NCBI GenBank assembly: GCA_947458545.1
Contig: CANGYH010000004.1
Span: 124,001-188,000 of the forward strand
Direction: 5' to 3'
DNA from: Cytophagaceae bacterium
Lineage (GTDB): Bacteria > Bacteroidota > Bacteroidia > Cytophagales > Flexibacteraceae
DNA: 64,000 nt
Part shown: positions 1 through 64,000 of the stretch, piece after piece
How the letters are laid out: each line of letters opens with the position of its first letter
How positions within the stretch are numbered: position 1 is the first letter of the stretch
Program-made: the position numbers and the translations under genes
Notes under the pieces: model-generated
Told to the model about the DNA's origin: nothing
Seen by the model: the letters and a program-made list of their open reading frames with translations, nothing else
Database searches by the model: none

Positions 1-1
1 C

Positions 2-352
2 ACCTTCAACGTAAATGGCTACATCGGCCTGCGGGCCGACCGCTTTGTGCTGCGCTACCGCCCTACCCCGCTGGGCCTCTACCGCCGGGTAGATCGGCAC
101 CTGGGCTTATCGGTAGGTGGGTTTGTCGGGCTAGGCGCAGAGGGCATCCGGCCCGACTATGTGCGCCGCCCCATTGCCGCCGAGTACGATGCCCCGGTGC
201 TATCGCGGGGGCTGGCGGTGCTGCTGGCGGTGCAACAAGGCACCATTGGCCTAATGGCCGGGCAAGACGTGCTGCTGGATGCCAACAGCCCTTATTGGTA
301 TTACCACAACCGCCTGTGGCTGGGGCTGGGGTTGGGCATCAACCTGAACTAA
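2..352 (+). CDS. Outer-membrane beta-barrel-like protein, C-terminal fragment
   Basis: The reading frame is open from the window edge and ends at TAA 350-352, so the start lies outside. The visible ~116 residues alternate polar and hydrophobic or aromatic residues with glycine turns and end in a strand-like segment (LGLGLGINLN), as in small Bacteroidota outer-membrane barrel proteins. An internal GTG at 47 is available but the frame continues upstream of it, so truncation by the window is the better reading. No family could be named. The barrel assignment is inference from residue pattern only. Confidence 0.6.
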   Translation, partial: TFNVNGYIGLRADRFVLRYRPTPLGLYRRVDRHLGLSVGGFVGLGAEGIRPDYVRRPIAAEYDAPVLSRGLAVLLAVQQGTIGLMAGQDVLLDANSPYWYYHNRLWLGLGLGINLN

Positions 353-392
353 GGGCGTTAAGGCTTTAAAGGATATTCTAATTGTTGGCAGG

Positions 393-836
393 CTAATTGG
401 TAGCACTGTCGCTACTAGTATCCGAGTGCATGATCTCCTTAATGCGGTTGCCGACCTCAACCAAGTTGAGCAAGGGCAAGATTAACGATTGCCTGTTGGA
501 AAGCATGACCACCGAACTTGCCGTGGCCCGGATGTAGGGGTACACAATGGCCACGGAGTTTTGGTAGAAGTAGGGTGGAATATCAGCTAATGGCAGACCT
601 GCCTGAAACTGAAAAAGGAACGACATACCCAATCGCAGTAAGGTCTGCTCTGCCTTATACGAAACCACAATATCCAGATCAAGGATAAAGCGGCCAGCTT
701 CCACATCATAGCTTGGCAATGGCTCTATACTTACAGACAAGCCGGCAATGTCTTCCTTTTGAGGAGCCTCAAATTCTAGGTAAACGACGGCATAGTCGGC
801 CAGGCCAAAAGGTGCAGGGTTCGAGACTGTAACCAT
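393..836 (-). CDS. SecB-like chaperone of a toxin-antitoxin-chaperone module
   Basis: 147 residues, close to the length of SecB (about 155). The C-terminal half has the SecB-type signature: a YPYIRA segment, a helix, then a hydrophobic stretch ending ILPLLNL where SecB has LNLAPVNF. It is the last gene of a minus-strand operon: its ATG at 836 is 16 nt downstream of the stop of a small HTH protein (853), which in turn overlaps the ART-like toxin. A SecB paralogue directly behind a toxin and an antitoxin is the defining layout of TAC modules, where the chaperone protects the antitoxin from degradation. The housekeeping SecB export role is less likely because of this context, and Bacteroidota often carry SecB-like genes only in such modules. 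Confidence 0.72.
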   Translation of the reverse strand: MVTVSNPAPFGLADYAVVYLEFEAPQKEDIAGLSVSIEPLPSYDVEAGRFILDLDIVVSYKAEQTLLRLGMSFLFQFQAGLPLADIPPYFYQNSVAIVYPYIRATASSVVMLSNRQSLILPLLNLVEVGNRIKEIMHSDTSSDSATN

Positions 837-852
837 TTACAACCAGCAAGTT

Positions 853-1092
853 TTAGAAAAAAAGAACCCCGGCTGTTGAAGCACCGGGGTTTGCATATTG
901 AACTAGAGGTTGGGCAACGAGCGTACCCACAGACTGATAGACAATGGGAGGTGAATGCTGCCACCCTCTAACCACCCGATGCACGGTGGGGCTTTGGAAA
1001 CCGCGTCCTTGAATCTCTGCCAGTTGCTGGGTGAGCTTATCCGCCGACACCTTCGCAACCAGTTCACTTACAGCTGCTTCTAACTTGGTCAT
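853..1092 (-). CDS. HTH antitoxin with C-terminal chaperone-addiction-like tail
   Basis: 79 residues starting at MTKLEAAVSEL. The ATG (1092-1090) overlaps the TGA stop of the upstream toxin gene (1091-1089) as ATGA, which decides this start over the in-frame ATG at 1131. The middle (SPTVHRVVRGWQHSP) reads as a helix-turn-helix of the Xre/Cro type. The C-terminal ~25 residues (VAQPLVQYANPG... GVLFF) are hydrophobic and low in charge, as expected for a chaperone-addiction domain that makes a TAC antitoxin depend on its SecB-like partner, encoded 16 nt downstream. DNA binding and autoregulation are likely from the fold; neutralisation of the toxin is inferred from gene order. Confidence 0.6.
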   Translation of the reverse strand: MTKLEAAVSELVAKVSADKLTQQLAEIQGRGFQSPTVHRVVRGWQHSPPIVYQSVGTLVAQPLVQYANPGASTAGVLFF

Positions 1093-1664
1093 GGGGAGGT
1101 TGGCTGTTGGTTGGAACTCGAAAATACACAACCAATTTTATGCAAATCTAGTGCCCTATCATGAAAAAGGCACAGCTGTGTAGGTTTTACGAACGTGAGC
1201 CGGACGCGGTTGGGCTTAATAACCAAAGCTGATCGGAGAGAGGGGTCTGTGCCTTCTAGAAACTCGTCTGTCAACGGATCGCCTTCGATTCGGATGGCTT
1301 CGTAGGGCATAAGCCCATGTTGAGAAAGAAGGACTACCACCTGTGCGAGTGTGATGAGCTCCCAGTTAAAATCTAAATGGGTAGCCAAGGCTTTGGTTGC
1401 AGCCTCAAGTTCCAGTCTTCCCAAAGGGTCAAGTAGATCCAGGCAAAGATTGTCCAGTATAAAGCTGAATTCGACAATCCGATATTGACCGCCGCACCTA
1501 CGCTGACCCCAAACATGGGCCAGGCGTATGTCTGTGTCCCACAGGTAATAGCCAGGACCCAGCCATGCGCTTTCTGATGCACAGTAGAACGGTGCCTTAC
1601 CCACATCTGTAGCTTCAGACCTCCGCTTTCGAATGGTTTGGTAGGCTGTCCTCGGCCCTTGCAT
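1089..1664 (-). CDS. ADP-ribosyltransferase-like toxin (CmdT-like), first gene of TAC operon
   Basis: 192 residues from ATG 1664-1662. The open frame continues to 2087, but a TAnnTTTG box lies at 1677-1670 just before this ATG and the upstream part overlaps the divergent lpxD-like gene, so the short form is chosen; the message would be nearly leaderless. The segment AWLGPGYYLWDTDIRLAHVWG matches the second conserved strand and helix of ART folds (GxGFYxxx...A..W), and the C-terminal PTQLCLFHDRAL resembles the late (Q/E)-containing strand of the DUF3990 and related ART toxins. The first conserved His/Arg strand is not obvious. Followed by an overlapping HTH antitoxin and a SecB-like chaperone, the same T-A-C order as CmdTAC, whose toxin ADP-ribosylates mRNA. 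Substrate here is unknown. Confidence 0.55.
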   Translation of the reverse strand: MQGPRTAYQTIRKRRSEATDVGKAPFYCASESAWLGPGYYLWDTDIRLAHVWGQRRCGGQYRIVEFSFILDNLCLDLLDPLGRLELEAATKALATHLDFNWELITLAQVVVLLSQHGLMPYEAIRIEGDPLTDEFLEGTDPSLRSALVIKPNRVRLTFVKPTQLCLFHDRALDLHKIGCVFSSSNQQPTSP

Positions 1665-1669
1665 GCTTG

Positions 1670-1677
1670 CAAATGTA
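1670..1677 (-). promoter_or_regulatory. Bacteroidota -7 box (TACATTTG) of the toxin operon
   Basis: TACATTTG on the minus strand fits TAnnTTTG. It ends 5 nt before the toxin ATG at 1664, so transcription would begin at or next to the start codon. A matching TTG about 20 nt upstream is not clear. Confidence 0.45.
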
Positions 1678-1752
1678 TTTAAGCCTAAGGCATGGAGCAG
1701 CCTGCTATCGCTATCTACCCATGCCTTCCAATTAAGTACCTTGCACCCCGCA

Positions 1753-2715
1753 ATGCATACCCTGGCTTCTCTTCTGCAAGGTATAGATCTGGCCGACGCT
1801 ACCGTGGCCGGAGACCCCTCCGTGCTGCTTAGCCAGCCCGTCAACTTCGACATGGTGGCCGAAGGGCTCGGTGCCGAGGGCCTGGCCTGGGTGAAGCCGG
1901 GCAACGAAGACCGCCTGCCCGCAGGCCAGCCTGTGGCGGCCCTCGTCTGCACGCCCGAGAGCAGGGCCAAGATTGCCGACCCGGCCCGCATCCGCGCCTG
2001 GGTGCTGACGCCGAGCCCCCGCCGCGTGTTTGCCCAACTGGTGCAGCAGGGCTTTGCCCCCCAGCGCCCCGCCCGGATAGAGCCCACCGCGCAGATACAC
2101 CCCAGCGCCCAGATCGGCGCGGGCTGCTACATAGGCCACTACGTCGTCATCGAGGAGGGCTGCATGATTGGCGAGCGGGTGCAGGTACTGCACCACACCG
2201 TGCTGATGGCCGGCACCGAGGTAGGGGCAGATACCACCATCGGCAGCCATTGCACCATCGGGGCGCCCGGCTTTGGCTACGAGCGCGACGCCGACGGACG
2301 GCCCATGGCCGTGCCCCAGGTGGGCCGGGTGCGCATCGGGCAGCGGTGCCACATCCATAGCAACACCTGCATAGACCGTGCCGCCCTAGGCTTTACCCAA
2401 CTGCACGACGACGTGGCCGTAGATAACCTGGTGCACATTGCACACGGGGCCGTCATCGGGCCGCGCACGTTTGTGATTGCCAACGCCATGGTGGCAGGCT
2501 CGGCCCGCATCGGGGCCGATGGGTGGGTGGCCCCGTCGGTCAACATCCTCAATGGCATCACCCTGGGCGACAGGCTCATGACGGGCATGGGAGCCACGGT
2601 CGTCAAATCCGCCGGAGACGACCAGACCCTCGTGGGGGCACCGGCCGAGCCCATCGAGCAATTCAAGGCCTGGCTCCGGGCCCGCAAGCGCCTTACAGAA
2701 GGCAGGCAAGACTAG
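1753..2715 (+). CDS. LpxD-like UDP-3-O-acylglucosamine N-acyltransferase
   Basis: 320 residues starting MHTLASLLQG at ATG 1753. An upstream ATG (1663) in frame is not used here because it would run through the toxin promoter. The N-terminal ~100 residues form a divergent LpxD substrate-binding domain; from about residue 115 a left-handed beta-helix of hexapeptide repeats runs (IHPSAQIGAGCYIGHYVVIEEG). The segment IDRAALG... VDNLVHIAHGAVIG matches the LpxD catalytic loop with the active His of IAH. It transfers a 3-hydroxyacyl chain to the glucosamine amine in lipid A synthesis at the inner membrane. It stands alone, away from lpxA/lpxC, and the N-terminal half is diverged, so it may be a second LpxD-type enzyme. 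Its TAG shares the tetranucleotide CTAG with the stop of the convergent PAS gene. Confidence 0.8.
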   Translation: MHTLASLLQGIDLADATVAGDPSVLLSQPVNFDMVAEGLGAEGLAWVKPGNEDRLPAGQPVAALVCTPESRAKIADPARIRAWVLTPSPRRVFAQLVQQGFAPQRPARIEPTAQIHPSAQIGAGCYIGHYVVIEEGCMIGERVQVLHHTVLMAGTEVGADTTIGSHCTIGAPGFGYERDADGRPMAVPQVGRVRIGQRCHIHSNTCIDRAALGFTQLHDDVAVDNLVHIAHGAVIGPRTFVIANAMVAGSARIGADGWVAPSVNILNGITLGDRLMTGMGATVVKSAGDDQTLVGAPAEPIEQFKAWLRARKRLTEGRQD

Positions 2716-4040
2716 GTATCGACCTGGCCAGTCTCTACAGTGTATGCGGCAGGATCTGGTAGCGAGGCTCCGTCTGTATGCAAGGTTGGGCTCAGGCTTT
2801 GGCCGTGGGCTGCATGCCAGGCATCGGGGAGCTCTTCTTGCGCCTCTTGTACGATGGAGCGCACCACATGATCGAGCTCGTGTGCGGCTACGCCCAGGCT
2901 TTGTACTACTACCTCGTTGAAGGGGTCGTCTGGCTTGGTGTTGTTGAAGAGCTGCACCAAACCCAGGATGCGCGCAACGGGCCCGCGCACCTCGTGGCTC
3001 TGGAACCAGGCAATGCGCCGCAGGCGGTCGTTCTGGGCCTCAATCAGCTTTTGCTCGGCTATGCGCTCTGTAACGTTGTAGGCAAAGCAGCCAATGTGGT
3101 TTACGCGGTCATCCTCGCCAAAAACGGGGCTAAAGGTGAACTGGTAGGTTACAAAATCGCCGCCGGGCCCGGGGCCAGAGATGTCGAAGCAGACCTGGCT
3201 GCCTGCAAGCGCGGCCTGGTACTGCTTTTTCAGGGTTTGCCTGAGGTCGTCGGGCAGGTGCTCGCCCATGGCGCGGGTGGGTTCCGAAATGTTGCCTTTG
3301 CTTAAATAGGCGGTGGCCTGCTTAAACATCTTGTTGCTGTATAAGATGTTGAAGTCTTTATCTACATACCAAACGGCGGCGTTGGTGCCGTTAATCAGCT
3401 CTTGCAGGTTGCGCTGCAAAGCGCGGTGATCTAGCTCGGCCTGCACGGCCTTGTTTTTGTTGATGAGCATGGCGAGCGTATAAAGCTTGCCGCCCAGATA
3501 AAGCGGGGCCAAGAATAGGCGGAAGTACCCTAGCTGGCCCTTTTGCTGCTGGCTCCACAGGCCAGCATCGTAGGTGGGCGATGTCAGGGGTGCCCAGGTA
3601 TTGGGGGCTACGTCCGTTTCGTAGGGCGTGAGCAGTTGGCCCAGCGTTTGGCAGTCTTCGTCGGCATAACACAGCAACTGGCCGACAGCCTCTGGATTAA
3701 CATGTAAGATTTTGCCTGTTTTGGGCTCTACCAGCAGGGTGGGCAGCGGGCATTGCTGGTATTGGCGCTTAAAGGCAGCCAAGGTGGCCCCCTGGCCCCT
3801 GGCCATGGCACGAGACGTAATCAGCCCTACGCATACGCCTGCTCCCACCAGCACGAGCACCAGCAGCAGTACCTCTGCCAGGCTGGCGGCAGCGGCCTGG
3901 CCGGGGGCAGCGTAAAAAAGGTAAGCACAGAGCGCCGATGCCTGGCTAGGCAGGGTGAGGCTATCCATAAGCTTGAGCCATAGTGGAAGGGCAGGCAGAA
4001 AATGGTAAAGCTGGCCAGAGAGCCGCGGCCGAGGAGCCAA
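2712..4040 (-). CDS. Membrane PAS protein with DHp helix, no kinase ATPase domain (1 of 3)
   Basis: 442 residues. Hydrophobic segments near residues 30-80, including a strong one (SLAEVLLLVLVLVGAGVCVGLI), then a PAS domain (about 85-205), a second PAS domain with PAC tail (about 215-325), a short coiled coil and an H-box IAWFQSHEVRGPVARILG with His349. After the second DHp helix (ELDHVVRSIVQEAQ) the protein ends in a proline- and serine-rich tail; there are no N, G1 or G2 boxes, so it cannot autophosphorylate alone. It is the last of three tandem minus-strand paralogues. It may signal by pairing with a complete kinase or as a scaffold. An ATG 72 nt downstream (3968) is an alternative start. 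Confidence 0.75.
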   Translation of the reverse strand: MAPRPRLSGQLYHFLPALPLWLKLMDSLTLPSQASALCAYLFYAAPGQAAAASLAEVLLLVLVLVGAGVCVGLITSRAMARGQGATLAAFKRQYQQCPLPTLLVEPKTGKILHVNPEAVGQLLCYADEDCQTLGQLLTPYETDVAPNTWAPLTSPTYDAGLWSQQQKGQLGYFRLFLAPLYLGGKLYTLAMLINKNKAVQAELDHRALQRNLQELINGTNAAVWYVDKDFNILYSNKMFKQATAYLSKGNISEPTRAMGEHLPDDLRQTLKKQYQAALAGSQVCFDISGPGPGGDFVTYQFTFSPVFGEDDRVNHIGCFAYNVTERIAEQKLIEAQNDRLRRIAWFQSHEVRGPVARILGLVQLFNNTKPDDPFNEVVVQSLGVAAHELDHVVRSIVQEAQEELPDAWHAAHGQSLSPTLHTDGASLPDPAAYTVETGQVDT

Positions 4041-4264
4041 ACGCCTAATCTCTATAGCCCAGCTTAATTGCTAGGAGCAAACATCCATTTTACAACCACT
4101 TATTCAGCCATAAGTTATAATCAACTCGCGTATATGTAGCTTTTATGTACAAAATACCCGTGGCGAGTTTTTTTTATAAAAATAGGTGCGTGATTAAAAA
4201 CGCAGGCAGTCCTATTTTATATCTTTATCACAAATAAGTTATGTATAATTCCGGAAAATGGAAC

Positions 4265-4295
4265 ACAGTCTCCCGCCTTTTAAGTGGGAGACTGT
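4265..4295. terminator. Inverted repeat overlapping the stop of PAS gene 2
   Basis: ACAGTCTCCC and GGGAGACTGT form a perfect 10-bp stem with an 11-nt loop; the stop codon at 4280-4282 lies in the loop. There is no strong U-tract on either side, so it may be a weak terminator or an mRNA-stabilising hairpin between the two PAS genes. Confidence 0.45.
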
Positions 4296-5905
4296 TCTGA
4301 TTCGTGCAGGATGCTGCGCGTGGCATCGTCTAGCTGTTTGGCAGCTAGGGTGAGCTGCTGCAGCCAGGCTGCTTGCTCGGCGTTTTGGCTTGGGGGTAGT
4401 ATCTGCAAGATGCCCATGATGCGTGCCAGGGGCCCGCGGACCTCGAGGCTCTGAAACCAGGCTATTGATTTAAGCCGGTCAACTTGCTTGCGGAGGGCCT
4501 GCTCTTGGTTGTAGGCGGCAGTAATCTCTCTGCCTACGCAGAAGAGGGCGGTAACCTCGCCGTCGGCATTGGTAATTGGGCTGACGACGGCCTGGTAGGC
4601 CCTTGTGCTGCCGTCTCGCATTACTACCTCGCCCTGGCGCGTGGCGATGTTGCCTGCAAAGGCTTCTGCAAAGGCCTCTGCCAGGCCCAGAGAGAAGCCC
4701 TGCGGCTGGCGCGGCATCACCACAGGCGAGCGCATCTGATAAGGTGCCTCTGGCTTATCTAACAGATCTTGCCGCAGGGTTTGGTAGGCCGGGTTGCTGT
4801 ATTGCACCTCGTAGTTGCGGCTTACGATCCAGATACAGTCTGAGGCTTGGTCTAGCGCCTTGGCCTGCTGGCGCGCAAGTGTGGCCTGGCCTTTGGCGCG
4901 GCGGCGCGCTGCTGTAACGTCGTGGCTTAGCACGGCTAGGCCCGTGGGCGAAGGGTGCACGGCCACTCTATAGTGCCTGTCTAGGTGGGGCACATATTTT
5001 TCGAACTCGGCCAAGGCGCCGCCCAGGCCTTGCAGCAGGGCCAGCTTTTCGGCTTTTTCTAGCTGTGGCTGCAGGCTAAAGATGGAGCGGCCCAGGGCAG
5101 CGGCAGGCTCTACCCGGGCAATCTGCCCTTGGGTGGCATTCATGTAGAGCACGCGGAACTCATGGTCTAGGGCCAGGTATCCGTCGGGCCGGGCGGGGTT
5201 GGCCAGGCTCATTTGCCGGGCAAAGCCGGCGGCCTCTTGCCTGCCGGTTACCTCGGCCGTTTTGTCTATCACCACGGCCAGGTGCCTTTTGGTGTGGTGC
5301 TGCCCGTAGGCCCCCAGCAAGACTTGCACCCAGCGGATGTCATGATCGGGCCGGTGGATCCGGAAAAGGCCAGCATCTGTAGTGCCGCTGACAGCAGCAG
5401 GCCAAGGCATGCCCTCGCCCGAGGGCCGGGCGTGCAGGCTGGCGATGCTCCAGGTTTTGAGCTCTGCCTCTGTGTAGCCGTAGAGGGCCTGCGCCGCCGG
5501 GTTGGCGTTCAAGATCTGGCCAGAGCCATCGGCAATCAGCAGCGGCAGCGGGTTGTGCTGCAGGGCCAGGTAGTGGTTTTGGCCTAGGCCTACCATCTGG
5601 CTGTAAACGTAGCGCAAGAGGGCGTAGAGGCCTGTGGCAACCAGCGTTACCCAGGCGGCCTCTAGATACAGGCCTGGGCCTGCCTGCGGCCAGGCAGCCT
5701 GCTTGGCCAATAACAAGCCCAGGCCTACGGCCAATACGCCAACGGGCAAAGGCCAGATCTGGCAGGCACGGCCGGTGGCGTCGGCATAACCCAGCATGGC
5801 GAGGGAGTCTGCCTCTGGCAGCGTGTTGGCCTTGGATTGCCTAGTCGTTGCAGGCGAATCTGCAGCCGGCAGAGAAACTCTGGGCTGTTCTGTGTCAATT
5901 GTCAT
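4280..5905 (-). CDS. Membrane PAS protein with DHp helix lacking the phospho-acceptor histidine (2 of 3)
   Basis: 541 residues. Two transmembrane segments around residues 50-110, then about three PAS domains (roughly 115-235, 240-340 and 350-470) and a DHp segment IAWFQSLEVRGPLARIMG. At the H-box the residue that is His in both neighbours is Leu487 (codon CTC), so this copy cannot be phosphorylated at the usual site. As in the paralogues, no HATPase_c domain follows; the protein ends 54 residues later (ILHESEQSPT). Separated from its neighbours by about 240-256 nt, so each gene may have its own promoter. Either a sensory scaffold or a decaying duplicate; the intact PAS and DHp framework favours a maintained non-kinase role. 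Confidence 0.75.
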   Translation of the reverse strand: MTIDTEQPRVSLPAADSPATTRQSKANTLPEADSLAMLGYADATGRACQIWPLPVGVLAVGLGLLLAKQAAWPQAGPGLYLEAAWVTLVATGLYALLRYVYSQMVGLGQNHYLALQHNPLPLLIADGSGQILNANPAAQALYGYTEAELKTWSIASLHARPSGEGMPWPAAVSGTTDAGLFRIHRPDHDIRWVQVLLGAYGQHHTKRHLAVVIDKTAEVTGRQEAAGFARQMSLANPARPDGYLALDHEFRVLYMNATQGQIARVEPAAALGRSIFSLQPQLEKAEKLALLQGLGGALAEFEKYVPHLDRHYRVAVHPSPTGLAVLSHDVTAARRRAKGQATLARQQAKALDQASDCIWIVSRNYEVQYSNPAYQTLRQDLLDKPEAPYQMRSPVVMPRQPQGFSLGLAEAFAEAFAGNIATRQGEVVMRDGSTRAYQAVVSPITNADGEVTALFCVGREITAAYNQEQALRKQVDRLKSIAWFQSLEVRGPLARIMGILQILPPSQNAEQAAWLQQLTLAAKQLDDATRSILHESEQSPT

Positions 5906-6161
5906 TACTACTTAGCCGGTGCGGGAGACACACCTAAAGAGCAGTTTGAGAAAAAAATTACGGCTCTCCAAGACGTACGAAGGCTTTGCAGAAAGACTAT
6001 GGGCATTTATACCCAATACCAGGCAGATGAGAAGAGGGCTGCAATTATACAAAATATGAATAAGCGGGCCATACCCCCAAGGGCGCTCTTCGGCCGATTG
6101 CGCTCTTTTTTAGACTGTTAAGCTGGGCAGCCGCCGTTAGGCCGGGCCTACGCGCCAGCCC

Positions 6162-8075
6162 TTATGCCGCCGTGGCTTCTTCTACCACTTTGCGCACGGC
6201 ACCATCCAGCTTTTCGGCCATAATCTGCAGATGCTTAAGCAGCTCGGCATGGAAGGGATCGTCTGGGGCGGTGCTGCCGAAGAGGGATATCAGGCCCAGA
6301 ATGCTGGCTACCGGGCCGCGCACCTCGTGGCTTTGGTACCAGGCTATGCGGCGGAGCTGCTCGTTTTGGGCTACGAGGCGGTGCTCTGCCTGGCGTCGCA
6401 GGGTTACGTCTCGGCCAAAGCAGCCTACGCCTAATACTGTGCCCTCGGCTCCGAAGATGGGCACCAGGCGCACTTCATATTGGGCCTCTTGGCCATCGGA
6501 AAACCGCAGGGGCACGTCTAGATCCAGGGCCTGGCCCTCGAATACCTGGGCATAGGCGGCACTCAACACGCTTTTCACATCTTGCGGCACCCAGTCGGGC
6601 AGTGCCTCCATGGGGGCGTCTGGCACTATTTTGGCATCTGCCAGGCGCTCGCGCAGGGTAATAAAGGCATTGTTAAAGTAGGGAATGCTGTAGTCGTTCT
6701 TGAGGTACCAGACGGGGTCTGGCGTTGAGGATAGCATGGCATTGAGCTGCTCTTGGGCCTCTTTGGCTTTTTGCTCTTGGAGCTTCTCTTCCGTAATGTC
6801 GTGGATGAAGGCCGACAGGCCCTCTGGCACAGGCATGGCTGTGATGCGCGCCCAAAGCGTGAGGTGGTCTTGCTGGTAGAACTCTTCAAACTGCACAGAT
6901 ACGCCCTCTTGCAGTACGCGGTGGTACTCTGTCCAGTATTTGGTTTGCTTGGCGTCTGGATAAAGGTCCCACAAATGCTGCCCCACAAACTGCTCTTTGC
7001 TGAGCTGCAATCGCTCCAAGATGGCCTTGTTGGCCCGCAAGACGGTAAAATCATGGCTTAGCATGATCCACCCGTCAGACATGTTGTCTTGGGTCTGCTG
7101 CAGGCGGCGGAGGTTCTTACGGTCTTCCGTAAGGTTGCGCACTACTGCCGTAAAGCCCTCTGGGCTGGGGAAGGCAAAGACGCTTAGGGTAAGGTCAAAC
7201 CCTGCGGCCTGGTAGCGCTCTTCAAAAGAGACGGAGATACCCTCTTCTAGCACCTTGCGGTACATGGGGTAGAAGCTCAGCTCCTTGGCACCGGGGAAGA
7301 ACTCCCACAGGTTTTTGCCTGCCAGATCTTCTGGCTTTAGGCCTACAAAGGCCGCCCCGGCTTTGTTGATGCGGATGCAGTTGTAGTCTTTGTCGTAGGT
7401 GGCCCAGAAGTCTGTGAGGTTGTCGCGCACTGTCCAGAGGCTGTCTTGGTACGTTTGCAGAGACTCTTGGGCCAGCACCCGCTCGGTCTCGTCTATGAAG
7501 CCCAGCACGAGCACCTCTTGCTGCTGCACCATCTGGCGCAATGCCCTTGCCCGAAAGTACCGTTTGTCTTTATCTCCTTTTAGCGTAAAAAGCCCTTGGT
7601 CTGCCAAAGAACCAGGCTCGGGTATATTGAGCATGGCCTTTTGGCTGTTATTGGGCCAAGGCTCAAAATAGTCGCACAGGTCGATGGGGCCGGTAAAGTC
7701 TGGGGGTAAGCCCAGCAAACCCAGGGCCGACTCGTTTGCGTCTACGACGCTGCAGGTTTCTTTTTCAAGAATGAAAAACGGTGCAGGCGATTTCTCGAAG
7801 AGGACGGTGTGGAAGGCGTATGCATTGCTCAGCTTTTGGTGCAATTGGCCCAGGTGTGTAAACAGGAGCCATAGCCCCACCCCCAGCATGGCCAGATCTA
7901 CTGCCACGATGCTTGGCTGGAAGAATTCGCCCAGCGGCTCGTCGGCCAGGTAGGCATGCACAAGGGGCGCTACCAGCGTACAAAGCAAACCAAAACCTCC
8001 GAATGCCACCAGGCTGGTGGTTGGGGCCTCTAGGCTGCCTTTAGCCCAACTGCCGGCAGTTGCTTTGGTTTTCAT
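6162..8075 (-). CDS. Membrane PAS protein with DHp helix, no kinase ATPase domain (3 of 3)
   Basis: 637 residues, the largest of the three paralogues. Two N-terminal transmembrane segments (about 20-45 and 55-75) are followed by four PAS domains; the second and third carry near-identical repeats (NKAGAAFVGLKPEDLAGKNLWEFFPGAK and the matching LQLSKEQFVGQHLWDLYPDAK region), pointing to internal PAS duplication. The C-terminus has IAWYQSHEVRGPVASILG with His583 and a second DHp helix, and stops at residue 637 with no ATPase domain. The closest family is the kinase-less PAS proteins of Cytophagales; the signal and output partner cannot be read from the sequence. Confidence 0.75.
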   Translation of the reverse strand: MKTKATAGSWAKGSLEAPTTSLVAFGGFGLLCTLVAPLVHAYLADEPLGEFFQPSIVAVDLAMLGVGLWLLFTHLGQLHQKLSNAYAFHTVLFEKSPAPFFILEKETCSVVDANESALGLLGLPPDFTGPIDLCDYFEPWPNNSQKAMLNIPEPGSLADQGLFTLKGDKDKRYFRARALRQMVQQQEVLVLGFIDETERVLAQESLQTYQDSLWTVRDNLTDFWATYDKDYNCIRINKAGAAFVGLKPEDLAGKNLWEFFPGAKELSFYPMYRKVLEEGISVSFEERYQAAGFDLTLSVFAFPSPEGFTAVVRNLTEDRKNLRRLQQTQDNMSDGWIMLSHDFTVLRANKAILERLQLSKEQFVGQHLWDLYPDAKQTKYWTEYHRVLQEGVSVQFEEFYQQDHLTLWARITAMPVPEGLSAFIHDITEEKLQEQKAKEAQEQLNAMLSSTPDPVWYLKNDYSIPYFNNAFITLRERLADAKIVPDAPMEALPDWVPQDVKSVLSAAYAQVFEGQALDLDVPLRFSDGQEAQYEVRLVPIFGAEGTVLGVGCFGRDVTLRRQAEHRLVAQNEQLRRIAWYQSHEVRGPVASILGLISLFGSTAPDDPFHAELLKHLQIMAEKLDGAVRKVVEEATAA

Positions 8076-8448
8076 GTTGGCTTGTTAAGTAGGCATTAAG
8101 TCATGTTAAAACAAGCATACGCGCCAGCCAATTTCTAGACGGTTAGATGATTTTATTTACACGCATTTTTTGGACTACCCTCACGAATCTGCACTTCTTT
8201 GAAATGCGATAGGTCTATCTATGGTTAGTAATAGACCTGACCCCTAATTTCTATAATATGTTCTATTTCTCCAGATTATCAAATATAATTTAGAAGTAAT
8301 CTAAAAAAGCAGCATCATCACTTATTGCTTATTTGCTATGTTTTGCGGATAATGTCGCATAAAATTTCCATATTATGGTATTGTCCGTTACACGGAAGTG
8401 CTGTTCCAGAATGTGGCCCATTTCTTACACGTGCGGTGGGCCTAAAAA
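8076..8448. other. Host intergenic region, AT-rich, no gene seen
   Basis: About 370 nt between the start of the third PAS gene and the tRNA-type terminator. It is visibly more AT-rich than its surroundings. I see no convincing coding frame or RNA here. It probably contains the promoter of the leftward PAS gene, but no clean TAnnTTTG could be placed. Confidence 0.5.
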
Positions 8449-8483
8449 CAAAGAGCCCCGGCATATTTTGCCGGGGCTCTTTG
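8449..8483 (-). terminator. Terminator, probably the original one of tRNA-Ala
   Basis: A perfect 14-bp stem (CAAAGAGCCCCGGC paired with GCCGGGGCTCTTTG) with a 7-nt loop; on the minus strand it is followed by TTTTTAGG. It lies 6 nt beyond the left att repeat in the orientation of the tRNA, so before prophage insertion it would have stood right behind the tRNA 3' end. Confidence 0.75.
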
Positions 8484-8488
8484 TGTTG

Positions 8489-8502
8489 GTGGAGGATAAC
8501 GG
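8489..8502. repeat. Left attachment repeat (attL core)
   Basis: gtggaggataacgg is identical to 47554-47567, which covers the 3' end of tRNA-Ala(GGC). The copies are 39,065 bp apart in direct orientation and enclose the integrase and all phage genes. Confidence 0.75.
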
Positions 8503-8855
8503 GCGCGAGGCTTGGCATAGCCTGGCATACCGGATACGACAAGTCAGGCAGTTAGCTTGATTGCGCTGCCGAGTGTGGCGCACCTAATCTGCCCTATCAT
8601 GCAACTTGGTTGAGCCATACTTGAACCACGGCGAGGGCTTATGTGACGGCCATGTAACTGCCATGTGACGGCCATGTAACTGCCATGTAACTGACAATGG
8701 CGGGCAGGTCAAGGGTCTGCCGGCGGCTGCTGCGAATCGTCGGCAAAACAGATATGGGCAAGGCCAAGCCATGCCTTGCCATTTGGGCGACAGCCTGTTG
8801 CCGAATCTTTGCCTCCAGAATGCATACGGCCTTGTGGGCCGCATCCATCTAGCTT
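8503..8855. other. Prophage left-end region with likely integrase arm sites and 11-bp repeats
   Basis: No credible gene. At 8612-8629 it has GAGCCATACTTGAACCAC, matching 47482-47499 (GAGCCATAGTTGAGCCAC) at the other prophage end with two mismatches; the octamer TTGA(A/G)CCA occurs at 8610, 8621 and 47491. These are candidate arm-type integrase sites. Further in are five 11-bp repeats (8641-8695), described separately. Short frames on the minus strand across the repeats look fortuitous. Confidence 0.5.
8641..8695. repeat. Five 11-bp direct repeats at helical spacing
   Basis: ATGTGACGGCC, ATGTAACTGCC, ATGTGACGGCC, ATGTAACTGCC and ATGTAACTGAC stand head to tail with no gaps. A period of 11 bp places each copy on the same face of the DNA, as for protein-binding arrays. 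Located between the left att core and the methylase gene. Confidence 0.75.
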
Positions 8856-9659
8856 ATGATAAAGTCAACCGGCAAGACGCCGCTTTCCTACTACGGAGGC
8901 AAGCAGCGCATGGTGCGGCACATCCTGCCGCTCATACCCACCCACAAAATCTACACCGAGGCATTCTGCGGAGGCGCGGCCATCTACTGGGCCAAGCCGC
9001 CGTCCGAGGTGGAGGTAATCAACGACCTCAACCATGCCGTGACGGCGTTCTGGCGTGTGCTCAAAACCGAGTACCAGGCCTTGCGGGAACAGATCGAGCT
9101 GACGCTCCACAGCCGCGATGCCTACGCCGACGCGCTTCACATCCTGGAGCGGCCGCACCTGTTCGACGAGCTGCGCGTGGCCTGGGCGATATGGGTCGGA
9201 TGCGTCCAGGGCTTCGGCTCCAAGCCCGAGAGCTGGGGTTACGACCTGAACGGCACCACAATCAAGAAGCTGGGCAACAAGCTGGCCGAGTTCGGCCCGC
9301 ACCTGGCGCATCGGCTTGCCCGCACGACGGTGGAATGCAACGACGCCTTGCGCGTGATCGCCAGCCGAGACACCGCCGGCACCTTCCACTACGTCGATCC
9401 TCCGTACTTCAACTCCAACTGCGGGCATTACGAGGGTTACTCCGAGCAGGACTTCAGGAACCTGCTGGATCTGCTCTCGCGCGTCGAGGGCAAGTTCCTG
9501 CTTTCGAGCTACCCCTCTGATTTGCTTGCGGAGTTCACCGACCGCTACGGCTGGCACACCGTCAGCATCGAGCAAAGCGTGGCCGTGACGGGCAAGCGGG
9601 CAGGCAAGAAAAAGAAGGTCGAAGTGCTCACGGCCAACTACCCGATACAGGCGAATTAG
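8856..9659 (+). CDS. Phage DNA adenine (N6) methyltransferase, D12 class
   Basis: 267 residues. N-terminal SYYGGKQRMV (about 11-20) and TEAFCGGAAIYW (34-45) form the SAM-binding motif I region, INDLN (55-59) follows, and the catalytic motif YVDPPYF has DPPY at 181-184. This is the order of Dam/D12-class enzymes, which methylate adenine N6; the lysine-rich tail (GKRAGKKKK) is phage-like. It would protect phage DNA from host restriction or mark it for control. It stands alone on the plus strand at the far left of the prophage and is convergent with the integrase, overlapping its end by 4 nt (9656-9659). Target sequence unknown. Confidence 0.9.
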   Translation: MIKSTGKTPLSYYGGKQRMVRHILPLIPTHKIYTEAFCGGAAIYWAKPPSEVEVINDLNHAVTAFWRVLKTEYQALREQIELTLHSRDAYADALHILERPHLFDELRVAWAIWVGCVQGFGSKPESWGYDLNGTTIKKLGNKLAEFGPHLAHRLARTTVECNDALRVIASRDTAGTFHYVDPPYFNSNCGHYEGYSEQDFRNLLDLLSRVEGKFLLSSYPSDLLAEFTDRYGWHTVSIEQSVAVTGKRAGKKKKVEVLTANYPIQAN

Positions 9660-10960
9660 CGTTTGCGTGTCGTTTTTTTAGGCAAAGAGCCCGGCCCTTG
9701 GTCGGGCTTTTTCTTTTCTCCGAAAAGCGTATCTAAGGTGTCGTCAACCGCTCCCTCGTCTAGTCTTGCCAGGTACGCTTCGGTAATGGTGATGTTGGAG
9801 TGGCCGAGCGCCCGGCTGACGGCGTACACGTCTCCGGTGGCCTTGATCGCATGATCCGTGAAGCTGTGACGAGCCATGTGCGTGGTGAGATTCTTCTCGA
9901 TGCCGGCATCTTGAGCCACTCGCTTTAGGAGCTTGTTTATGGTCGCAATGGAGGGCCCCGTGGCCGTCTTGCGGTTCTTCTCGATCCACTCCGGATCGAG
10001 CCCCGGGCGCATGAAGGGGAAAATGAAGTCCGCTGCCTTTGCATCTGCCTTGCGGTACTGCGCAAGAATGGCTTGCGCCTGGCTGGGTAGCTTGATGGAC
10101 TTGGTGGTACCTGTCTTGCCCATTCGGTAAAGCAGCCTATCTCCCTGCACGTTGCCCCAGCGCAAGCAGATGGCATCACCTACCCGCATACCGGCGCAGT
10201 AGTATTGGAAGAGCAACACCGACCGGGCATCATGGCGCCTGTCCTGCGATTGATAATCGAGTGCCTTGATTCGCTCAACCTCCACGGCCGTGAGCCGCTC
10301 CTTGTGTACCTTGTCCCACTTGAAGGTGTAGCGCAAAAAAGGATTCTTGGTGCCTTCGAGCAAGCCGTAATCAATGGCACGGCTTACCATGGCCTTTAAT
10401 TGCTCAAGCTTCTTATTGACCGTATTGCGTTTATTCTTGCCGAGCCAGTGCGCTTCAAGCCTATGAATAAGCTCTAGGGTAAGGTCTTGGATTTTGATAT
10501 CCGAGCCTTGCAAAAAGTCGCTTATCTCGTTATAGATCGTGGTGTATTTCACCGCCGTAGCCTGCGACTGCGCTACTCGGATATGCTCGATTTGCTGTTT
10601 GAAAAAAAACAAGAAGCCGCCCTCTTGCTTTCCGGATTTACCCTGCAGCGCGGCCTCAACGTACTGCTTGGCAACGTCGAAATCCAAGGCTTTACCGTCT
10701 TTTTCAAGCTGCATTAAGGCAGCCTCGGCCTGCCGCAATTTATTGCGGAGCCGAGGCGTTACGATAGCCCAGTCGTCTGCCTTTTTGCTTATCCAATTTT
10801 CCTGCGCTGGGTTGGCATTCTTGTTCCAGTGCTTGCCGAGCACGTAAATTCCGAGCGTGAAGCGGGCTATTTTCTTGCCCAGCGTCATGCGCAGAAGTAC
10901 CGGCTGTGTTCCGTCCTCCTTTAACCTGGGCCGAAGCTCAAATTTCAGGTGGACGGCCAT
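9656..10960 (-). CDS. Tyrosine-type integrase of the prophage
   Basis: 434 residues, a Bacteroidota-type phage integrase: arm-binding domain (about 1-95), core-binding SAM-like domain (about 115-215) and catalytic domain with Arg259 (CAGMRVGD), Lys282, His361-x-x-Arg364 (HMARH), His387 (LGHSNI) and nucleophile Tyr396 (TEAYLARLD). It recombines attP with attB at the tRNA-Ala 3' end. Its ATG overlaps the TGA of the upstream gene (ATGA, 10957-10960 region), making it the third gene of a translationally coupled repressor-exported protein-integrase operon, so it is probably transcribed with the repressor in the lysogen. Confidence 0.93.
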   Translation of the reverse strand: MAVHLKFELRPRLKEDGTQPVLLRMTLGKKIARFTLGIYVLGKHWNKNANPAQENWISKKADDWAIVTPRLRNKLRQAEAALMQLEKDGKALDFDVAKQYVEAALQGKSGKQEGGFLFFFKQQIEHIRVAQSQATAVKYTTIYNEISDFLQGSDIKIQDLTLELIHRLEAHWLGKNKRNTVNKKLEQLKAMVSRAIDYGLLEGTKNPFLRYTFKWDKVHKERLTAVEVERIKALDYQSQDRRHDARSVLLFQYYCAGMRVGDAICLRWGNVQGDRLLYRMGKTGTTKSIKLPSQAQAILAQYRKADAKAADFIFPFMRPGLDPEWIEKNRKTATGPSIATINKLLKRVAQDAGIEKNLTTHMARHSFTDHAIKATGDVYAVSRALGHSNITITEAYLARLDEGAVDDTLDTLFGEKKKPDQGPGSLPKKTTRKR

Positions 10961-11343
10961 CAGAAGCGGTACGTAATGGCAGCGTTGCCTAAGCCAACGT
11001 CGTAGCTTAGGCCGCCGCCGTTTGAATTTCCGGCCTTAATCAGGTAATTATTTCCACGCACGTAGTTGACGATGGAAAATCCCAGGCAGACGGCCCCGGC
11101 ACCTATGCTTACGCCGCCGAAAAAGCGCATATCCGTGTTGATTTGGCCCGTGCCGTGGTAGCGGCCGAGGTAAATACCGCCCGTTACGCCGAGCGCGGCG
11201 GCGGCACCGCCGAAGGCCAGGCCTCTGTTGTAGCAGGCACCGGCTTTGGCCAGATTTGAAGCCTCGATTTTAGGTTGATTCTGGCCGCTCGCGGAGGCGC
11301 AGATACCAAGAGCGAGCAGAAGCGTTGCGATTTGATTTTTCAT
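10960..11343 (-). CDS. Signal-peptide protein encoded between repressor and integrase
   Basis: 127 residues. A signal peptide (MKNQIATLLLALGICASASGQ, cleavage likely after SASG) is followed by a small glycine-rich protein with two hydrophobic stretches (GLAFGGAAAALGVTGGIYLG and GGVSIGAGAVCLGFSIVNYV) and a C-terminus ending AAITYRF, which suggests the outer membrane. Its ATG overlaps the repressor TGA (11340-11343) and its TGA overlaps the integrase ATG. Expression from the lysogenic operon points to a lysogenic-conversion or superinfection-exclusion role, but that is inference; no family is recognised. Confidence 0.75.
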   Translation of the reverse strand: MKNQIATLLLALGICASASGQNQPKIEASNLAKAGACYNRGLAFGGAAAALGVTGGIYLGRYHGTGQINTDMRFFGGVSIGAGAVCLGFSIVNYVRGNNYLIKAGNSNGGGLSYDVGLGNAAITYRF

Positions 11344-12071
11344 CTTGCGGGTGAGTAAACGATTCGGTCTATTTTCCAGACGGCCCGGATATCGTCCACC
11401 AGGACGGGCATGCTACCGCCCTCCGAGCTGTCGGAATGCAAGGTTAGCAGTCCCTTGGTTAGAATCTCGTTGTCGCGGATGCGCTTGATCACGAACGAGC
11501 TTCCGAAGCTGACAGCGTACACGCCGGCCGATAGGTACTGCCAGTCCACCTGGGGCACTGGAAGCGCAAGTACCATGGCTCCGGCCGGGTAGCCTGGCTC
11601 CATGCTGTCTCCGTTGACCTCGAAGACCACGCCCTGCTTGTTGAGCTTAGTAGGCTGGACGTAAAGGACTCTGATTCGCTCGATCTCTGGGGGGAGGGTT
11701 CCGGTCATGTTCTCAGTAAAGGTTGCGCGCATGTTGGCCTTGACGAAGGGCAGATCCACGAACTCTTGATCAATTAACAGACCCTTCGAGGTCACGTTGC
11801 CCTCGAGCAGCATAGGCCCCTCCGAGAGGCATAGCATCCACTCCGGATTGAGGTCAGGGAAGACCTGAAGCGTCCGGGATATCATCTCCGGCGTGGCGTT
11901 ACGCCCTGCCACCCGGTTGGAGAGCTGGCTTACCTGGGCCTGCGTAGCACCGATCATGTCGGCAAAGCGGGACTTACTGCCGACACGCTTGCTCTTGACC
12001 AAAAAATTTATCAACTCCGAAAACCGCTGATTGATAGCGTCTTGGGAGGTGCTTGGTACGGTTTCGCTCAT
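11340..12071 (-). CDS. CI-like repressor with S24/LexA-type C-terminal domain
   Basis: 243 residues. N-terminal Xre-type HTH (about 14-75; SRFADMIGATQAQVSQLSN is the turn) and a C-terminal S24 peptidase-like domain with the Ser of NGDSMEPG (Ser156) and Lys196 (VIKRI). Such repressors hold the lytic promoter shut and are inactivated when RecA-driven self-cleavage occurs. A clear Ala-Gly cleavage dipeptide was not identified. The gene is divergent from the early lytic operon across a 111-nt gap rich in palindromes and leads the leftward operon with the exported protein and integrase. Confidence 0.88.
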   Translation of the reverse strand: MSETVPSTSQDAINQRFSELINFLVKSKRVGSKSRFADMIGATQAQVSQLSNRVAGRNATPEMISRTLQVFPDLNPEWMLCLSEGPMLLEGNVTSKGLLIDQEFVDLPFVKANMRATFTENMTGTLPPEIERIRVLYVQPTKLNKQGVVFEVNGDSMEPGYPAGAMVLALPVPQVDWQYLSAGVYAVSFGSSFVIKRIRDNEILTKGLLTLHSDSSEGGSMPVLVDDIRAVWKIDRIVYSPAR

Positions 12072-12100
12072 GTAGGAATGAAAAAAGTTTCCCCAGTGAG

Positions 12101-12164
12101 TTGCGTGTTATATCAATTCGATATACCTTTGCCCTCGTCTTGTAATTCATTACAAGATTACAAG
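12101..12164. promoter_or_regulatory. Rightward early promoter with overlapping operators
   Basis: TTG at 12101-12103 and TACCTTTG at 12124-12131, 20 nt apart, give a Bacteroidota promoter firing into the early operon. An inverted repeat TATATC-N5-GATATA (12109-12125) fills the spacer. Just downstream lie three half-sites: CTTGTAAT-TC-ATTACAAG (12139-12156, perfect palindrome) plus ATTACAAG (12157-12164), at about +1 to +27. Repressor binding here would block the polymerase. Confidence 0.7.
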
Positions 12165-12182
12165 ACAATACAGCAAACCCGT

Positions 12183-12446
12183 ATGCCTATGAGTGAAAAA
12201 ATTCCGCTTCAGGAGCCTAACGACGACCTGGAGGGAAAGAAGTTCTGGGATCAGACCGTGGGTCTGATCGAAGATTATCTGCCCAGATTCTATGTGGCAG
12301 AGGTAAAGAAGGAACTGGAACAGGCTGGCATAGAAGCCACCGAAGCGGAGATCATCAACGTCCGGAACGGGCGCTCTCGCAGACGGGCAGTGTGCAAAGC
12401 CTTCTGGTCGGTCGGCAAAAGACACTATGACAGCCTGCAGGTATGA
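12183..12446 (+). CDS. Small first protein of the lytic operon, Cro-like position
   Basis: 87 residues from ATG 12183 (MPMSEKIPLQ); an alternative ATG is two codons on (12189). The in-frame ATG at 12042 would lie upstream of the promoter and is rejected. The part AEVKKELEQAGIEATEAEIINVRNG then a basic stretch SRRRAV reads like a compact DNA-binding helical domain. As the first gene after the rightward promoter and operators it occupies the place of Cro in lambdoid phages, so a regulator is likely. Its TGA overlaps the next ATG (12443-12446). Confidence 0.7.
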   Translation: MPMSEKIPLQEPNDDLEGKKFWDQTVGLIEDYLPRFYVAEVKKELEQAGIEATEAEIINVRNGRSRRRAVCKAFWSVGKRHYDSLQV

Positions 12447-12772
12447 CGAGCTATCACGTTCCGAGCATCGAAATGCATCAGGCGCTTGTAGGCCGGGTGA
12501 AGCAGCTGGAAAGCAAGCTGCAGGCAACCTGGCAACTAACGCCTCACCGCCCGACCTTCTTTACCAGACAGCAGGCTTGCGCCGCCCTCGGCTGCAGCCT
12601 CCGTACCCTGGAGCGATTGATCGCGAAAGGGGTTCTCAAAACCCGCCGCGAAGGTGCCAAGCATGGCAAGGTCATGGTAGAGGTGGAGAGCATAGGCCAA
12701 TACATGGCCTCGACCGGCACCAGCCGCGACTTTATCGAAACCGCCCTAACCGAAGCCTATTATGGAATCTGA
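12443..12772 (+). CDS. Excisionase/AlpA-like HTH protein
   Basis: 109 residues. An N-terminal coiled-coil helix is followed by FTRQQACAALGCSLRTLERL, a MerR/HTH_17-type winged helix as found in excisionases and AlpA regulators, and a wing strand GKVMVEVESIGQYM. Such proteins bend DNA at att sites or regulate early genes. Starts by ATGA overlap with the preceding gene and overlaps the next by 11 nt. Role as the prophage Xis is plausible because no other excisionase candidate is seen. Confidence 0.7.
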   Translation: MTSYHVPSIEMHQALVGRVKQLESKLQATWQLTPHRPTFFTRQQACAALGCSLRTLERLIAKGVLKTRREGAKHGKVMVEVESIGQYMASTGTSRDFIETALTEAYYGI

Positions 12773-13124
12773 AGTGCAAGTAAAGCCTTCCATCTACGTC
12801 AATATCAATGGCACGATAACCTTTGGTCGTGTCCTCGCTAAGGCTCTTCAGCTAAATCCAGGTACCGTGGTTGAGATTCGACAGAGCACAGACTACCCTT
12901 TTGCGGTGCATCTGATCACCAGGCCGGACAATGACAATGGTAAGCGCATTCGGGACTGCGATAAGGTCGGACTGCACGTCCATAACCTTCAGGTGGCCTA
13001 TCAGATTCGTCACTACCATCCTAGCGCTACCAACATTATCAGGCTAGTGCTGGAGAACACGGAACCCTTTACAGAGGGCGACGCTAGGTACTGGACGCTG
13101 ATGCCGTACAAACCCGCCCCTTAA
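12762..13124 (+). CDS. Hypothetical early phage protein
   Basis: 120 residues beginning MESEVQVKPSIYVNINGTITFG. The start region resembles an AbrB/SpoVT-type beta-hairpin (GTITFGRVLAKALQLNPGTVVEIR), suggesting a swapped-hairpin DNA-binding or small beta-sheet protein, but the match is by eye only. Lies in the early operon, overlapping the HTH gene by 11 nt and followed after 15 nt by the next gene. Confidence 0.6.
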   Translation: MESEVQVKPSIYVNINGTITFGRVLAKALQLNPGTVVEIRQSTDYPFAVHLITRPDNDNGKRIRDCDKVGLHVHNLQVAYQIRHYHPSATNIIRLVLENTEPFTEGDARYWTLMPYKPAP

Positions 13125-13139
13125 TCCCCCTTAAGCTTT

Positions 13140-13490
13140 ATGGATCAACAAAAAAGCGGCCTCTTAGAGGCTGACGGGAATGTTTTGCCCTTCCCGAATC
13201 CAGAACTGCGGTTTCGCAAGCTGTTTTTTGCGCCGAGCAAGGCCCGGCCTGACGAGTACGAGGCCCGCGTAGGTAGGTATCAGACCTACGTGGTCTGGAA
13301 GCCCACCTACAGCATGGCCTATTGCGCCATGAACATAGATGGCGGCTTCCATGAAGGGCCTGCTTTTGCGGATGCGGAGGCAGCGAAGCGCGCTTGCCAG
13401 GAGCACTTCGAGCGCTGGGTGGCCACCACATTCTTTAACCTGGTTGCGGCCGAGCCGGAGCCTGCAGGAAAGGAAGGTGGCCATGCATAA
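13140..13490 (+). CDS. Hypothetical early phage protein
   Basis: 116 soluble residues with no recognised motif; a central segment (YQTYVVWKPTYSMAYCAMNIDGGF) is aromatic-rich beta-like and the C-terminal part is helical (ADAEAAKRACQEHFERWVA). It overlaps the next gene, a lipoprotein, by 8 nt. Function unknown. Confidence 0.6.
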   Translation: MDQQKSGLLEADGNVLPFPNPELRFRKLFFAPSKARPDEYEARVGRYQTYVVWKPTYSMAYCAMNIDGGFHEGPAFADAEAAKRACQEHFERWVATTFFNLVAAEPEPAGKEGGHA

Positions 13491-14001
13491 GCTGGAGACC
13501 ATCCTCTATCCTGCCCTGCTGGCTGCAGCCGTGGCTTTGCAGACGGCCGGATGCCGTGCCGGACAAGGCAAGACCGAGGCACCCAAGCCCGCCGTGTACG
13601 GCGAGGTAAGCATCAATGACTCGGTCACCATCAAGCTAGACCATGCCCATGACACCACCCTGCTGCACCGCACGAGCCTGGGAAAGGTGTACGTGTACCA
13701 GCTCGAGAACTGGACGGTCGTGCGTGGGCGCAGGCACAGCGTCGTCTTCTCGGTCGAGCTGTCGCCAGGCGAGCACCAGCCCCACGAGCGGGTTACCGTC
13801 TTCCGAGACGGGCAGGCCGATGCGGGCGCCTCGGTGTACTACCAGAGCAGCCCCAGCCCCGCACCCTGGCTGCGCTGGGGCAAAGACGGCGACCGTCTCA
13901 CCATCCGCCAACACGGCGGCAGACTACTCATCCAATTCCACCCCATCCACGAGTGGAACGGCCCTCGCCGTCTGCTGCGTGGATACATCTCCCAACCCTG
14001 A
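13483..14001 (+). CDS. Phage-encoded lipoprotein
   Basis: 172 residues from ATG 13483. MHKLETILYPALLAAAVALQTAGC is a lipoprotein signal peptide with lipobox QTAGC (Cys24). The mature part is beta-rich (GEVSINDSVTIKLDHAHDTTL, VVFSVELSPGEHQPHERVTVF) with no known family. It is followed with a 1-nt overlap (TGATG) by a small membrane protein, an arrangement that recalls two-part spanins or envelope-modifying pairs, but its position in the early operon argues against a lysis role. Confidence 0.65.
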   Translation: MHKLETILYPALLAAAVALQTAGCRAGQGKTEAPKPAVYGEVSINDSVTIKLDHAHDTTLLHRTSLGKVYVYQLENWTVVRGRRHSVVFSVELSPGEHQPHERVTVFRDGQADAGASVYYQSSPSPAPWLRWGKDGDRLTIRQHGGRLLIQFHPIHEWNGPRRLLRGYISQP

Positions 14002-14180
14002 TGCGTCAGTTTTTTTCGATTCCCTTGATCCTCCTCGTCCTGGTACTTCTGATGCCGGTCATCATCCTGGAGAAAACGTGCCTCGCCCTCCGCTTCGTCT
14101 GCAACAAGCTCATCGACGCGGCCGACTACATCATCAACTATGAGTGGCTTTTCGGCCAGGAAGGAGGCTGGCGTGACTAA
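14001..14180 (+). CDS. Small single-pass membrane protein
   Basis: 59 residues: MRQFFSIPLILLVLVLLMPVIIL is one transmembrane helix, followed by a soluble tail (LEKTCLALRFVCNKLIDAADYIINYE). The start overlaps the lipoprotein stop by one base (TGATG), so the two are translationally coupled. Could anchor the lipoprotein or act at the inner membrane. No family recognised. Confidence 0.6.
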   Translation: MRQFFSIPLILLVLVLLMPVIILEKTCLALRFVCNKLIDAADYIINYEWLFGQEGGWRD

Positions 14181-14427
14181 GAGTATGCACATGGGCATCT
14201 GCGTTAAAGGCTACCTGAAAAAGCCTTTAAGCGAGATGAAAAACGTTTTCTTCAATAATAATACTGGCGAATTTCTCAGCACACAAGAAGCTAGAGACTA
14301 TCTTTTGGATGAGCTTTCAAAAGGCCATTTGGTAATTCCGATCGGCCAATGCCCCGATTGGGATTATGTGCATGGCTGCCCTGGGCATGTGGTTGAAAAT
14401 GCCGGAAAGGAGGCCCAACCATGCTGA
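14173..14427 (+). CDS. Hypothetical small protein, GTG start
   Basis: 84 residues if started at GTG 14173, which has AAGGAGG at 14161-14167 with 5-nt spacing; ATGs at 14185 and 14191 are alternatives. The sequence VKGYLKKPLSEMKNVFFNN... EFLSTQEARDYLLDELSKG ends with HGCPGHVVENAGKEAQPC. A Cys/His set (GQCPDW, HGCPGH, QPC) could bind metal but is not a recognised zinc motif. Early operon, overlapping neighbours on both sides. Confidence 0.6.
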   Translation: MTKSMHMGICVKGYLKKPLSEMKNVFFNNNTGEFLSTQEARDYLLDELSKGHLVIPIGQCPDWDYVHGCPGHVVENAGKEAQPC

Positions 14428-14891
14428 TAGGCTACAAAAATGTCTTTCGCTCCATGATTGAATCTGGAAGAAAGGACATCACATTTCGCAAGCGCCGCAA
14501 CGTGGTGCCGAAATATCTCGAGACCGTTCGAGAATACACAGGATTGCGCACCAAGCATTCCCGGATTATTACCGAGAGGGTGCTTAGAGGCATTTTCTTG
14601 GTAAAAATCATGGAGAACCAAATCGTGCTTTACGCGACAGAAGTCGGGCCACGAGCGCCCGAACTTGATCATTGGCAAGCATTCGAAGATGACACGCGGA
14701 GAATGCCTGAGTTCGCTGGAAAGCTGATGGATGAAAAAGCTTTTTTAGAGGCTCTCGCATACCGAGACGGATTCCCTAGCTGGAACGTGCTTTACCGCTG
14801 GCATCGTCTGAACGATACTGCTGATAAGATCATCTGGCTTGTTTGGCTGGGGCTGAATGCTCCGGAAAGAAAGGAAGGTGTCCATGCCTAG
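14421..14891 (+). CDS. Hypothetical early phage protein, possibly ASCH-like
   Basis: 156 residues. The start MIESGRKDITFRKRRNVV resembles the basic opening of ASCH-fold RNA-binding domains (GRKTIEIR-type), followed by a beta-rich part (GIFLVKIMENQIVLYATEVG) and a C-terminal helical region containing WNVLYRWHRL. The ASCH link is weak and from pattern only. Overlaps both neighbours by a few bases within the early operon. Confidence 0.55.
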   Translation: MLIGYKNVFRSMIESGRKDITFRKRRNVVPKYLETVREYTGLRTKHSRIITERVLRGIFLVKIMENQIVLYATEVGPRAPELDHWQAFEDDTRRMPEFAGKLMDEKAFLEALAYRDGFPSWNVLYRWHRLNDTADKIIWLVWLGLNAPERKEGVHA

Positions 14892-15123
14892 ACTTTTTAA
14901 TAAACGTGAACGCAAGCGGCTGTTTGTGCTCTGCTTTACTCCTAAATTCTTAGACCGCCACGTGTGGATTCAGCAATACGTGATTACAGCGGCAAAGCAA
15001 AATCAGAGTCTCAAGCAAAGAATCAAGCTTCTTGAAGTAGAGCTTGAATTTGCCCAGCGGAAAATAGAATGGCTAAAGGCCCAGATTGACTATTCGGCCA
15101 AGATGAAGGGGGTGGAGCTATGA
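14884..15123 (+). CDS. Small coiled-coil protein
   Basis: 80 residues, from ATG 14884, overlapping the previous stop by 8 nt. A very basic N-terminus (MPRLFNKRERKRLF) is followed by a long charged helix (QNQSLKQRIKLLEVELEFAQRKIEWLKAQ) that should form a coiled coil. Its TGA overlaps the next ATG (15120-15123). Function unknown; nucleic-acid binding is possible. Confidence 0.6.
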   Translation: MPRLFNKRERKRLFVLCFTPKFLDRHVWIQQYVITAAKQNQSLKQRIKLLEVELEFAQRKIEWLKAQIDYSAKMKGVEL

Positions 15124-15374
15124 AGCCAAGGCTAACGCTTGAATTACAAGATGTCGTTTACAACGACGGGCCAAAAGGCTGGGGCGAGGTTACTCCTATC
15201 TGGGGCAGAGGGGGCAGCGGGCTGGCCATGTCTTATTCCAAAAAATACCTCTGGTATTGGGAGGATGGCATCTCGGTTCGGATTGAAACCTTGGAGCTAT
15301 TGAACGTGCTGCAGGAGCACATTAAGAATCTGCGCACCAATGGCCCGCAGATCAGAGAGGGGGTGGAGCTATGA
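15120..15374 (+). CDS. Hypothetical early phage protein
   Basis: 84 residues with tryptophan- and tyrosine-rich middle (YSKKYLWYWEDGISVRIETL) and a helical C-terminus. Coupled by ATGA overlap to both the upstream coiled-coil gene and the downstream cytosine methylase (15371-15374). No family recognised. Confidence 0.55.
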   Translation: MKPRLTLELQDVVYNDGPKGWGEVTPIWGRGGSGLAMSYSKKYLWYWEDGISVRIETLELLNVLQEHIKNLRTNGPQIREGVEL

Positions 15375-17155
15375 CCTGGAACCACCCCTACGCCCCCCGT
15401 TTCATCGTCGTAGATCTTTTTTGCGGCGCTGGCGGCGTTACCGAAGGCCTCAAGCGCGTCAGAGACGAGCAAGGCCGCTATGTGTACTACATCGCGGCGG
15501 CGGTCAATCACGACGCTGCGGCCATCGCCACCCATTCACGCAGGCATTCGGAGACCTACCACTTTACCGAAGACGTGCGAGACCCGGCCGTGATAGGCCA
15601 GATAGCCACCCTCATTGACGCGCTGCGTGTGCTTTACCCCGATGCCTACGTGCTGCTTCATGCCAGTCTGGAGTGTACCAACTTTTCCAACGCAAAGGGG
15701 GGCAAGCCCAGGGACGCGGACAGCAGAAGCCTGGCCGACCACATGCCTGACTACCTGACGGCTTTGAGGCCCGATTACTTCACGGTCGAGAACGTGGTGG
15801 AGTTCATGGCCTGGGGCCCGCTCGACGAGGCAGGAAAGCCGCTGAGCCGGAAGCGCGGCCTAGACTACCTGCGCTGGTGCGGCCTAGTCGAAGACATGGG
15901 CTACCGCTATCACGCCAAGGTGATGAACGCCGCGGACTACGGTGCCCGCACCAGCCGCAAGCGCCTGTTCCTATGCTTTAACCGCCCGGGTACGCCTTTC
16001 GGCTGGCCCGAGCAGACCCACAGCAAGGGCGGCAAGGTGCCGGGTACGCTGCCCTGGCAGCCGGTGCGCCCGCTGCTGGATCTGGCAGACAGGGGCGAGA
16101 GCATCTTTTTGCCCCGGCCTAAATCGGGCAAGCTGCTAAGCGAGGCAACCTTCAAGCGCATACACGCGGGCCTGCAGAAGTTCTGCCGGCGCGAGGTGTT
16201 CCTGACGCAGCTATGCGCCTCCAACAGCCAGGGGTGGAACAGCTACCCGGCGGACGGCCCCAGCCGCACGGTCACCACGCAGGACGGTACGGCGGTGGTG
16301 GCACCGGTGTTCGTGGACAGAGGCCAATTCGGGCATGACCCGGCCAGCCTGGAGGCACCGTCGCACACGCTGACGGCCAGCCACCACAGGCCGAGCCTGG
16401 CCTCTGCGGCGTTTCTTTCCCAGAACGTTTTTGCCAACGAGCCGCAAGGGCTGGACAATCCGGCGCGGACGCTGCTTACGGGCTCACACTACAATCTGGT
16501 TCAGCCCTACCTGATGCAGTCGCACGGCGGGGTGCCCAGCGGCAAAGTCAGCTCAGCCGCCGCGCCCGCCCGGACGGTGAAGGCCAGCCCCAACGAGGCG
16601 CTTGTGCAGGCCGACTTTCTGGTAAGCCAGTTCACCGGTGAGCAGGTCTATGCCACCGACGGCCCGGCGGGTACGGTAACCACGTCCTCGGGCAGCTCGC
16701 TGGCCACGGCAGCCTTCGCGGCGGGCTACTACTCCACCGGCGACAACTGCTCAAGCGTGGACGCGCCCGTCGGCACCATCACCACCAAGGATAAGGTTGC
16801 ATTGGTGCAGGCCGAGGCCGGGCGGCAGAAGCCGCACACTGGGCAAGGGCACTGGTTCGGCAAGTGCGCCGAGTTCTGCCGGGCCAACGGCATAGCGGAC
16901 GTGTACATGCGCATGCTCACGGTAAGAGAGCTTGCCCGCATACAGGGCTTCGGCGACGATTACCCGTTCGCCGGTAGCCAGCAGACTATCAAGAAGCACA
17001 TCGGCAACGCTGTAGAGGTGACGCAGAGCGAGGCCATCGGGCGGGCACTGTGGCAGGCCGCCGGGCGGATGCGGGGCAAGCAGACGGAAAGCGTCTGGTG
17101 CTCTTCGGCCGTGTGCCGCTTTATCGAGGAGCCTTCACTTTTTAACCACTCATAG
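15371..17155 (+). CDS. Phage DNA cytosine-C5 methyltransferase with repeat-built recognition region
   Basis: 594 residues. Motif I VVDLFCGAGGVTEGL (13-27), motif IV ASLECTNFS with catalytic Cys102, motif VI TVENV (Glu140), motif VIII TSRKRLFLCF, and motifs IX/X near the end (RMLTVRELARIQGF... IKKHIGNAVEV). The residue before the catalytic Cys is Glu101 instead of the usual Pro (codons GAG TGT). Between motifs VIII and IX are about five imperfect ~40-residue repeats around P(A/S)RT(V/L)T(T/A)S...A...F, making a long target-recognition region. It would methylate phage DNA against host restriction. Coupled by ATGA overlap upstream and 2 nt from the next gene. Confidence 0.9.
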   Translation: MTWNHPYAPRFIVVDLFCGAGGVTEGLKRVRDEQGRYVYYIAAAVNHDAAAIATHSRRHSETYHFTEDVRDPAVIGQIATLIDALRVLYPDAYVLLHASLECTNFSNAKGGKPRDADSRSLADHMPDYLTALRPDYFTVENVVEFMAWGPLDEAGKPLSRKRGLDYLRWCGLVEDMGYRYHAKVMNAADYGARTSRKRLFLCFNRPGTPFGWPEQTHSKGGKVPGTLPWQPVRPLLDLADRGESIFLPRPKSGKLLSEATFKRIHAGLQKFCRREVFLTQLCASNSQGWNSYPADGPSRTVTTQDGTAVVAPVFVDRGQFGHDPASLEAPSHTLTASHHRPSLASAAFLSQNVFANEPQGLDNPARTLLTGSHYNLVQPYLMQSHGGVPSGKVSSAAAPARTVKASPNEALVQADFLVSQFTGEQVYATDGPAGTVTTSSGSSLATAAFAAGYYSTGDNCSSVDAPVGTITTKDKVALVQAEAGRQKPHTGQGHWFGKCAEFCRANGIADVYMRMLTVRELARIQGFGDDYPFAGSQQTIKKHIGNAVEVTQSEAIGRALWQAAGRMRGKQTESVWCSSAVCRFIEEPSLFNHS

Positions 17156-17157
17156 CT

Positions 17158-17595
17158 ATGAAGCACACCTACAAACGAGGCCACTTCAGCCCCGCCGTAC
17201 GCAGCCCGCACGAAATAGCCGCCGCCGAGGCCCGCGTGGCAAGTGCAAAGCAGCTGTTTGAAGAGGCGATGGAGGCCGAGGTAGCTAAGCGGCAGCTGAC
17301 CAAGCCTTGGGGCTATGATAAGGGCTGGTACCCCGTAGCCAACTATTTCGAGTGGCACGACTACCCAGGCTGCTACATGAAGGGCCCGTGCTTCATTCGC
17401 ACCAAGGACGGCAGGGAGCTTTATATACCGTGGCCGAACGCGGGCAACTTCCGCCCGGCACGCTGGGATAGCGGCATACCAGATACGCAGGTGGCGCAGA
17501 TACGCTATCTGTATGAGGATGAGGACGAGCCAGGCCCCACCAGGCCCGATTGGATAGTGCCAGAGCCGAAAGGCGGATGGGAGGGTCAGGCATGA
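17158..17595 (+). CDS. Hypothetical phage protein
   Basis: 145 residues: an N-terminal charged helix (HEIAAAEARVASAKQLFEEAMEAE) and a tryptophan-rich beta-like part (WGYDKGWYPVANYFEWHDYP... IPWPNAGNFRPARW). No recognised motif. Its TGA overlaps the HNH gene's ATG (17592-17595), so it belongs to the replication-region operon. Confidence 0.6.
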   Translation: MKHTYKRGHFSPAVRSPHEIAAAEARVASAKQLFEEAMEAEVAKRQLTKPWGYDKGWYPVANYFEWHDYPGCYMKGPCFIRTKDGRELYIPWPNAGNFRPARWDSGIPDTQVAQIRYLYEDEDEPGPTRPDWIVPEPKGGWEGQA

Positions 17596-18011
17596 AGAAC
17601 CGTCACCTATACCACGCTAAGTGGAGCCTTATCAGCCGGCTTATCCGCCTGCGCCGGGCCGGCAACCGCTGCGAGCAGTGCGGGGTTGAGAACCACTCTT
17701 GGATTGCGCGCTTTCAGGTAGCCGGCATACCTGCCTACGTCCCAGCCTACTGCCAAGAAAATGAAGTTGTGAGGTCTGCGGAAGACGGAAAGGTACTGGG
17801 CACCCTGGAAGGCTTCGGCCTGGTGCCTGCCAGATGGGTCAAGGTGGTGCTGACCGTTGCCCACCTAGACCAGAACCGGGCCAACAACCGCTTCTCGAAT
17901 CTCAAAGCTCTGTGCCAGCGGTGCCACTTCGCCCATGACCGCCAGGCCAATACCATGCGGCGCAAGCTGGGGCAAGACTGCTACGACCGACCTAACCTAT
18001 TCACCGCCTAA
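17592..18011 (+). CDS. HNH endonuclease
   Basis: 139 residues from ATG 17592 (an upstream in-frame ATG at 17550 lies inside the previous gene). A first Cys pair (CEQCG) and a second (CQRCH) would bind a structural zinc; between them VAHLDQNRANNRFSNLKALC gives the H-N-H core (His of VAH, Asn of RANNR, His of RCHFAH). Phage HNH enzymes nick DNA in packaging, replication or as homing nucleases; next to methylase and primase genes a replication/recombination or free-standing role is equally possible. Confidence 0.82.
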   Translation: MKNRHLYHAKWSLISRLIRLRRAGNRCEQCGVENHSWIARFQVAGIPAYVPAYCQENEVVRSAEDGKVLGTLEGFGLVPARWVKVVLTVAHLDQNRANNRFSNLKALCQRCHFAHDRQANTMRRKLGQDCYDRPNLFTA

Positions 18012-18024
18012 ACGCAACGTTCCC

Positions 18025-21000
18025 TTGCGCATAGATAAATCTGAAGTCCTGGCCATCACCAACCAAGGCCTAGACGTATTCGCTCATTTTTTGCCGGAAG
18101 CCGCGGCCATCCGAGGTTACCGTGCCATCAACCTGTGCTCTCCCTTCCGTGCCGACTCGGACTCGGACGGCTGCTCGATCTACTTCAACAAGAAGCACGG
18201 CAAGTGGTGCTTCCACGACTTCATCACGGGTGAGGACTTCGACTGCTTTTCCTTCGTGCAGCGATACCGCGGGTGCGAGTTCAGGGAGGCGGTCGAGATC
18301 TGCAACCAGATAGGCGGTGGGGTCAATGTGGATAACTCGGCGACCTTCGTCAAAGCGCCGGCCCGAGAGAAGCTCAAAGTGCGCCGCGTCTGGCCGGGCT
18401 GGGAGGCAGGCCAGAACCGCCTGGAAGGTACTACCGCCCTGCACGAGTGGATGGGCGGCCTCGGGGTATCGGCCGAACACATGCGTATGTGGGGCCTGGG
18501 CCACTACCGGGCCAAGAACGGCCCGCAGCACACGGCCTTTCTATACATCGACGCCGACGGCAGGCTATGCACCTGGAAGTGCGTCCAGTACAACGCCGAC
18601 GGGCGGCGCATCAAGATGGATGCCGAGGGCAACAAGCTTTTCCCTTGGTTTGCCAAGCCCTGGCCCAGGGAGCGCGACGGCGAAGAGCTCGAGTACGGCA
18701 AGTGCCTGTTCGGCTCACACCTTCTGGACCCGGCCAAGGGCCGCTCGGTCTGCCTGGTGGAGTCCGAAAAGACGGCTATCCTGGCCGCGTACTTCTACCC
18801 GGCCTACGACTGGGTAGCCACCGGAGGTGCCACCGGCTGCCAAGACGAGCACTTCGAGGTGCTGCGCGACCGCAGGATATACGTCTTCTGCGATGCCGAC
18901 CCGGCAGGCCGCAAACCTAAAGCCGCCTTCCGCCTGCGCGGTCTGGGCATGGAGTGTACCATCGTGGACTTGTGGCCGCAAAAGGGCCTTCTGCTCGACG
19001 ACCCCGAGCGCGGCTTCGACCTGGCAGACGGCATCGCACAGGGCGAGCGGCCGACGCTTTTCACGACCGGAAAGCACGGACAGATCGAGGTGAACGAGAA
19101 GGGCGAGGACGAAGTGAAGTGGATAGGCGTATGGGAGCACCAGATAGACAAGGAGACCGGTGAAATCATCGAACACCTAAAGCCGCTGCTGGATCTGAAG
19201 TGGCCATCGCCGCCAGCCAAGAAGGCCGCTAAGGCAGGCCAAGACGACGAGCAAGGATATGACTGGCTATCCATCATTCCGGAGGAGGCTTACGAAGAGG
19301 AAGGCAACGACCCGGAGAGCGATATGAACAAGTACGGCTTCTTCGAGTGGAAGAACCAATACTGGGTGCCTGCCAAGTCTGGCAACGGCTGGAGGCGCCA
19401 GGCTATCTCAAACTTCGTCTGCCGCTACCTCTTCCACATGGAGACGGGCAAGCGCACCCTGCGCATCGTCGAGCTGCGCAACAACCGCGGGGTGATCAAG
19501 ACGATTGAGACGGAGACGGGTAACCTGGTATCGGTGGGCGAGTTTATGAAGTTCGTCGAGGGTGCGGGCAACTTCCGCTTTGAAGGCGGGCGAGCCGAGC
19601 ACCAAAAAATAAAGGCCAAGCTGATGGAGCAGGAAGAGTACTGCCAGCAGCTGGACGTACTGGGCTGGAACGCTGCCGGCTTCTTTGCCTTTGCCAACGG
19701 CCTATACCTGCCACAGAAGGGTGCCGGCAAAGACACCCGCACAGGCTTTCTAGAGGCCGACACGCGCGGCATCGTGAGCCTGGGTAGTAAGAGCTACTAC
19801 CTGCCCGTAGCCAACGCCACGTATCTCAATAACCCGGCCCTCTTCAACAACGAGCGCAAGGTGCGCTACGTGGAGACCGGCGTAAGCTGGGAGACTTGGG
19901 TAAGCCTCTACCACCGCGTGTACGGTGAGCCTGGCATGGTGGCGATGCTCTTCGGCATGGCCTGCGCCTTCTCGGACGTCGTGTTCTCTGCGCAGCAGTT
20001 CTTTCCGATGCTTTTTTTCTACGGAGAGGGCGGCTCGGGTAAGGGCGTACTCATTCGATCGACGCAGCACCTCTTCGGCAAGCCGCAAGACCCCTTGCAC
20101 CTGAGCTCTGACGCCAACACCGATAAGGCCAAGATTCGTGAGCTTGCCCAGTTCCGCAACCTCATCTGCTGCCTGGAGGAGTACCGCAACGGCAATGACA
20201 AGACCGTCAACATGCTAAAGGGCATCTGGGACAGGTTCGGCTACAAGAGGGCCAGCATGGACACCAGCTACCGCACCGAGACGGTACCCATCCAGTCAGG
20301 CGTAATGATTACGGGCAACGACTACCCGACCGACGACCCGCTGCTGCAGCGCCTCATCGTGCTCGAGCTGAACAAGAACCAGCGAACGGAGGAGGACAAG
20401 TTCAAGTTTCAAGAGCTGAAGGAATTGCAGGAGACGGGCATGACCGACATCCTCTGCCAGCTGCTGGAGGAGCGGCCGCTTATCGAGGCGGACTTCAACA
20501 CGACCTTCCGCGAGTGCTCCCGGGATATGGGCAAGCTCTTTGCCGGCGTATCGCTGACAGACCGGATGATCTCCAACGTAGCCGTGCTGGATGCCATGTA
20601 CGTGCTGCTCTCGCCGCGCTTTCCGATGCCCTTCAACCGCGAGGAGCTGCATGCCTACCTACGCGAATCCATGACGCGGCAGAACGCCAAGCGCGACACA
20701 GGCGGAGACGTGGCCAAGTTCTGGGACACGATCATGTACTGCATCGGCAAGGGAGAGATCACCGACGGCGGCGAGATCCGCGTGGACGGCGACACCATCT
20801 CGGTGCGCTTTACTGAAGTCCACATGAAGTACAAGGCAGCCTTCCGCTTCGTGCACGGTGGCCAGGGCTTGGAGCGTATGTCTATGCTCGACAAGCTGCG
20901 CGGCACCAAGGCCTACAAGGGCGCAAAGGCCACCGCCCGGTTTGCGAACGGTGCCCGCTCCAGCTGCCACCTTTTTGACTTGAGCCAAATCGAGGCCGAC

Positions 21001-21096
21001 ATCCTGGGTGCGATTGCCATCTCAAAAGGCGACGGATCAAGCGGCCACCCGTCCACCATCAACGAGCCTGTTGAAGAAGAGGCTCTACCATTCTAA
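18025..21096 (+). CDS. Phage primase-helicase: zinc-ribbon-like, Toprim and SF3/DUF927-type ATPase domains
   Basis: About 1023 residues from TTG 18025, chosen because the only upstream ATG (17935) lies well inside the HNH gene. Order: a degenerate CHC2-like module (CSPFRADSDSDGCSIYF near residue 37), a Toprim domain with VESEKTAIL (about 245) and DADPAG (about 289), a linker, and a C-terminal AAA+/SF3 helicase with Walker A GEGGSGKG (about 666), Walker B LICCLEEY and sensor ITGNDYPTDDPLLQRL (about 761). It would prime and unwind at the phage origin. A 13-copy iteron array with an AT-rich core lies 560 nt downstream. Followed by small genes in the same direction. Confidence 0.85.
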   Translation: MRIDKSEVLAITNQGLDVFAHFLPEAAAIRGYRAINLCSPFRADSDSDGCSIYFNKKHGKWCFHDFITGEDFDCFSFVQRYRGCEFREAVEICNQIGGGVNVDNSATFVKAPAREKLKVRRVWPGWEAGQNRLEGTTALHEWMGGLGVSAEHMRMWGLGHYRAKNGPQHTAFLYIDADGRLCTWKCVQYNADGRRIKMDAEGNKLFPWFAKPWPRERDGEELEYGKCLFGSHLLDPAKGRSVCLVESEKTAILAAYFYPAYDWVATGGATGCQDEHFEVLRDRRIYVFCDADPAGRKPKAAFRLRGLGMECTIVDLWPQKGLLLDDPERGFDLADGIAQGERPTLFTTGKHGQIEVNEKGEDEVKWIGVWEHQIDKETGEIIEHLKPLLDLKWPSPPAKKAAKAGQDDEQGYDWLSIIPEEAYEEEGNDPESDMNKYGFFEWKNQYWVPAKSGNGWRRQAISNFVCRYLFHMETGKRTLRIVELRNNRGVIKTIETETGNLVSVGEFMKFVEGAGNFRFEGGRAEHQKIKAKLMEQEEYCQQLDVLGWNAAGFFAFANGLYLPQKGAGKDTRTGFLEADTRGIVSLGSKSYYLPVANATYLNNPALFNNERKVRYVETGVSWETWVSLYHRVYGEPGMVAMLFGMACAFSDVVFSAQQFFPMLFFYGEGGSGKGVLIRSTQHLFGKPQDPLHLSSDANTDKAKIRELAQFRNLICCLEEYRNGNDKTVNMLKGIWDRFGYKRASMDTSYRTETVPIQSGVMITGNDYPTDDPLLQRLIVLELNKNQRTEEDKFKFQELKELQETGMTDILCQLLEERPLIEADFNTTFRECSRDMGKLFAGVSLTDRMISNVAVLDAMYVLLSPRFPMPFNREELHAYLRESMTRQNAKRDTGGDVAKFWDTIMYCIGKGEITDGGEIRVDGDTISVRFTEVHMKYKAAFRFVHGGQGLERMSMLDKLRGTKAYKGAKATARFANGARSSCHLFDLSQIEADILGAIAISKGDGSSGHPSTINEPVEEEALPF

Positions 21097-21137
21097 AGAA
21101 AAAGCCCGGCCGGGGTGAAAGCGGCAATTATAGACCT

Positions 21138-21356
21138 ATGAGTAATTCTAAATCCGAAAACGGAATCCTAGGCTTCACCATGATCCTGACTCTGACTTTC
21201 ATCACCCTTAAGCTTATCGGAGCCATCGCCTGGAGTTGGGCCTGGGTCTTGAGCCCCATGTGGATGCCGATTGGCATCTTGGCCTTGGCCATGCTAGTCT
21301 ACTGGATTCACCAGACTCTCACAGGCATCGCTATAAGGAACGGATGGAAAAAGTAA
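21138..21356 (+). CDS. Small two-helix membrane protein
   Basis: 72 residues with two hydrophobic segments (MILTLTFITLKLIGAIAWSWAWVL and WMPIGILALAMLVYWI) and a short basic C-terminus (RNGWKK). Starts 42 nt after the primase-helicase and overlaps the next small gene by 13 nt. No family recognised. Confidence 0.65.
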   Translation: MSNSKSENGILGFTMILTLTFITLKLIGAIAWSWAWVLSPMWMPIGILALAMLVYWIHQTLTGIAIRNGWKK

Positions 21357-21574
21357 GCCAATACCCCACCCTGTTCTGGGCGCGTGAAGCGCCAAGGTCT
21401 CCGGCCGTGCTGGAGGAGCTACGACAGGCCGTGTTCCGTGTGGGTGACGCATCCAGCGCCGACCCGCTCAACCGTCAGCTGCGCGACGACACAGAGATGC
21501 TGGACAGCATCTACAAGAAGGCACTGCTTGCAAGAGCAGCCATACCGGAGGCGCAGCTTCAAGTGGCGGCCTAA
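21344..21574 (+). CDS. Hypothetical small phage protein
   Basis: 76 residues from ATG 21344 (MEKVSQYPTLFWAREAP), mostly helical and charged (RSPAVLEELRQAVFRVGD... TEMLDSIYKKALLARAAIPEAQ). It overlaps the membrane-protein gene by 13 nt and is followed by a hairpin and then the iteron region, so it closes the replication operon. Confidence 0.6.
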   Translation: MEKVSQYPTLFWAREAPRSPAVLEELRQAVFRVGDASSADPLNRQLRDDTEMLDSIYKKALLARAAIPEAQLQVAA

Positions 21575-21582
21575 CCCACACC

Positions 21583-21610
21583 GAGGGGCAATCCACCAGG
21601 GTTGCCCCTC
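21583..21610 (+). terminator. Hairpin after the replication operon
   Basis: GAGGGGCAA and TTGCCCCTC pair over 9 bp with a 10-nt loop, 8 nt after the last gene of the operon. The following bases are not U-rich, so termination may be partial. Confidence 0.55.
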
Positions 21611-21655
21611 TCTTCGGCCCAAAGTGTGGCTTTTTCAAAAAGTCGATTTTGGGCC

Positions 21656-21858
21656 TCTGACAACTTCTGACATCTGACAATCTCTATTAACTAATTGATT
21701 ATTAGATATATAATGATTATTAAAGAGAGAGAAAGCGTCAGAAAATGTCAGAAGTTGTCAGAAGTTGTCAGAGTTCTGACACTTCTGACGCTTTCTGACG
21801 CAAAAACGGCCATAACCGATTGATAAACAGGCATTGTCAGAAGTCAGAAGTTGTCAGA
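21656..21858. repeat. Iteron array with AT-rich core: likely phage replication origin
   Basis: The hexamer TCTGAC (or its complement GTCAGA) occurs 13 times in 203 nt: forward at 21656, 21666 and 21673; reverse at 21737, 21747, 21757 and 21767 (exactly 10-bp steps); forward at 21775, 21784 and 21794; reverse at 21836, 21843 and 21853. The first and second groups flank a 50-nt AT-rich segment (21680-21730, TATATAATGATTATTAAAG). Iterons beside an AT-rich unwinding stretch, directly behind the primase-helicase operon and outside any credible gene, is the layout of an iteron origin. Short open frames through the repeats are artefacts of the repeat. Confidence 0.7.
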
Positions 21859-21899
21859 ACCCCAAAACACCCATTTCGATTTTTCCCCCAAACCCTACC

Positions 21900-22190
21900 A
21901 TGATACGCTACTGGCGATGCGCCTCCGGCCGTAAGGCCTTTTTGAAAACAGTTGAAAATCAAGGCCGCGTAAGCCTGCAGATGCATTGCCGGGCCATCGT
22001 CCACAAGGACGAGCGCGGCAACTTCTACGACTACTGCTGCACCCGCTGGCCGCTGCGGGAGGATGACGCCGAGGCTCTCAAAACCTACCAGGCCTGGATA
22101 CCCGCCGACGAGCAGAGCTTCATGGCCTGCCTTACCGAGGTCGTCGAGTTCATGATCAACGTCCGCACCCACCTCGACAAGCCCGGCTGA
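21900..22190 (+). CDS. Hypothetical phage protein
   Basis: 96 residues from ATG 21900, 42 nt after the last iteron. The start upstream at 21834 lies in the repeats and is rejected. Composition is mixed alpha/beta (MHCRAIVHKDERGNFYDYCCTRWPL... QSFMACLTEVVEFMINVR). Unknown function; first gene after the presumed origin. Confidence 0.6.
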   Translation: MIRYWRCASGRKAFLKTVENQGRVSLQMHCRAIVHKDERGNFYDYCCTRWPLREDDAEALKTYQAWIPADEQSFMACLTEVVEFMINVRTHLDKPG

Positions 22191-22296
22191 TGAAAGGGGC
22201 GGATTTTCTTACAAGAAGGCCCGATTGCTGGCCGAATAAATGTCCCGCTATATCTAATAGTGATAATCTGTGTTTAACTTGTGGCACCCTCTATCT

Positions 22297-22767
22297 ATGA
22301 CGTATATAGAAATACCTGTTCGTCCGCACATTCGCGAGTGGTTCACGCGTGAGTACGGCTCGGAGCCCCAGGCCACCATGCGCAATCTGCTGGGCGGCAT
22401 CCTGCGCAACGCCGCCATGGGCGTACACCTTCATGCCCGCGAGATCAAGAAGCCCGGCTCGGAGCTCATCCGCGTCAAGGTATCGCCCAACATGGCACGC
22501 TACACCAAGGACGAAAATGCCATCCGTGAGGCAGGCTACCTGCTTGAGGAGGTGTTTACAACCTCGGCGGTCTCCTTCATCACGGCCATGCTGCTGACGG
22601 GCAGCAAGACCTACGGTGCGATCAACGCGTTCTACGAACACTACGGCCTGCACCAGGACATACTCGATCGTGAGGCGCTCCGTGCCATCTGGCGAGACCA
22701 TACCGAGCGCCGAGATGCTTTGAATCTGCCTCGCCCGCAGCCGCTGCAGGCTATGGCTAGAGTTTAG
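22297..22767 (+). CDS. Conserved Bacteroidota phage protein, start MTYIEIPVRPHI
   Basis: 156 residues. The opening YIEIPVRPHIREWFTREYGSE is typical of a protein found in many Bacteroidota phages and conjugative elements upstream of lysozyme or structural genes; it has no assigned role that I know. The C-terminal half (LLTGSKTYGAINAFYEHYGLHQDILDREAL) looks helical and may be an HTH-like DNA-binding or regulatory domain. Preceded by a 106-nt gap that could hold the late promoter, though no clean TAnnTTTG is seen. Confidence 0.65.
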   Translation: MTYIEIPVRPHIREWFTREYGSEPQATMRNLLGGILRNAAMGVHLHAREIKKPGSELIRVKVSPNMARYTKDENAIREAGYLLEEVFTTSAVSFITAMLLTGSKTYGAINAFYEHYGLHQDILDREALRAIWRDHTERRDALNLPRPQPLQAMARV

Positions 22768-22810
22768 GCCTTCCGGCAGGGCCTGACATAGAGGGAGGTT
22801 TGCCCCCGCT

Positions 22811-23299
22811 ATGATGAGACTCAGCCCGCTGGGACTATCTATCCTGAAGCACTATGAAGGCAAGGGCGGCAAGCCGGTCTTGAAAGCTTACCGCTGCCCC
22901 GGCGGCGAGTGGACGATCGGCTTCGGTACGATCCTGTACCCCAATAACGCACCCGTGCGCCAGGGCGACCGCTGCACCCCCGAGCAGGCGGAGGCCTACC
23001 TGCAGCATGACGTGCGCATTGCCGAGACCACCGTCCGCGCCCTCTTCCACGACGACAACCTGGCCCAGCACCAGTTCGACGCGCTCGTGTGCTTTAGGCA
23101 CAACTGCGGCGTTGGGGCCATCTCAAACTCTAGCCTGCAGGCCTACATCCAGAAGGGCGGGCGAGACCGCCAGCGCATAAGTGACCTCTTCTGCGCCTGG
23201 CACTTTGCCGACGGTCGCCGCCTCGACGGCCTGCTGGCCCGCCGCTCCACCGAGGCATTTCTCTTCAACACCGGCCAAGTCCGCTTCTTCGAGCTATGA
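22811..23299 (+). CDS. Endolysin, T4-type lysozyme (GH24)
   Basis: 162 residues (ATG ATG start). The GH24 catalytic region is clear: LKHYEGKGGKPVLKAYRCPGG with Glu16, then EWTIGFG with the family's Thr position, and later FDALVCFRHNCGVG, matching the T4 lysozyme FDALVSFAFNVG segment. It cleaves the MurNAc-GlcNAc bond of peptidoglycan at lysis. No signal peptide, so export needs the holin, which lies 14 kb away (36955). Its TGA overlaps the next ATG (23296-23299). Confidence 0.92.
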   Translation: MMRLSPLGLSILKHYEGKGGKPVLKAYRCPGGEWTIGFGTILYPNNAPVRQGDRCTPEQAEAYLQHDVRIAETTVRALFHDDNLAQHQFDALVCFRHNCGVGAISNSSLQAYIQKGGRDRQRISDLFCAWHFADGRRLDGLLARRSTEAFLFNTGQVRFFEL

Positions 23300-23856
23300 C
23301 CGATCGGACACTTGCACCCGGCTGCGGCGCCAACGTAGGCGGTGCCGTCTCCCTCGAGCTATACCGAGCCGACCAGGTAGAGCAGTTCTACCCGTATAGC
23401 CTCGGCGTAGATCTGCTAGGCGCAGGCATCCAGCTTCGGCCAGATGCCACGCGCTTCATGGTGGATGCCGCCGAGGAGAGCCTGCAGGCCCAGGTGTTGC
23501 AACGGGAGAGCGAACACGGAACCTACTACGAGGTGGCGGTATCCGTCCAGCTCGGCAAGGACACGCCCGACCTGGCGCTGTTCTGCGCCCAGAACGAGCG
23601 CCGAACCTTCCTTGCAGTGGTGCGCGACGGTAACGGCGTAAGGCGGGTCTATGGTACGCCCACCCAGCCGCTGACGCTGCTATCAGACCACACCACAGGC
23701 GCTGCCGGCACAGACCGCGCAGGCCGCACCTTACGCCTGCAGGGCAGCCAGCGCCGCACGGCGCTGGGCTACAACCCGCCCGTGTACCTTGTCACCGGCG
23801 GCGATGGGGCATTTTTCATAAACGACCAAAGCGACAGACTCACGACCCATGTCTAG
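23296..23856 (+). CDS. Phage structural/accessory protein upstream of the head genes
   Basis: 186 residues beginning MTDRTLAPGCGANVGGAVSLELY. Beta-rich throughout (YYEVAVSVQLGKDTPDLALF, TFLAVVRDGNGVRRVYGTPTQPL, GSQRRTALGYNPPVYLV). Proteins with this opening recur in Bacteroidota phages beside lysozyme and capsid genes, so a virion component is likely, but the role is not established here. Overlaps lysozyme by 4 nt and the next gene by 8 nt. Confidence 0.65.
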   Translation: MTDRTLAPGCGANVGGAVSLELYRADQVEQFYPYSLGVDLLGAGIQLRPDATRFMVDAAEESLQAQVLQRESEHGTYYEVAVSVQLGKDTPDLALFCAQNERRTFLAVVRDGNGVRRVYGTPTQPLTLLSDHTTGAAGTDRAGRTLRLQGSQRRTALGYNPPVYLVTGGDGAFFINDQSDRLTTHV

Positions 23857-24700
23857 CACCACTCGCATCTACCAACTGCCGGACGCAGGCCCGATCGATC
23901 CTAACATGCGCTTTCCTGTGGAGCGCAACGATGGCAGCGGGCAGACCCAGAGCCAGACGCTTGGTCGCCTCATGGATGCGCTCGGCGGTGGCGGCGGCGC
24001 AGGCTTGCCAGGGCTGGAGGTACGCATCTTGCCAGGCCCTGTGCTCCCGTCTAACGTGTGGCACGAAGGGCAGCCAGTACCGCGCCGTGGCCTGCCGAGC
24101 CTGGAGGTCTTTTACGCCTCACCGCTGCCGGGCTCGGTACAAGAGCTTGGTGCCGAAATCTGGCTGTTTCGGCATCGGAACAAGAAGCAGGCCAAGCGGG
24201 CAGGCGGGCCTGACGCGCCCCGTGCGCTTCGCCCCAGGGGCTGGGTGCATCCTGCCGACAGCCGCTATTCCACGCGCCACCCTGGCAGCGGCCTTTACGG
24301 CGGCGCCACTACGACTTGGATCGGTGGCGTTGGCTCCGGCCAGCGTGTGCTGCTTAACCGCTTGACCGAGTTTGCTTGCCCGGCCGCGCCATACACGCCC
24401 GCTCTGCTGAATGACTTCGATCCTCACACCTTCTGCCGATCCGTCACAGGTAGCAGGGAGCTTTTACCGAGCGACTTCCCCATCGAGCTTGCCAATCGCT
24501 CTTTAATCAGAGCTACACGGGTTCGGTCAAACAAGCTGACGATGTACTTCCAGTTTCGGATTGCCATCGACAATCCGGACACGACTTTGCCGCACAAGAA
24601 GATCTTCGGCCCGGTGCTGCATACCTTGCGCGTCAGGCTACACGTCGAGAAAATCCAAGGCGTGAAGTGGATCACCGGCTTTAAGTACCAGCTCATTTAA
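23849..24700 (+). CDS. Hypothetical phage structural protein
   Basis: 283 residues. A short N-terminal part ending in a glycine-rich hinge (RLMDALGGGGGAG) resembles the virion-attachment head of phage fibre-type proteins (IYQLPDAGPIDPNMRFPVERNDG), followed by a beta-rich body and a C-terminal part with HTLRVRLHVEKIQGVKW. A head-fibre or decoration protein fits the place before the prohead genes; this is inference. Confidence 0.6.
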   Translation: MSSTTRIYQLPDAGPIDPNMRFPVERNDGSGQTQSQTLGRLMDALGGGGGAGLPGLEVRILPGPVLPSNVWHEGQPVPRRGLPSLEVFYASPLPGSVQELGAEIWLFRHRNKKQAKRAGGPDAPRALRPRGWVHPADSRYSTRHPGSGLYGGATTTWIGGVGSGQRVLLNRLTEFACPAAPYTPALLNDFDPHTFCRSVTGSRELLPSDFPIELANRSLIRATRVRSNKLTMYFQFRIAIDNPDTTLPHKKIFGPVLHTLRVRLHVEKIQGVKWITGFKYQLI

Positions 24701-24710
24701 TGCAGCCACC

Positions 24711-24824
24711 GGCCTGGCCGGGATTCGAACCCGCACCCGCATCCGCCCATAAGCGGATGAGCGCCCGCAGCGACATCCCTCCTTCGGGGGGGATTGCGCC
24801 CCGCATTCGAATCCCGTCCGGGCC
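24711..24824 (+). ncRNA. Cloverleaf-like structured RNA, tRNA-like but not a canonical tRNA
   Basis: A 19-bp outer stem (GGCCTGGCCGGGATTCGAA 24711-24729 against TTCGAATCCCGTCCGGGCC 24806-24824) has one wobble and one mismatch. Inside are two hairpins: CATCCGC-CCATAA-GCGGATG (24740-24759) and ATCCCTCC-TTCG-GGGGGGAT (24775-24794) capped by a UUCG tetraloop. Both outer arms contain GATTCGAA/TTCGAATC, the T-loop type sequence of tRNAs, but no D-arm, T-stem or 7-nt anticodon loop can be drawn on either strand. It lies between two structural genes with no coding frame. Could be a decayed tRNA with long variable arm or a regulatory RNA. Confidence 0.45.
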
Positions 24825-24897
24825 GCTTTGGCTTCTGACGCGTCAGGTACACTTTAGGCCTTAGCCATCGGCAGGTGCACTTGGCAGCTTTGCCGAC

Positions 24898-26121
24898 GTG
24901 GAACGTCCCTCGTCGTTTGCAGACCTTAAAGCCAGCAGTGGCATAAAGCTATCCTTCGCCGCGGGCGGAGGTGCCACCAAACCCGGTGAGGGTGCGGAAT
25001 CGAACGTCGACCGCACCGGAGGCGACTATGCGTCAGGCCTGATCAAGAACGTGATCCTGGGCAAGGTCGGCGAGTCTCGCGGCTGGGGCTTCCACGTCGA
25101 GCAGTCCTTCGTTGACAACATCGCCGCCCTGGCCGGTCAAAAGAAGAACGGCTTGAAGTGCCGCTTCGAACATCCAGAATGGGGCAAGCGTTCCCTGGGC
25201 TCGGCCATCGCCGCCATCAAGAACGTGCGCGTGGAGGGAGACGTGGCGCTGGGCGATATCCACATCCTGGCCTCGGCCACAAAGTCTCCGCTGGGCAACC
25301 TGGGCGAGTACGTGCTCGAGCTTGCCGACGAGCGGCCTGACTTCCTGGCTCTCTCGATCACAGGTAGCATCGGCGAGTACTACTTCTACCGAGCGGACAA
25401 GACGCGCAAAGTCATAGACAGCGATGGTGCCTATGAGGAGTACATCGGCTCTGACTCTCCGCTCTACATCACCCTCGCATCGCTGGACGCTACCGACGTA
25501 GTGGACGAGGGTGCCATTACCCCGGGCGGCTTGTTTGCCGCTTCCAGCAATCCTGGCCGCAGCGCCGACCCTTCACTTTCCAAGCCTTCTAAATCTGTAG
25601 CTATGTCCAAAAAGCGCCTGGCGTTCGACATCAACGCCACCACCTCGGATGGTGCCTCCATCCGCATCTCGACCAACGAGGCAAAGCCCACCGCAGGCAG
25701 TGAGGTCTATGCCGAGGACGCGGACGGCAACGAGGCCGCCGCCCCCGACGGCGAGCACACGATTGCCGACGGCCCGCTCGCTGGCTGGAAGATCGTCGTC
25801 AAGGACGGCAAGATCGAGTCTGCCACCGAGCCTGCCAGCGACCCCGTCCAGCAGGGTGAGAAGCCTGCAGAAGGCGGTGCCGGCAGCGTCCAGCTTTCTG
25901 CCGGTGAGCAGGCCATCATGAGCCGCCTCGAGCAGCTTGACAAGCGCCTGGGTACCCTCGAGAAAACCCCGCTTGCCCAGCACACCGGCAAGGCGGGCAA
26001 CGACACCTTCGCCGGTCACGGCGGCGGTGCTAAAGAAGTGCCCAGCCATCACAAGATCGCCCAGGAGCGCGAGAAGCTCGCACAGTCCGCCCCGTTACCC
26101 AAGCTGCCTAGCCTAGACTAG
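24898..26121 (+). CDS. Prohead protease fused to scaffold, with an internal scaffold start
   Basis: 407 residues from GTG 24898. Residues about 45-200 are the prohead-protease domain: the His in CRFEHPEWG and the Ser in FLALSITGS stand where the catalytic pair of HK97-type proteases is expected. The second half is scaffold-like: a small beta domain (SDGASIRISTNEAKP... GPLAGWKIVVKDGK), then a coiled coil (LSAGEQAIMSRLEQLDKRLGTLEK) and a charged tail. An ATG at 25603 (MSKKRLAFDIN), preceded by a linker, would give the scaffold alone as a nested product. It shapes and matures the procapsid and lies directly upstream of the capsid gene. Confidence 0.8.
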   Translation: MERPSSFADLKASSGIKLSFAAGGGATKPGEGAESNVDRTGGDYASGLIKNVILGKVGESRGWGFHVEQSFVDNIAALAGQKKNGLKCRFEHPEWGKRSLGSAIAAIKNVRVEGDVALGDIHILASATKSPLGNLGEYVLELADERPDFLALSITGSIGEYYFYRADKTRKVIDSDGAYEEYIGSDSPLYITLASLDATDVVDEGAITPGGLFAASSNPGRSADPSLSKPSKSVAMSKKRLAFDINATTSDGASIRISTNEAKPTAGSEVYAEDADGNEAAAPDGEHTIADGPLAGWKIVVKDGKIESATEPASDPVQQGEKPAEGGAGSVQLSAGEQAIMSRLEQLDKRLGTLEKTPLAQHTGKAGNDTFAGHGGGAKEVPSHHKIAQEREKLAQSAPLPKLPSLD

Positions 26122-26190
26122 GCGGCATCCAATTCAGAGTCCTTTATTCCTCACCCCTTCGCACGGCCCTAGTCCCCCCCTTATAAATCC

Positions 26191-27144
26191 ATGTCATTGG
26201 TTCTTTCGGAACTGCCTAGCTCCCTTAGCAGCTACGCCCGCACCTACCAGAAGCAGATTCTGTCTGCCATCCTGCTGTCAGACCTCAGCTTCCAGCGCTA
26301 CTTCGGCACCACCATCAACACGAACGACGAGGTCGTGATGACGGAGTTGGTGATGGGTGATCTGCTCCAGCCAGGCGGCAAGGACACCTTCAACCCTACC
26401 AACGCCGGCACGTTCAAGGCGCGTATCGGCAAGGTGCGGCCCTGTAAGGCAGACCTCACCTTCAGCCCTACCCTCATCCAGAACCTTTGGAAGAGCTACC
26501 TGGGCCTGATTGACGGCGGTCGTATCAAGACCGACACGATGCCTTTCGAGGCCTTCCTTTTTGCCAAGATCGTCGAGAAGGTCAAGGAGAACCTGCACCT
26601 GAAGGCCGTCTTCAAAGGCCGTCTGAACTCTGCCGGCACCAATCCGGAGAACACCATGAACGGCTTGGTGACGCTCATCGAGCTGGCCGGTGGCAATGGC
26701 GAGATTCCGGCTGCCAACATCGCCGCCAATCCTGCAGCTTTCACCGAGGCTAACGCCGGTGACCAGTTCAAGGCCGTCCTCAACAAGGTGTCTGACACCT
26801 ACTACGACACGCCTATGGTGTGCATCGCTTCGCCCTTCGCCAAGCGCTGCTACGATGCCTGGTACCAGCGCACCAACGGCAATCTGCCTTACAACCTCGA
26901 GTACAAGAAGACCTTCCTCGAGGGTACGCAGATCGAGCTCATCTCCGAGCCTGGCCTGTCGGGCACGAATCACGTCATCATCACGCCCAAGGACAACCTG
27001 GTGTGGCTGACTGACAACAACAGCTCTCTCGAGAACCTTGTGGTCGAGAAGGAGAAGCGTAACATCCACCTGATGCTTGACTTCCAGGCATCGGCTGACT
27101 TCGCCCTGGGCCAGCTCATCTGGACCAACATCCAGCCCGACTAG
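26191..27144 (+). CDS. Major capsid protein
   Basis: 317 residues. Follows the protease-scaffold by 69 nt and precedes the tail-tube gene, the expected place. The sequence has a helical N-terminal arm (SYARTYQKQILSAILLS), central alpha/beta regions and a C-terminal strand-rich part (HLMLDFQASADFALGQLIW), compatible with an HK97 fold, but the assignment rests on length and context more than on motifs. No cleavage site for the protease was identified. The stop codon lies in the loop of a strong hairpin (27133-27152). Confidence 0.78.
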   Translation: MSLVLSELPSSLSSYARTYQKQILSAILLSDLSFQRYFGTTINTNDEVVMTELVMGDLLQPGGKDTFNPTNAGTFKARIGKVRPCKADLTFSPTLIQNLWKSYLGLIDGGRIKTDTMPFEAFLFAKIVEKVKENLHLKAVFKGRLNSAGTNPENTMNGLVTLIELAGGNGEIPAANIAANPAAFTEANAGDQFKAVLNKVSDTYYDTPMVCIASPFAKRCYDAWYQRTNGNLPYNLEYKKTFLEGTQIELISEPGLSGTNHVIITPKDNLVWLTDNNSSLENLVVEKEKRNIHLMLDFQASADFALGQLIWTNIQPD

Positions 27145-27211
27145 TCGGGCTGCAACTCAACAACCCAAGGATCGGGGCGGCCGCGAGATCGCGTTTCAAT
27201 AACGGCCGCCC
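27133..27211 (+). terminator. Two hairpins at the capsid gene end
   Basis: CAGCCCGACTAGTCGGGCTG (27133-27152) is a perfect 20-nt palindrome whose centre CTAG contains the capsid stop codon. A second stem GGGCGGCCG/CGGCCGCCC (27175-27183 with 27203-27211) has a 19-nt loop and is followed by CTCCTTTAACTTCC. They may attenuate transcription into the tail genes or protect the capsid mRNA 3' end. Confidence 0.55.
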
Positions 27212-27245
27212 GCTCCTTTAACTTCCTTTCCCCCCTCTGCCAGCC

Positions 27246-27782
27246 ATGTGCTTAGAAGTAGCACCTATTACCGTAGACTGCCGCACCGTGACGGGCGGCC
27301 TCGTGGACGCGATTTACATCGCCCACAAAAAAGACGTCGCGGCCATTCCGGCCCCGGCCAGCGATACCGGAGCCATCACGGGTGACGTGACCATGACTGC
27401 CGGCAAGACATTTGCCTCTTGGGCGTTCGTCGAGGATACCGGAAGCATGAAGGAAGAGTCGGTCGGTGACGCGGGCTTCCGCTCGGTCAAGACGACCGTG
27501 TCCAGCATGGTGAAGGGCAACAAGGCGCAAGTGACGCGCATGCTCAACCAGCTGCTGAACGGCTCGTTCGTGCTCATCGTCAAGGATGCCGAAGGCCAGA
27601 CCTGGCTCATCGGCAACAAGGAGCGCGGTGCCACGCTGGGCATCAAGCGCGACTTCGGCACTAAGGGCGAGGACAAGAACCACTGCGCCCTCGAGTTCAC
27701 CATCACCAGCGGCGGCGCCATGCCCTATAACGGCGCTATCCCTGGCGCTAGTGCTACACCCACGCCTGCACCTGCAGGTTAA
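27246..27782 (+). CDS. Major tail (tube) protein
   Basis: 178 residues. Beta-rich with segments VTMTAGKTFASWAFVEDTGSM, TTVSSMVKGNKAQVTRMLNQLLNG and VLIVKDAEGQTWLIGNKERGATLG typical of Bacteroidota siphophage tail-tube subunits, and a Pro/Ala-rich tail (ATPTPAPAG). It stacks in rings around the tape measure to form the tail. Its position right after the capsid gene, before the terminase, is unusual compared with lambda-like order. Confidence 0.75.
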   Translation: MCLEVAPITVDCRTVTGGLVDAIYIAHKKDVAAIPAPASDTGAITGDVTMTAGKTFASWAFVEDTGSMKEESVGDAGFRSVKTTVSSMVKGNKAQVTRMLNQLLNGSFVLIVKDAEGQTWLIGNKERGATLGIKRDFGTKGEDKNHCALEFTITSGGAMPYNGAIPGASATPTPAPAG

Positions 27783-27794
27783 TCTGGTCTGACC

Positions 27795-28424
27795 ATGCAA
27801 GAGGAAATCAAAGCATGGCTGGCGGCTGAAGAGCGCAGCTACTGGCGTGGGGTTGAACTGTACGAAAAGTACGGCGACAACCTCACGTTCGTGGCGCAGC
27901 TGCGCCGCCACCAGACCAACGGCAACTTCGACGCGCTCGTATATGAGCTGTCCAAGCTTGCCGAGGTACCTTACGTGCCCATAGCCGAGGTGCCCGCCAG
28001 CGACACGTTCGCTGCGCCCGCCGCCTCGGCCAAGCCCGGCGAGAGTGATCTTTTGCGTGAGATGCTAGAGCGCCGTGCGGCTCTCTATCGTGCCCGCGCC
28101 GAGAAGTCTGACACCCTTGCCGACTTGGACGGAGAGGAGCTGCGCAAAGCCCACCTGGAGGTCGTCGAACTCGACGATCAGATCATTGCGCTCTCCAGCC
28201 AGATCCGCCACGTGGAGGTACACGGCAAGCTGCCGGAGCCTCCGGCCATCGAGGAGGACTTGCAAGAGCTTAAAACCCAGCGCCAACGCCTGGCAGAGAA
28301 GCGCTCTCGCGCTCGGACTGCCGCGCAGAAGAACCCTGACAACCTGGATCACAAATCCAGGCTGGAGCAGCTCGACGCGGACATCGAGCGCCTAGACTTC
28401 CGCATTCGCCAACTGAGCGCATAG
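27795..28424 (+). CDS. Coiled-coil protein after the tail-tube gene, possible tail assembly chaperone
   Basis: 209 residues. N-terminal helical domain (MQEEIKAWLAAEERSYWRGVELYEKYGDN), an Ala/Pro linker, and a long coiled coil (about 85-205; LRKAHLEVVELDDQIIALSSQI... RLEQLDADIERLDFRIRQL). Proteins opening with EEIKAWL...Y..GVELYEKYG are common in Bacteroidota mobile elements. Location after the tube gene suggests an assembly role, but no frameshift site was seen. A terminator follows. Confidence 0.6.
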   Translation: MQEEIKAWLAAEERSYWRGVELYEKYGDNLTFVAQLRRHQTNGNFDALVYELSKLAEVPYVPIAEVPASDTFAAPAASAKPGESDLLREMLERRAALYRARAEKSDTLADLDGEELRKAHLEVVELDDQIIALSSQIRHVEVHGKLPEPPAIEEDLQELKTQRQRLAEKRSRARTAAQKNPDNLDHKSRLEQLDADIERLDFRIRQLSA

Positions 28425-28451
28425 CCGCTCCAAGCTTTCAGCCACTATCCC

Positions 28452-28479
28452 AAGGCCCGCCCTCACCCGGGCGGGCCTT
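28452..28479 (+). terminator. Rho-independent terminator before the terminase genes
   Basis: AAGGCCCGCC and GGCGGGCCTT form a perfect 10-bp stem with an 8-nt loop, followed by GCTTTTGCC. It separates the capsid/tail-tube block from the terminase block. Confidence 0.7.
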
Positions 28480-28497
28480 GCTTTTGCCTCCCCTGCC

Positions 28498-29043
28498 ATG
28501 TCCCTACCCGAGCGCACAGGCGAAGACCGCCTCGACTACTACGACAAGCTGATCGCCTGCATCGTGGGCGACCGAACACCCTCGCCTGAGCAGGAGGCGC
28601 AAATCGAGAAGCTAGACTTCGCCTGGTCGCTGCTGCGCACCTACCCGGACAAGCACACCGTCCGGAAAATCCTCGAGAGCAAGTACGATATCAAGTTCGG
28701 CCAGGCTTACAAGATCATCCGCGATGCCATCCGCATCTACGGCAACGTGGGGCAAGAGCTGCAGGAGGGCACCAAGTCGCTGTACGCGTCTAAGTTCCTG
28801 GCCATCGCCCAGCGGGCAGAGGAAGAGGGCAAGCTGACGGAGGCGATCTCCGCACTCTCTAAAGCCGCCAAGATCGAGGGTGCCTTCGATCGTGCGAGCA
28901 CCGAGCAAGAGGAGGACTGGAGTCCGCCGCGTGATATTGAGTTCACGACAGACCCGGCCGTCTTCATCGAGAGCCAAAAGACACACGACGTAGCGCACGA
29001 GGTACTGCCGGAGCCAGACGACGAGGAGGATGAAGAAGACTAG
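28498..29043 (+). CDS. Terminase small subunit
   Basis: 181 residues overlapping the large-subunit gene by 14 nt. A helical DNA-binding part (KLDFAWSLLRTYPDKHTVRKILESKYDIKFGQAYKIIRDAIRIYG) is followed by an oligomerisation helix and a very acidic C-terminus (PEPDDEEDEED), a usual layout for small terminases that recognise the packaging site and hand DNA to the motor. The family is inferred from position and this layout. Confidence 0.75.
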   Translation: MSLPERTGEDRLDYYDKLIACIVGDRTPSPEQEAQIEKLDFAWSLLRTYPDKHTVRKILESKYDIKFGQAYKIIRDAIRIYGNVGQELQEGTKSLYASKFLAIAQRAEEEGKLTEAISALSKAAKIEGAFDRASTEQEEDWSPPRDIEFTTDPAVFIESQKTHDVAHEVLPEPDDEEDEED

Positions 29044-30550
29044 CATATACCTCAACGCCAAGCAGCTGCTGTTCCTGCGCTCTCGCCACAAGCGCAAGAC
29101 CTTCATGGGCGGTCGAGGCTGCGGCAAGTCCACCGTGCTGGGCTTCTACCTATACCTGTGCATGCGCTACCTGCCGGGTGCCAAGTGGGTGTTGCTGGGC
29201 ATCACCTACAAGCAGCTCAACACCAAGACGGTGAAGGCACTGAAGGAAGCCTGGTCGCTGCTCGGCTGCATGCCCTACAATCCGCGCACCGGCCGTGGAC
29301 ACTATGTGGTGGGCAAGCGTCCGCCTGCGCACTTCAAGCAGGCCGTCTCCGCTCCGGAGGACTTCGACCACGTGATCTACTTCCGCAACGGCTTCCACAT
29401 CGAGATGATCAGCCAGGAGGTCGCGCAAGAGAACCGAGGCGGCAGCTACGACGGCGGTGCGGCCGACGAAGAGGCGCTTCTCGATCAAGAGTTCGTTACC
29501 CAGATCGGCGAGGCCTCGATTCGTGGCAACCGCTACCGCTTCAAGCACTGGCTGCACGGTTCGTTCTGCAGCTTCACCTCGATCCCCCGCACCACCAAGG
29601 GGCTGTGGGTCTTCAAAGTGGAGGAGGAGATGATACGCGAGCAGCAGCTCGTAAAGGCCGGCAAGCTGAAGAAGTCAGAGTGCCGCTACCTGTTCGTGGA
29701 GGCCCGCAGCGACGAGAACCTGCTCGTGCTGGGCGAGGACTACATCGAGCGCCAGCGGGCCGCTATGCAGCCCTGGGACTTCGAAGCGGAGATCATGAAC
29801 CAGCGGCCGCGCAAGCTGCCCAACGGCTTCTACCCCTCGCTGGAGCGGAAGCACCATGCCGTGTCTGACGTACACAAGTACGTCAAGAACTCGGCCGGAG
29901 AAATCGTGGCCAAGCTGGACAAGTTCTTAAACCTGGAGCAGAAGCTAGAGCTGTCCTTCGACTTTAACGCGGGGTTCACCTCCATGATCGTGTGCCAGGA
30001 GATCATCACCGGGGAGGGCATCGAGTTCCGCGTCGGCGACTCGCTTTGGGTGAAGCCGATGGAGACCGACAACAACCTCATCGACGCGCTCGTGGACAAG
30101 TTCTGCGAGGCATACAAGTACCACTACCTGAAGGTGGTGGACGTGTACGGAGACCGTAACGGCAACAGTAAGAGCGCAGGCAGCACCCTGACATTCTACG
30201 AGCAGATCATCATTCGGCTGGAGAAGCATGGGTGGTCGGTATTCAAGCGGCCGGAGCGAGATCTCGACATGGCGCACGACTTGCGCCACTTCCTGGTCAA
30301 TGCCCTGCTGAAGGAAGAATCGCCTACCTGGCCGAAGGTGCGCTTCCATTTCCAAAAGGCCGACGGCCTGCTCACCTCCATGGAGCGGGCACCCATCCTA
30401 GAGGGCTTCAAGAAGGACAAGGCCGACGAAAAGCGGCCCGTACCGCAAGAGCTGGCCACCCACCTCTCGGACTGCTTCGACAACATCGTCTGCCGCAAGT
30501 ACGACTGGATACTCACCGGCGATACCGGGCATCAGATTTGGCTGAGCTAG
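29030..30550 (+). CDS. Terminase large subunit
   Basis: 506 residues. N-terminal ATPase with Walker A GGRGCGKST (27-35) and Walker B GGAADEEALLD (about 143-153; Asp-Glu pair). The C-terminal nuclease has the first acidic residue in LSFDFNAGF (about 305-315) and further acids in VVDVYGDRNGN (about 365). It is the packaging motor that cuts concatemers at the portal. The portal gene should follow but is displaced by the 4-kb cargo island starting at the stop codon. The TAG is shared as CTAG with the convergent cargo gene. Confidence 0.92.
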   Translation: MKKTSIYLNAKQLLFLRSRHKRKTFMGGRGCGKSTVLGFYLYLCMRYLPGAKWVLLGITYKQLNTKTVKALKEAWSLLGCMPYNPRTGRGHYVVGKRPPAHFKQAVSAPEDFDHVIYFRNGFHIEMISQEVAQENRGGSYDGGAADEEALLDQEFVTQIGEASIRGNRYRFKHWLHGSFCSFTSIPRTTKGLWVFKVEEEMIREQQLVKAGKLKKSECRYLFVEARSDENLLVLGEDYIERQRAAMQPWDFEAEIMNQRPRKLPNGFYPSLERKHHAVSDVHKYVKNSAGEIVAKLDKFLNLEQKLELSFDFNAGFTSMIVCQEIITGEGIEFRVGDSLWVKPMETDNNLIDALVDKFCEAYKYHYLKVVDVYGDRNGNSKSAGSTLTFYEQIIIRLEKHGWSVFKRPERDLDMAHDLRHFLVNALLKEESPTWPKVRFHFQKADGLLTSMERAPILEGFKKDKADEKRPVPQELATHLSDCFDNIVCRKYDWILTGDTGHQIWLS

Positions 30551-30969
30551 TGGATTGCCACAGTTGCGATTGGATTTTCAACGCGCTCCAAAACTACCTC
30601 GATTATCTCAGGCGGTGTCTGTATTTGATTGCTCTCCCAAATACCTACGCTATCAATCATCTCAATGAGGAAGATAGGCTCAATCAGTGCATCAATTGCG
30701 TAACTATTATCAATACCCTCGACAATTGGCTTAATGCCAAAATCTTGGTTATCTGGTTCGTAAACTGGCACTGTTAACAATGCCAAGCTGGAAGTCATTT
30801 CAATTCCGCCGCCCCCATCAAAAGCACTCTTGAATCTAATGTTTCCAATTGCTATCGGCTCTCTCGTAAAATGAACCCCAGCGTATTCAACATCAATTCT
30901 CTGACGTTTTGAGATTGCTTCCTTCAAGATTTCCAGGTAGAACTCTTGCTTTTTGGTTAACTCCTGCAT
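30547..30969 (-). CDS. Cargo-island protein of unknown function
   Basis: 140 residues from ATG 30969; a TTG at 30978 in frame is part of the -7 box, so the transcript would be nearly leaderless. Clearly more AT-rich in codon use than the phage structural genes. Sequence starts with a charged helix (MQELTKKQEFYLEILKEAISKRQRID), then beta-type segments including a GGGG turn and a C-terminal part with four proline/isoleucine-rich strands. No family recognised. Convergent with the terminase and divergent from the amidoligase gene across a region with a repressor-like palindrome. Confidence 0.65.
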   Translation of the reverse strand: MQELTKKQEFYLEILKEAISKRQRIDVEYAGVHFTREPIAIGNIRFKSAFDGGGGIEMTSSLALLTVPVYEPDNQDFGIKPIVEGIDNSYAIDALIEPIFLIEMIDSVGIWESNQIQTPPEIIEVVLERVENPIATVAIH

Positions 30970-30975
30970 ACCTGG

Positions 30976-31009
30976 CAAATGTAAACCACGACTTGTAAAC
31001 GATTACAAG
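30976..31009 (-). promoter_or_regulatory. Cargo promoter overlapping a repressor-type palindrome
   Basis: TACATTTG on the minus strand at 30983-30976 is the -7 box of the unknown cargo gene. A near-palindrome CTTGTAAACGATTACAAG (30992-31009) covers the -33 region; it matches the perfect operator at 12139-12156 in all but the central positions. Confidence 0.55.
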
Positions 31010-31097
31010 ATTCTTACATAAGTAACTGTGCCAAAGTCGACTTGCGTGTCGCCGAGCAGAAGCTGTGCTTTACAACACGATACAACGCTAATCGACT

Positions 31098-31985
31098 ATG
31101 ACACAGCAGCAAATCATGGACAGCCAAGCCACCAAGAGCGCAAAAATGCGCCAGCTATTCGAGCTTGGTTTGACCCGCACCCAGGTAGCCGAAATCATGC
31201 GGGTAGGCTACGGCTTCGTGCAAAACGTGTACGCCAAGTGGGTGCTTACCCAGATGACGGCAGCAAGCCGCCCCAGCTTCGTACTGGGCGAGTTCAACCG
31301 CCGCTTCGGCATCGAGATTGAGGCCTTCGGCGTAGAGCGCAACGAGCTGCGCAGCGCCCTGGATGCCGAGGGCCTGCACTTCTGGCGCGTAGGGGCGGAC
31401 GGCTCCATCCGGGGCACCAACTCCTTCGAGTTGGTGAGCCCCATCCTGGTAGGCCTGGACGGCCTGGCGCAACTGGAAAAGGTCTGCCGCATACTGGCAG
31501 CCAAACGGGCGAAGGTCAATAAAAGCTGCGGCCTGCACGTACACATCGAGGCTCGTAGCTTCACCCTGCCCACCTGGAAAAACCTGTTTGCCTCATACGC
31601 CAACCTGGAGGGCACGATTGATACCATGATGCCCGAGAGCCGCCGGGGGCAGAGCAACACCTACTGCCGCTCAATTGTAGGCTACACCGAGCGGGCACAA
31701 GCCGCCACCACCGTCCGGGAGCTGGTACGTGCCTTGCCCAATCGGTACCACAAGGTCAATACCCTGGCCTTCTCCGAGCACGGTACTGTGGAGTTCCGCC
31801 AGCACAGCGGTACGGTAGAGTACACGAAAATCAGCAACTGGGTGCTCTTTTTGCACAGCCTCATCAGCTACTCGGAGCAGGGCTACCGCGTAAGCCCAGC
31901 CGCTACCTTTGAGGCAGCCGAGGCCTTCGCACCCCGCCCGGTGAGCGAGTTTTACTTCCAACGCATCAACGACCTGGCAGCCTAA
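31098..31985 (+). CDS. Amidoligase-family protein with N-terminal HTH
   Basis: 295 residues. Residues about 18-55 form an HTH (LGLTRTQVAEIMRVGYGFVQNVY). From 68 on the amidoligase pattern is clear: FGIEIEAFG (70-78), DGS (101-103), ELVSPIL (111-117), VNKSCGLHVHI (140-150), R-rich NTYCRSIVG, and EHGTVEFRQHSGT near 250. The family (PF12224, COOH-NH2 ligases related to glutamine synthetase) joins amino and carboxyl groups, for example to tag peptides or modify the envelope. Here it is phage cargo next to a 78-residue protein that could be substrate or partner. GC-rich, unlike the neighbouring minus-strand cargo. Confidence 0.8.
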   Translation: MTQQQIMDSQATKSAKMRQLFELGLTRTQVAEIMRVGYGFVQNVYAKWVLTQMTAASRPSFVLGEFNRRFGIEIEAFGVERNELRSALDAEGLHFWRVGADGSIRGTNSFELVSPILVGLDGLAQLEKVCRILAAKRAKVNKSCGLHVHIEARSFTLPTWKNLFASYANLEGTIDTMMPESRRGQSNTYCRSIVGYTERAQAATTVRELVRALPNRYHKVNTLAFSEHGTVEFRQHSGTVEYTKISNWVLFLHSLISYSEQGYRVSPAATFEAAEAFAPRPVSEFYFQRINDLAA

Positions 31986-32008
31986 ACGGCTGCCAGTCCC
32001 TACTGACT

Positions 32009-32245
32009 ATGAGACTTAAGTACCAGAGCCGGAACGGCCACGTATTGGCCGCTGACACCGCCAAGGAGATCATCGATCAACTGCAGGCACGAAACCGCTT
32101 CGAGGCCGAGACGACTTATCGGCAGTACGTTGAGGGCGTTGCCGAGCGCGAGAAGATATACACAGGCCACGTGCTGGATACCAGCAGCCCGGAGGCCTTC
32201 CTAGAGTCTGCGGTGGCCAGCGGCCTGCTGGTGCCGCTGCAATAA
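32009..32245 (+). CDS. Small protein paired with the amidoligase
   Basis: 78 residues, 23 nt after the amidoligase stop, so in the same operon. Composition is charged and helical (TAKEIIDQLQARNRFEAETTYRQYVEGVAEREKI) with a C-terminus ending VASGLLVPLQ. No known family. Small proteins beside amidoligases are candidate substrates for ligation or regulators; this is inference from pairing only. A strong terminator follows. Confidence 0.6.
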   Translation: MRLKYQSRNGHVLAADTAKEIIDQLQARNRFEAETTYRQYVEGVAEREKIYTGHVLDTSSPEAFLESAVASGLLVPLQ

Positions 32246-32281
32246 ACCGGTCTCTATGACCGATTGGCGTTGATCTTTTTG

Positions 32282-32312
32282 CAAGCAGCCCGGCCTATGG
32301 CCGGGCTGCTTG
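32282..32312. terminator. Strong bidirectional terminator of the cargo island
   Basis: CAAGCAGCCCGGCC and GGCCGGGCTGCTTG form a perfect 14-bp stem with a 3-nt loop, preceded by TCTTTTTG and followed by TTTATC. It ends the amidoligase operon on the plus strand and the convergent membrane-protein operon on the minus strand. Confidence 0.75.
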
Positions 32313-32334
32313 TTTATCAATACGTTTCACACTG

Positions 32335-32565
32335 TCAGTCTCTGTCCTTTCCGTAGGGTGAGTAGAGAGTAACGTATTTGATAATGAAGGCCAAGATGGC
32401 CGCTGATATAAGAGCTGTTCGGAAGTAAAAGGCATTTCCACCTTCTGTTCCCCAAATTGGGACAACCAAGGCGACTAGGAAGTCCAGAACTATGTAGAGC
32501 ACCGAGAAAACTGCTATGAATGAGGCCATTAGCGATATCCAGTGCCTGAAAGTGGTCATGACCAT
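32335..32565 (-). CDS. Small two-helix membrane protein, partner of the EVE-like cargo protein
   Basis: 76 residues with two transmembrane helices (about 9-37, SLMASFIAVFSVLYIVLDFLVALVV, and about 46-67, FYFRTALISAAILAFII) and a short charged C-terminus (SPYGKDRD). It starts 9 nt after the stop of the upstream EVE-like/membrane gene, so the two form one operon. An alternative start is the third codon (ATG). AT-rich relative to the phage. Function unknown; a membrane effector or anchor for the upstream protein is plausible. Confidence 0.65.
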   Translation of the reverse strand: MVMTTFRHWISLMASFIAVFSVLYIVLDFLVALVVPIWGTEGGNAFYFRTALISAAILAFIIKYVTLYSPYGKDRD

Positions 32566-32574
32566 ATAACCTAT

Positions 32575-33663
32575 TTACGAGGTTTGGGGTTCGGAATTGG
32601 AGCCTTTCTCAGGTTTCTCATCCTCCTTAGCTTTCGTAGGGTCAAGTTTAGGGCTTTCATTTGGATCATGCAAGGCCTTCATCATCTCGGTGACTGGTTC
32701 AACCTCCAGCTCCGCCATCTTCGCTTTAAGTATCTGCGCAGTCAACTTGCGTCGCTGTTTTGCGTTCAAGAAGACAGTAAGGCTATTAAACAAGCCCGGA
32801 GTGGTAAGGTCTAATCCCCAAGACTTAACACGTAGGCCACCTCCAAATAGGGCTACTGTAGTAATTGAGGCAATAGCAATGATGAGGGCAGAGTTTTGAG
32901 AGATGAACTCAAGCCATCCTGGACTCTGGACGTTAGTCTTAAACTCGATGCGCTCCGGGTTAGGGGATAGCTTAAGCTCCGCTTCAAGGTCGTCAAGAAG
33001 CTCGAAAATTGCGCTGCCCATCTTAAAATAGTCCCTGCCGTAGATACCGTCGATATGGCCTACCTCAATCTTAATGTGCGTGCGCCCTGCTTTGGTGTAG
33101 AGGCCATACATCTCCCGATCAATAAGGTCGCCATAAGCAGTGGCTTCGCTTAAGGTCTGGTAGCTGACGAACGCACTACGCAGATTAGCTTCTACCAAAT
33201 GCCGCGGCTTAGTTACCACCCACCTTACACTTCTGCGCTTTTTGAACCCTTGTTCCAGCCCTGCGATTTTCTCCGTCATCTCAAAGGGCTCACCCTTCTG
33301 AATGATTCCAAAGGAGAACTCCTGGGAATGATGGCTAGGAATGACAACAACGTCGCCAGGCTTCATTTCCATAATGAAGCGGTGTATGAGGCCTGCAGCT
33401 CGTCTCGGCTGGCTCATACCTGGATAGTGAGTATCCACAAGCGCACCTAGGTCGCCTTTGGCCTGAATCGTCATCCGGGCGTTGAAAAGGGGCACAAGGT
33501 CATAGCCAATACCAATTGTCTTGCTGGCCTTGAAGTCATCATAGAACTCGCCCCCATTAGTTCGTATGAACCAGTAACGGCAAGCCGGATCGATGACCGT
33601 GATTTTTTTTGCCGCAGCTTCGATCTCTTGAAGCAGCCGGGCGTTTGTTATTTGGGTATCCAT
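32575..33663 (-). CDS. EVE/Mrr-N-like sensor domain joined to a membrane segment; candidate defence cargo
   Basis: 362 residues from ATG 33663 (a TTG at 33711 in frame is part of the -7 box). Residues about 28-155 follow the EVE-like pattern: CRYWFIRTNGGEFYDDF, then TIGIGYDLV (49-57) and IHRFIMEMKPGDVVVIPS (93-110), FGIIQKG (118-124), as in the N-terminal domains of Mrr-like restriction enzymes that read modified bases. After a helical linker comes a hydrophobic helix (about 257-276, NSALIIAIASITTVALFGGG) and a lysine- and glutamate-rich C-terminus. No nuclease motif is seen, so a membrane output is more likely than DNA cleavage. AT-rich, with its own promoter; operon with a two-helix membrane protein. 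Confidence 0.6.
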   Translation of the reverse strand: MDTQITNARLLQEIEAAAKKITVIDPACRYWFIRTNGGEFYDDFKASKTIGIGYDLVPLFNARMTIQAKGDLGALVDTHYPGMSQPRRAAGLIHRFIMEMKPGDVVVIPSHHSQEFSFGIIQKGEPFEMTEKIAGLEQGFKKRRSVRWVVTKPRHLVEANLRSAFVSYQTLSEATAYGDLIDREMYGLYTKAGRTHIKIEVGHIDGIYGRDYFKMGSAIFELLDDLEAELKLSPNPERIEFKTNVQSPGWLEFISQNSALIIAIASITTVALFGGGLRVKSWGLDLTTPGLFNSLTVFLNAKQRRKLTAQILKAKMAELEVEPVTEMMKALHDPNESPKLDPTKAKEDEKPEKGSNSEPQTS

Positions 33664-33708
33664 AGGGTTGTCCTGGGGATTGACCTTTTCCTTACTGGAA
33701 TAGGGCTC

Positions 33709-33762
33709 CAAAGGTAAGGATGTATGTTGTAATGATGTACAACATTACAAGATATTGATATC
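33709..33762 (-). promoter_or_regulatory. Promoter and operator-like repeats of the EVE-like gene
   Basis: TACCTTTG on the minus strand at 33716-33709 is the -7 box. Upstream, TTGTAATG (33727-33734) and CATTACAA (33743-33750) form an inverted repeat with an 8-nt spacer; the half-site ATTACAAG (33744-33751) equals that of the early operator at 12149-12164. GATATTGATATC (33751-33762), a palindrome, abuts it and resembles the TATATCAATTCGATATA element at 12109. Confidence 0.5.
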
Positions 33763-33813
33763 TGGTCAAACTTATTATTCGCTTTATCTTACCAAGAGTC
33801 TACTAGATGAGCA

Positions 33814-33840
33814 AAAGCCCGGGAGTAAGGCCAGGGCTTT
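33814..33840. terminator. Hairpin upstream of the small RNA
   Basis: AAAGCCC and GGGCTTT pair over 7 bp around a 13-nt loop, followed by AGTGTTTT. It insulates the cargo promoter from the small-RNA unit. Confidence 0.5.
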
Positions 33841-33860
33841 AGTGTTTTAACGGCTTATAC

Positions 33861-33968
33861 TATATTTGTCTACCGCCCGCTGCGGGGCTTCATGGTCGCA
33901 GCGGGGATGCCGCCCCGGTAGGTAGTTCTCCGGCCCGCCCCTGCTTCCCAAGGCAGGGGCTATTTTTT
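33861..33968 (+). ncRNA. Candidate small RNA with own promoter and terminator
   Basis: TATATTTG at 33861-33868 fits the -7 box; no clear -33 TTG is seen. Directly after it the transcript would fold: CTACCG (33870-33875) with CGGTAG (33916-33921), enclosing a 9-bp stem CCCGCTGCG (33876-33884)/CGCAGCGGG (33897-33905). It ends in a classic terminator, GCCCCTGC (33937-33944)/GCAGGGGC (33953-33960) followed by TATTTTTTG. Total length about 95 nt. No credible ribosome site or reading frame. It lies between the cargo genes and the portal block, so it may be a cargo-borne regulatory RNA. Confidence 0.6.
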
Positions 33969-34392
33969 GCCCGGCCCAAACTGTGCCTGGCTTCAAATGC
34001 CCCCCTGGTTGCGGTTCTTGCAGCGCTACTCGGCCCTGTCCCTGCAAGCCCTATCTGCCCTTGCGCCCTTGCGGCTTTGCCCTTGCGCACTTGCGCCTTA
34101 ACACCCAGCGCCAGCCCAGACACTTGCGCAAGGCCCTGGGGCTTGCGCCCCTTGCAAGGCCGAGGCTTTCATATATCCGCCAAACGGGCCTTGCCGACTT
34201 GCGCTTTTGCGAAAGCGCGCCCGCGTGCTGCTCTCACAGGAACGTCGCAAAATAAAAACCTCTCGGGCCTCTAATGCGCTGATTTACAACATTGTCGCAG
34301 GTAAATGTATCGCAATCCAAAAGGGCATAGTTTAGCCCTTCACATCCGCCCCAGGCTTCGGCAAGCTTTGCACAAACAGCCGCCCCTACAGC
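33969..34392. repeat. Non-coding stretch with seven CTTGCG repeats before the portal block
   Basis: CTTGCG occurs at 34060, 34068, 34082, 34090, 34133, 34142 and 34198, the first four in 8-, 14- and 8-bp steps, one within the palindrome CTTGCGCAAG (34133-34142). Near the end AAGGGC/GCCCTT (about 34320-34341) makes a small hairpin before the next gene. The open frames on both strands have repeat-driven composition and are not believed. It could be a protein-binding array or packaging site. Confidence 0.45.
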
Positions 34393-34707
34393 ATGTCAGA
34401 AGACCTGATCTGTATCCGGCGAGTCTTATCGGAGATCTACTGCGCCCCTGAGCCATTCGCACTGACATTCATCACGCAGGACGGCAGAAGGGTCACGAAA
34501 GAATCCGTCCGGATCGGAGGAGGCAAGAGGCTGACGCAGAGGCAAGGGCAGGTGGTACCTGCTGCGCCTACCCGAGAGGGCAGACGCATCAAGGAAAATC
34601 ACCTGCTACTCCTCTACGACAACCTCGCCCGCCATCCCTTTTACGCAAAAATCTGCCTGCTCACGCATTGGAACGGGCTAAGAATCAAGCACCTATATGG
34701 TAAATGA
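34393..34707 (+). CDS. Small phage protein upstream of the portal
   Basis: 104 residues, basic (about 20 Arg/Lys), overlapping the portal gene by 11 nt. A central segment (SVRIGGGKRLTQRQGQVVPAAPTREGRRIKENHLLLLYDN) and the ending HWNGLRIKHLYGK suggest nucleic-acid or DNA-end binding. Unknown role in head assembly or packaging; kept because of the overlap with the portal gene and the same direction. Confidence 0.6.
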   Translation: MSEDLICIRRVLSEIYCAPEPFALTFITQDGRRVTKESVRIGGGKRLTQRQGQVVPAAPTREGRRIKENHLLLLYDNLARHPFYAKICLLTHWNGLRIKHLYGK

Positions 34708-35983
34708 GCACATCCAGCTAGACCGCAACGTCTGGCTACTGCCCAAATCAGGCGTACTCATCGACTTTGCCGCCCGCGACTCTGCCTTCTCGGACACCAG
34801 CTTCGAGGCCAAGTCCGGCGAGTTCAAGTTCGCCAAATGGGGCAAGGTCAACCTGCTTCCCCAGACCATGCTCGACCTGGTCACGCGCAACCACATCAAG
34901 GCCAAGCTGCTCACGACCGAGGAGGAGTACCTCTACGGCGCGGGCCTGAAGATCTTTAAGCGCACCCTGGTAGATGGCACCGAGCGCATCGAGCCCGCGT
35001 TCCATCCGGATATCCAGCGCTTTCTCAACAGCTTCAACCACCGCCGCTACATACAGCGGGCGATCAACAACTACGTCAACACGGCCAACGTGTTCACGGA
35101 GTTCGTGTTCAACGCCCTTCGCAACGTCGTTTCGCTCAAGTGCCACGACTCAACGGACGTCCGTGCCGGCATCATCGACCTGGCCAACGGCTCGGGCGAG
35201 GTGGAGCAATACGGCATCTGCCCTGACTGGAGCAAGACGCCCGGCGAGAAGAACCCGCTTGTGGTGGTGGATGCCTACCGCCCTGGGCAGATGCAGGCCA
35301 AATGCATCTTCCACGCCAGCCGTGAGCGCATGGGCCAGAAGTATTACAGCTACCCGGACTGGTGGGGTACCATGACGTGGACGGAGGTATCCAACCTGAT
35401 TCCGCTCTTCCACCGCAACGGCCTCAAAAACGGTTACAATATCAAGTACCTGATCAAGGTACCCAAGTCCTACTTTGACCGAATGGCCAACACCGACGAG
35501 GAGCGCGAGGCCAAGCGGCGCAAGCTGCGCGAGGACTTCGACTCGTTCTTCGCCGGTGCCGAGAATGCCGACAAGACCATCTGGTCAACCTATGACCTGG
35601 ACGCCAGCGGTCGGCAACAGCCCGGCATCGTCGTGGAGACGGTCGGCCAGACGGACTCCGACAAGAGCTACATCGAGCTGGACAGGCAGGCGAACATGAA
35701 CCAGGCCGTCGGCCATGGCGTGTTGCCCCAACTGGCCGGTATCGGCGACGGCTCCAACAAGGGCACGTCTGGCTCCGAACTACGGATCGTGTCCCAGCTC
35801 CATACGGCGCTCAAAACGCCCATGCCACGCCAGGTGCTGCTCGAGCCCTTTGAGATCGTAGCCCGGCACAATGGCTGGCCCGCCGAGTACTTCGTCGCCT
35901 TTTCGGACATCGAGATCACAACCTTAGACCAGAACCCGACGGGTAAGCAGCGGGTGGTAGATAATGGCCAGAACAATCTTTAA
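34697..35983 (+). CDS. Portal protein
   Basis: 428 residues. The segment NHIKAKLLTTEEEYLYGAGLKIFKR followed by a helical stem and the C-terminal LPQLAGIGDGSNKGTSGSELRIV... LEPFEIVARHNGWPAEYFVAF matches Bacteroidota-type phage portals; the GIGDGSN..GTS motif is a recurring portal feature. It forms the dodecameric DNA gate at one capsid vertex. Overlaps the next gene by 20 nt. Normally it follows the large terminase directly; here the cargo island separates them. Confidence 0.78.
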   Translation: MVNEHIQLDRNVWLLPKSGVLIDFAARDSAFSDTSFEAKSGEFKFAKWGKVNLLPQTMLDLVTRNHIKAKLLTTEEEYLYGAGLKIFKRTLVDGTERIEPAFHPDIQRFLNSFNHRRYIQRAINNYVNTANVFTEFVFNALRNVVSLKCHDSTDVRAGIIDLANGSGEVEQYGICPDWSKTPGEKNPLVVVDAYRPGQMQAKCIFHASRERMGQKYYSYPDWWGTMTWTEVSNLIPLFHRNGLKNGYNIKYLIKVPKSYFDRMANTDEEREAKRRKLREDFDSFFAGAENADKTIWSTYDLDASGRQQPGIVVETVGQTDSDKSYIELDRQANMNQAVGHGVLPQLAGIGDGSNKGTSGSELRIVSQLHTALKTPMPRQVLLEPFEIVARHNGWPAEYFVAFSDIEITTLDQNPTGKQRVVDNGQNNL

Positions 35984-36953
35984 CGACTTCGCCCAAATCA
36001 AGGAGATCGTCGGTACGGTACAAAAGAACATGGCCATGGCGACGCTTGAGGGCTACATCCTTCAGGCGCAGGAGCACTACATCCTGCCCGTGCTGGGCAG
36101 GCCGCTGCTGCAGGCCCTGGTGATAGGCGTAAACAGCGACAACCTGACCGCCGCCTATGGTGACTTGCTCGCCTACGTGCAGCGCCCGCTGGCATTCTAT
36201 GCCCTCGTTGCCGCCGCCCCAACGCTGATGGTGCAGACGGGCGACCGCGGCATTGTGGAGGGATTGAGTGACGAAGCGGCCCCGACGCGCCAGTGGGTGA
36301 TGCGAGACCTGGTCGAGAGCTGGCTGCAGTCAGCAGATCTCTTCACCGATATGCTCCTCGAGTTTCTCGAGGAGAACGCGCAGGCCTACCCGGAGTGGGC
36401 AAGCTCGGATGCCTACACAGTACTCAACAGTACCATCGTGCGCTCGGCCGCGCATTTGAGCCGCTACGTCAACGTGCAGGGCAGCCGCCGCACCTTCCTG
36501 GCGCTGCGGCCTTACCTGCTCCGCGCCCAGGAGCTACACCTTCCCGAGGTGTTGGGCGAGGCCCTGTACGCAGAGCTTACCCAAGCCCTGGCCGACGGCC
36601 AGCCGGGTACGTCCATGGAGGGCCTGGCCAAGGCCTGTATGCCCTTCGTGGCCCATGCGGCCATGGTGGAGGCCCTGCCCGAGATCACCGTGCAAATCAG
36701 CGGCAGCGGCATCAAGGTGCTTCAATCCAGCGACGGCATCAACAGCCGCCTACAGGCTTCAGACACGGCCATCTCGGCCTTGCAGGCCAAGCACCAGCGC
36801 CTGGCAGACACCTACCGGGTGGCGCTCATCAAGTACCTCGAGTCTTACGCAGACCTATATCCATCCTACGTGCCTGCCGCTGCCGGCACTTCACCTTACC
36901 TCACCCGGTTGCCCGACAACAGCGACGCTTCAGCCAAATCCTTCCTGATCTGA
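35964..36953 (+). CDS. Head-tail connector-type protein, DUF6712-like
   Basis: 329 residues, mostly helical, with two similar halves: TLEGYILQAQEHYILPVLGRPLLQALV (about 27-53) and LALRPYLLRAQELHLPEVLGEALYAELTQAL (about 178-208). This duplicated pattern (helix then I/LPVLG/LPEVLG and a leucine-rich helix) is that of the Bacteroidota phage family DUF6712, thought to be a connector or head-completion protein. Overlaps the portal gene by 20 nt and is followed 1 nt later by the holin. Confidence 0.65.
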   Translation: MARTIFNDFAQIKEIVGTVQKNMAMATLEGYILQAQEHYILPVLGRPLLQALVIGVNSDNLTAAYGDLLAYVQRPLAFYALVAAAPTLMVQTGDRGIVEGLSDEAAPTRQWVMRDLVESWLQSADLFTDMLLEFLEENAQAYPEWASSDAYTVLNSTIVRSAAHLSRYVNVQGSRRTFLALRPYLLRAQELHLPEVLGEALYAELTQALADGQPGTSMEGLAKACMPFVAHAAMVEALPEITVQISGSGIKVLQSSDGINSRLQASDTAISALQAKHQRLADTYRVALIKYLESYADLYPSYVPAAAGTSPYLTRLPDNSDASAKSFLI

Positions 36954-36954
36954 T

Positions 36955-37950
36955 ATGCTACGTTCCTTTCTTCGCGAGCTTGGATTCGAGACCCTGTCCG
37001 AACTGCTCGTCACCGTGCTGGGCATCAAGTCACTTACCCTGGTCGTGCTGCAGGTGTCGGCCGCTTCGCTTGTGGCTGGCTCGGAGTTCCTGGCCGACTA
37101 CATCTATAAGCCGCCCTCGGCGGTGTTCATCATCGTGGGCCTCATCCTGGCAGATACGCTGCTGGGCTTGCTTGTGGCCTACAACGCGGGCCACAAGGTC
37201 GATCTGCGAAAGATGACGCGCATGGTGCCCATCATGCTCTCGCATCTGGCGGTGATGTCGGTCTCCTACCACATCTCGCTGGCAGAGCCGGTGGCCTTCG
37301 CCTGGCTGCCCTCGGCTGTGTTCGGCTTCTTTGCTATGCGCAACTTCCTCTCGGCCGTCCAAAACATGATTCGCCTCGGCTGGATGCGCGGCGAGGTGCT
37401 CGAGTACCTCAACCGCCGCCTCTCGGCCGCAGACGAGCACCACTTGCCCGCCGCCGATAAGCCGGAGCCGCCCGTCCCCGTGCTTGCACTGGTTCTGCTT
37501 GCAGGCCTGACGCTATCTGCTTGCGCCACACGTCAGAGGTGTTACCGCAAGTACGGCGAGCCCGGCCATATCATGTTCGTGCGCGACACGGTGCGACTTA
37601 CCCAGCCCCAGAGCGAGGGCGATAAACGCCTCGAAGCGGACGCGGTAACGCTGCTGGCGCCAGGAGATAGCCTTGTGGCCACCACCCAGGACGGCACGGC
37701 CACGGCCATCCTGACGCGCCTTCCGTCTGCAAGTCCCAGCCAGGCTGGCCCTTACAAGCTAAGGGCCAAGCGGCAGGCGCAGACCTTCGTGCAGCCCAGG
37801 GCCGTGCCCTGCCCGCCCGTGCAGACCATACGCCCGCCTCCCGTCGTCGTCAAGCAGGTGCCCTGGTGGGTAAGCCCTGTTATTTGGGCCTTGCTCACGC
37901 TCCTTGCAGTCCAGACCTTGCGCAAGCGCTTTGGACTTCCGGGATGGTAA
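36955..37950 (+). CDS. Holin fused to a unimolecular-spanin-like lipoprotein/TM domain
   Basis: 331 residues. The first ~150 are a Bacteroidota phage holin with hydrophobic segments at about 27-48, 55-77, 90-108 and 113-130 and charged ends. After a Pro-rich linker comes a second export signal, VLALVLLAGLTLSAC, with lipobox LSAC (Cys190), then a beta/Pro-rich stretch (RPPPVVVKQVP) and a C-terminal transmembrane helix (WWVSPVIWALLTLLAV, about 305-322) with a basic end. Lipoprotein start plus C-terminal membrane helix is the layout of u-spanins, which fuse the membranes at lysis. A GTG at 37480 (Val176) could start the spanin separately. It shares its last bases with the next gene. Confidence 0.72.
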   Translation: MLRSFLRELGFETLSELLVTVLGIKSLTLVVLQVSAASLVAGSEFLADYIYKPPSAVFIIVGLILADTLLGLLVAYNAGHKVDLRKMTRMVPIMLSHLAVMSVSYHISLAEPVAFAWLPSAVFGFFAMRNFLSAVQNMIRLGWMRGEVLEYLNRRLSAADEHHLPAADKPEPPVPVLALVLLAGLTLSACATRQRCYRKYGEPGHIMFVRDTVRLTQPQSEGDKRLEADAVTLLAPGDSLVATTQDGTATAILTRLPSASPSQAGPYKLRAKRQAQTFVQPRAVPCPPVQTIRPPPVVVKQVPWWVSPVIWALLTLLAVQTLRKRFGLPGW

Positions 37951-38717
37951 CTCTGCAAATTGAAGACGCCACGTATCAGGTGCCCTCGCGGCTGGAGGAG
38001 CTGTGTAAAAAACAGCTTCTGGCCTGCGTAGGGCACCTTTTCTTTCCAGATAGACCGGCGGCGCAGGCCGCCGTGCTACTCACGCTGCTGCCGGCAGCGG
38101 CCAAAAAGCAAGTGCGGCGCTTTACGGACGCCCAGCGCCTGGACGTGGTACGTGCCGTCACGGCCTGGATGGGCAAGCCGCACCATACTTGCCCGATTAC
38201 CAGCTTCCGTCTTGGCCTGACGCGCTACCTGCTACCACGATACGAGCGCATATCGCTCATCGAGACGGCCAAAGCGCAAGAAGCCCTTGCCCGTTGGCAA
38301 AAAACCCAGAGCGAGGATGCCCTCAATCTCGCCGTTGCCACGCTTTGCCGCCCCAGGCGGCTGTGGCTGCGCTGCTTCCCCTTCGCCCGGCACTATGCCA
38401 CCGGCTGGGACGGCGACGAACGTGAGCGATACAACGCGGAAATCGTCGCAGCCAGGGCAAAGCGCATGGCCGGGCTGCCGCTGGCCAAGAAACTGCTCGT
38501 GGTATGGCACTTCGAGGGCATGATCGCAACGGCAAAACGGCAGTTCGCTGGCGTCTTCGCCCACTCCGCCCCGGGCTCCAAGCCCGCCCCGCTCATAGAC
38601 ACGGTATTCCACCTCTCCGGCACGGAGCTTGGCGACTACCGAGCCGTGTCACACACGCCGCTCGTCACGGTGCTCTACCTTATCCACACGCGGCTGGAGG
38701 CCGCAGCCCAGCAATGA
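37944..38717 (+). CDS. Hypothetical phage structural protein
   Basis: 257 residues from ATG 37944, overlapping the holin-spanin stop by 7 nt. Helix-rich and basic (RLEELCKKQLLACVGHLFFP, KKQVRRFTDAQRLDVVRAV), with a Cys-containing middle (TCPITSFRLGL, LCRPRRLWLRCFPF). Similar proteins occur between connector and tail genes in Bacteroidota prophages; a tail-assembly role is likely but not shown. Ends by ATGA overlap with the next gene. Confidence 0.6.
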   Translation: MVTLQIEDATYQVPSRLEELCKKQLLACVGHLFFPDRPAAQAAVLLTLLPAAAKKQVRRFTDAQRLDVVRAVTAWMGKPHHTCPITSFRLGLTRYLLPRYERISLIETAKAQEALARWQKTQSEDALNLAVATLCRPRRLWLRCFPFARHYATGWDGDERERYNAEIVAARAKRMAGLPLAKKLLVVWHFEGMIATAKRQFAGVFAHSAPGSKPAPLIDTVFHLSGTELGDYRAVSHTPLVTVLYLIHTRLEAAAQQ

Positions 38718-39202
38718 GCCAGATCATATCTCCCTTTGAGGACTTGAAGTCTTACTTCCAGGAGCTTGCTGGTCTACACAGGCAAGTGGCAGGCTCGTTC
38801 GTGCATGGAGACGTGCGCCGTTTTAAGGAGCGCACCCGCAGCTCGCTCACCTACCCATGCCTCTGGCTGGAGACCCCCGGCCAGGCCCTGCGAGACAACG
38901 GTGCCGGCTCGGTTACGGTCGAGCAGGTAGGCGCCTTCTGCATCCTTTGGAACTCGCCGGACTCTTCTCCGGACGAGCAAGATCAGATATGGGCCCAAAC
39001 CAACCGGATAGCCCTGGAGTTCGTCGCCCGCATACGCCACGACGCGCGGCAACGCGCGCAAAATCTGATAGCCGCCGAGGCTTTCTCGCTTGATCCGCTA
39101 GACACGCTCTTCGTCGACAATGACTTCGGCTGGCGTGTCGAGTTCAGCCTCAAAAAACCCATTGACCTCTGCCACTCATCCGAGCCCTGGAACAATGCCT
39201 AG
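38714..39202 (+). CDS. Phage head-tail joining or tail-terminator-like protein
   Basis: 162 residues from ATG 38714, coupled by ATGA overlap. Alpha/beta composition (ISPFEDLKSYFQELAG, LTYPCLWLETPGQALRDNGAG, VEQVGAFCILWNSPD) and C-terminal strand DNDFGWRVEFSL fit a tail-completion protein placed before the tail genes; the pattern VDNDFGWRVEF recurs in such proteins. Assignment is contextual. Confidence 0.6.
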   Translation: MSQIISPFEDLKSYFQELAGLHRQVAGSFVHGDVRRFKERTRSSLTYPCLWLETPGQALRDNGAGSVTVEQVGAFCILWNSPDSSPDEQDQIWAQTNRIALEFVARIRHDARQRAQNLIAAEAFSLDPLDTLFVDNDFGWRVEFSLKKPIDLCHSSEPWNNA

Positions 39203-40658
39203 TCTGCTTAACCCCGTTGCCGTCGCTCCAGTCGGCCAACCCTTCAGATACGTCATCGAGCTTGACGTACCCATCGCCTCGCTGCTGCAGGGCGCGGGCT
39301 GCCAGGGAGACGACGGCTGGATCAAGGTGTCCGGCCTGCCCAGCGGTCTTGCCTGGAATCCCAAGACTTATGCCATTGTGGGCGAGGCGGCGGACAACGG
39401 AGGCCAGGGCGAAACCTTCACCGTCCAGATCAATCTCTTCGGCACCGACGAGTTCTGCAACCCACTCATCCTGCATAGCTTCCAGCTCTACATCTACGTC
39501 GGCGAGAAGCCGGTGTGGAGTAAGAACCTGGTGGTTACCGAGGTGCTGAACGTCGCCGCCGGACAGCAGGCACAGTTGGAGCTCTACGTGGAGACGGCCT
39601 ACCTGTCGGACGAGTTCGAAAAGGTCCTTACAATGGAGCGTCCGCATCATCGCCTGGGCAACGCTTACTTCAGCTACAGCCATGTGCTCGACGCGATTCT
39701 TGAGGCTGGCGCAGAGAAGGACGTACCCTCCCCTTCGCAAACTTGGAAGGTACACAGGCACTCGGTACGGCGCTTCTACACCAGAACGCGTCTGGTGATG
39801 GGAGAGCTATCCACCGACTGGCAGGCCCAGCCGACCCGCACGGTCTTCTTGGGTGGGATTCCCTTTCAGCATTTTCCGCAAGACCTCTCGCTGGCGCAGG
39901 CTCCCTTTTTTGGCATATCCGGCCAGGCGTTGATGGACAACACGGCAGGCACCCTGCAGGTGCGTCAAGCGCCGCTTTACCTAAGCCTGTTCGGCTACGC
40001 CTCCAACGAGGACAGACTCATCTTCCGCTTCACGGGCCTCGACGGTACGCCCCGAACCGAGACCGTACAGTACGACTGGACGGAGGAGTCAGGCGCGGTG
40101 GAAGGCCAGGCGGCGCTGCTGCTGCATACCCGCCGCCTGGATAGCTGGCCGCGGGCGGACGAGCGAGACGAGTTCACGGTGGAATTCGAGTCCGGCGTCA
40201 GCCAAGTCTATAATGCAGGGCCTTGGCGCTTCAGCGTTGACCGAAGCTACGTCGAGCGAGAGCGCACCCTACTTTACCGCTCGGCCAAAGGCGGCTGGCA
40301 GACATTCACTTGCCATGGGCTCTCTTCCACCTCGCTTGCCGTGCAGAGGCAAGAAGCGAGCCGTGCGCTGCAGGTAGGCTATGACCCCATCCAGCCCACT
40401 CACTTCGCGGCCGGGCTGACGGCCGCAACGAAGGTCAAGGTCTCGACCGGTTGGTTTGACGACGTCAACACCGGTGCCCGCGTTTTGACCGAGATAATGT
40501 TTTCGCGCCAGATTTACGAGCTGGTCAACGGGCAGTGGCTACCCATACTGCTTGGGAAGGATAGCGTTGATTTGCGAGAGTCGGAGCGTGACTTCATGAG
40601 AGGCACCACTATAGAGTACCGCTACGGATTCGACACAACAGGCTACTCCCCGCTATGA
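39195..40658 (+). CDS. Tail protein with N-terminal Ig-like domain
   Basis: 487 residues from ATG 39195. Residues about 5-100 form an Ig-like/cadherin-like domain (SGLPSGLAWNPKTYAIVGEAADNG... FTVQINLFG), followed by a beta-rich body with aromatic motifs (TDWQAQPTRTVFLGGIPFQHFPQD, FSVDRSYVERERTLLYRS). Ig-like domains in tail proteins mediate cell-surface contact. Likely distal tail or fibre protein. Overlaps the preceding gene by 8 nt and the next by 4 nt. Confidence 0.65.
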   Translation: MPSLLNPVAVAPVGQPFRYVIELDVPIASLLQGAGCQGDDGWIKVSGLPSGLAWNPKTYAIVGEAADNGGQGETFTVQINLFGTDEFCNPLILHSFQLYIYVGEKPVWSKNLVVTEVLNVAAGQQAQLELYVETAYLSDEFEKVLTMERPHHRLGNAYFSYSHVLDAILEAGAEKDVPSPSQTWKVHRHSVRRFYTRTRLVMGELSTDWQAQPTRTVFLGGIPFQHFPQDLSLAQAPFFGISGQALMDNTAGTLQVRQAPLYLSLFGYASNEDRLIFRFTGLDGTPRTETVQYDWTEESGAVEGQAALLLHTRRLDSWPRADERDEFTVEFESGVSQVYNAGPWRFSVDRSYVERERTLLYRSAKGGWQTFTCHGLSSTSLAVQRQEASRALQVGYDPIQPTHFAAGLTAATKVKVSTGWFDDVNTGARVLTEIMFSRQIYELVNGQWLPILLGKDSVDLRESERDFMRGTTIEYRYGFDTTGYSPL

Positions 40659-42973
40659 TTGAGATCTACGTTAAGGGCCGGGCGCTTGACCTTGCGCCCG
40701 ACGCCAGCGTGAGCCTGGTGTTCAATAACTCGCTCTTCGATTCGGACGTGCTGCAGGGCTCGTTCTCCTACCCCTTCACGCTGCCTGCCTCGCCTCACAA
40801 CCGGCTGACGCTCGGCTTTCCGGAGATCATCGAGAACCTGGCCGAGCTGGAGACCGAGTACGAGTGCCTGTTCGTCTATGAGGCCCTTGCCCTGCGGGCG
40901 AGACTCAAAGTGCGTGAGGTAACCCATAGCGCCTACTCGGTAAATCTGTTCACGCAAGTGGGCGCGGTGGCCGACAAGCTCAAGACGCTGAAGCTGCAAG
41001 ACCTGCCGCTTGAGACCATCCTGCTGCCTGCAGACCCGCGGCCCGTGATGACGTTGGGCTTCACGCTCTACGGCCCGCCGCCGCCGCTGGGCTCGATCAT
41101 CAACTTCCGCGTTTTCTTCCAGGGGCCGAACGCCTTTACCTACCACCCGGTGCTCTGGCGAGGCAGCGTCGAGCAGTTGATCCAAGACCTTGCCGCCAAA
41201 ATCAACGGGCAGACTTCGCCGCAGCCGCTTGATCCTGCTCGCGTATATGACCAGTACGAGCTAGTGACCGATTCTGCCGGCAACGTATGGGAGGCTCAGT
41301 TCAACAACACAGTCGGCCAGACGCTGGATGACGTACACTGGATACTGGTGTGTCCGGCCGCGCAGTGGCCGGACTACTGGCGCCTCTTCATCTCGCCGAA
41401 GTACTATCTCTACGACGATCCGTATGACATCTACGCCGTGGAGGCGGTGGCCAGCGGTACGCTGCTTTACCTTTTCGACAACAGCGGCGGCACGGTCGAG
41501 CCCTTGGACTACGTGCTCACCTGGGGGCAGACCTTCGGCACCCTGGCCGTCACGACAGGCTTTCAAAGCATCTCCAGCCCGAGCAGCGACACCAACTTTA
41601 GGCTGGTGCTGGACGCCATGTTCCAGCAGGCCTCCAACAACCCTTGGCCGGAGAACAACTACGCCTTCCCCTGCATCTACAATCCGGGAGCCTTTGACGA
41701 CGCGGCCTTCACGCCTCAAGTGACCACCCGGCCGTACCTGAACTACCATGTGAACGGCGGCTACCAGTATCCGATCAGCGGCTTTGCCAAGCACTTTTAC
41801 AGCCCGCAAGTCTATGTAGGGCACGTGCTCGGCAGGCTCTTCTCGGAGCTTGGCGTAGAGCTGACGCTGGAGGCATTCGACGAGATGATCCAGCTGCGGC
41901 GGCTGCTCGTGTACAACAACACGGCCGCCGTCAAGGTAGTGGCCGCTAACGGGCAGCCTTCCTTTCTTTTGATGCCCTACCGGATCCGGCTGGCCGACCA
42001 CATGCCAGAGTGCAGCCTGGGCGAGTTCCTAAACGCCCTGCGCCAGATGCTTTACCTGGGTGCGCTTTGGGACATAGAGGCCAGGCGCTGCCGGGTAGTT
42101 AACCTGAAGACGGTGCTGGCCTCGCCCTCGGCAAAGGACTGGTCACTGCTGGCCGAGCGCGAGTACCGCCTGCTACGCGACGACCCAGGCGGCTTCACGC
42201 TAAGCTACGGCTTCGACGCTGCCGACGGCTTCGTAAAGACGCGACTGCCGGACTTGTCTAAGTACCGTATCGGCGAGCCTGTCTTTGCCTTAAACGAGCT
42301 GCCCACCACCGCACCCACGACCGGCGACATCTTCGACGTCGACCAGGTAAGGTACGTTATTGCCGAAGACGGCTATTACAAGCCCTTCTGGACGACGGGC
42401 AACGGGCTTGTATGGAGCCGCATTGCGGATGCGCTCTATCCGATGACGATCGGCGGCGGCAAGACCAATCGCCAGGCTAAGGCAAGTCCGCTGCTTGAGG
42501 ATCGGCGAGAAGACGAAGTGGGCAATTCGGATTACCAGGTCAGCCGCTCGTGGCTCGTGCCGGCGGTGAGCCAAAAACTCAACGTCCGAGATCTCAACAT
42601 CAGCCAGGAGGCAGGCCTGCGGTTCTACTTTTTTTGGGGTTTTCACCCAGACAGCCAGGGCAACAACTACCCGCTGGCCAGCTCCGGAAACGTGAACTAC
42701 CAGGGGCAGCCGATGGGCGAGCTTGCGCTCCGCTACGACACCGAGGCGGGCATTTACGCCCAGCTTGCAAAGCCGTGGCTTGACTTCCTGCAGGCCACCA
42801 AGAAGGTGGTGCGCAGCTTCCACCTCACTTCGCTGGATTTGAAGAACCTGGCGCAGGACGACAAGATCGAGGTGGATGGCAACCGCTACCTATGGCGGTC
42901 ATGCAAGGTGACCTTTCCGATCCGCAAGCCCGCCGAGATGGAGTTGTGGCTTTGCGACCGCTCGGTTCTTTAG
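40655..42973 (+). CDS. Large tail-tip/baseplate protein
   Basis: 772 residues. The start has VFNNSLFDSDVLQGSFSYPFTLPASPHNRLTLGFPE, the opening of large Bacteroidota siphophage tail proteins found beside the tape measure. Later parts include long beta-rich regions and DGNRYLWRSCKVTFPIRKPAEMELWLC at the end. Probable tail-tip hub through which DNA passes. In this phage it precedes the tape-measure gene. Its ATG overlaps the previous stop by 4 nt. Confidence 0.7.
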   Translation: MIEIYVKGRALDLAPDASVSLVFNNSLFDSDVLQGSFSYPFTLPASPHNRLTLGFPEIIENLAELETEYECLFVYEALALRARLKVREVTHSAYSVNLFTQVGAVADKLKTLKLQDLPLETILLPADPRPVMTLGFTLYGPPPPLGSIINFRVFFQGPNAFTYHPVLWRGSVEQLIQDLAAKINGQTSPQPLDPARVYDQYELVTDSAGNVWEAQFNNTVGQTLDDVHWILVCPAAQWPDYWRLFISPKYYLYDDPYDIYAVEAVASGTLLYLFDNSGGTVEPLDYVLTWGQTFGTLAVTTGFQSISSPSSDTNFRLVLDAMFQQASNNPWPENNYAFPCIYNPGAFDDAAFTPQVTTRPYLNYHVNGGYQYPISGFAKHFYSPQVYVGHVLGRLFSELGVELTLEAFDEMIQLRRLLVYNNTAAVKVVAANGQPSFLLMPYRIRLADHMPECSLGEFLNALRQMLYLGALWDIEARRCRVVNLKTVLASPSAKDWSLLAEREYRLLRDDPGGFTLSYGFDAADGFVKTRLPDLSKYRIGEPVFALNELPTTAPTTGDIFDVDQVRYVIAEDGYYKPFWTTGNGLVWSRIADALYPMTIGGGKTNRQAKASPLLEDRREDEVGNSDYQVSRSWLVPAVSQKLNVRDLNISQEAGLRFYFFWGFHPDSQGNNYPLASSGNVNYQGQPMGELALRYDTEAGIYAQLAKPWLDFLQATKKVVRSFHLTSLDLKNLAQDDKIEVDGNRYLWRSCKVTFPIRKPAEMELWLCDRSVL

Positions 42974-43012
42974 GCCTTTTTAGGCCGGGCTTGCGGCCCT
43001 CAATTTGGGCCA

Positions 43013-43558
43013 ATGCAACGGCCGCAGGCGAAGGATTACAACGAGACGGTAAACGAGGTCGTCGCCGCCTGGACGGAGTACGCGGCGCGTGAGCTGAAGG
43101 CCAAGCTGGCCAAGCGCGGCATGGTAATGACGGGCGAGCTGCAAAGCTCCATCGCCTGGAGCATTACGGCCGCCAACATCGAGGGGCAGGCGGCGGCCAC
43201 GCTGGGCGTGAGGAACTACGGACGCTTCAAGGACATGAAGCGGCTGACCTACACGCGTCCGGCCAACTTCGACGCCATGCTCGGCTTCGTGCAGAAGAAG
43301 GGCCTAGCTGCCTTCTCCTACGTGCCCGGCTATCGAAACGGCCGCATACCCTCTACGTCCGTGGCTATGAACCGCATCGCCTGGGGCATAGCCTGGAGCC
43401 GCCTGCGCAAGTACCAGCATCGCCGGAAGCAATGGCTCAACAAGTTCCTCTACGGCCCGCTCGTGGGCAGGCTGGTAGATGATCTGATCGAGAAGACGGG
43501 TACGAGCGCCGTGCAAATCATAGAGGCCGACATCGAGGCCGCATTCAAAAACGCCTAA
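43013..43558 (+). CDS. HK97 gp10-like tail-completion protein (tentative)
   Basis: 181 residues with the pattern of gp10/tail-completion proteins: an N-terminal helix (VNEVVAAWTEYAARELKAKLAKRG), a TGELQSSIAWS turn, strands, and a long C-terminal helix. The segment VMTGELQSSI recalls the T-G-x-L-x-x-S/I motif of that family. Positioned immediately before the tape measure, 6 nt away. Confidence 0.6.
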   Translation: MQRPQAKDYNETVNEVVAAWTEYAARELKAKLAKRGMVMTGELQSSIAWSITAANIEGQAAATLGVRNYGRFKDMKRLTYTRPANFDAMLGFVQKKGLAAFSYVPGYRNGRIPSTSVAMNRIAWGIAWSRLRKYQHRRKQWLNKFLYGPLVGRLVDDLIEKTGTSAVQIIEADIEAAFKNA

Positions 43559-43564
43559 GAACCT

Positions 43565-46500
43565 ATGGCTGAACTAGCTCCGATTAAAGTGATGGTCAAC
43601 GGCGAGGTCGCCGGAAAGACCATCAAAGACCTTCAGGGCACCGTGGCAGGTCTGGCGCGAGAGCTGCAGCGCCTGCCCATCGCCTCCGATGCCTGGATCG
43701 AGAAAGCTCGTCAGTACGACGAGGCGACCGGCAATCTGCGCCAGGCCAGGGACGCGGCCAAGCAGGTGTCAGACCAGATCAACCGGCTCGATCCAAGCTC
43801 GATGCGAGGCCTGCAACAGGAGGCCCAGCGCCTGGGCTCGGAACTGGAGCGACTTCCTGTTTACTCCGAGGCCTGGATAGTCAAGACGCGAGAGCTGGAG
43901 ACCGTCAAAAAGCGCATCCAGGATGCGGGCAAGGCGGCAAAGGAAGTGGCGCAAGCCATGGGCGAGGCGCAGCCGAGCGCCCTCGTGGAGGCCGGGCAGC
44001 GCATCGGTGAGCTGCGGGAGAAGTACGGCTCCACCCGTGAGGCCATCCGGCAGATGAAGACGGAGGCCCAGCAGCTTGCCGCGCAGATGCAGCGCCTGCC
44101 CGAGGGCTCGGCCGAGTGGATAGAGAAGTCCAAGGGCTTTGAGAAGATCACGGCCGAACTCAACCAGGCGGAAGGTGCCGCCCGGCAAGTGGCAAGGGCC
44201 CTGGGCCAGGCGGGAGAGGAGAGCCGCAAGTTCACCCTCGGCGATGTGGCCAGCTTCGCCGGCACCTTCGCGGGCGTACAGCTTGGCGTAGAGGCCGCGG
44301 CGTCGGCCATCTCGAGTTTTGCCAGCTCGTCCGTTGAGTCCATCTCGCAGTTTGAAGCCAGCTTGTCAAGTCTTAAGGCCATCACCGGCGCTACTGCTGA
44401 AGACCTTGAGTTCTACTCCGAGGCTGCACGCAAGATTGGCGAGACCACGACGCTCTCGGCCATCGAGGCGGTTGAGGCATTTAAGCTGATTGGCTCGGCC
44501 AAGCCGGAGCTACTGGCTAACAAGGAAGCGCTGACGGCCGTCACGCAAGAGGCCATCGCACTTGCGCAGGCTTCCGGTCTTGCCTTGCCCGAGGCTGCCA
44601 ACGCGCTTGTAGGCTCTCTGAATCAGTTCGGTGCGGGAGCGGATCAGGCAAGCCGATACATCAACGTGCTTGCCGCTGGCGCCAAGGAAGGCGCTTCGGA
44701 GATTACCGAGACAGCCGCAGCATTGAAGAACTCGGGTACGGTGGCAGCAGCGGCAGGCCTTTCTTTCGAGGCCACGAACGCGGTGCTGCAGTCGCTTTCG
44801 GCAATCTCCCTTAAAGGGAGCGAGGCAGGTACCGGCTTGCGTAACGTGCTGCTGCGGCTGCAGGCCGGGGCGGACGACACCAACCCTAAGCTGGTAGGAC
44901 TGCAAACTGCCCTCGATAACCTGGCGCAAAAGAACCTGTCCGCGGCAGAATTGACAAAGCAGTTTGGCGCGGAGAACGTGGTCGTAGCCCAGCGCATGAT
45001 CGCAAGCCGGGGCGAGATAGAGCGCCTGACTGGAGCCATAAGCGGCACACAGGAGGCCTATAAGCAGGCAGGCGACAACACGAACAACTTCGAGGCGGAC
45101 ATGAAGAGGCTGAAGGCTTCCTTCGAGACGCTGCAGATCGAGGTAATGAGCAAGATGCTGCCAGCACTCGAGCTATTTACGCGCGCCACCATCGCGCTGA
45201 TCAACGGTCTGAAGGAGTTGCCGGGCTGGATTTACGACAACCGCGAGGCCCTCCTCGCCCTGGTGGTGGCGCTCGTAAGCCTCAACGCGAATCAGATTCG
45301 TGCCTCGGCCAGTACGCTTGCCTTCACGGCCGTGGAGAAGGCAAGGGCAATCGCCACCAAGTCTTCAGCCGCGGCGCAGTGGCTGCTCAATGCGGCCATG
45401 ACCGCGAACCCCATCGGACTTGTGATCGCGGCGGTGGCCCTGGTGGTGGCAGGCTTCGTAACGCTCTACAAGAACAGCGAGATGCTCCGGGCAGGCATCG
45501 CAGGCCTGTGGAACGGCATCAAGGAGCTTGCCTCGATGTACCTGCAGTTTTGGAAGGCGCTTGCCACAGGCGATATCTCCGGCATCGTGGACATGTTCAA
45601 GGGAGCAGGCAAGCGGATTGCAAGTGCCTTCTCCTCGGGCTACGACGAGAAGATCAAGGAGGAGCACCAGGTCAACAAGCGGGCAGACGCCGACCGTGCC
45701 AAAGACCGAGCAGAGTCGGAGGCCAAGGCAGCCAACGCGGCTACCCAGCAGGCGGTGGCGGCCAAGGTCGGCCTTATCAAGAAGCTCGAGGAGGACATGA
45801 AGGCGCTGCGAGACCAGCTTTCCGATGCCGCCACCAGGTCGGAGATCGACCGCATCCGCAAGCAGATCGTGCGCACCCAAGCGGTGCTCGATGAGCTGAC
45901 GGGTAAGGCGGCGGAAGAACGTGCCAAGAAGGCTAAGGAGGAAGCCGAGAAACGCAAGAAGGAACTGGAGCAGCGGGCCAAGGACGAGCTTGACGCTCTG
46001 CGCAAGGCACAGGCCAACGAGCGCGCTTTGATCGCCGACGAGACCGCGCGAAAGGTGGCAGATCTGCGTGCCGCGGCTCAACTCGAAGTTGAGGCCGCCC
46101 AAGGCCGCAGAAGCACGGCCGAGACCAAGGCCAGGGAGATTGCCTCGATCGAGGCCAAGCTGCAGCGCGACATCGCCGACACGCTCGATAAGGGCCACCG
46201 GGCAGCGCAGGAGAAGGCCGAGAAGGCCGCGGCTGATCAGCTACGGATCGCGAGAGACAAAGCCCAGGCACTGGCTGACCTTGCCGTACTGCAGGCGCAG
46301 GAAGAGCAGCGCCTAGCCCAGCAGCGCGGCGACTTCGCAGGCAGCCAGGCGGCAGGCCGTCAGCTGCTCGATGCCCAGCTTGCGCAGCTTCAGACGCAAG
46401 CCGATATGGAGCTGCAGCAGATGGGATTGACCGAAGAGCGCAAGCAGCTGATTCTTGCCGAGAGCCAGGCCAAGCAGGCGCAGATGCTAGACGGCTACGC

Positions 46501-47482
46501 CCAGCAGCAGCGCGAGGTGAACGCCCAGACCGCTGCCGGCATCGTGAACGGATTTCAGCAGGCTTTCGGCACCCTGGCCGATTTTCAGGCTATCCAGTCG
46601 CAGCGAGAGATGCAGCGGGTGGAGCGCGACAAGGCAGCCAGGTTGCGTTCGCTTAACCAGGAGTTTGCGCAAGGCAAGATCTCCAAGCAGAGCTACGAGC
46701 GCGAGAAGGCCGGGATAGAGCAGCGATTCGCCGACGAGACGCGCTCTATCAAGCGTGAGGCTGCGCGGCGCGAGAAGATGTACAACGTGGCCTCTGCCAT
46801 TATGCAGGCCGCTATCGCCGTGATAGCGGCCTCGGCAAACCCGCTGGGTATTTTCTCGCCGCAGGCCATTGCCACCTCGGCCATGGCCGCGCTCAACATC
46901 GCCAAGGTGATAGCCACGCCCGTGCCAGACTTTGCCAAAGGCGGTCTGCTGCCGTCTCGTCGCATGGCGGCAGGCGGGGTGATCTCGGGGCCGAGCCACG
47001 CCCAAGGCGGCGTTCCGGTCGTCGGGCCCGGGGGTACTCAGATTGCGGAGGTGGAAGGCGGTGAGCCTATCCTTAGCCGCGCCACATACGCCAACAACCG
47101 CCAGCTGGTAGACATGCTGCTTGACACTTCTATGAACCGGGGCGGTGCCGCCCTGGCCATTGACACTTCAGCCTTGAAGGCAGTGCGGTTCGAGACGGGC
47201 GGCCTGTTGCCCGGCGGCGCCACATCCACAGCGCCTGCAGGTGCGGAAGTTGTCGCTGAGCTACGCAAGCTCTCCGGCCAGCTTGCGAGTCAGCACCAGG
47301 CCATGGCGCAAGTGGTGCAGAATGTGGACAAGCTGATGAAAGCTTACGTGGTCGTCAGCGAGGTGGGCGAGGAACTTGACAAGCTGCGGGAGCTTCGCCG
47401 CGACGCTTCAGGCTCTGCCAGAGACGGCACAGCAGGCGGCCAAGACGTACTGCTAGACCGGCTGTACTCCAACCCCAGGTAG
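43565..47482 (+). CDS. Tail tape measure protein
   Basis: 1305 residues, the longest phage gene, setting tail length (about 195 nm at 0.15 nm per residue, a rough estimate). Three ~50-residue repeats at the N-terminus share ELQRLP..(S/D)AWIEK. Then the TP901-type core (about 270-460; IGSAKPELLANKEALTAVTQEAIALAQ..., TGLRNVLLRLQAGADDTNP), hydrophobic membrane-like segments near 555-640 (AALMALVVALVSL-type and TANPIGLVIAAVALVVAGFV), and a long coiled coil (about 700-1080). The tail has GGVISGPSHAQGGVPVVGPGG, usual at tape-measure ends. It is the last phage gene, 72 nt from the right att core. Confidence 0.9.
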   Translation: MAELAPIKVMVNGEVAGKTIKDLQGTVAGLARELQRLPIASDAWIEKARQYDEATGNLRQARDAAKQVSDQINRLDPSSMRGLQQEAQRLGSELERLPVYSEAWIVKTRELETVKKRIQDAGKAAKEVAQAMGEAQPSALVEAGQRIGELREKYGSTREAIRQMKTEAQQLAAQMQRLPEGSAEWIEKSKGFEKITAELNQAEGAARQVARALGQAGEESRKFTLGDVASFAGTFAGVQLGVEAAASAISSFASSSVESISQFEASLSSLKAITGATAEDLEFYSEAARKIGETTTLSAIEAVEAFKLIGSAKPELLANKEALTAVTQEAIALAQASGLALPEAANALVGSLNQFGAGADQASRYINVLAAGAKEGASEITETAAALKNSGTVAAAAGLSFEATNAVLQSLSAISLKGSEAGTGLRNVLLRLQAGADDTNPKLVGLQTALDNLAQKNLSAAELTKQFGAENVVVAQRMIASRGEIERLTGAISGTQEAYKQAGDNTNNFEADMKRLKASFETLQIEVMSKMLPALELFTRATIALINGLKELPGWIYDNREALLALVVALVSLNANQIRASASTLAFTAVEKARAIATKSSAAAQWLLNAAMTANPIGLVIAAVALVVAGFVTLYKNSEMLRAGIAGLWNGIKELASMYLQFWKALATGDISGIVDMFKGAGKRIASAFSSGYDEKIKEEHQVNKRADADRAKDRAESEAKAANAATQQAVAAKVGLIKKLEEDMKALRDQLSDAATRSEIDRIRKQIVRTQAVLDELTGKAAEERAKKAKEEAEKRKKELEQRAKDELDALRKAQANERALIADETARKVADLRAAAQLEVEAAQGRRSTAETKAREIASIEAKLQRDIADTLDKGHRAAQEKAEKAAADQLRIARDKAQALADLAVLQAQEEQRLAQQRGDFAGSQAAGRQLLDAQLAQLQTQADMELQQMGLTEERKQLILAESQAKQAQMLDGYAQQQREVNAQTAAGIVNGFQQAFGTLADFQAIQSQREMQRVERDKAARLRSLNQEFAQGKISKQSYEREKAGIEQRFADETRSIKREAARREKMYNVASAIMQAAIAVIAASANPLGIFSPQAIATSAMAALNIAKVIATPVPDFAKGGLLPSRRMAAGGVISGPSHAQGGVPVVGPGGTQIAEVEGGEPILSRATYANNRQLVDMLLDTSMNRGGAALAIDTSALKAVRFETGGLLPGGATSTAPAGAEVVAELRKLSGQLASQHQAMAQVVQNVDKLMKAYVVVSEVGEELDKLRELRRDASGSARDGTAGGQDVLLDRLYSNPR

Positions 47483-47506
47483 AGCCATAGTTGAGCCACC
47501 GAAAGC

Positions 47507-47541
47507 AAAAGGCCTGCAAGTGATTGACTTGCAGGCCTTTT
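47507..47541. terminator. Terminator at the right prophage end
   Basis: AAAAGGCCTGCAAGT and ACTTGCAGGCCTTTT form a perfect 15-bp stem with a 5-nt loop. On the plus strand it ends the tape-measure transcript (TCTGTGG after the run of T); on the minus strand it lies behind tRNA-Ala and would end it in the lysogen (TTTTGCTTTC). Next to it, 47482-47499 carries the probable integrase arm site. Confidence 0.75.
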
Positions 47542-47553
47542 CTGTGGCTTAGT

Positions 47554-47567
47554 GTGGAGGATAACGG
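47554..47567. repeat. Right attachment repeat (attR core)
   Basis: gtggaggataacgg, identical to 8489-8502, lies within the 3' end of tRNA-Ala (T-stem strand and acceptor). The tRNA remains intact across it. Confidence 0.75.
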
Positions 47568-47628
47568 AGTCGAACCGATGACCTTCTGCATGCCATGCAG
47601 ACGCTCTAGCCAGCTGAGCTAATCCCCC
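47555..47628 (-). tRNA. tRNA-Ala (anticodon GGC), prophage integration site
   Basis: On the minus strand: acceptor GGGGGAT (47628-47622) with ATCCTCC, D-arm GCTC...GAGC, anticodon stem TCTGC/GCAGA with loop ATGGCAT, anticodon GGC, T-loop TTCGACT and discriminator A at 47555. CCA is not encoded. The T-stem is ATCGG/CCGTT, leaving a U-U mismatch at the second pair (50-64). The mismatched 3' strand lies in the att core. It supplies alanine tRNA for GCC/GCU codons. Confidence 0.9.
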
Positions 47629-47696
47629 AGGCGTTTTGGGACTGCAAAGATAGCATCGGCGCGGCTTGTGCCCAAGCGCCTGCAGGCAAAATTTTT

Positions 47697-48692
47697 CTAG
47701 GTAGAGAGTATCTCTGCCAGCCGCAGCAGGTCTGGGTGGATGGGTTTTTGTTTGATGAGCGTGTCGCGGAAGGGGGTGTACACTACCTCGTTGTTGATGA
47801 GGCCGGCCATCACGTTTTTGCGGCCGGCCAGCAGGCCTTCTACGGCGGCGTTGCCCAGGCGGCTGCCGAGGATACGGTCAGACGCGGTAGGCGAGCCCCC
47901 GCGCTGGATGTGGCCGAGGTTGGTCACCTTAATGTCGGCGTAGGGCACGTACTCTTTCACTTTGTGGGCTACCTCTTGGGCGCCGCCTTCTTCGTCGCCC
48001 TCGGCTACGATGATGATGGAGCTTGTTTTGCTGCGGCTAAAGTTGCCCTTTAGTGTCTCGATCACCTCTTCTATACTGCTGGCTACCTCTGGCACCATCA
48101 CCAGCTCTGCCCCGCCGCCGATGCCAGACTGTATGGCGATGTAGCCCGAGTCTCTGCCCATTACCTCGATGAAAAAGATACGGTCGTGGCTGTCGGCCGT
48201 GTCGCGGATTTTATCTACGGCTTCCAGGGCCGTGTTTACGGCCGTATCGAAACCGATGGTGTAATCTGTGCCGTAGAGGTCGTTGTCTATGGTGCCTGGC
48301 GCGCCTACGGTGGGCAGGCCATACTCGTTGTAGAAGATCTCAGCCCCGGTAAAGGTACCGTTACCCCCGATGGCCACCAGGCCCTCTATGCCGAAGGTCT
48401 GCAGTTGCTCGTAGGCCTTTTTGCGGCCCTCGGCGGTGCGGAACTCGTCTGACCGGGCCGATTTGAGGATCGTGCCCCCTCGTTGCACGATGTTAGAGAC
48501 AGACTGGCTCTCCAGCTTGACGATGTCGCCGCGGATCATGCCTGTGTAGCCGCGGCGGATGCCGTAAACTTCTAACCCATTGTAGAGGGCCGTGCGCACC
48601 ACGGCGCGGATGCAGGCGTTCATGCCGGGCGCGTCGCCGCCGGAGGTGAATACGGCGATGCGTTTCAGGCGTGGTTCTGTTGTCGAATTCAA
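47697..48692 (-). CDS. pfkA: 6-phosphofructokinase
   Basis: 331 residues, normal for ATP-PFK. FTSGGDAPGMNACIR (16-30), the catalytic GTIDND (133-138; TIDND), MGRDSGYIAIQSG and LGHIQRGGSP are all present. The Mg-ATP motif normally GGDGS/T is GGNGT here: Asn111 (codon AAC) replaces Asp. It phosphorylates fructose-6-phosphate in glycolysis. The start is TTG 48692 by frame length; an internal CTG at 48668 would give LKRIAVFTSGG as start, closer to the family. -7 box TACTTTTG at 48732-48725. It is the first gene next to the tRNA and shares direction with the PASTA gene. Confidence 0.9.
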   Translation of the reverse strand: MNSTTEPRLKRIAVFTSGGDAPGMNACIRAVVRTALYNGLEVYGIRRGYTGMIRGDIVKLESQSVSNIVQRGGTILKSARSDEFRTAEGRKKAYEQLQTFGIEGLVAIGGNGTFTGAEIFYNEYGLPTVGAPGTIDNDLYGTDYTIGFDTAVNTALEAVDKIRDTADSHDRIFFIEVMGRDSGYIAIQSGIGGGAELVMVPEVASSIEEVIETLKGNFSRSKTSSIIIVAEGDEEGGAQEVAHKVKEYVPYADIKVTNLGHIQRGGSPTASDRILGSRLGNAAVEGLLAGRKNVMAGLINNEVVYTPFRDTLIKQKPIHPDLLRLAEILST

Positions 48693-48796
48693 AATGTAGT
48701 TGCTTTACCTGTAAATACCTACTGCAAAAGTAGGGCCGGGTTGTTACGCCGGGTTTAATACGTTGCCAGGGGCCTGCCCGCCTGGCGGCTGGCCAT

Positions 48797-49606
48797 TTAC
48801 TCCAGGTCTGTGGCAGATTCCTCGTCGGGGCTGGCGGCATCGGCGGGGTCTGGCCCGGCCACCCAGAGGTCCACCTGATCTCCTACGCGGATTTTTTGGC
48901 CTGGTTCTGGCCGTTGGCGCAGCACGGTGCCGTCGGGCTTGCCGCTGCCGCCCTCGTAGATGACGCTGCCCACCTTTAGCTCTAGGCCAGAGAGGGTGAA
49001 GCCTGCCTCGTCTTGGCTTTGGCCGGCCAGGTTAGGCACGTCGAACTCTTGCTCGCCCAGGCCGTTGCCCACCACAAGGTCTATCCGGCTGCCTTTGGGC
49101 ACCTGGGTACCTTCGGTAATGGGCTTGCCGCGGTATAGTTGCTGCAGCACGGCATTAAACTGCAGGTCTGCCACGTATTGGATCTCTCCTTTTTTGAGGC
49201 CGTAGCTCTCTAGCTCGCCCTCGGCGTTGGTGACGGAGCGGTTGAGCAGGTTGGGCATTTTGACCAGCGGCGGCTGCCGGCTGTTGAGCGTGACGAAGAT
49301 TTTACGGCCTACTTTGACCTTTTGCCCAGGCTGGGGGTACTGGCTCAGTACAGACAGCACGGGCTTATCGGGGTTGAAGGTGGAGTCTTCAACAAGGTAC
49401 TCAAGGTCTCGGGCCTCTAGGTAATCCTCAAGGTCGGCTTGTTTCATGCCGACAAGGTCTGGCACGGTGACGATCTGGTTGTGGTGCGTCGTCCAAGGCA
49501 GGTAGACGTAGAAGAACAGTAGCACCACCGAGGCCATCAGGCCCACGATGATGCCCAGGTGCAACCACACATCGCGCCGAGACCGCGGCGTAAGCGAGAA
49601 ACGCAT
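48797..49606 (-). CDS. Membrane-anchored PASTA-domain protein
   Basis: 269 residues. A short basic cytoplasmic start (MRFSLTPRSRRDV), one transmembrane helix (about 14-38, WLHLGIIVGLMASVVLLFFYVYLPW), then three PASTA repeats: VTVPDLVGMKQADLEDYL, VKMPNLLNRSVTNAEGEL and FDVPNLAGQSQDEAGFTL, each ending in a GxKxxVxL strand. No kinase domain, the usual form in Bacteroidota. PASTA domains bind peptidoglycan fragments; the protein probably acts at the cell wall. The -7 box TACCTTTG lies at 49618-49611, 5 nt before the ATG, so the mRNA is nearly leaderless. Confidence 0.85.
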   Translation of the reverse strand: MRFSLTPRSRRDVWLHLGIIVGLMASVVLLFFYVYLPWTTHHNQIVTVPDLVGMKQADLEDYLEARDLEYLVEDSTFNPDKPVLSVLSQYPQPGQKVKVGRKIFVTLNSRQPPLVKMPNLLNRSVTNAEGELESYGLKKGEIQYVADLQFNAVLQQLYRGKPITEGTQVPKGSRIDLVVGNGLGEQEFDVPNLAGQSQDEAGFTLSGLELKVGSVIYEGGSGKPDGTVLRQRPEPGQKIRVGDQVDLWVAGPDPADAASPDEESATDLE

Positions 49607-49709
49607 GATACAAAGGTAGGGTAGGATGGGGGAGTGGGGGGGTAACAGGGCAGCGAGTAATCATATTGCCACAAAAACCGCCCAGCACCCCGAGTACTTT
49701 GCCAGAATT

Positions 49710-52700
49710 ATGCAATCAGGTCATTACGAGCATCTCCTAACAGTAGCTCTGACAAGGGCTGTTGGCCATGTGGATACCTCTCAATTTGTAGTTGAGCGAG
49801 AAAACCTGGATCCCGAACGGGCAGCTATTTTCTTAACCCGCCATTTGGCAGCAACCATTGGGCAAGTATTACACACGCTGGCCAGCAACGAGGAAGATGA
49901 TGCAAAGGCAGTGGCCGAACAGGTATCAATTGCCAATAGGATAATTGAGTTTTTGCAAGGGCAAGAGTATGATCAGCGACTTACAGAACAAGGTCGGTTG
50001 CTGAGGGCTGTACTACCACGGCTTGTCGTCCCGCATGATTATCAGCATCGCGTAGGAGATTACCTGAAGGAGATTGAGCCCGCGCTTCGGTTTTCGCAGT
50101 CTGAGCTGTTTTCGGGCGGTAATTCAGGATTATCCCTCACTAGTGAATTACGCAAAGAGATTGCAACTGCTGATTCTATTGACCTGATTGTCTCTTTTGT
50201 TAAATGGAGTGGCCTGCGCCTGCTTATTGACAGGCTAGAAAACTTTGCCAACCAAGGTAAGCGCATAAGGATATTAACCACCACATACATGGGTGCAAGC
50301 GATGCCAAAGCAGTTGAGGCGCTTGCAGCTTTGCCAGGGGCAGAAGTACGCATTAGCTACAATATGGCTCGAGAGCGTTTGCATGCCAAAGCCTATATGT
50401 TTGGCCGTGCGTCTGGGCTGTCAACAGCTTATATCGGTTCTAGCAATATGAGCAGATCGGCACTTACCAGCGGGCTGGAGTGGAATGTGAAGCTGACGGC
50501 CCAAGACAATGCTGCTATTATTAAAAAGTTTGAGGCCACGTTTGAAACCTACTGGAACGCACCCGACTTTGAGCCATTTGTACCCGATGAGCCAGGGACA
50601 AAGAGGTTACGGCTGTCTTTAAACGAGCAAGGGGCTGCAAGCAGCGATGATTCAGAGGTGCTGGCAGGCTTTCACTTAAGGCCGTATGCTTTTCAGCAAG
50701 AAATTCTTGACCGACTGGCGGCCGAGCGCAGCTACCATGGCAGATACCGCAACTTAGTTATTGCCGCTACCGGAACGGGGAAAACGGTGATTTCGGCTTT
50801 TGATTATGCAAGATTTGCCAAAGCGCATAATAGGTTTCCAAAACTGCTTTTTGTGGCTCATCGAGAGGAAATCTTAAGGCAGGCGCGCAGCACCTATCGG
50901 CACATTTTAAATAATCCCAATTTTGGTGATTTGTGGGTCGGAGGGCAGACACCAAATTCTTACGACCACCTGTTTTTATCGGTGCAAACCTTTGATTCTC
51001 AAAAGCAGTATCTACAGAAGGCATTAGGAAAGGCGCATTTTGAATATATTGTACTAGATGAGGTGCATCACGTTATCGCAGCATCGTACCGGCCGTTGGT
51101 AGATTATTTCAGACCTGCGATTTTACTGGGCCTTACCGCAACGCCAGAGCGCGCCGATGGAGGCTCTATCTTACCAGATTTTGATAATACCATCGCCGCC
51201 GAGATTAGGTTGCCAGAAGCCATTGCGCGTGGGTTCTTGGTGCCTTTTCAATACTTCTGCGTTACAGATCCGGTTGATTATCGGAGGGTACAATGGGAGA
51301 GAGGGCGCTATTCCGTAGAGGCTCTTTCTGAGCTATACAACCAAAATGTAATAAGGACGCAGGCCATCGTGACCTCGCTCCATAAATACTTACTGAATCC
51401 GAGTAAGGTAAAGGCATTAGGCTTTTGTGTCTCGCGCGCCCATGCGCAATACATGGCAGAGCAGTTTAACAATATAGGGCTGCCAGCCGCCGCCCTTGTT
51501 AGCGGAGATGCAACATCAGAAATACGCCAGAGTCTTAGAGAAGATCTTAGAACTGGTAAGATAAGCTACCTCTTTGTAGTAGATATTTTTAATGAGGGGG
51601 TTGATATCCCAGAAATTGATACAGTTTTATTTTTAAGACCTACTGAAAGCCTGACTGTTTTTTTGCAGCAGTTGGGCCGAGGTTTACGACATCATTCTGA
51701 TAAAGAGTGCCTGACTGTTTTGGATTTTGTGGGCCAAGCTCGTGCAGAATACTCTTGTGAGCAGCGGTTTAGAGCCTTAATTGGGCGTACCGGCACCTCA
51801 GTTATTAGTGAAATAGAGGCTGGCTTTGACCGGCTGCCCCCTGGGTGCACTATTCAGATGGAGAAGGAGGCCATGCAATCCATTTTGGAGAACATTAAGG
51901 CGGCCACAGGCAGCAACCTCCGAAATCTGATCAGAAGACTTGAGCATTTTGAATTGGAGAGTGCGCTGCCCTTAAAACTGACCTTTTTTCTGGCGCATAC
52001 AGGCTTTAGTTTGATGGATATATACAAGGCCAGAGCCACGACCCGCGGTTGGTATGCACTAAAGGTACGTGCGCGCAAGGCTCTACCGACGCTGCCAAAA
52101 GAGGAGGCAGATTTGGTTGGCCAATTGTGGCGGCTTGCGCAAATCAACAGTCCGGCCTTTATCAGCTTTGTAAAACAAATCTTTGGCAGCCAGCAATCTA
52201 TTATTAGCCTGCTTGAAGGGCCCAAGGGTCAGGCTTATGGCCTTATGCTGCATTACTTGCTGTACCAAAAGCCAGGCCCTAAAGTACCCGTAGGCTCTTT
52301 AGAGGCCAGCCTGCTCGCGCTACGTAATGCGACGACTTTGGCAGAAGAGGCGCTTGAGCTGCTTGAGGTATGTGAGCAGCAGATAGATTACGTGCCGCCG
52401 GTGATGGCGCTGCCTTACGTTTGTGCCCTTGAGCTGCATGCTCGTTACTCTAGAGACGAGGTATTGGCGGCCTTAGGGGTATGGCAATTTGAGCATGCCC
52501 GCTCTGTGCGAGAAGGCGTTTGTATGGTACCTGATTTGAATACCGAGATCCTGTTTGTTGAATTGCAGAAGAGCAAGGAGCGCTATGCACCCTCAACACT
52601 TTACAACGATTATGCCATATCAGACACGCTTTTCCATTGGGAGTCTCAGAATGCCACCAGCGCATTTACGCCCAAGGGTCAATCCTACATTAACCAAAGT

Positions 52701-52898
52701 GCGTTGGGAAAGACAATTTTGCTTTTTGTTAGAGAGCAGCGCTACAACGAAGGTGGCTTAACACTACCCTATGTTTTCTTAGGCCCGGTAAAATACAAGT
52801 CTCACACAGGTGGCAGGCCTATGGCCATCATTTGGGAGCTGGTTACGCCACTGCCTAGCTTTCTTTGGCACGAGGCTGGTAAGCTGGCTGTAGGTTAG
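49710..52898 (+). CDS. PLD-like nuclease / SF2 helicase / DUF3427 protein
   Basis: 1062 residues from ATG 49710 (MQSGHYEHLLTVAL), the usual start type of the family; an upstream in-frame ATG at 49626 is weaker. Order: N-terminal helical part (1-170), PLD-like domain with ARERLHAKAYMFG (His-x-Lys, about 230) and AYIGSSNMS, SF2 helicase with Walker A AATGTGKT (about 352), DEVHH (about 450), TATPER, VVDIFNEGVDIPE and QQLGRGLRHH, then DUF3427 over the last ~350 residues. Such proteins are widespread, often horizontally acquired, and thought to act in DNA repair or defence. It is AT-rich compared with neighbours and divergent from the PASTA gene. Confidence 0.85.
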   Translation: MQSGHYEHLLTVALTRAVGHVDTSQFVVERENLDPERAAIFLTRHLAATIGQVLHTLASNEEDDAKAVAEQVSIANRIIEFLQGQEYDQRLTEQGRLLRAVLPRLVVPHDYQHRVGDYLKEIEPALRFSQSELFSGGNSGLSLTSELRKEIATADSIDLIVSFVKWSGLRLLIDRLENFANQGKRIRILTTTYMGASDAKAVEALAALPGAEVRISYNMARERLHAKAYMFGRASGLSTAYIGSSNMSRSALTSGLEWNVKLTAQDNAAIIKKFEATFETYWNAPDFEPFVPDEPGTKRLRLSLNEQGAASSDDSEVLAGFHLRPYAFQQEILDRLAAERSYHGRYRNLVIAATGTGKTVISAFDYARFAKAHNRFPKLLFVAHREEILRQARSTYRHILNNPNFGDLWVGGQTPNSYDHLFLSVQTFDSQKQYLQKALGKAHFEYIVLDEVHHVIAASYRPLVDYFRPAILLGLTATPERADGGSILPDFDNTIAAEIRLPEAIARGFLVPFQYFCVTDPVDYRRVQWERGRYSVEALSELYNQNVIRTQAIVTSLHKYLLNPSKVKALGFCVSRAHAQYMAEQFNNIGLPAAALVSGDATSEIRQSLREDLRTGKISYLFVVDIFNEGVDIPEIDTVLFLRPTESLTVFLQQLGRGLRHHSDKECLTVLDFVGQARAEYSCEQRFRALIGRTGTSVISEIEAGFDRLPPGCTIQMEKEAMQSILENIKAATGSNLRNLIRRLEHFELESALPLKLTFFLAHTGFSLMDIYKARATTRGWYALKVRARKALPTLPKEEADLVGQLWRLAQINSPAFISFVKQIFGSQQSIISLLEGPKGQAYGLMLHYLLYQKPGPKVPVGSLEASLLALRNATTLAEEALELLEVCEQQIDYVPPVMALPYVCALELHARYSRDEVLAALGVWQFEHARSVREGVCMVPDLNTEILFVELQKSKERYAPSTLYNDYAISDTLFHWESQNATSAFTPKGQSYINQSALGKTILLFVREQRYNEGGLTLPYVFLGPVKYKSHTGGRPMAIIWELVTPLPSFLWHEAGKLAVG

Positions 52899-53096
52899 GG
52901 CTATGCAGGCGATGGACGTCTTTGCTACGATAGTTGTAAATCTCGTGCCGGTAAACCCCGCTTTTGCTTTAAAGCCTACCCATATTCCACTTTCCTGGCA
53001 CCGCATTTGCTCCTTACATTTGTGCTAACCGCACGCCACACAGTTGGCTGACAATCAGCTAACAAAAGTTCAACACCTACAACTAAAGTACAATAT

Positions 53097-54896
53097 ATGT
53101 CTACCACAGCCACTGCTTCTGCTGCCCTGAAAGGGGGTGAGTTTTTGGTCCGCGCCGTTGAGGCTCAGGCAGTTTTTACGCCTGAGCAGTTTACAGAAGA
53201 GCAACGCATGATTGCCAAAACGTGCGAGGACTTTCTGCACGCCGAGGTGCTGCCCGTGGTAGATAAACTCGACAGCCACGAAGACCCCACCCTGATGCCC
53301 CATCTGCTAGACAAAGCCGGCGAGCTCGGCCTGCTGGGCACCTCTGTGCCCGAGGCGTATGGGGGCTTCGGTATGGACTTTAACACCAGCATGCTGGTGG
53401 CAGAGGCCATTGGCTCGGGGTATTCTTTTGCCGTGGCCCTGTCTGCCCATACGGGCATTGGCACACTGCCCATCGTGTACTATGGCAACGAGGCCCAAAA
53501 GGCCAAGTACCTGCCCCACCTGGCCACCGGTGCCTACAAAGCGAGCTATTGCCTGACCGAGCCAGACTCAGGCTCAGACGCCAACAGCGGCAAAACCCGC
53601 GCTGTGCCCCAGCCAGACGGCAGCTACCGCATCACCGGCCAGAAGATGTGGATCACCAACGGGGGTTTTGCCGACATCTTCATCGTCTTTGCCAAGATTG
53701 AAGAGGACAGGAACCTGACGGCCTTCATCGTAGAGAAGGGCTTCGGCGGCATCACCATGAATCCGGAAGAGCACAAGATGGGCATCCGGGGCAGCAGCAC
53801 GCGGCAAATCTTCTTTAACGACACGCCCGTGCCAGCCGAAAACCTGCTGGGCGGCCGGGGCAACGGCTTTAAGATTGCCGTCAACATCCTCAACATCGGG
53901 CGCATCAAGCTGGCCATTGCGGCCATCGGCGGCAGCAAGAGCGCGGCCACGCTGGCCATCCGCTACGCCAACGAGCGGAAGCAGTTTGGCACCACCATCG
54001 GCAGCTTTGGGGCCATCAAGCACAAGCTGGCCGAGCAAGCCATCCGGATCTTTGCCAGCGAGACGGCCTGCTACCGCTGTGGCCAGGATATCGACAACAA
54101 AATCCAAGACCTTGCCAGCCAGGGCATGCCAGAGGCCGAGGCCAAGCTGAAGGGCGTAGAGCAGTTTGCCATAGAGTGCGCCCTGCTCAAAGTGCACGGC
54201 AGTGAGGTGCTAGACTATGTGGTAGACGAGGGCGTGCAGGTCTATGGCGGCATGGGCTACAGCGCTGATGCCCCTATGGACCGCGCCTACCGAGACAGCC
54301 GCATCAACCGAATCTTTGAGGGCACCAACGAGATTAACCGCATGCTGGCCGTGGGCACCGTGCTGAAGCGTGCCATGAAGGGCGAGCTAGACGTGATGGG
54401 CCCCGCCATGGCCGTAGCCAAAGAGATTACCTCTATCCCTGACTTTGGCGCCGACGAAGACGAAACCCCCTTTGCCGCAGAGAAGAAGGTGATTGCCAAC
54501 CTCAAAAAGGCTACCCTGATGATTGCCGGGGCCGCCGTGCAGAAGTACATGATGCAGTTTGAGGAGCAGCAAGAGATTATGATGAACCTGGCCGACATGA
54601 TGATGGAGGTCTATGTGGCCGAGAGCACCCTGCTGCGCGTAGAAAAGCTGCAAGCCGAGCGCGGCGCCGAGGCCACCAGCCTCTATGCCGACATGGCCCG
54701 CACCTATCTGCAAACCGCCGTAGACCGCTGCAACTTGGCAGGCCGCGCCGCCATCCTGGGCTTTGCTGAGGGCGACGAGCTGCGCATCATGCTACTGGGC
54801 CTCAAGCGCTTCACCAAAATGGAGCCCTTCAATGCCAAAGAAGCCCGCCGCCGCGTGGCAGACCATCTGCTTGCCAAGAACGGGTACGCGTTTTAA
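53097..54896 (+). CDS. Acyl-CoA dehydrogenase
   Basis: 599 residues. The flavin-dependent family is clear: TEPDSGSDANSGKTRA, KMWITNGGFADIFIVFA, NERKQFGTTIGSFGAIKHKLAE, and the C-terminal QVYGGMGYSADAPMDRAYRDSRINRIFEGTNEINRM with the catalytic-base region of the family. It has an extra C-terminal helical domain of ~150 residues, typical of the long Bacteroidota form. It oxidises acyl-CoA to enoyl-CoA with FAD. -7 box TACATTTG at 53015-53022 gives a leader of about 70 nt. Confidence 0.92.
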   Translation: MSTTATASAALKGGEFLVRAVEAQAVFTPEQFTEEQRMIAKTCEDFLHAEVLPVVDKLDSHEDPTLMPHLLDKAGELGLLGTSVPEAYGGFGMDFNTSMLVAEAIGSGYSFAVALSAHTGIGTLPIVYYGNEAQKAKYLPHLATGAYKASYCLTEPDSGSDANSGKTRAVPQPDGSYRITGQKMWITNGGFADIFIVFAKIEEDRNLTAFIVEKGFGGITMNPEEHKMGIRGSSTRQIFFNDTPVPAENLLGGRGNGFKIAVNILNIGRIKLAIAAIGGSKSAATLAIRYANERKQFGTTIGSFGAIKHKLAEQAIRIFASETACYRCGQDIDNKIQDLASQGMPEAEAKLKGVEQFAIECALLKVHGSEVLDYVVDEGVQVYGGMGYSADAPMDRAYRDSRINRIFEGTNEINRMLAVGTVLKRAMKGELDVMGPAMAVAKEITSIPDFGADEDETPFAAEKKVIANLKKATLMIAGAAVQKYMMQFEEQQEIMMNLADMMMEVYVAESTLLRVEKLQAERGAEATSLYADMARTYLQTAVDRCNLAGRAAILGFAEGDELRIMLLGLKRFTKMEPFNAKEARRRVADHLLAKNGYAF

Positions 54897-55108
54897 GCAG
54901 TCCGCATTGGCCGGTGGTATATCCGCAATTTTTAAGGTATGAACAGAGGGTAAGGGCCTGCCTTAGGTATTGTAGTTGCCTGTAGTACGCTCCAGCCCTT
55001 CTCTCTACGCTCCTACCCCGCCTCTGCCCCGGCGCTGGGCGTCGTACCTTTGCAGCCTTATTTACAATTGGATGCTCGGGGGCCGCTGGCCTTGGGGCGT
55101 ATCGCATC

Positions 55109-56773
55109 ATGGCAGACGAGAAGATCATTTTCTCTATGAACCGGGTCGGCAAGGTGATTCCACCTAAGCGGCAGGTTCTCAAAGACATATACCTCAGCTT
55201 CTTTTACGGAGCCAAAATCGGCGTGCTGGGCCTCAACGGCTCGGGCAAGTCCACCTTGCTCAAGCTCATTGCCGGCCGCGACAAGGACTACACCGGCGAG
55301 ATCGTCTTCTCGCCCGGCTACACGGTGGGCATGCTGGAGCAAGAGCCCGAGCTGGACAAGACCAAAACGGTGATGGAGGTCGTCCGCGAGGGCGTGGCTG
55401 AGGTAACCGAGCTCATGGCCGAGTTCGAGAAAATCAACGAGGCCTTCGGCGACCCAGACGCCGACTACGACAAGCTGCTGGCCCGCCAGGGCGAGGTGCA
55501 GGAGCGCCTGGACCAACTGGACGCCTGGAACCTGGACCACAAACTGCAGCGCGCCATGGACGCCCTCCGCTGCCCGCCCGGAGACCAGATCGTGGGCGTA
55601 CTCTCCGGCGGCGAAAAGCGCCGCGTGGCCCTGTGCCGCCTGTTGCTGCAAGAGCCCGACGTGCTGCTGCTAGACGAGCCCACCAACCACCTGGATGCAG
55701 AGTCTGTAGAGTGGCTGGAGCATTTCTTGCAGGGCTATAAGGGTACTGTCATTGCGGTAACGCACGACCGTTACTTCCTCGACAACGTAGCTGGCTGGAT
55801 ACTGGAGCTGGACCGCGGCGAGGGTATTCCCTGGAAGGGCAACTACACCAGTTGGCTGGAGCAAAAGCAAAACCGCCTCAAGGCCGAAGAAAAAGGCGAG
55901 AGCAAGCGCCAGAAAGCCCTGGCCCGCGAGTTGGAGTGGGTACGCATGGCCCCTAAGGCCCGCCAAGCCAAGAGCAAGGCCCGCCTGGCCGCCTACGACA
56001 AAATGCTCAGCGAAGAGTCTCGGGCGTTCGAGGAGAAGCTGGAGCTGTTCATTCCCCCCGGGCCGCGCCTGGGCAACGTCGTCATCGAGGCGCACAACAT
56101 CAGCAAGGCCTTTGGACACAAGCTGCTCTACGAGAACCTGTCGTTCTCGCTGCCACCTGCCGGGATTGTGGGCGTTATCGGGCCCAACGGTGCCGGTAAG
56201 ACGACCCTGTTTAAGCTCATCACCGGGGCACTGAAGCCCGACAGCGGAGAGTTTAAGGTGGGCGAGACCGTCCAACTGGCCTATGTGGACCAGGAGCACG
56301 ACGACCTGAACCCCAACCACACCGTCTTCGAGGCCATCACCGGCGGTACGGACCTGATGATGATCAGCGGGCGGCAGGTACCGAGCCGGGCATACGTCTC
56401 GCGCTTCAACCTGAACGGGGCAGACCAGGAGAAGAAGGTGGCAGCCCTCTCTGGCGGAGAGCGTAACCGGGTACACCTGGCCATTGCCCTCAAGCAAGGG
56501 GCCAACCTGCTGCTGCTCGACGAACCGACCAACGACCTGGACGTAAACACCCTCCGCGCCCTCGAAGAGGCCGTGGAGAACTTCGCCGGCTGCGCCGTCG
56601 TCGTAAGCCACGATCGTTGGTTCTTAGACCGGGTAGCCACCCACATCCTGGCCTTTGAAGGTGACAGCCAGGTGTACTGGTTCGAGGGCAACTACAGCGA
56701 CTACGAAGAAAACCGCAAGAAGCGCCTCGGCGGCGAAGAGCCCAAGCCCGTGCGGTTTAAGAAGTTGGCGTAG
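55109..56773 (+). CDS. ettA: Energy-dependent translational throttle EttA (ABC-F)
   Basis: 554 residues (family about 555). Two ABC domains: Walker [10 protein letters not shown] (about 48-56) and GPNGAGKTT (about 360), signatures LSGGEKRR and LSGGERNR, Walker [13 protein letters not shown] and [12 protein letters not shown]. The linker with [21 protein letters not shown] is the P-site tRNA-interacting motif typical of EttA. It binds the ribosomal E site and gates the first peptide bond according to ATP/ADP. -7 box TACCTTTG at 55045-55052. Its final codons plus stop (AGAAGTTGGCGTAGG) are repeated at 58262, flanking a small island. Confidence 0.95.
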
Positions 56774-56774
56774 G
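56760..56774 (+). repeat. 15-bp repeat at the ettA 3' end (left copy)
   Basis: agaagttggcgtagg spans the last codons and stop of ettA and recurs exactly at 58262-58276, outside any gene. Confidence 0.8.
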
Positions 56775-56782
56775 TATTTGTG

Positions 56783-57076
56783 ATGGAGGGCGTATCGGGC
56801 CAAGAAGCCTTTTACTTTACTGCTCACTTTAAAGAGCGGCTAGAAAAACGGCTTAAGGAGCTGGGTGCGCCCTTACATCTTATACTGGAGACGGCAGCCC
56901 ATCCAGAGCAAGTTCTGAAGGATGAGACTGACTCAGATCTGGTTATCCACCAGTCAAGATTTGAATTAGACGGTAAGCGGTACTTATGCAGAGTTGTGGT
57001 TAACTTCACGACAACGCCTGCCACGCTAGTGTCGTTTTACCTAACCAGCAAAACTGATAAGTACTGGAAGCTATGA
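56783..57076 (+). CDS. DUF4258-like protein, putative toxin partner
   Basis: 97 residues; ATG 56783 or the GTG one codon earlier. Pattern AHFKERLEKRLKELG, then LVIHQSRFELDGKRYLCRVVVNF and TLVSFYLTSKTDKYWKL matches DUF4258, a RelE-like fold of small proteins found as toxins or toxin-like partners. Overlaps the DUF2283 gene as ATGA (57073-57076), the common pairing of these two families. Toxic activity is inferred from the pairing. Confidence 0.7.
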   Translation: MEGVSGQEAFYFTAHFKERLEKRLKELGAPLHLILETAAHPEQVLKDETDSDLVIHQSRFELDGKRYLCRVVVNFTTTPATLVSFYLTSKTDKYWKL

Positions 57077-57306
57077 AAGTTACCTACGACCTGCAAGCCG
57101 ACGCTTTATACATAGTGCTTAAGGAAGCGCCCGTGGCAGAAACGGATGAGCTATCGCCGGGTGTCATTGCTGACTTTGACCAAGACGGTAACATCATTGG
57201 GTTGGAGGTTATTTCTGCCTCGAAGAGAGTAAACCTGCCCCAGAGGGTTGAACATGAGGTGATTGTCAAGGCTAATCCGCCATCAATCGGTCCTGTAGCT
57301 GCGTAG
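57073..57306 (+). CDS. DUF2283 protein, putative antitoxin partner
   Basis: 77 residues: MKVTYDLQADALYIVLKEAPVAETDELSPGVIADFDQDGNIIGLEVI is a clear DUF2283 domain (DxxADxLYI... DxxGxIxGIEIL). Coupled by ATGA overlap to the DUF4258 gene. The usual reading is a type II-like toxin-antitoxin pair, with DUF2283 as the antitoxin. Confidence 0.82.
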   Translation: MKVTYDLQADALYIVLKEAPVAETDELSPGVIADFDQDGNIIGLEVISASKRVNLPQRVEHEVIVKANPPSIGPVAA

Positions 57307-57700
57307 CGTTAGGGAGACAATTTATTTGGCTCTGAAGGTGGAAGAGACCAGAGCAAGTATTTCGTTGCCTGAGTATAGCAAGGATTGTCTTTGGGTTTTG
57401 TCAGAGAATGTTGGTTTAGATGCATTTGCTAGCAGGGAACCTCTGAGCGATTTGTTAGCGCGGTAAGGCGCTTATGGCTTATGTGCTGACGTGGATTGAG
57501 TTTTTTCTTGCCTTATTGTATTAGGAATTTATTCTTCATAGTTATACATTTGCTTCACTTTCTTCAAATTTGTGCTGTCTTAGGTTTTTGCCTCTGGTCG
57601 GCTCTGGAGGAAGCTTATTGAAGTGGAGACCAGCAACCACTTAAAAAACGGGGCAGATCCTGAAAAGCCATATGAGTAAGGAAGTAATTAGGCAAATCTG
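57307..57700. other. Non-coding stretch in the mini-island
   Basis: 394 nt, AT-rich, between the DUF2283 gene and the PH-domain gene. I see no credible reading frame, tRNA or strong hairpin. It may hold remnants of a lost gene or the promoter of the PH-domain gene. Confidence 0.45.
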
Positions 57701-58078
57701 ATGGGATTACTCTCAAATTTACTTGGAAACGCAACAGAGCTTAATGTAAATGAGTTGCAGAACGAATTCTCTTCTATCCTCTGCGATGGTGAGGAGATTC
57801 AGGCGGCATTCAAAATTTTCAGAGACAAATGGGTGTTTACGAACAAGCGGCTTATTATGGTTGATGTTCAGGGCATGACAGGCTCTAAAAAGGAGTACCA
57901 CAGCGTGCCTTACAAGTCTGTCACCCATTTTCTGGTAGAAACTGCTGGCACTTTCGATGGCGATTGTGAAATTCAGATATGGATTTCTGGAACGCCTACT
58001 CCGTTTAAAAAGGAGCTTAAAAAAGGCATTGATGTGATAGGACTGCAGAAAACGCTTGCGACCTTTATCTGCAAGTAA
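57701..58078 (+). CDS. Bacterial PH-domain protein (DUF1696 type)
   Basis: 125 residues: FSSILCDGEEIQAAFKIFRDKWVFTNKRLIMVDVQGMTGSKKEYHSVPYKSVTHFLVETAG is the core of the bPH_1 family (PF08000), with its typical FTNKRLIxxDxQGxTGKK and SIPYxSI segments. A small cytoplasmic protein of unknown role. It lies inside the mini-island, in the same direction as ettA. Confidence 0.85.
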   Translation: MGLLSNLLGNATELNVNELQNEFSSILCDGEEIQAAFKIFRDKWVFTNKRLIMVDVQGMTGSKKEYHSVPYKSVTHFLVETAGTFDGDCEIQIWISGTPTPFKKELKKGIDVIGLQKTLATFICK

Positions 58079-58261
58079 TCTATTGCCTTAAGGTAAGGCT
58101 TTTGCTTCAATCGGTACCCAACCATTGTGCTTTGAGCGGTGCTAAGGCCGCTGCTGAGCATTTGACCTCTAAAGCCTGATCAATTTCCTTATTTGGAAGC
58201 GTGCAGGCGGGCCAGGCAGAGGGTAGTTGATTTGATAAAAAAGCTAAAGACTACTGTATTG

Positions 58262-58276
58262 AGAAGTTGGCGTAGG
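58262..58276 (+). repeat. 15-bp repeat matching the ettA 3' end (right copy)
   Basis: agaagttggcgtagg, identical to 56760-56774, here in non-coding sequence between the PH-domain gene and the uvrA terminator. Confidence 0.8.
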
Positions 58277-58296
58277 GCCAAGGATGTACACCATTG

Positions 58297-58328
58297 AAAT
58301 GCCCGACAGGTATGCTGCCGGGCATTTT
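58297..58328 (-). terminator. Terminator of uvrA (bidirectional)
   Basis: AATGCCCG and CGGGCATT pair around an inner CAG/CTG stem with one A-C mismatch and a GTATG loop; the plus-strand side is followed by TTTTTTG. It lies 20 nt beyond the uvrA stop and probably served ettA from the other side before the island inserted. Confidence 0.7.
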
Positions 58329-58347
58329 TTGTACACAGGTTTTATGC

Positions 58348-61300
58348 CTACTTCTTGCGCCCGGGTTTGGCTTTAGCCTCTGGGGGTGCGGGGGCTTCGG
58401 TTACTTTTTTGGGGCGGCCGCGGGTGGGTTTGGCGGCGGCAGCATCGGCAGCGTCGGCGCGGGCGATGGTCTCTTCTAGCACTTGCTCTGAGCGGGTCAG
58501 CTTGCGCTCTTTGGTGGCTTTGGGCTCGCGCTTCTTCTTCTCTACGGGGATGACCGGCTCTGGCGGGCGCACGTGGCTGCCGCGCAGCTCGTCGGCCAAG
58601 AAGGGGGCTGTGATGCTTTCTGGGGCTTGGGCTACCTGCTCAGGCGTGCCCTGGGCTACAATGCGGCCGCCGGCAGCACCACCTTCGGGGCCAAGGTCTA
58701 TCAGGTAGTCCGAGACCTTGATCACGTCCAGGTTGTGCTCGATGATGAGCACCGTATTGCCCTTATCTACCAGGCGTTGCAATACGCCCAGCAGGTGGCG
58801 GATGTCCTGGAAGTGGAGGCCCGTCGTGGGCTCGTCTAAGATGTAGAGCGTCTGGCCCGTGTCTCGCTTGCTCAGCTCGGTGGCCAGCTTTACCCGCTGG
58901 GCCTCGCCGCCGGAGAGGGTGGTGGCCTGCTGCCCCAGGGTGATGTAGCCCAGGCCCACCTCGGCAAGGGTCTGGATGCGGCGCACGATGGAGGGCTGGT
59001 TCTCAAAGAATGATACGGCCTGCTCTACCGTCATGTCCAGCACGTCGGCAATAGACTTGCCCTTGAAGCGGACCTCCAGCGTCTCGCGGTTGAAGCGCTT
59101 GCCTTTGCAGGTCTGGCACTGCACGTGTACATCGGGCAGAAAGTCCATCTCTATCACCTTCTGGCCACCGCCCTCGCATTCTTCGCACCGGCCGCCCTTT
59201 ACGTTAAAGCTGAAGCGCCCCGGCTTGTAGCCCCGGATCTTGGCCTCTGGCAACTGGCTGAAGAGCGTGCGGATGTCCGTAAAGACGCCCGTGTAGGTGG
59301 CCGGATTGCTGCGTGGCGTGCGCCCGATGGGCGACTGGTCTACCTCAATCACCTTGTCCAGATGCTCCAGCCCGGTAATGCTGCGGTAGGGCAGTATCTC
59401 TTTGTGGCCGCGGAAGAAGTGGTTGTTCAGTATCGGGTACAGCGTGTCGTGTATGAGCGTGCTCTTGCCCGAGCCCGACACACCGGTAACGGTGGTGAGC
59501 GTCCCCAGCGGCAGGCGGAGGGTGACGTCTTTGAGGTTGTTGCCTGTGGCCCCGGCCAGCTCTAGCCAGTGGCCTGTGCCGCCTCGGCGGGCCTCGGGCA
59601 GGGCGATGGTCTCTTCTCCTTTTAGGAAACGGCTGGTGGTGCTGCCATTCTGCAAAAACGCCTCTGGCGTGCCTGCGCCTACCACCTGGCCCCCGTGGCG
59701 GCCCGCGCCGGGGCCGATGTCGAGGATGTAGTCGCTGGCCAGCATCATATCCCGGTCATGCTCGACGACGAGCACCGTATTGCCCAGGTCTCGCAGGTTT
59801 TTGAGGGCGGTAATGAGCTTGACGTTGTCGCGCTGGTGCAGGCCGATGCTGGGCTCGTCCAGAATGTAGAGCACGTTGGTGAGCTGGGTGCCAATCTGCG
59901 TAGCCAGGCGTATGCGCTGCGCCTCCCCGCCTGAGAGGGTCTGCATGGTGCGGTCCAGGTTCAGGTAGCCCAGGCCCACTTCTACCATAAACCCGATGCG
60001 CTTGCGAATCTCTTTCAGGATTTCTTTGGCGATGAGGCGCTGGCGGGGCGAGAGGCGGTCTTGCAGGTTGCTGAACCACTGGGCCAGGGCCTCGAGGTCC
60101 ATCTGGGCCAGCTCGGCTATGTTGTGGCCGTCAATCTTAAAATGCAGGCTCTCTTTTTTGAGGCGGCCGCCGCCGCACTCGGGGCAGGGCACGTAGCGGA
60201 TAAAATCAGCTGCAGCCTCGGCCATCTTCTCGGTGCCCTCGTGCAGCTGGCTTTTCAGGTAGGGCACCAGGCCCTCGTACTCGGTGTCGTAGTACCGGCC
60301 ATACATCTCAGACTTTACCCGCAGCACCAGCTCTGAGCCGTGCAACAGCTCCTGCACCACCTCGGGCGGCAGGTCTTTGATGGGCTTGGAGATGCTCTGG
60401 CCGCGCTTTTTAAGCAAGGCCTGCAGCTTATGGAAGATCCACACGTCGCGCCACTCGCCCAGCGGGGCCAGCCCCCCGCGCGAGACAGACAGGGTTGCGT
60501 CTGGGATGAGCAGCTCTTCTGATATCTCCTCTACCCGGCCCAGCCCGTTGCAATGCGGGCAGGCCCCGTAAGGCGAGTTGAAGGAGAAAGCGTTGGGCGC
60601 GGGCTCATCGTAGCTCAGGCCCGTGGCCGGGTCCATAAGCGTGCGGCTAAAGTGGCGCGGCTCGGGGTTGTCTGCCACAAGGGCCGTCAGCAGGCCTTTG
60701 CCGTGTTGCAGGGCCGTCTGCACGCTTTGGGCCAGGCGGAACCTGTCGTCGCGGCTGGGCACCAGGCGGTCTATGACGATCTCGATGTCGTGGATCTTGT
60801 ACCGGTCTAGCTGCATCTTCGGCACGATGTCTTGCACCATGCCATCTACGCGCACCTTCCCAAAGCCCAGCTTGGCGATGCGGACGAATTCTTCGCGGTA
60901 ATGGCCCTTGCGGCCCCGGACAACGGGGGCCAGCAGCGTGAGTTTCTGCCCGGCGTAGTCGTTGAGGATGGCTTCGATGATCTGGTCTTCGGTCTGCTTC
61001 ACCATCCGGTTGCCCGTCAGGTAGCTGAAGGCCTCGCCGGCGCGGGCGTAGAGCAGGCGCAGGAAGTCGTAGATCTCCGTCACCGTGCCCACCGTGGAGC
61101 GCGGGTTGCGCGAGGTGGTCTTCTGCTCGATGCTGATAACCGGGGAGAGGCCCTCTACCTTGTCCACATCGGGCCGCTCCATCTCCCCAATAAACCCCCG
61201 TGCATAGGCAGAGAAAGATTCCATGTACCGGCGCTGGCCCTCGGCATAGAGCGTGTCGAAGGCAAGGCTGGACTTGCCCGAGCCGGAGATACCCGTGATG

Positions 61301-61428
61301 ACAACCAGCTTCCCCCGCGGCAGCTCTACCGACACATCCTTCAGGTTGTGCTCGCGCGCCCCGCGGATGCTGATGGTATCGTAGCCGGTAGCGTCGGTGC
61401 GGTGGGGTGCGTCGGGTAGTAGGGCCAT
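58348..61428 (-). CDS. uvrA: Excinuclease ABC subunit A
   Basis: 1026 residues from ATG 61428 (MALLPDAPH), favoured over the frame's upstream ATG (61539) because a TAnnTTTG-like box TACTTTCG lies at 61452-61445, 17 nt before it. Walker [10 protein letters not shown] and GVSGSGKST, signatures [10 protein letters not shown] and [10 protein letters not shown], and zinc-binding Cys pairs ([32 protein letters not shown]) are all present. The C-terminus has a basic tail beyond the family core ([26 protein letters not shown]-like) with an AT-hook type GRPKK. It recognises DNA damage with UvrB in nucleotide excision repair. Confidence 0.95.
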
Positions 61429-61604
61429 ATCCAGTACTAAACCGCGAAAGTAGGGCCGGGGTTCGGCCCGAGCCTCGGCACGAGCAAGGGCCAGCCTGCC
61501 ACAATCCTGCTCGTAGGTGCTTATTTGCCGGCACAGCATTTTGTTTGGGCAGTACCGTTGTGCTTATTTGCACATAGTTTATAAGCAATTATGCATTTAG
61601 CCGC

Positions 61605-62375
61605 ATGAATCTTGGAACGATTGGTATCCTGGGGGGGATGTACGAAGAGGTCGCCGGCTTGGTGGCCCAGATGGAAAACGTTTCCGTGCAAAACGGTGGC
61701 CAACGTGCCTACTACCTGGGCACGCTTTGGGGGCGGCAGGTGGTGGTGGCATTCTCGCGCTGGGGCAAGACAGCAGCGGCCACGACCTGCACCCACATGG
61801 TGTTGGCCTTCGGTATTACCGAGCTCTACTTCGTAGGCTTGTGCGGCGCTGTGGACCCCGGGCTGCAGATCGGCGATATGGTGCTGGGCACCAGCTTCTA
61901 CATGCACGACATGGACGCCCGCCCGGTGCTGGCCCGCTTTGAGCTGCCGCAACTTGGCCTACAGGCGCTACCGGCAGACGCCACCCGTATTGCTACCGCC
62001 AAGCAGGCTTTGGCCCAGATGCTTGAGATGTACGGCAGCATCCCCGGGCTTACGCCGCTGCAGGTGGAGCTTTTTAACCTGCACAAGCCAGTCTTGCACC
62101 AAGGGGCCATTGCCAGCGGAGACCGTTTTCTGGCACAGGGGGCAGACAAAGCCGCCTTGCGGCAAGCCCTGCCAGACGTGCTATGCGTAGAGATGGAAGG
62201 CGCCGCCGTGGCCCAGGTCTGCTACGAGTACAAGCTGCCCTACACCATCGTCCGCATCGTGTCAGACACGGCCGACGATGGGTCTGAGTCTGACTTCCTT
62301 GGCTTTAGTACGCAGATAGCGGCCCCATACGCAAAGGCCGTACTACAGCATCTGCTGCAATACGGCCAGAGGTAG
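61605..62375 (+). CDS. mtnN: 5'-methylthioadenosine/S-adenosylhomocysteine nucleosidase
   Basis: 256 residues, PNP_UDP family. GILGGMYEEVAGLV, FVGLCGAVDPGLQIGDMVLG, ASGDRFL, CVEMEGAAVAQVC (the catalytic Glu/Met region) and RIVSDTADD are the usual nucleosidase motifs. It cleaves MTA and SAH to recycle methionine and remove methylase product. Divergent from uvrA. The sequence PGLTPLQVELFNLHKPVLHQG is a family-specific insert. The exact substrate is inferred. Confidence 0.85.
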   Translation: MNLGTIGILGGMYEEVAGLVAQMENVSVQNGGQRAYYLGTLWGRQVVVAFSRWGKTAAATTCTHMVLAFGITELYFVGLCGAVDPGLQIGDMVLGTSFYMHDMDARPVLARFELPQLGLQALPADATRIATAKQALAQMLEMYGSIPGLTPLQVELFNLHKPVLHQGAIASGDRFLAQGADKAALRQALPDVLCVEMEGAAVAQVCYEYKLPYTIVRIVSDTADDGSESDFLGFSTQIAAPYAKAVLQHLLQYGQR

Positions 62376-62402
62376 GTTGTTTTTGTGGTTAGGGTTTGGG
62401 CT

Positions 62403-63521
62403 CTAGCGGCGTTGGGTGCCTACCCAGTCGTTCTGAAAGTCTTGTAGCTCGGTATCGGTAAACCCGTAGGCCTGCTGCACCAGGGTGATGGCCGTCTGCA
62501 GACGGGGCAGCGTCTGGGCGCTACGCGTAATAAATTGGTAGGCGCTGCCCGGGCCTGTGGCGGGCGCGCCCATCAGGGCCAGCACCTGATCTATCTGGGC
62601 ATCGCTGAGGCGGCGTTGAGCGTAGGGCAGGGTACGGTAACCGTGAGCAAAGCCGATACCTTCGGCCAGTTTGTGGAGGGCGCTGCCTTTGTCGGTAGGG
62701 GTGGGGCTGCCAGCCAGCAGCAACCGCGTCTGGTAGCAGTAGTGTATGATGGTGGCACCGGTCACCTTGTCGAGCAAGGTTTTGATGTCTGTGGCAGCCG
62801 CCTGGGCCTCGGTGGCGTTGCTGTTGCGGGTGGCGGTTTGCAGGCGGCGGAGGGCCAGGCCCATCTGGCTGTAGTAGCCGTTGCCGTCGTTCTTATCGCG
62901 CTGGGCCAGGTAAGAGCCCAGGGCGCTGTCGGGCCGGGTATGCAAAGTGGCACTGCCCGAGCTGGGGAACGTTCGGCTCATGCCCAGCAGCCCCATCACC
63001 TTGTCAGACGTGGCCACCGTCAGCGGTTGATCCAGCAATTGGTGGACGCGGTAGGTGAGCAGCGCCCCGAACAAGCCTTTTTCTACCACTTGCTCGGTCT
63101 CTATGCCGTAGCGGTCTAGCAAATACTGGGTGTTGTTGACCACGCCGCCAGTGCCGGCCGTGTCGCTCTCTTCAAAGCTATAGACCTGGCCCGAGGCCGC
63201 GGCCATGGTGGCCAGCCACCCCGCAGGCCCGCCGATGCGGCCGGCAAAGTAGGGCGTGGCAGCCTGGGCCACGCTGGGCGTGCCGCTGGTAAAGAGGCTT
63301 TGCAGGCGCGCGGCGTCGAGCGTATTGGCGCGGTTGCGGCCGCGGCGGGCCTCGGCCATCATCAGCACCATGCGGCGGCGTATCGCCCGCTCGTCGGTGC
63401 TGTTGGCCAGGTATTGGGTAGTGTCGTAGGCGGCGGGGCCGGTGGGGGCTGGGTCGTCTTTTTTACAGGCGGCCAGGGTGGCCAGGCCCACAAGCCCAGC
63501 CGCAAGAAGCAGGTTACGCAT
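62403..63521 (-). CDS. Lipoprotein of the DUF4856 type
   Basis: 372 residues from ATG 63521 (MRNLLLAAGLVGLATLAAC); an in-frame TTG at 63539 is part of the -7 box TATATTTG (63544-63537). Lipobox LAAC with Cys19. The body (YDTTQYLANSTDERAIRRRMVLMMAEAR... LDAARLQSLFTSG) and the C-terminal helical part (LHKLAEGIGFAHGYRTLP, LRRLQTA) resemble DUF4856 proteins, which often accompany imelysin-like iron-uptake lipoproteins in Bacteroidota. Convergent with the nucleosidase gene. Confidence 0.65.
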   Translation of the reverse strand: MRNLLLAAGLVGLATLAACKKDDPAPTGPAAYDTTQYLANSTDERAIRRRMVLMMAEARRGRNRANTLDAARLQSLFTSGTPSVAQAATPYFAGRIGGPAGWLATMAAASGQVYSFEESDTAGTGGVVNNTQYLLDRYGIETEQVVEKGLFGALLTYRVHQLLDQPLTVATSDKVMGLLGMSRTFPSSGSATLHTRPDSALGSYLAQRDKNDGNGYYSQMGLALRRLQTATRNSNATEAQAAATDIKTLLDKVTGATIIHYCYQTRLLLAGSPTPTDKGSALHKLAEGIGFAHGYRTLPYAQRRLSDAQIDQVLALMGAPATGPGSAYQFITRSAQTLPRLQTAITLVQQAYGFTDTELQDFQNDWVGTQRR

Positions 63522-63614
63522 AAGCAGAAAGTGGTGCAAATATAGGCCTTATTTAGACCTGGTCTATATACAGATAAGATGATTTTTGTCAACCCCTGTG
63601 GCCCGGGCATGCAA

Positions 63615-63637
63615 AAGGGCCGGTGTTGCCGGCCCTT
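63615..63637. terminator. Terminator-like hairpin
   Basis: AAGGGCCGG and CCGGCCCTT form a perfect 9-bp stem with a 5-nt loop, between the partial gene's stop (63654, minus strand) and the lipoprotein gene. Confidence 0.6.
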
Positions 63638-63653
63638 GGGGGGGATGGAAAAA

Positions 63654-64000
63654 CTAAAACTCGGGGAAGACCTCTTCGAAGGCAAACTCCCAATAGTCTG
63701 GCTTGGCCTGCCAAAGCTCCTGCGCCTTTTCTTCCGTCATGATGTTGTAGTCCCCTCGTTTATAGGACAGATCATCAAACGCTTGGCGAGCCCCTAAAGG
63801 AGTATCCGGGACCCAGTGCAGAAGTAAAGGGTTCGTTGAATAAATCTTACCGTTAACCTCAATCTTACGGAGAGTCGTTACATGCGTTTCAGGCTCGTCA
63901 AGCATGTAGTTGTAAGGGAGCGCCCCATAGTAAAGATCTTTTGCCAGATCGTCTAAGGTTTGGCCTGCCACCTTGGCTATGGGGGCAAACTCCTCTTCTA
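63654..64000 (-). CDS. Partial gene of unknown function, 5' end outside the window
   Basis: The frame is open to the window edge (EEEFAPIAKVAGQ...), so the start is missing; about 115 residues are visible. Ends with ELWQAKPDYWEFAFEEVFPEF, Trp- and Glu-rich. Helical and beta mix, no known motif. A GTG at 63971 is internal to a longer frame and is not taken as the start. Confidence 0.6.
   Translation of the reverse strand, partial: EEEFAPIAKVAGQTLDDLAKDLYYGALPYNYMLDEPETHVTTLRKIEVNGKIYSTNPLLLHWVPDTPLGARQAFDDLSYKRGDYNIMTEEKAQELWQAKPDYWEFAFEEVFPEF

Follow-up and report, generated by a model that had tools for sequence, protein, structure and literature searches.

A mirrored iteron array downstream of a phage primase-helicase gene is very probably a prophage replication origin

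The window, by which we mean the whole 64-kb stretch of DNA that was analysed, contains a dense array of one hexamer downstream of a gene for a large primase-helicase, and the question raised by this locus is what the array is for. An initial annotation had counted thirteen copies of TCTGAC/GTCAGA at 21656-21858; all thirteen are exact and lie where it had placed them. As written on the + strand, TCTGAC sites start at 21656, 21666, 21673, 21775, 21784 and 21794, and GTCAGA sites at 21737, 21747, 21757, 21767, 21836, 21843 and 21853. The steps from start to start are 10, 7, [64], 10, 10, 10, 8, 9, 10, [42], 7 and 10 nt, so that 6 of the 12 are exactly 10, and the alternating groups at mostly 10-bp steps described initially resolve into four blocks. 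Block A (21656..21678, - strand) has three sites at steps of 10 and 7 nt and is followed by the AT-rich segment that the initial annotation had also seen, a spacer of 58 nt (21679..21736) that we propose as the melting site; its AT content is 79%, against a GC content of 59% for the prophage. Block B (21737..21772, + strand) has four GTCAGA sites at 10-nt steps, and block C (21775..21799, - strand) three inverted sites at steps of 9 and 10 nt. A second spacer of 36 nt and 58% AT (21800..21835) leads to block D (21836..21858, + strand), whose three GTCAGA sites at steps of 7 and 10 nt mirror block A, each outer block thus having one 7-nt step. We reject chance as the source of the array: when the whole window was dinucleotide-shuffled 100 times, the largest group of any one 6-mer in 250 nt counted 4.93 copies on average and 7 at most, against 13 here. 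All six occurrences of the spaced pair GTCAGAANNNGTCAGA in the 3.23-Mb genome fall inside this array, and no second GTCAGA cluster was found in the window. Matches to the DnaA box consensus number 4 in the window against 2.2 expected, none of them near the array.

The region around the array is an integrated temperate phage of roughly 39 kb, a length that follows from 14-nt direct repeats at 8489..8502, beyond the integrase gene, and 47554..47567, at the end of a tRNA-Ala gene, which are probably the attachment-site repeats. Between them lie genes for the integrase (9656..10960, - strand), a repressor (11340-12071), a lysozyme (22811-23299), the terminase large subunit (29030-30550) and the portal (34697-35983). 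Two DNA methyltransferase genes are also present, one near the left end (8856-9659) and one that directly precedes the primase-helicase gene within the replication module (15371-17155). The primase-helicase, P0001, has 1053 aa and is encoded at 17935..21096 on the + strand. The initial annotation had placed the array immediately behind this gene; the downstream side is right, but the array begins 560 nt past the stop codon and two short + strand ORFs lie between. One of these (21138..21356) belongs to the uncharacterised phrog_1374 and is probably outside the origin, and the other (21344..21574) has no family match. Our analysis supports a replication origin as by far the best reading of the array, and we think it very probable that it is the origin of the prophage and is recognised by the primase-helicase encoded upstream. 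The initial annotation had named the array as a candidate phage replication origin, and that proposal is now strengthened by the linkage of arrays to a helicase family, by a layout that is kept while the repeated word changes, and by the likeness in fold to initiator helicases that bind iterons.

P0001 matches DUF6371, which is its sole Pfam domain at E 0.01, and phrog_22657, phrog_1139 and phrog_47. The N-terminal half carries the DUF6371 domain and primase-like matches, while the C-terminal half matches the uncharacterised phrog_22657 and DNA primase families. An AlphaFold2 model was made from the helicase half of P0001 and six viral relatives; its mean pLDDT is 67, with 71-87 at residues 471-570 and below 50 in the ATPase part (231-356). 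In a Foldseek search of the PDB with this model there were four significant rows, all from SaPIBov1 Rep (8tch) and SCCmec Cch (5dgk), with E values of 1.8e-6 and 1.7e-5. Alignment with VIA-align gave Z scores of 14.7 for SaPIBov1 Rep, over 429 residues (model 3-573), and 11.4 for Cch, the ATPase part being of low confidence in the model, and this suggests that P0001 shares the helicase fold of these proteins over most of its chain. The next hit, at Z 7.7, is 5vfx, the winged-helix pCW3 relaxosome protein bound to oriT, which aligns with model residues 463-561 (P0001 923-1021); the same segment reaches a Z of about 5 against ORC winged helices. The helicase half of P0001 is therefore predicted to end in a C-terminal winged helix, with codons at 20701..20997 (+ strand).

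Relatives of P0001 were found in 61 records of a phage collection, from phages of Porphyromonas, Flavobacterium, Cellulophaga, Pseudomonas, Microcystis and others. As single queries, P0001 and its relative from a Microcystis phage found no viral relatives, and P0001 alone found none among genome contigs; a two-row alignment used as the query found six viral relatives. With a profile of the helicase half built from eight proteins we assembled a sample of 50 distinct members from genomes, viral contigs and phage records. Members were taken as testable if 200 nt or more of sequence follow the gene; these are 49, including the window itself (L109), L097 being left out as its contig ends inside the gene. 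In 39 of the 49, the window included, the helicase gene is followed by an array. In 34 it falls within 1300 nt of the stop codon, where none of 200 shuffles reaches it, and among 30 members the upstream side has an array in only one. Twelve members were scanned over up to 5 kb downstream with 100 shuffles each, and five of them (L037, L110, L113, L164 and L011) have arrays that no shuffle equals. The other seven (L009, L038, L094, L106, L114, L143 and L152) have no significant array up to 5 kb downstream, and L158, L015 and L111, the last with only 220 nt of sequence, are also among the members without one; L015, L038 and L158 have sub-threshold clusters of 5 copies each. In all these scans detection is by exact 6-mers, and the shuffles preserve dinucleotides but not gene structure. 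As the members are related the counts are not independent trials, and the 29 members with GT-type words fall into 17 clusters at 60% core identity. Two controls gave far fewer arrays. Among DUF6371 genes without this helicase, scanned with a cluster window of 220 nt (250 or 300 nt afterwards), 2 of 24 have an array (L023 and L098), and none of 42 half-loci has one at 21 loci with only weak, unrelated ATPase matches. The clusters at L023 and L098 have seven copies each (CTTGTC, ACTTCC) and may be other origins.

This linkage bears on the possibility that the array is a cluster of operators for a regulator or a neighbouring small protein that controls the following genes. Clustered inverted sites fit cooperative DNA binding, and there are uncharacterised small ORFs on both sides of the array. 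The initial annotation had likewise suggested that the array could be the binding site of a neighbouring small protein. Five small ORFs were compared with the fetched loci, and three have no match. Of the remaining two, orf22297 has a 3e-4 match in L172, where no array is present, and orf21900 has a 6e-3 match over 48 residues in L086 and L140, where it lies just behind the array. We therefore reject the small ORFs as conserved partners of the array, there being nothing beyond the one 6e-3 match, and the suggestion of a small binding protein is not supported. The constant partner is the helicase, and the distance between helicase gene and array varies across members from less than 20 nt to 3 kb. 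Control by an operator would also leave the long AT-rich spacers and the initiator fold of the helicase unexplained, and we consider it improbable.

Most arrays are built alike: a short block on the left is followed by an AT-rich spacer, by inverted ladders with steps of 10-11 nt, and then by a second spacer and a block on the right. We read 41 arrays in this way, including those of L015, L038 and L158, which are below the shuffle threshold. The strict order X, gap, Y and again X, gap, Y holds in 23 of the 41, and the others deviate. In 22 of 32 arrays the first block closes with a step of 7 or 8 nt, and in 6 with one of 10 nt; the second block opens with a step of 10 to 12 nt in 34 of 40. Median spacer lengths are 56 nt for the first and 46.5 nt for the second, and the first generally has a higher AT content than the sequence around it, with L117 and L142 as exceptions. 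The repeated word, on the other hand, varies by lineage, and about 20 words are found. These include GTCAGA (the window and L189), GTCAGG (L103, L104, L105 and L108), GTTGGG (L107), GTCCGA (L037 and L147), GCCCGA (L110) and further GTAGGA, GTAGGT, GTTGTA, TGTAGT, GTGGCA, TGCTAA, GGAAAC and others. L103 and L107 illustrate the change: their helicase cores are 74% identical and their sites are at nearly equal positions, but the word is GTCAGG in one and GTTGGG in the other. The orientation of words, the word lists and the 38-nt gap rule were manual choices made once the data had been viewed, and L151, which has 6 irregular copies and is counted among the 34, was left out of the word analysis.

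Similarity between words correlates with similarity between helicases, with r of 0.63 for the core and 0.58 for the C-terminal domain. Beyond the core, the C-terminal domain has a partial r of 0.04 with the word, a value reached by 242 of 1000 permutations (39 members, L117 and L158 left out). In a scan of 571 alignment columns for specificity residues, using 18 representatives of the 29 members with GT-type words, none is significant, and 449 of 500 permutations reach the best column. As there is neither covariation beyond the core nor a specificity column, the winged helix as reader of the word rests on homology. The wing residue R1008 of P0001 is R in all three representatives with CA words and K in both with CC words, but it is also R in two with TG words, a post-hoc pattern without statistical support. 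A broader picture, which we offer tentatively as possible rather than probable, is that this large, uncharacterised family of phage primase-helicases uses one fixed origin geometry, with mirrored half-origins, often an outer doublet at 7-8 nt, inner ladders at 10-12 nt and AT-rich spacers, in which a word of 6-7 nt read by the winged helix has repeatedly been rewritten. If true, nature would offer in this family a set of interchangeable pairs of initiator and origin, with one ring loaded per half-origin. Since the geometry hardly varies between members and the word does, swaps of the word or of the C-terminal domain would show how a self-loading helicase recognises and opens its origin.

The association was also followed in both directions. 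The C-terminal domain of L110 is close to that of L037, and no array lies within 1300 nt of the L110 gene, so a GTCCGA array like that of L037 was expected farther on. L110 has ten copies of GCCCGA in the family layout at 2.84-3.09 kb downstream, the GTCCGA array of L037 being at 2.99-3.22 kb. Place and layout were thus predicted correctly and the word was one base off; GTCCGA itself occurs only twice in the L110 stretch, as TCGGAC. In the reverse direction, viral contigs were scanned for the spaced GTCAGA pair and, among the matches listed, of which 78 new loci were examined, one locus (L189) encodes this helicase family. Its protein is 27% identical to P0001 over the helicase half, and an array of nine GTCAGA copies starts 46 nt past the stop of the helicase gene, with the layout < 9 < [51] > 22 > 10 > 20 < 10 < [51] > 8 >.

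Origins of this kind are already known from SaPI and P4, and the value of the family lies in its nearly constant geometry with a changing word. According to PMC7581432, SaPI Rep uses its C-terminal domain to bind iterons that come just after its own gene, apparently as two hexamers. Besides the helicase fold, the likeness to P0001 is in the C-terminal winged helix and in the position of the iterons downstream of the helicase gene. In SaPI5 Rep a primase is fused to the helicase as in P0001, but the P0001 primase is of another type. The Pfam families of the SaPI and SCCmec proteins, DUF927 (SaPIBov1 Rep and Cch) and D5_N/Primase_Cterm (SaPI5 Rep and Cch2), are not found in P0001 at E 0.01, and since Pfam gives DUF6371 only, P0001 may work like an initiator of the SaPI/SCCmec type but is not filed as a member. 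The element in the window, with its terminase and portal genes, is moreover a phage and not a satellite like SaPI. The alpha protein of P4 is also a fused primase-helicase. Applied to P4, the same way of reading sites gives < 10 < [41] > 24 < 11 < 10 < for ori1, with inverted iterons at steps of 10-11 nt around a spacer as in the window, and P4 crr, with ten GGTGAA sites, lies directly downstream of alpha. By its layout the array in the window thus belongs with a known kind of origin, although P4 has two separate sites, ori and crr, with the word GGTGAA, where the window has a single array of GTCAGA, and the D5_N, DUF5906 and Pox_D5 domains of alpha are not found in P0001 (Pfam, E 0.01). The third comparison is ORF904 of pRN1, which like P0001 combines primase, helicase and winged helix and has a proposed origin just downstream; its authors state that it has no iteron structure, and its primase, unlike that of P0001, is archaeo-eukaryotic (PMC4234260).

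The case of pRN1 suggests another explanation, in which recognition is of a large stem-loop or cruciform like the one proposed there, and the hexamers are only the stems of that structure. Both pRN1 and one phage have a stem-loop downstream of a gene for a primase-helicase with winged helix, according to the same paper (PMC4234260). As single-stranded DNA the array in the window folds at -59.7 kcal/mol against -20.1 for shuffles, with possible pairing of blocks A and D and of B and C. Such folding is, however, a by-product of inverted iterons. Across the family the inner blocks B and C frequently differ in their number of sites and in their steps, as with 6 versus 2 copies at steps of 11 versus 20, and in L010, L011, L030, L031 and L113 the A and B blocks have the same orientation. 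These features speak against a stem-loop, which we consider about as improbable as an operator. Least probable of all is that the array serves not initiation but partition, incompatibility or copy control, functions that plasmid iteron arrays can also have, since the array accompanies a helicase of initiator fold within the replication module and an element with an integrase and probable attachment repeats has no need of partition when integrated.

The reading of the array as an origin is based on its tracking of the helicase family in distant phages and prophages, on a layout kept while the word changes and on the structural kinship of P0001 to initiators. By analogy with these, P0001 would bind the GTCAGA sites via its C-terminal winged helix and assemble as helicase rings on the inverted ladders that flank the AT-rich spacer. 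It could then melt the spacer, load, unwind the DNA and prime synthesis, the melting, loading and priming being taken from its homologues. The mirrored design, with A, AT-rich spacer and B followed by C, second spacer and D, suggests two opposed half-origins on which two opposed helicase rings may be loaded. An origin and a likely initiator can thus be assigned to a phage replication module that occurs across many related phages and prophages, and whose helicase half has the uncharacterised phrog_22657 as its best match. In the open-licence full-text literature that we searched, no origin is described for this helicase family.

Arrays of 7-10 GTCAGA copies are also found 3' of other replication helicase genes: in L213 (gene 3194-5416, array from 5422), L187 (gene 8689-10104, array from 7986), L041 (gene 2746-5370, array 1315-1553) and L056 (gene 4701-5801, array 4676-4883). 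The helicases are, in the same order, of the Prim-Pol/DUF3987, DUF5906, Prim-Pol with helicase region and AAA_25 kinds. The same word may therefore be used by unrelated initiators. The alignment of our family profile with the L041 helicase is confined to the surroundings of the ATPase motifs. A short palindromic cluster, with three GTCAGA copies at 10 nt and one inverted, is present in L042, L043, L044, L045, L046 and L059; in L042 the cluster follows a gene for a DnaB-like helicase at a distance of about 150 nt.

Follow-up and report, generated by a model that had tools for sequence, protein, structure and literature searches.

Holins and spanins are treated as separate agents that act on separate membranes. 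Unimolecular spanins (u-spanins) with the layout of T1 gp11 carry a lipobox, a periplasmic region, and a C-terminal transmembrane helix (TM) in one polypeptide (Kongari et al., 2018; PMC6139136) and are described as N-terminal lipoproteins (PMC6139136). The embedded and overlapping spanin genes Rz/Rz1 of lambda and P2 encode two proteins in two frames. In the window, by which we mean the whole stretch of 64,000 nucleotides from a Cytophagaceae bacterium that was analyzed here, a holin half and a u-spanin-like half are joined in frame in one prophage gene, which is confirmed as a sequence feature. The gene at 36955–37950 is a single open frame of 331 codons with zero internal stops. A ribosome that initiates at 36955 and completes translation necessarily produces the fusion, as the two halves are not separated by a stop. 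The gene, its parts, and its surroundings within the window are as follows:

9656–10960, minus strand: tyrosine integrase
11340–12071: S24-type repressor-like gene
22811–23299, plus strand: probable endolysin (phage lysozyme) with no obvious signal sequence (PF00959, E 9e-29)
29030–30550: terminase-like gene
34697–35983: portal-like gene
35964–36953, plus strand: DUF6712 (head adaptor-like) gene, immediate upstream neighbor, kept before holins in relatives (PF20459, E 1.3e-29)
36955–37950, plus strand: fused ORF with ATG start, 331 aa, consisting of holin, internal lipobox, u-spanin-like domain, and C-terminal TM
36955–37446, plus strand: predicted holin domain, residues 1–164 (PF05105, BLASTP, AlphaFold, Foldseek)
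37366–37386, plus strand: candidate in-frame ATGs at 37366 and 37384, giving leaders of 52 and 46 residues (from the sequence)
37447–37473, plus strand: linker, residues 165–173, A/P/E-rich like the ends of related holins (sequence; tails of 62 relatives)
37474–37521, plus strand: predicted internal lipoprotein signal or fifth TM, residues 174–189, VPVLALVLLAGLTLSA (hydropathy; model helix 177–189)
37480–37482, plus strand: candidate internal GTG start of a short spanin beginning MLALVLLAGLTLSAC, with weak context and no basic n-region
37522–37524, plus strand: lipobox Cys190 codon (LSA/C), predicted Lgt/LspA site (consensus fit; aligns with the Cys of relatives)
37525–37863, plus strand: periplasmic u-spanin-like region, residues 191–303, about 115 residues (pairwise E, shuffle test)
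37870–37932, plus strand: predicted C-terminal TM helix, residues 306–326 (hydropathy, model)
37944–38717, plus strand: downstream neighbor whose start overlaps the stop of the fused gene, found at the same place in the Pontibacter mangrovi prophage (BLASTP E 2e-25)
43565–47482: minor tail protein
47554–47628: tRNA-Ala, right after the last prophage gene

The tRNA-Ala gene marks the end of the prophage and is a likely attachment site; an exact repeat of at least 16 bases matching the tRNA-Ala end was not found at the other prophage end. Between the terminase-like and portal genes there is an Amidoligase_2 gene (E 4e-35) at 31098–31985. Upstream of the lysozyme gene, a small two-TM protein is encoded at 21138–21356, which shows a weak PF10269 match and could be an antiholin-like lysis component. 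A homolog of the DUF6712 gene product is annotated as “adaptor” in Polaribacter phage Leef_1. Besides the fused ORF, no other holin or u-spanin candidates were found within the prophage.

The GC content by codon position keeps the same frame across the holin/spanin junction, with the third-position GC changing from about 0.88 to 0.70 near 37420. When the last 166 residues of the 331-aa protein were shuffled 100,000 times, a lipobox together with a C-terminal TM occurred in 0.03% of cases, and among the 80 stop-to-stop frames of at least 170 aa in the window, both are present only in the fused ORF. The combination of upstream TM, internal lipobox, and C-terminal TM was encountered twice among 1512 ORFs of the examined loci, namely in the window ORF and in L173 from a Hymenobacteraceae prophage. 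Close relatives of the whole 331-aa protein were not found in IMG/VR, GTDB contigs, or INPHARED.

The four holin-like membrane segments that a preliminary description of this DNA had proposed were borne out by the AlphaFold model, which contains four predicted TM helices (residues 24–50, 53–77, 84–110, and 118–141, mostly at good confidence) as well as a helix at 146–161. A Foldseek search with this model returned phage holins for all of the first seven matches (best E 1.2e-3). The PF05105 profile (Phage_holin_4_1) matches residues 56–149 with an E-value of 1.3e-3 and 19.3 bits, which is below the curated cut-off of 22.2 bits, and the fused protein matches phrog_199 “holin” with E 0.0066. BLASTP of the holin half gave 1e-16 to the holin of the P. 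mangrovi prophage (L061) and 9e-15 to the holin of L045. An iterated profile from the window holin recovers the holin group, the L003/L132 member of which passes PF05105 (57.6 bits). Thus, homology and fold support the assignment of residues 1–164 to the Phage_holin_4_1-type holins, and this part would permeabilize the inner membrane and release the endolysin. At the L003 locus itself (host contig C3, second phage-like element, 919–1458, minus strand), the gene after the holin encodes a distinct protein of 179 aa that has one TM at either end and lacks a lipobox, possibly another spanin type.

The remaining parts that had been read from the letters also held up. L187-S-A-C190 fits the consensus [LVI][ASTVI][GAS]C, for which the published version quoted in PMC6139136 was used, and closes a 13-residue uncharged hydrophobic stretch in the same frame as the holin. 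In alignments, Cys190 falls on the lipobox cysteine of related u-spanins, and when these were checked for absence of the lipobox, it was found to be present, often continuing as C-A/T-x-S/T-R. The C-terminal TM was found both by hydropathy (304–322) and in the AlphaFold model (helix 306–326). The periplasmic region contains an R-KYG motif, a CPP..T..P..PP..V...WW motif, and the cysteines C196 and C286. In pairwise comparison, the spanin half matches that of L173 with E 2e-4 (30% identity in the alignment) and that of L174, a further prophage locus, with E 5e-5, whereas for the P. mangrovi u-spanin the score around the juxtamembrane motif was reached by 1 of 5000 shuffles. The motifs C-(A/T)-x-x-x-(K/R) and KYG shortly past the lipobox are shared by the window protein, L173, and L174 but not by P. 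mangrovi; a CP followed by a tryptophan pair ahead of the TM is shared by the window protein, L173, and P. mangrovi. These likenesses support the proposed u-spanin layout and a unimolecular-spanin-like identity of the second half, which has three homologs in the order and would disrupt the outer membrane. Pfam and PHROG profiles gave zero matches for the spanin half, and spanin queries against viral contigs either had no hits or recovered loci already known. Set against the beta-rich, cysteine-free periplasmic domain of unimolecular spanins, the model of the spanin region has three short strands at low confidence (pLDDT 54), and the region contains two Cys; this confidence was too low for a fold search.

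In related phages, the two halves are separate genes. The prophage of P. mangrovi (L061, NZ_VFRQ01000005), a member of the Cytophagales and thus of the host’s order, has the gene order DUF6712, holin, u-spanin, and a next gene that is homologous to window 37944–38717 (BLASTP E 2e-25). Here, the start of the u-spanin gene lies within the 3' end of the holin gene, in a different frame, so that there are two overlapping genes. Hymenobacter prophages and viral contigs have an endolysin gene or other genes behind the holin; a stand-alone u-spanin, complete with lipobox and C-terminal TM, comes after these. Out of 63 distinct related holins (non-redundant count), 62 end 5–52 aa after the holin domain, and only the window protein runs on, for 170 aa. 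A separate downstream u-spanin was detected for at least 28 of the 63 by a strict filter and for others (e.g., L061, L058, and L050) by eye. A PF05105 search in 376 genomes of the phylum yielded no further holin-spanin fusion, and none in nature was found in a literature search in which subscription papers were incompletely covered. Long open frames of other holins (243–348 aa) were rejected as further fusions, as their extension is N-terminal only. A likeness between the tail of the P. mangrovi holin and the window linker (SAEDDHHL/SAADEHHL) is probably due to chance, because the P. mangrovi bases there also encode the spanin signal. Overall, the comparison supports the view that the window gene arose when two lysis genes, which lie side by side and overlap in relatives, were joined in frame.

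Related spanins have been joined in frame to other modules as well. In L173 (1309–1983), which lies just past an amidase, a two-TM module is in frame with a lipobox, a spanin region, and a C-terminal TM. The protein matches PHROG 5595 over residues 4 to 222, the N-terminal part alone with 4e-9 and the C-terminal part alone with 3e-12. Since PHROG 5595 covers L173 end to end, at least one family has preserved the layout of TM module, internal lipobox, spanin, and C-terminal TM. PHROG 5595 is unannotated and, being amidase-adjacent in L173, is a candidate lysis family. The PHROG 5595 profile matched neither the window protein nor its spanin half. No reference phage with PHROG 5595 was identified, and such a fusion was not seen in the examined lysis regions of Cellulophaga phi46:1 and of Flavobacterium, Porphyromonas, Bacteroides p00, and Winogradskyella phages. 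In L174 (G338:C28, minus strand, 1438–2220), a LytTR domain (residues 8–101, E 1.1e-7) is in frame with a spanin signal of classic type, VIKLLPVLILLLLSSC, with codon 101, a GTG, as its start, right where the LytTR domain ends. This gene sits between nuclease-like and terminase small-subunit-like genes of a prophage. L174 has the appearance of two genes that overlap in one frame, the second starting at the GTG; a spanin behind a cytosolic LytTR domain fits such an arrangement rather than a working fusion. With the spanins of L173 and L174 both in frame behind other modules, in-frame joining recurs in this u-spanin type, whereas the joining to a holin is a singleton.

Because the halves are separate genes in related phages, the single protein may need to be cut in two during lysis. 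We tentatively favor, at somewhat less than an even chance, that the gene product is a precursor which is cut at Cys190 by Lgt and LspA into a holin and a u-spanin. Translation from 36955 would yield one protein with six TMs: the four helices of the holin come first, followed by a short tail in the cytoplasm, a fifth helix serving as lipoprotein signal, the periplasmic spanin region, and the inner-membrane C-terminal TM. Given the even number of holin helices with a presumed N-in/C-in topology, the spanin signal would also be N-in and Cys190 would face the periplasm. Host Lgt and LspA would modify and then cut the precursor at Cys190, leaving the holin with an additional helix and freeing a u-spanin that has a lipid anchor in the outer membrane and a TM anchor in the inner membrane. 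The lysozyme (gene at 22811) would be let out by the holin, and disruption of the outer membrane would fall to the u-spanin. Such a cleavage is the simplest way for the spanin to get to the outer membrane. In favor of joining and cleavage we count the stop-free frame across both halves, the syntenic two-gene version, the linker, which in the window frame resembles an ordinary A/P/E-rich holin tail, the other two frames, which offer no usable spanin start, the C-in topology presumed for the holin, the lack of any further holin or u-spanin candidate in the prophage, the alignment of the lipobox Cys, the layout of PHROG 5595, and the presence of LspA (PF01252, E 3.6e-34) and Lgt (PF01790, E 6e-65) in the host genome. 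Against it, we count that the holin-spanin fusion is a singleton from one assembly, which may reflect prophage decay or sequence error; that the linker is net acidic and the residues after Cys190 are basic (RQRCYRK), which is poor by the positive-inside rule; that C196 and C286 would be periplasmic, whereas a periplasmic Cys occurs in 0 of the 58 catalogued u-spanins (PMC6139136); and that the arrangement in L174 speaks for overlapping genes in this spanin type. A literature search on this point gave no precedent for LspA cleaving a protein behind a polytopic domain.

The main rival reading, which we consider less likely, is that the u-spanin is made separately from an in-frame nested gene, starting at GTG 37480 or ATG 37366/37384, and that the full-length product is a holin with a tolerated tail. 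The lipoprotein signal, which is internal (residue 174) in the full ORF, becomes N-terminal only if such an internal start is used. Lysis genes often overlap, the P. mangrovi spanin begins inside the holin gene, albeit in another frame, and the GTG at the LytTR end of L174 makes an in-frame overlap with internal start look possible. GTG 37480, the spanin start suggested in the preliminary description, is indeed present, but its context is weak, as the 20 upstream bases include just two A and no K/R is left before the hydrophobic core to form a basic n-region; the ATGs would give long leaders of 46–52 residues. Moreover, in-frame start codons are expected by chance near a V/L-rich stretch, and a full-length product from 36955 would still be unavoidable. 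The cleaved precursor and an internal start could both be true.

We regard it as unlikely that the joining is a non-functional accident, in which loss of a stop codon or a sequencing or assembly error merged the genes without any biological role. Such an origin would agree with a singleton among 63 holins that is known from a single assembly, but the flanking genes are intact, frame and codon-position bias are continuous, and the integrase, repressor-like, portal-like, and tail genes of the prophage have open frames. A frameshift or sequencing error is disfavored as origin, since a check of the other two frames for starts and holin-like tails gave none that convinces: no usable spanin start was found there, and the tail in frame +2, which ends at about 37456, is rich in arginine and unlike holin tails. 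An uncleaved protein with both functions, in which one chain provides the holin pore as well as the periplasmic spanin region and there is no outer-membrane lipidation, would suit the continuous ORF and the recurrence of fusion layouts, but it is highly improbable, as a u-spanin needs the lipid anchor to reach the outer membrane, an uncleaved signal would keep both ends in the inner membrane, and the lipobox residues are kept.

A single gene for holin and spanin would couple their amounts and timing, and the question arises if Lgt and LspA can process a lipobox behind a polytopic membrane domain. If the cleaved precursor holds true, internal-lipobox precursors like PHROG 5595 would make this a recurrent strategy in Bacteroidota phages. 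The data also point to a neglected group of u-spanins of Bacteroidota phages that carry no functional name in either Pfam or PHROGs and in several cases are in frame behind other proteins.

Compared to the Phage_holin_4_1 holins (PF05105/phrog_199) of Cytophagales prophages such as L061, the window protein shares residues 1–164, the place after DUF6712, and the downstream gene, but continues for 170 aa where its relatives stop 5–52 aa past the domain. With the Rz/Rz1 genes it has in common the compact overlap of lysis genes, whereas its parts share one frame. The single ORF of L173 (PHROG 5595) resembles it in having an N-terminal TM module, an internal lipobox, a C-terminal TM, and, between these last two, a spanin region that is related to its own (E 2e-4); there, the N-terminal module is a small two-TM segment, whereas in the window it is a Phage_holin_4_1-type domain. 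Lipobox, periplasmic region, and C-terminal TM in one polypeptide are common to the window protein and the unimolecular spanins, the likeness to gp11 being one of layout; unlike in the catalogued ones, the lipobox is internal rather than N-terminal, and two periplasmic Cys are present.
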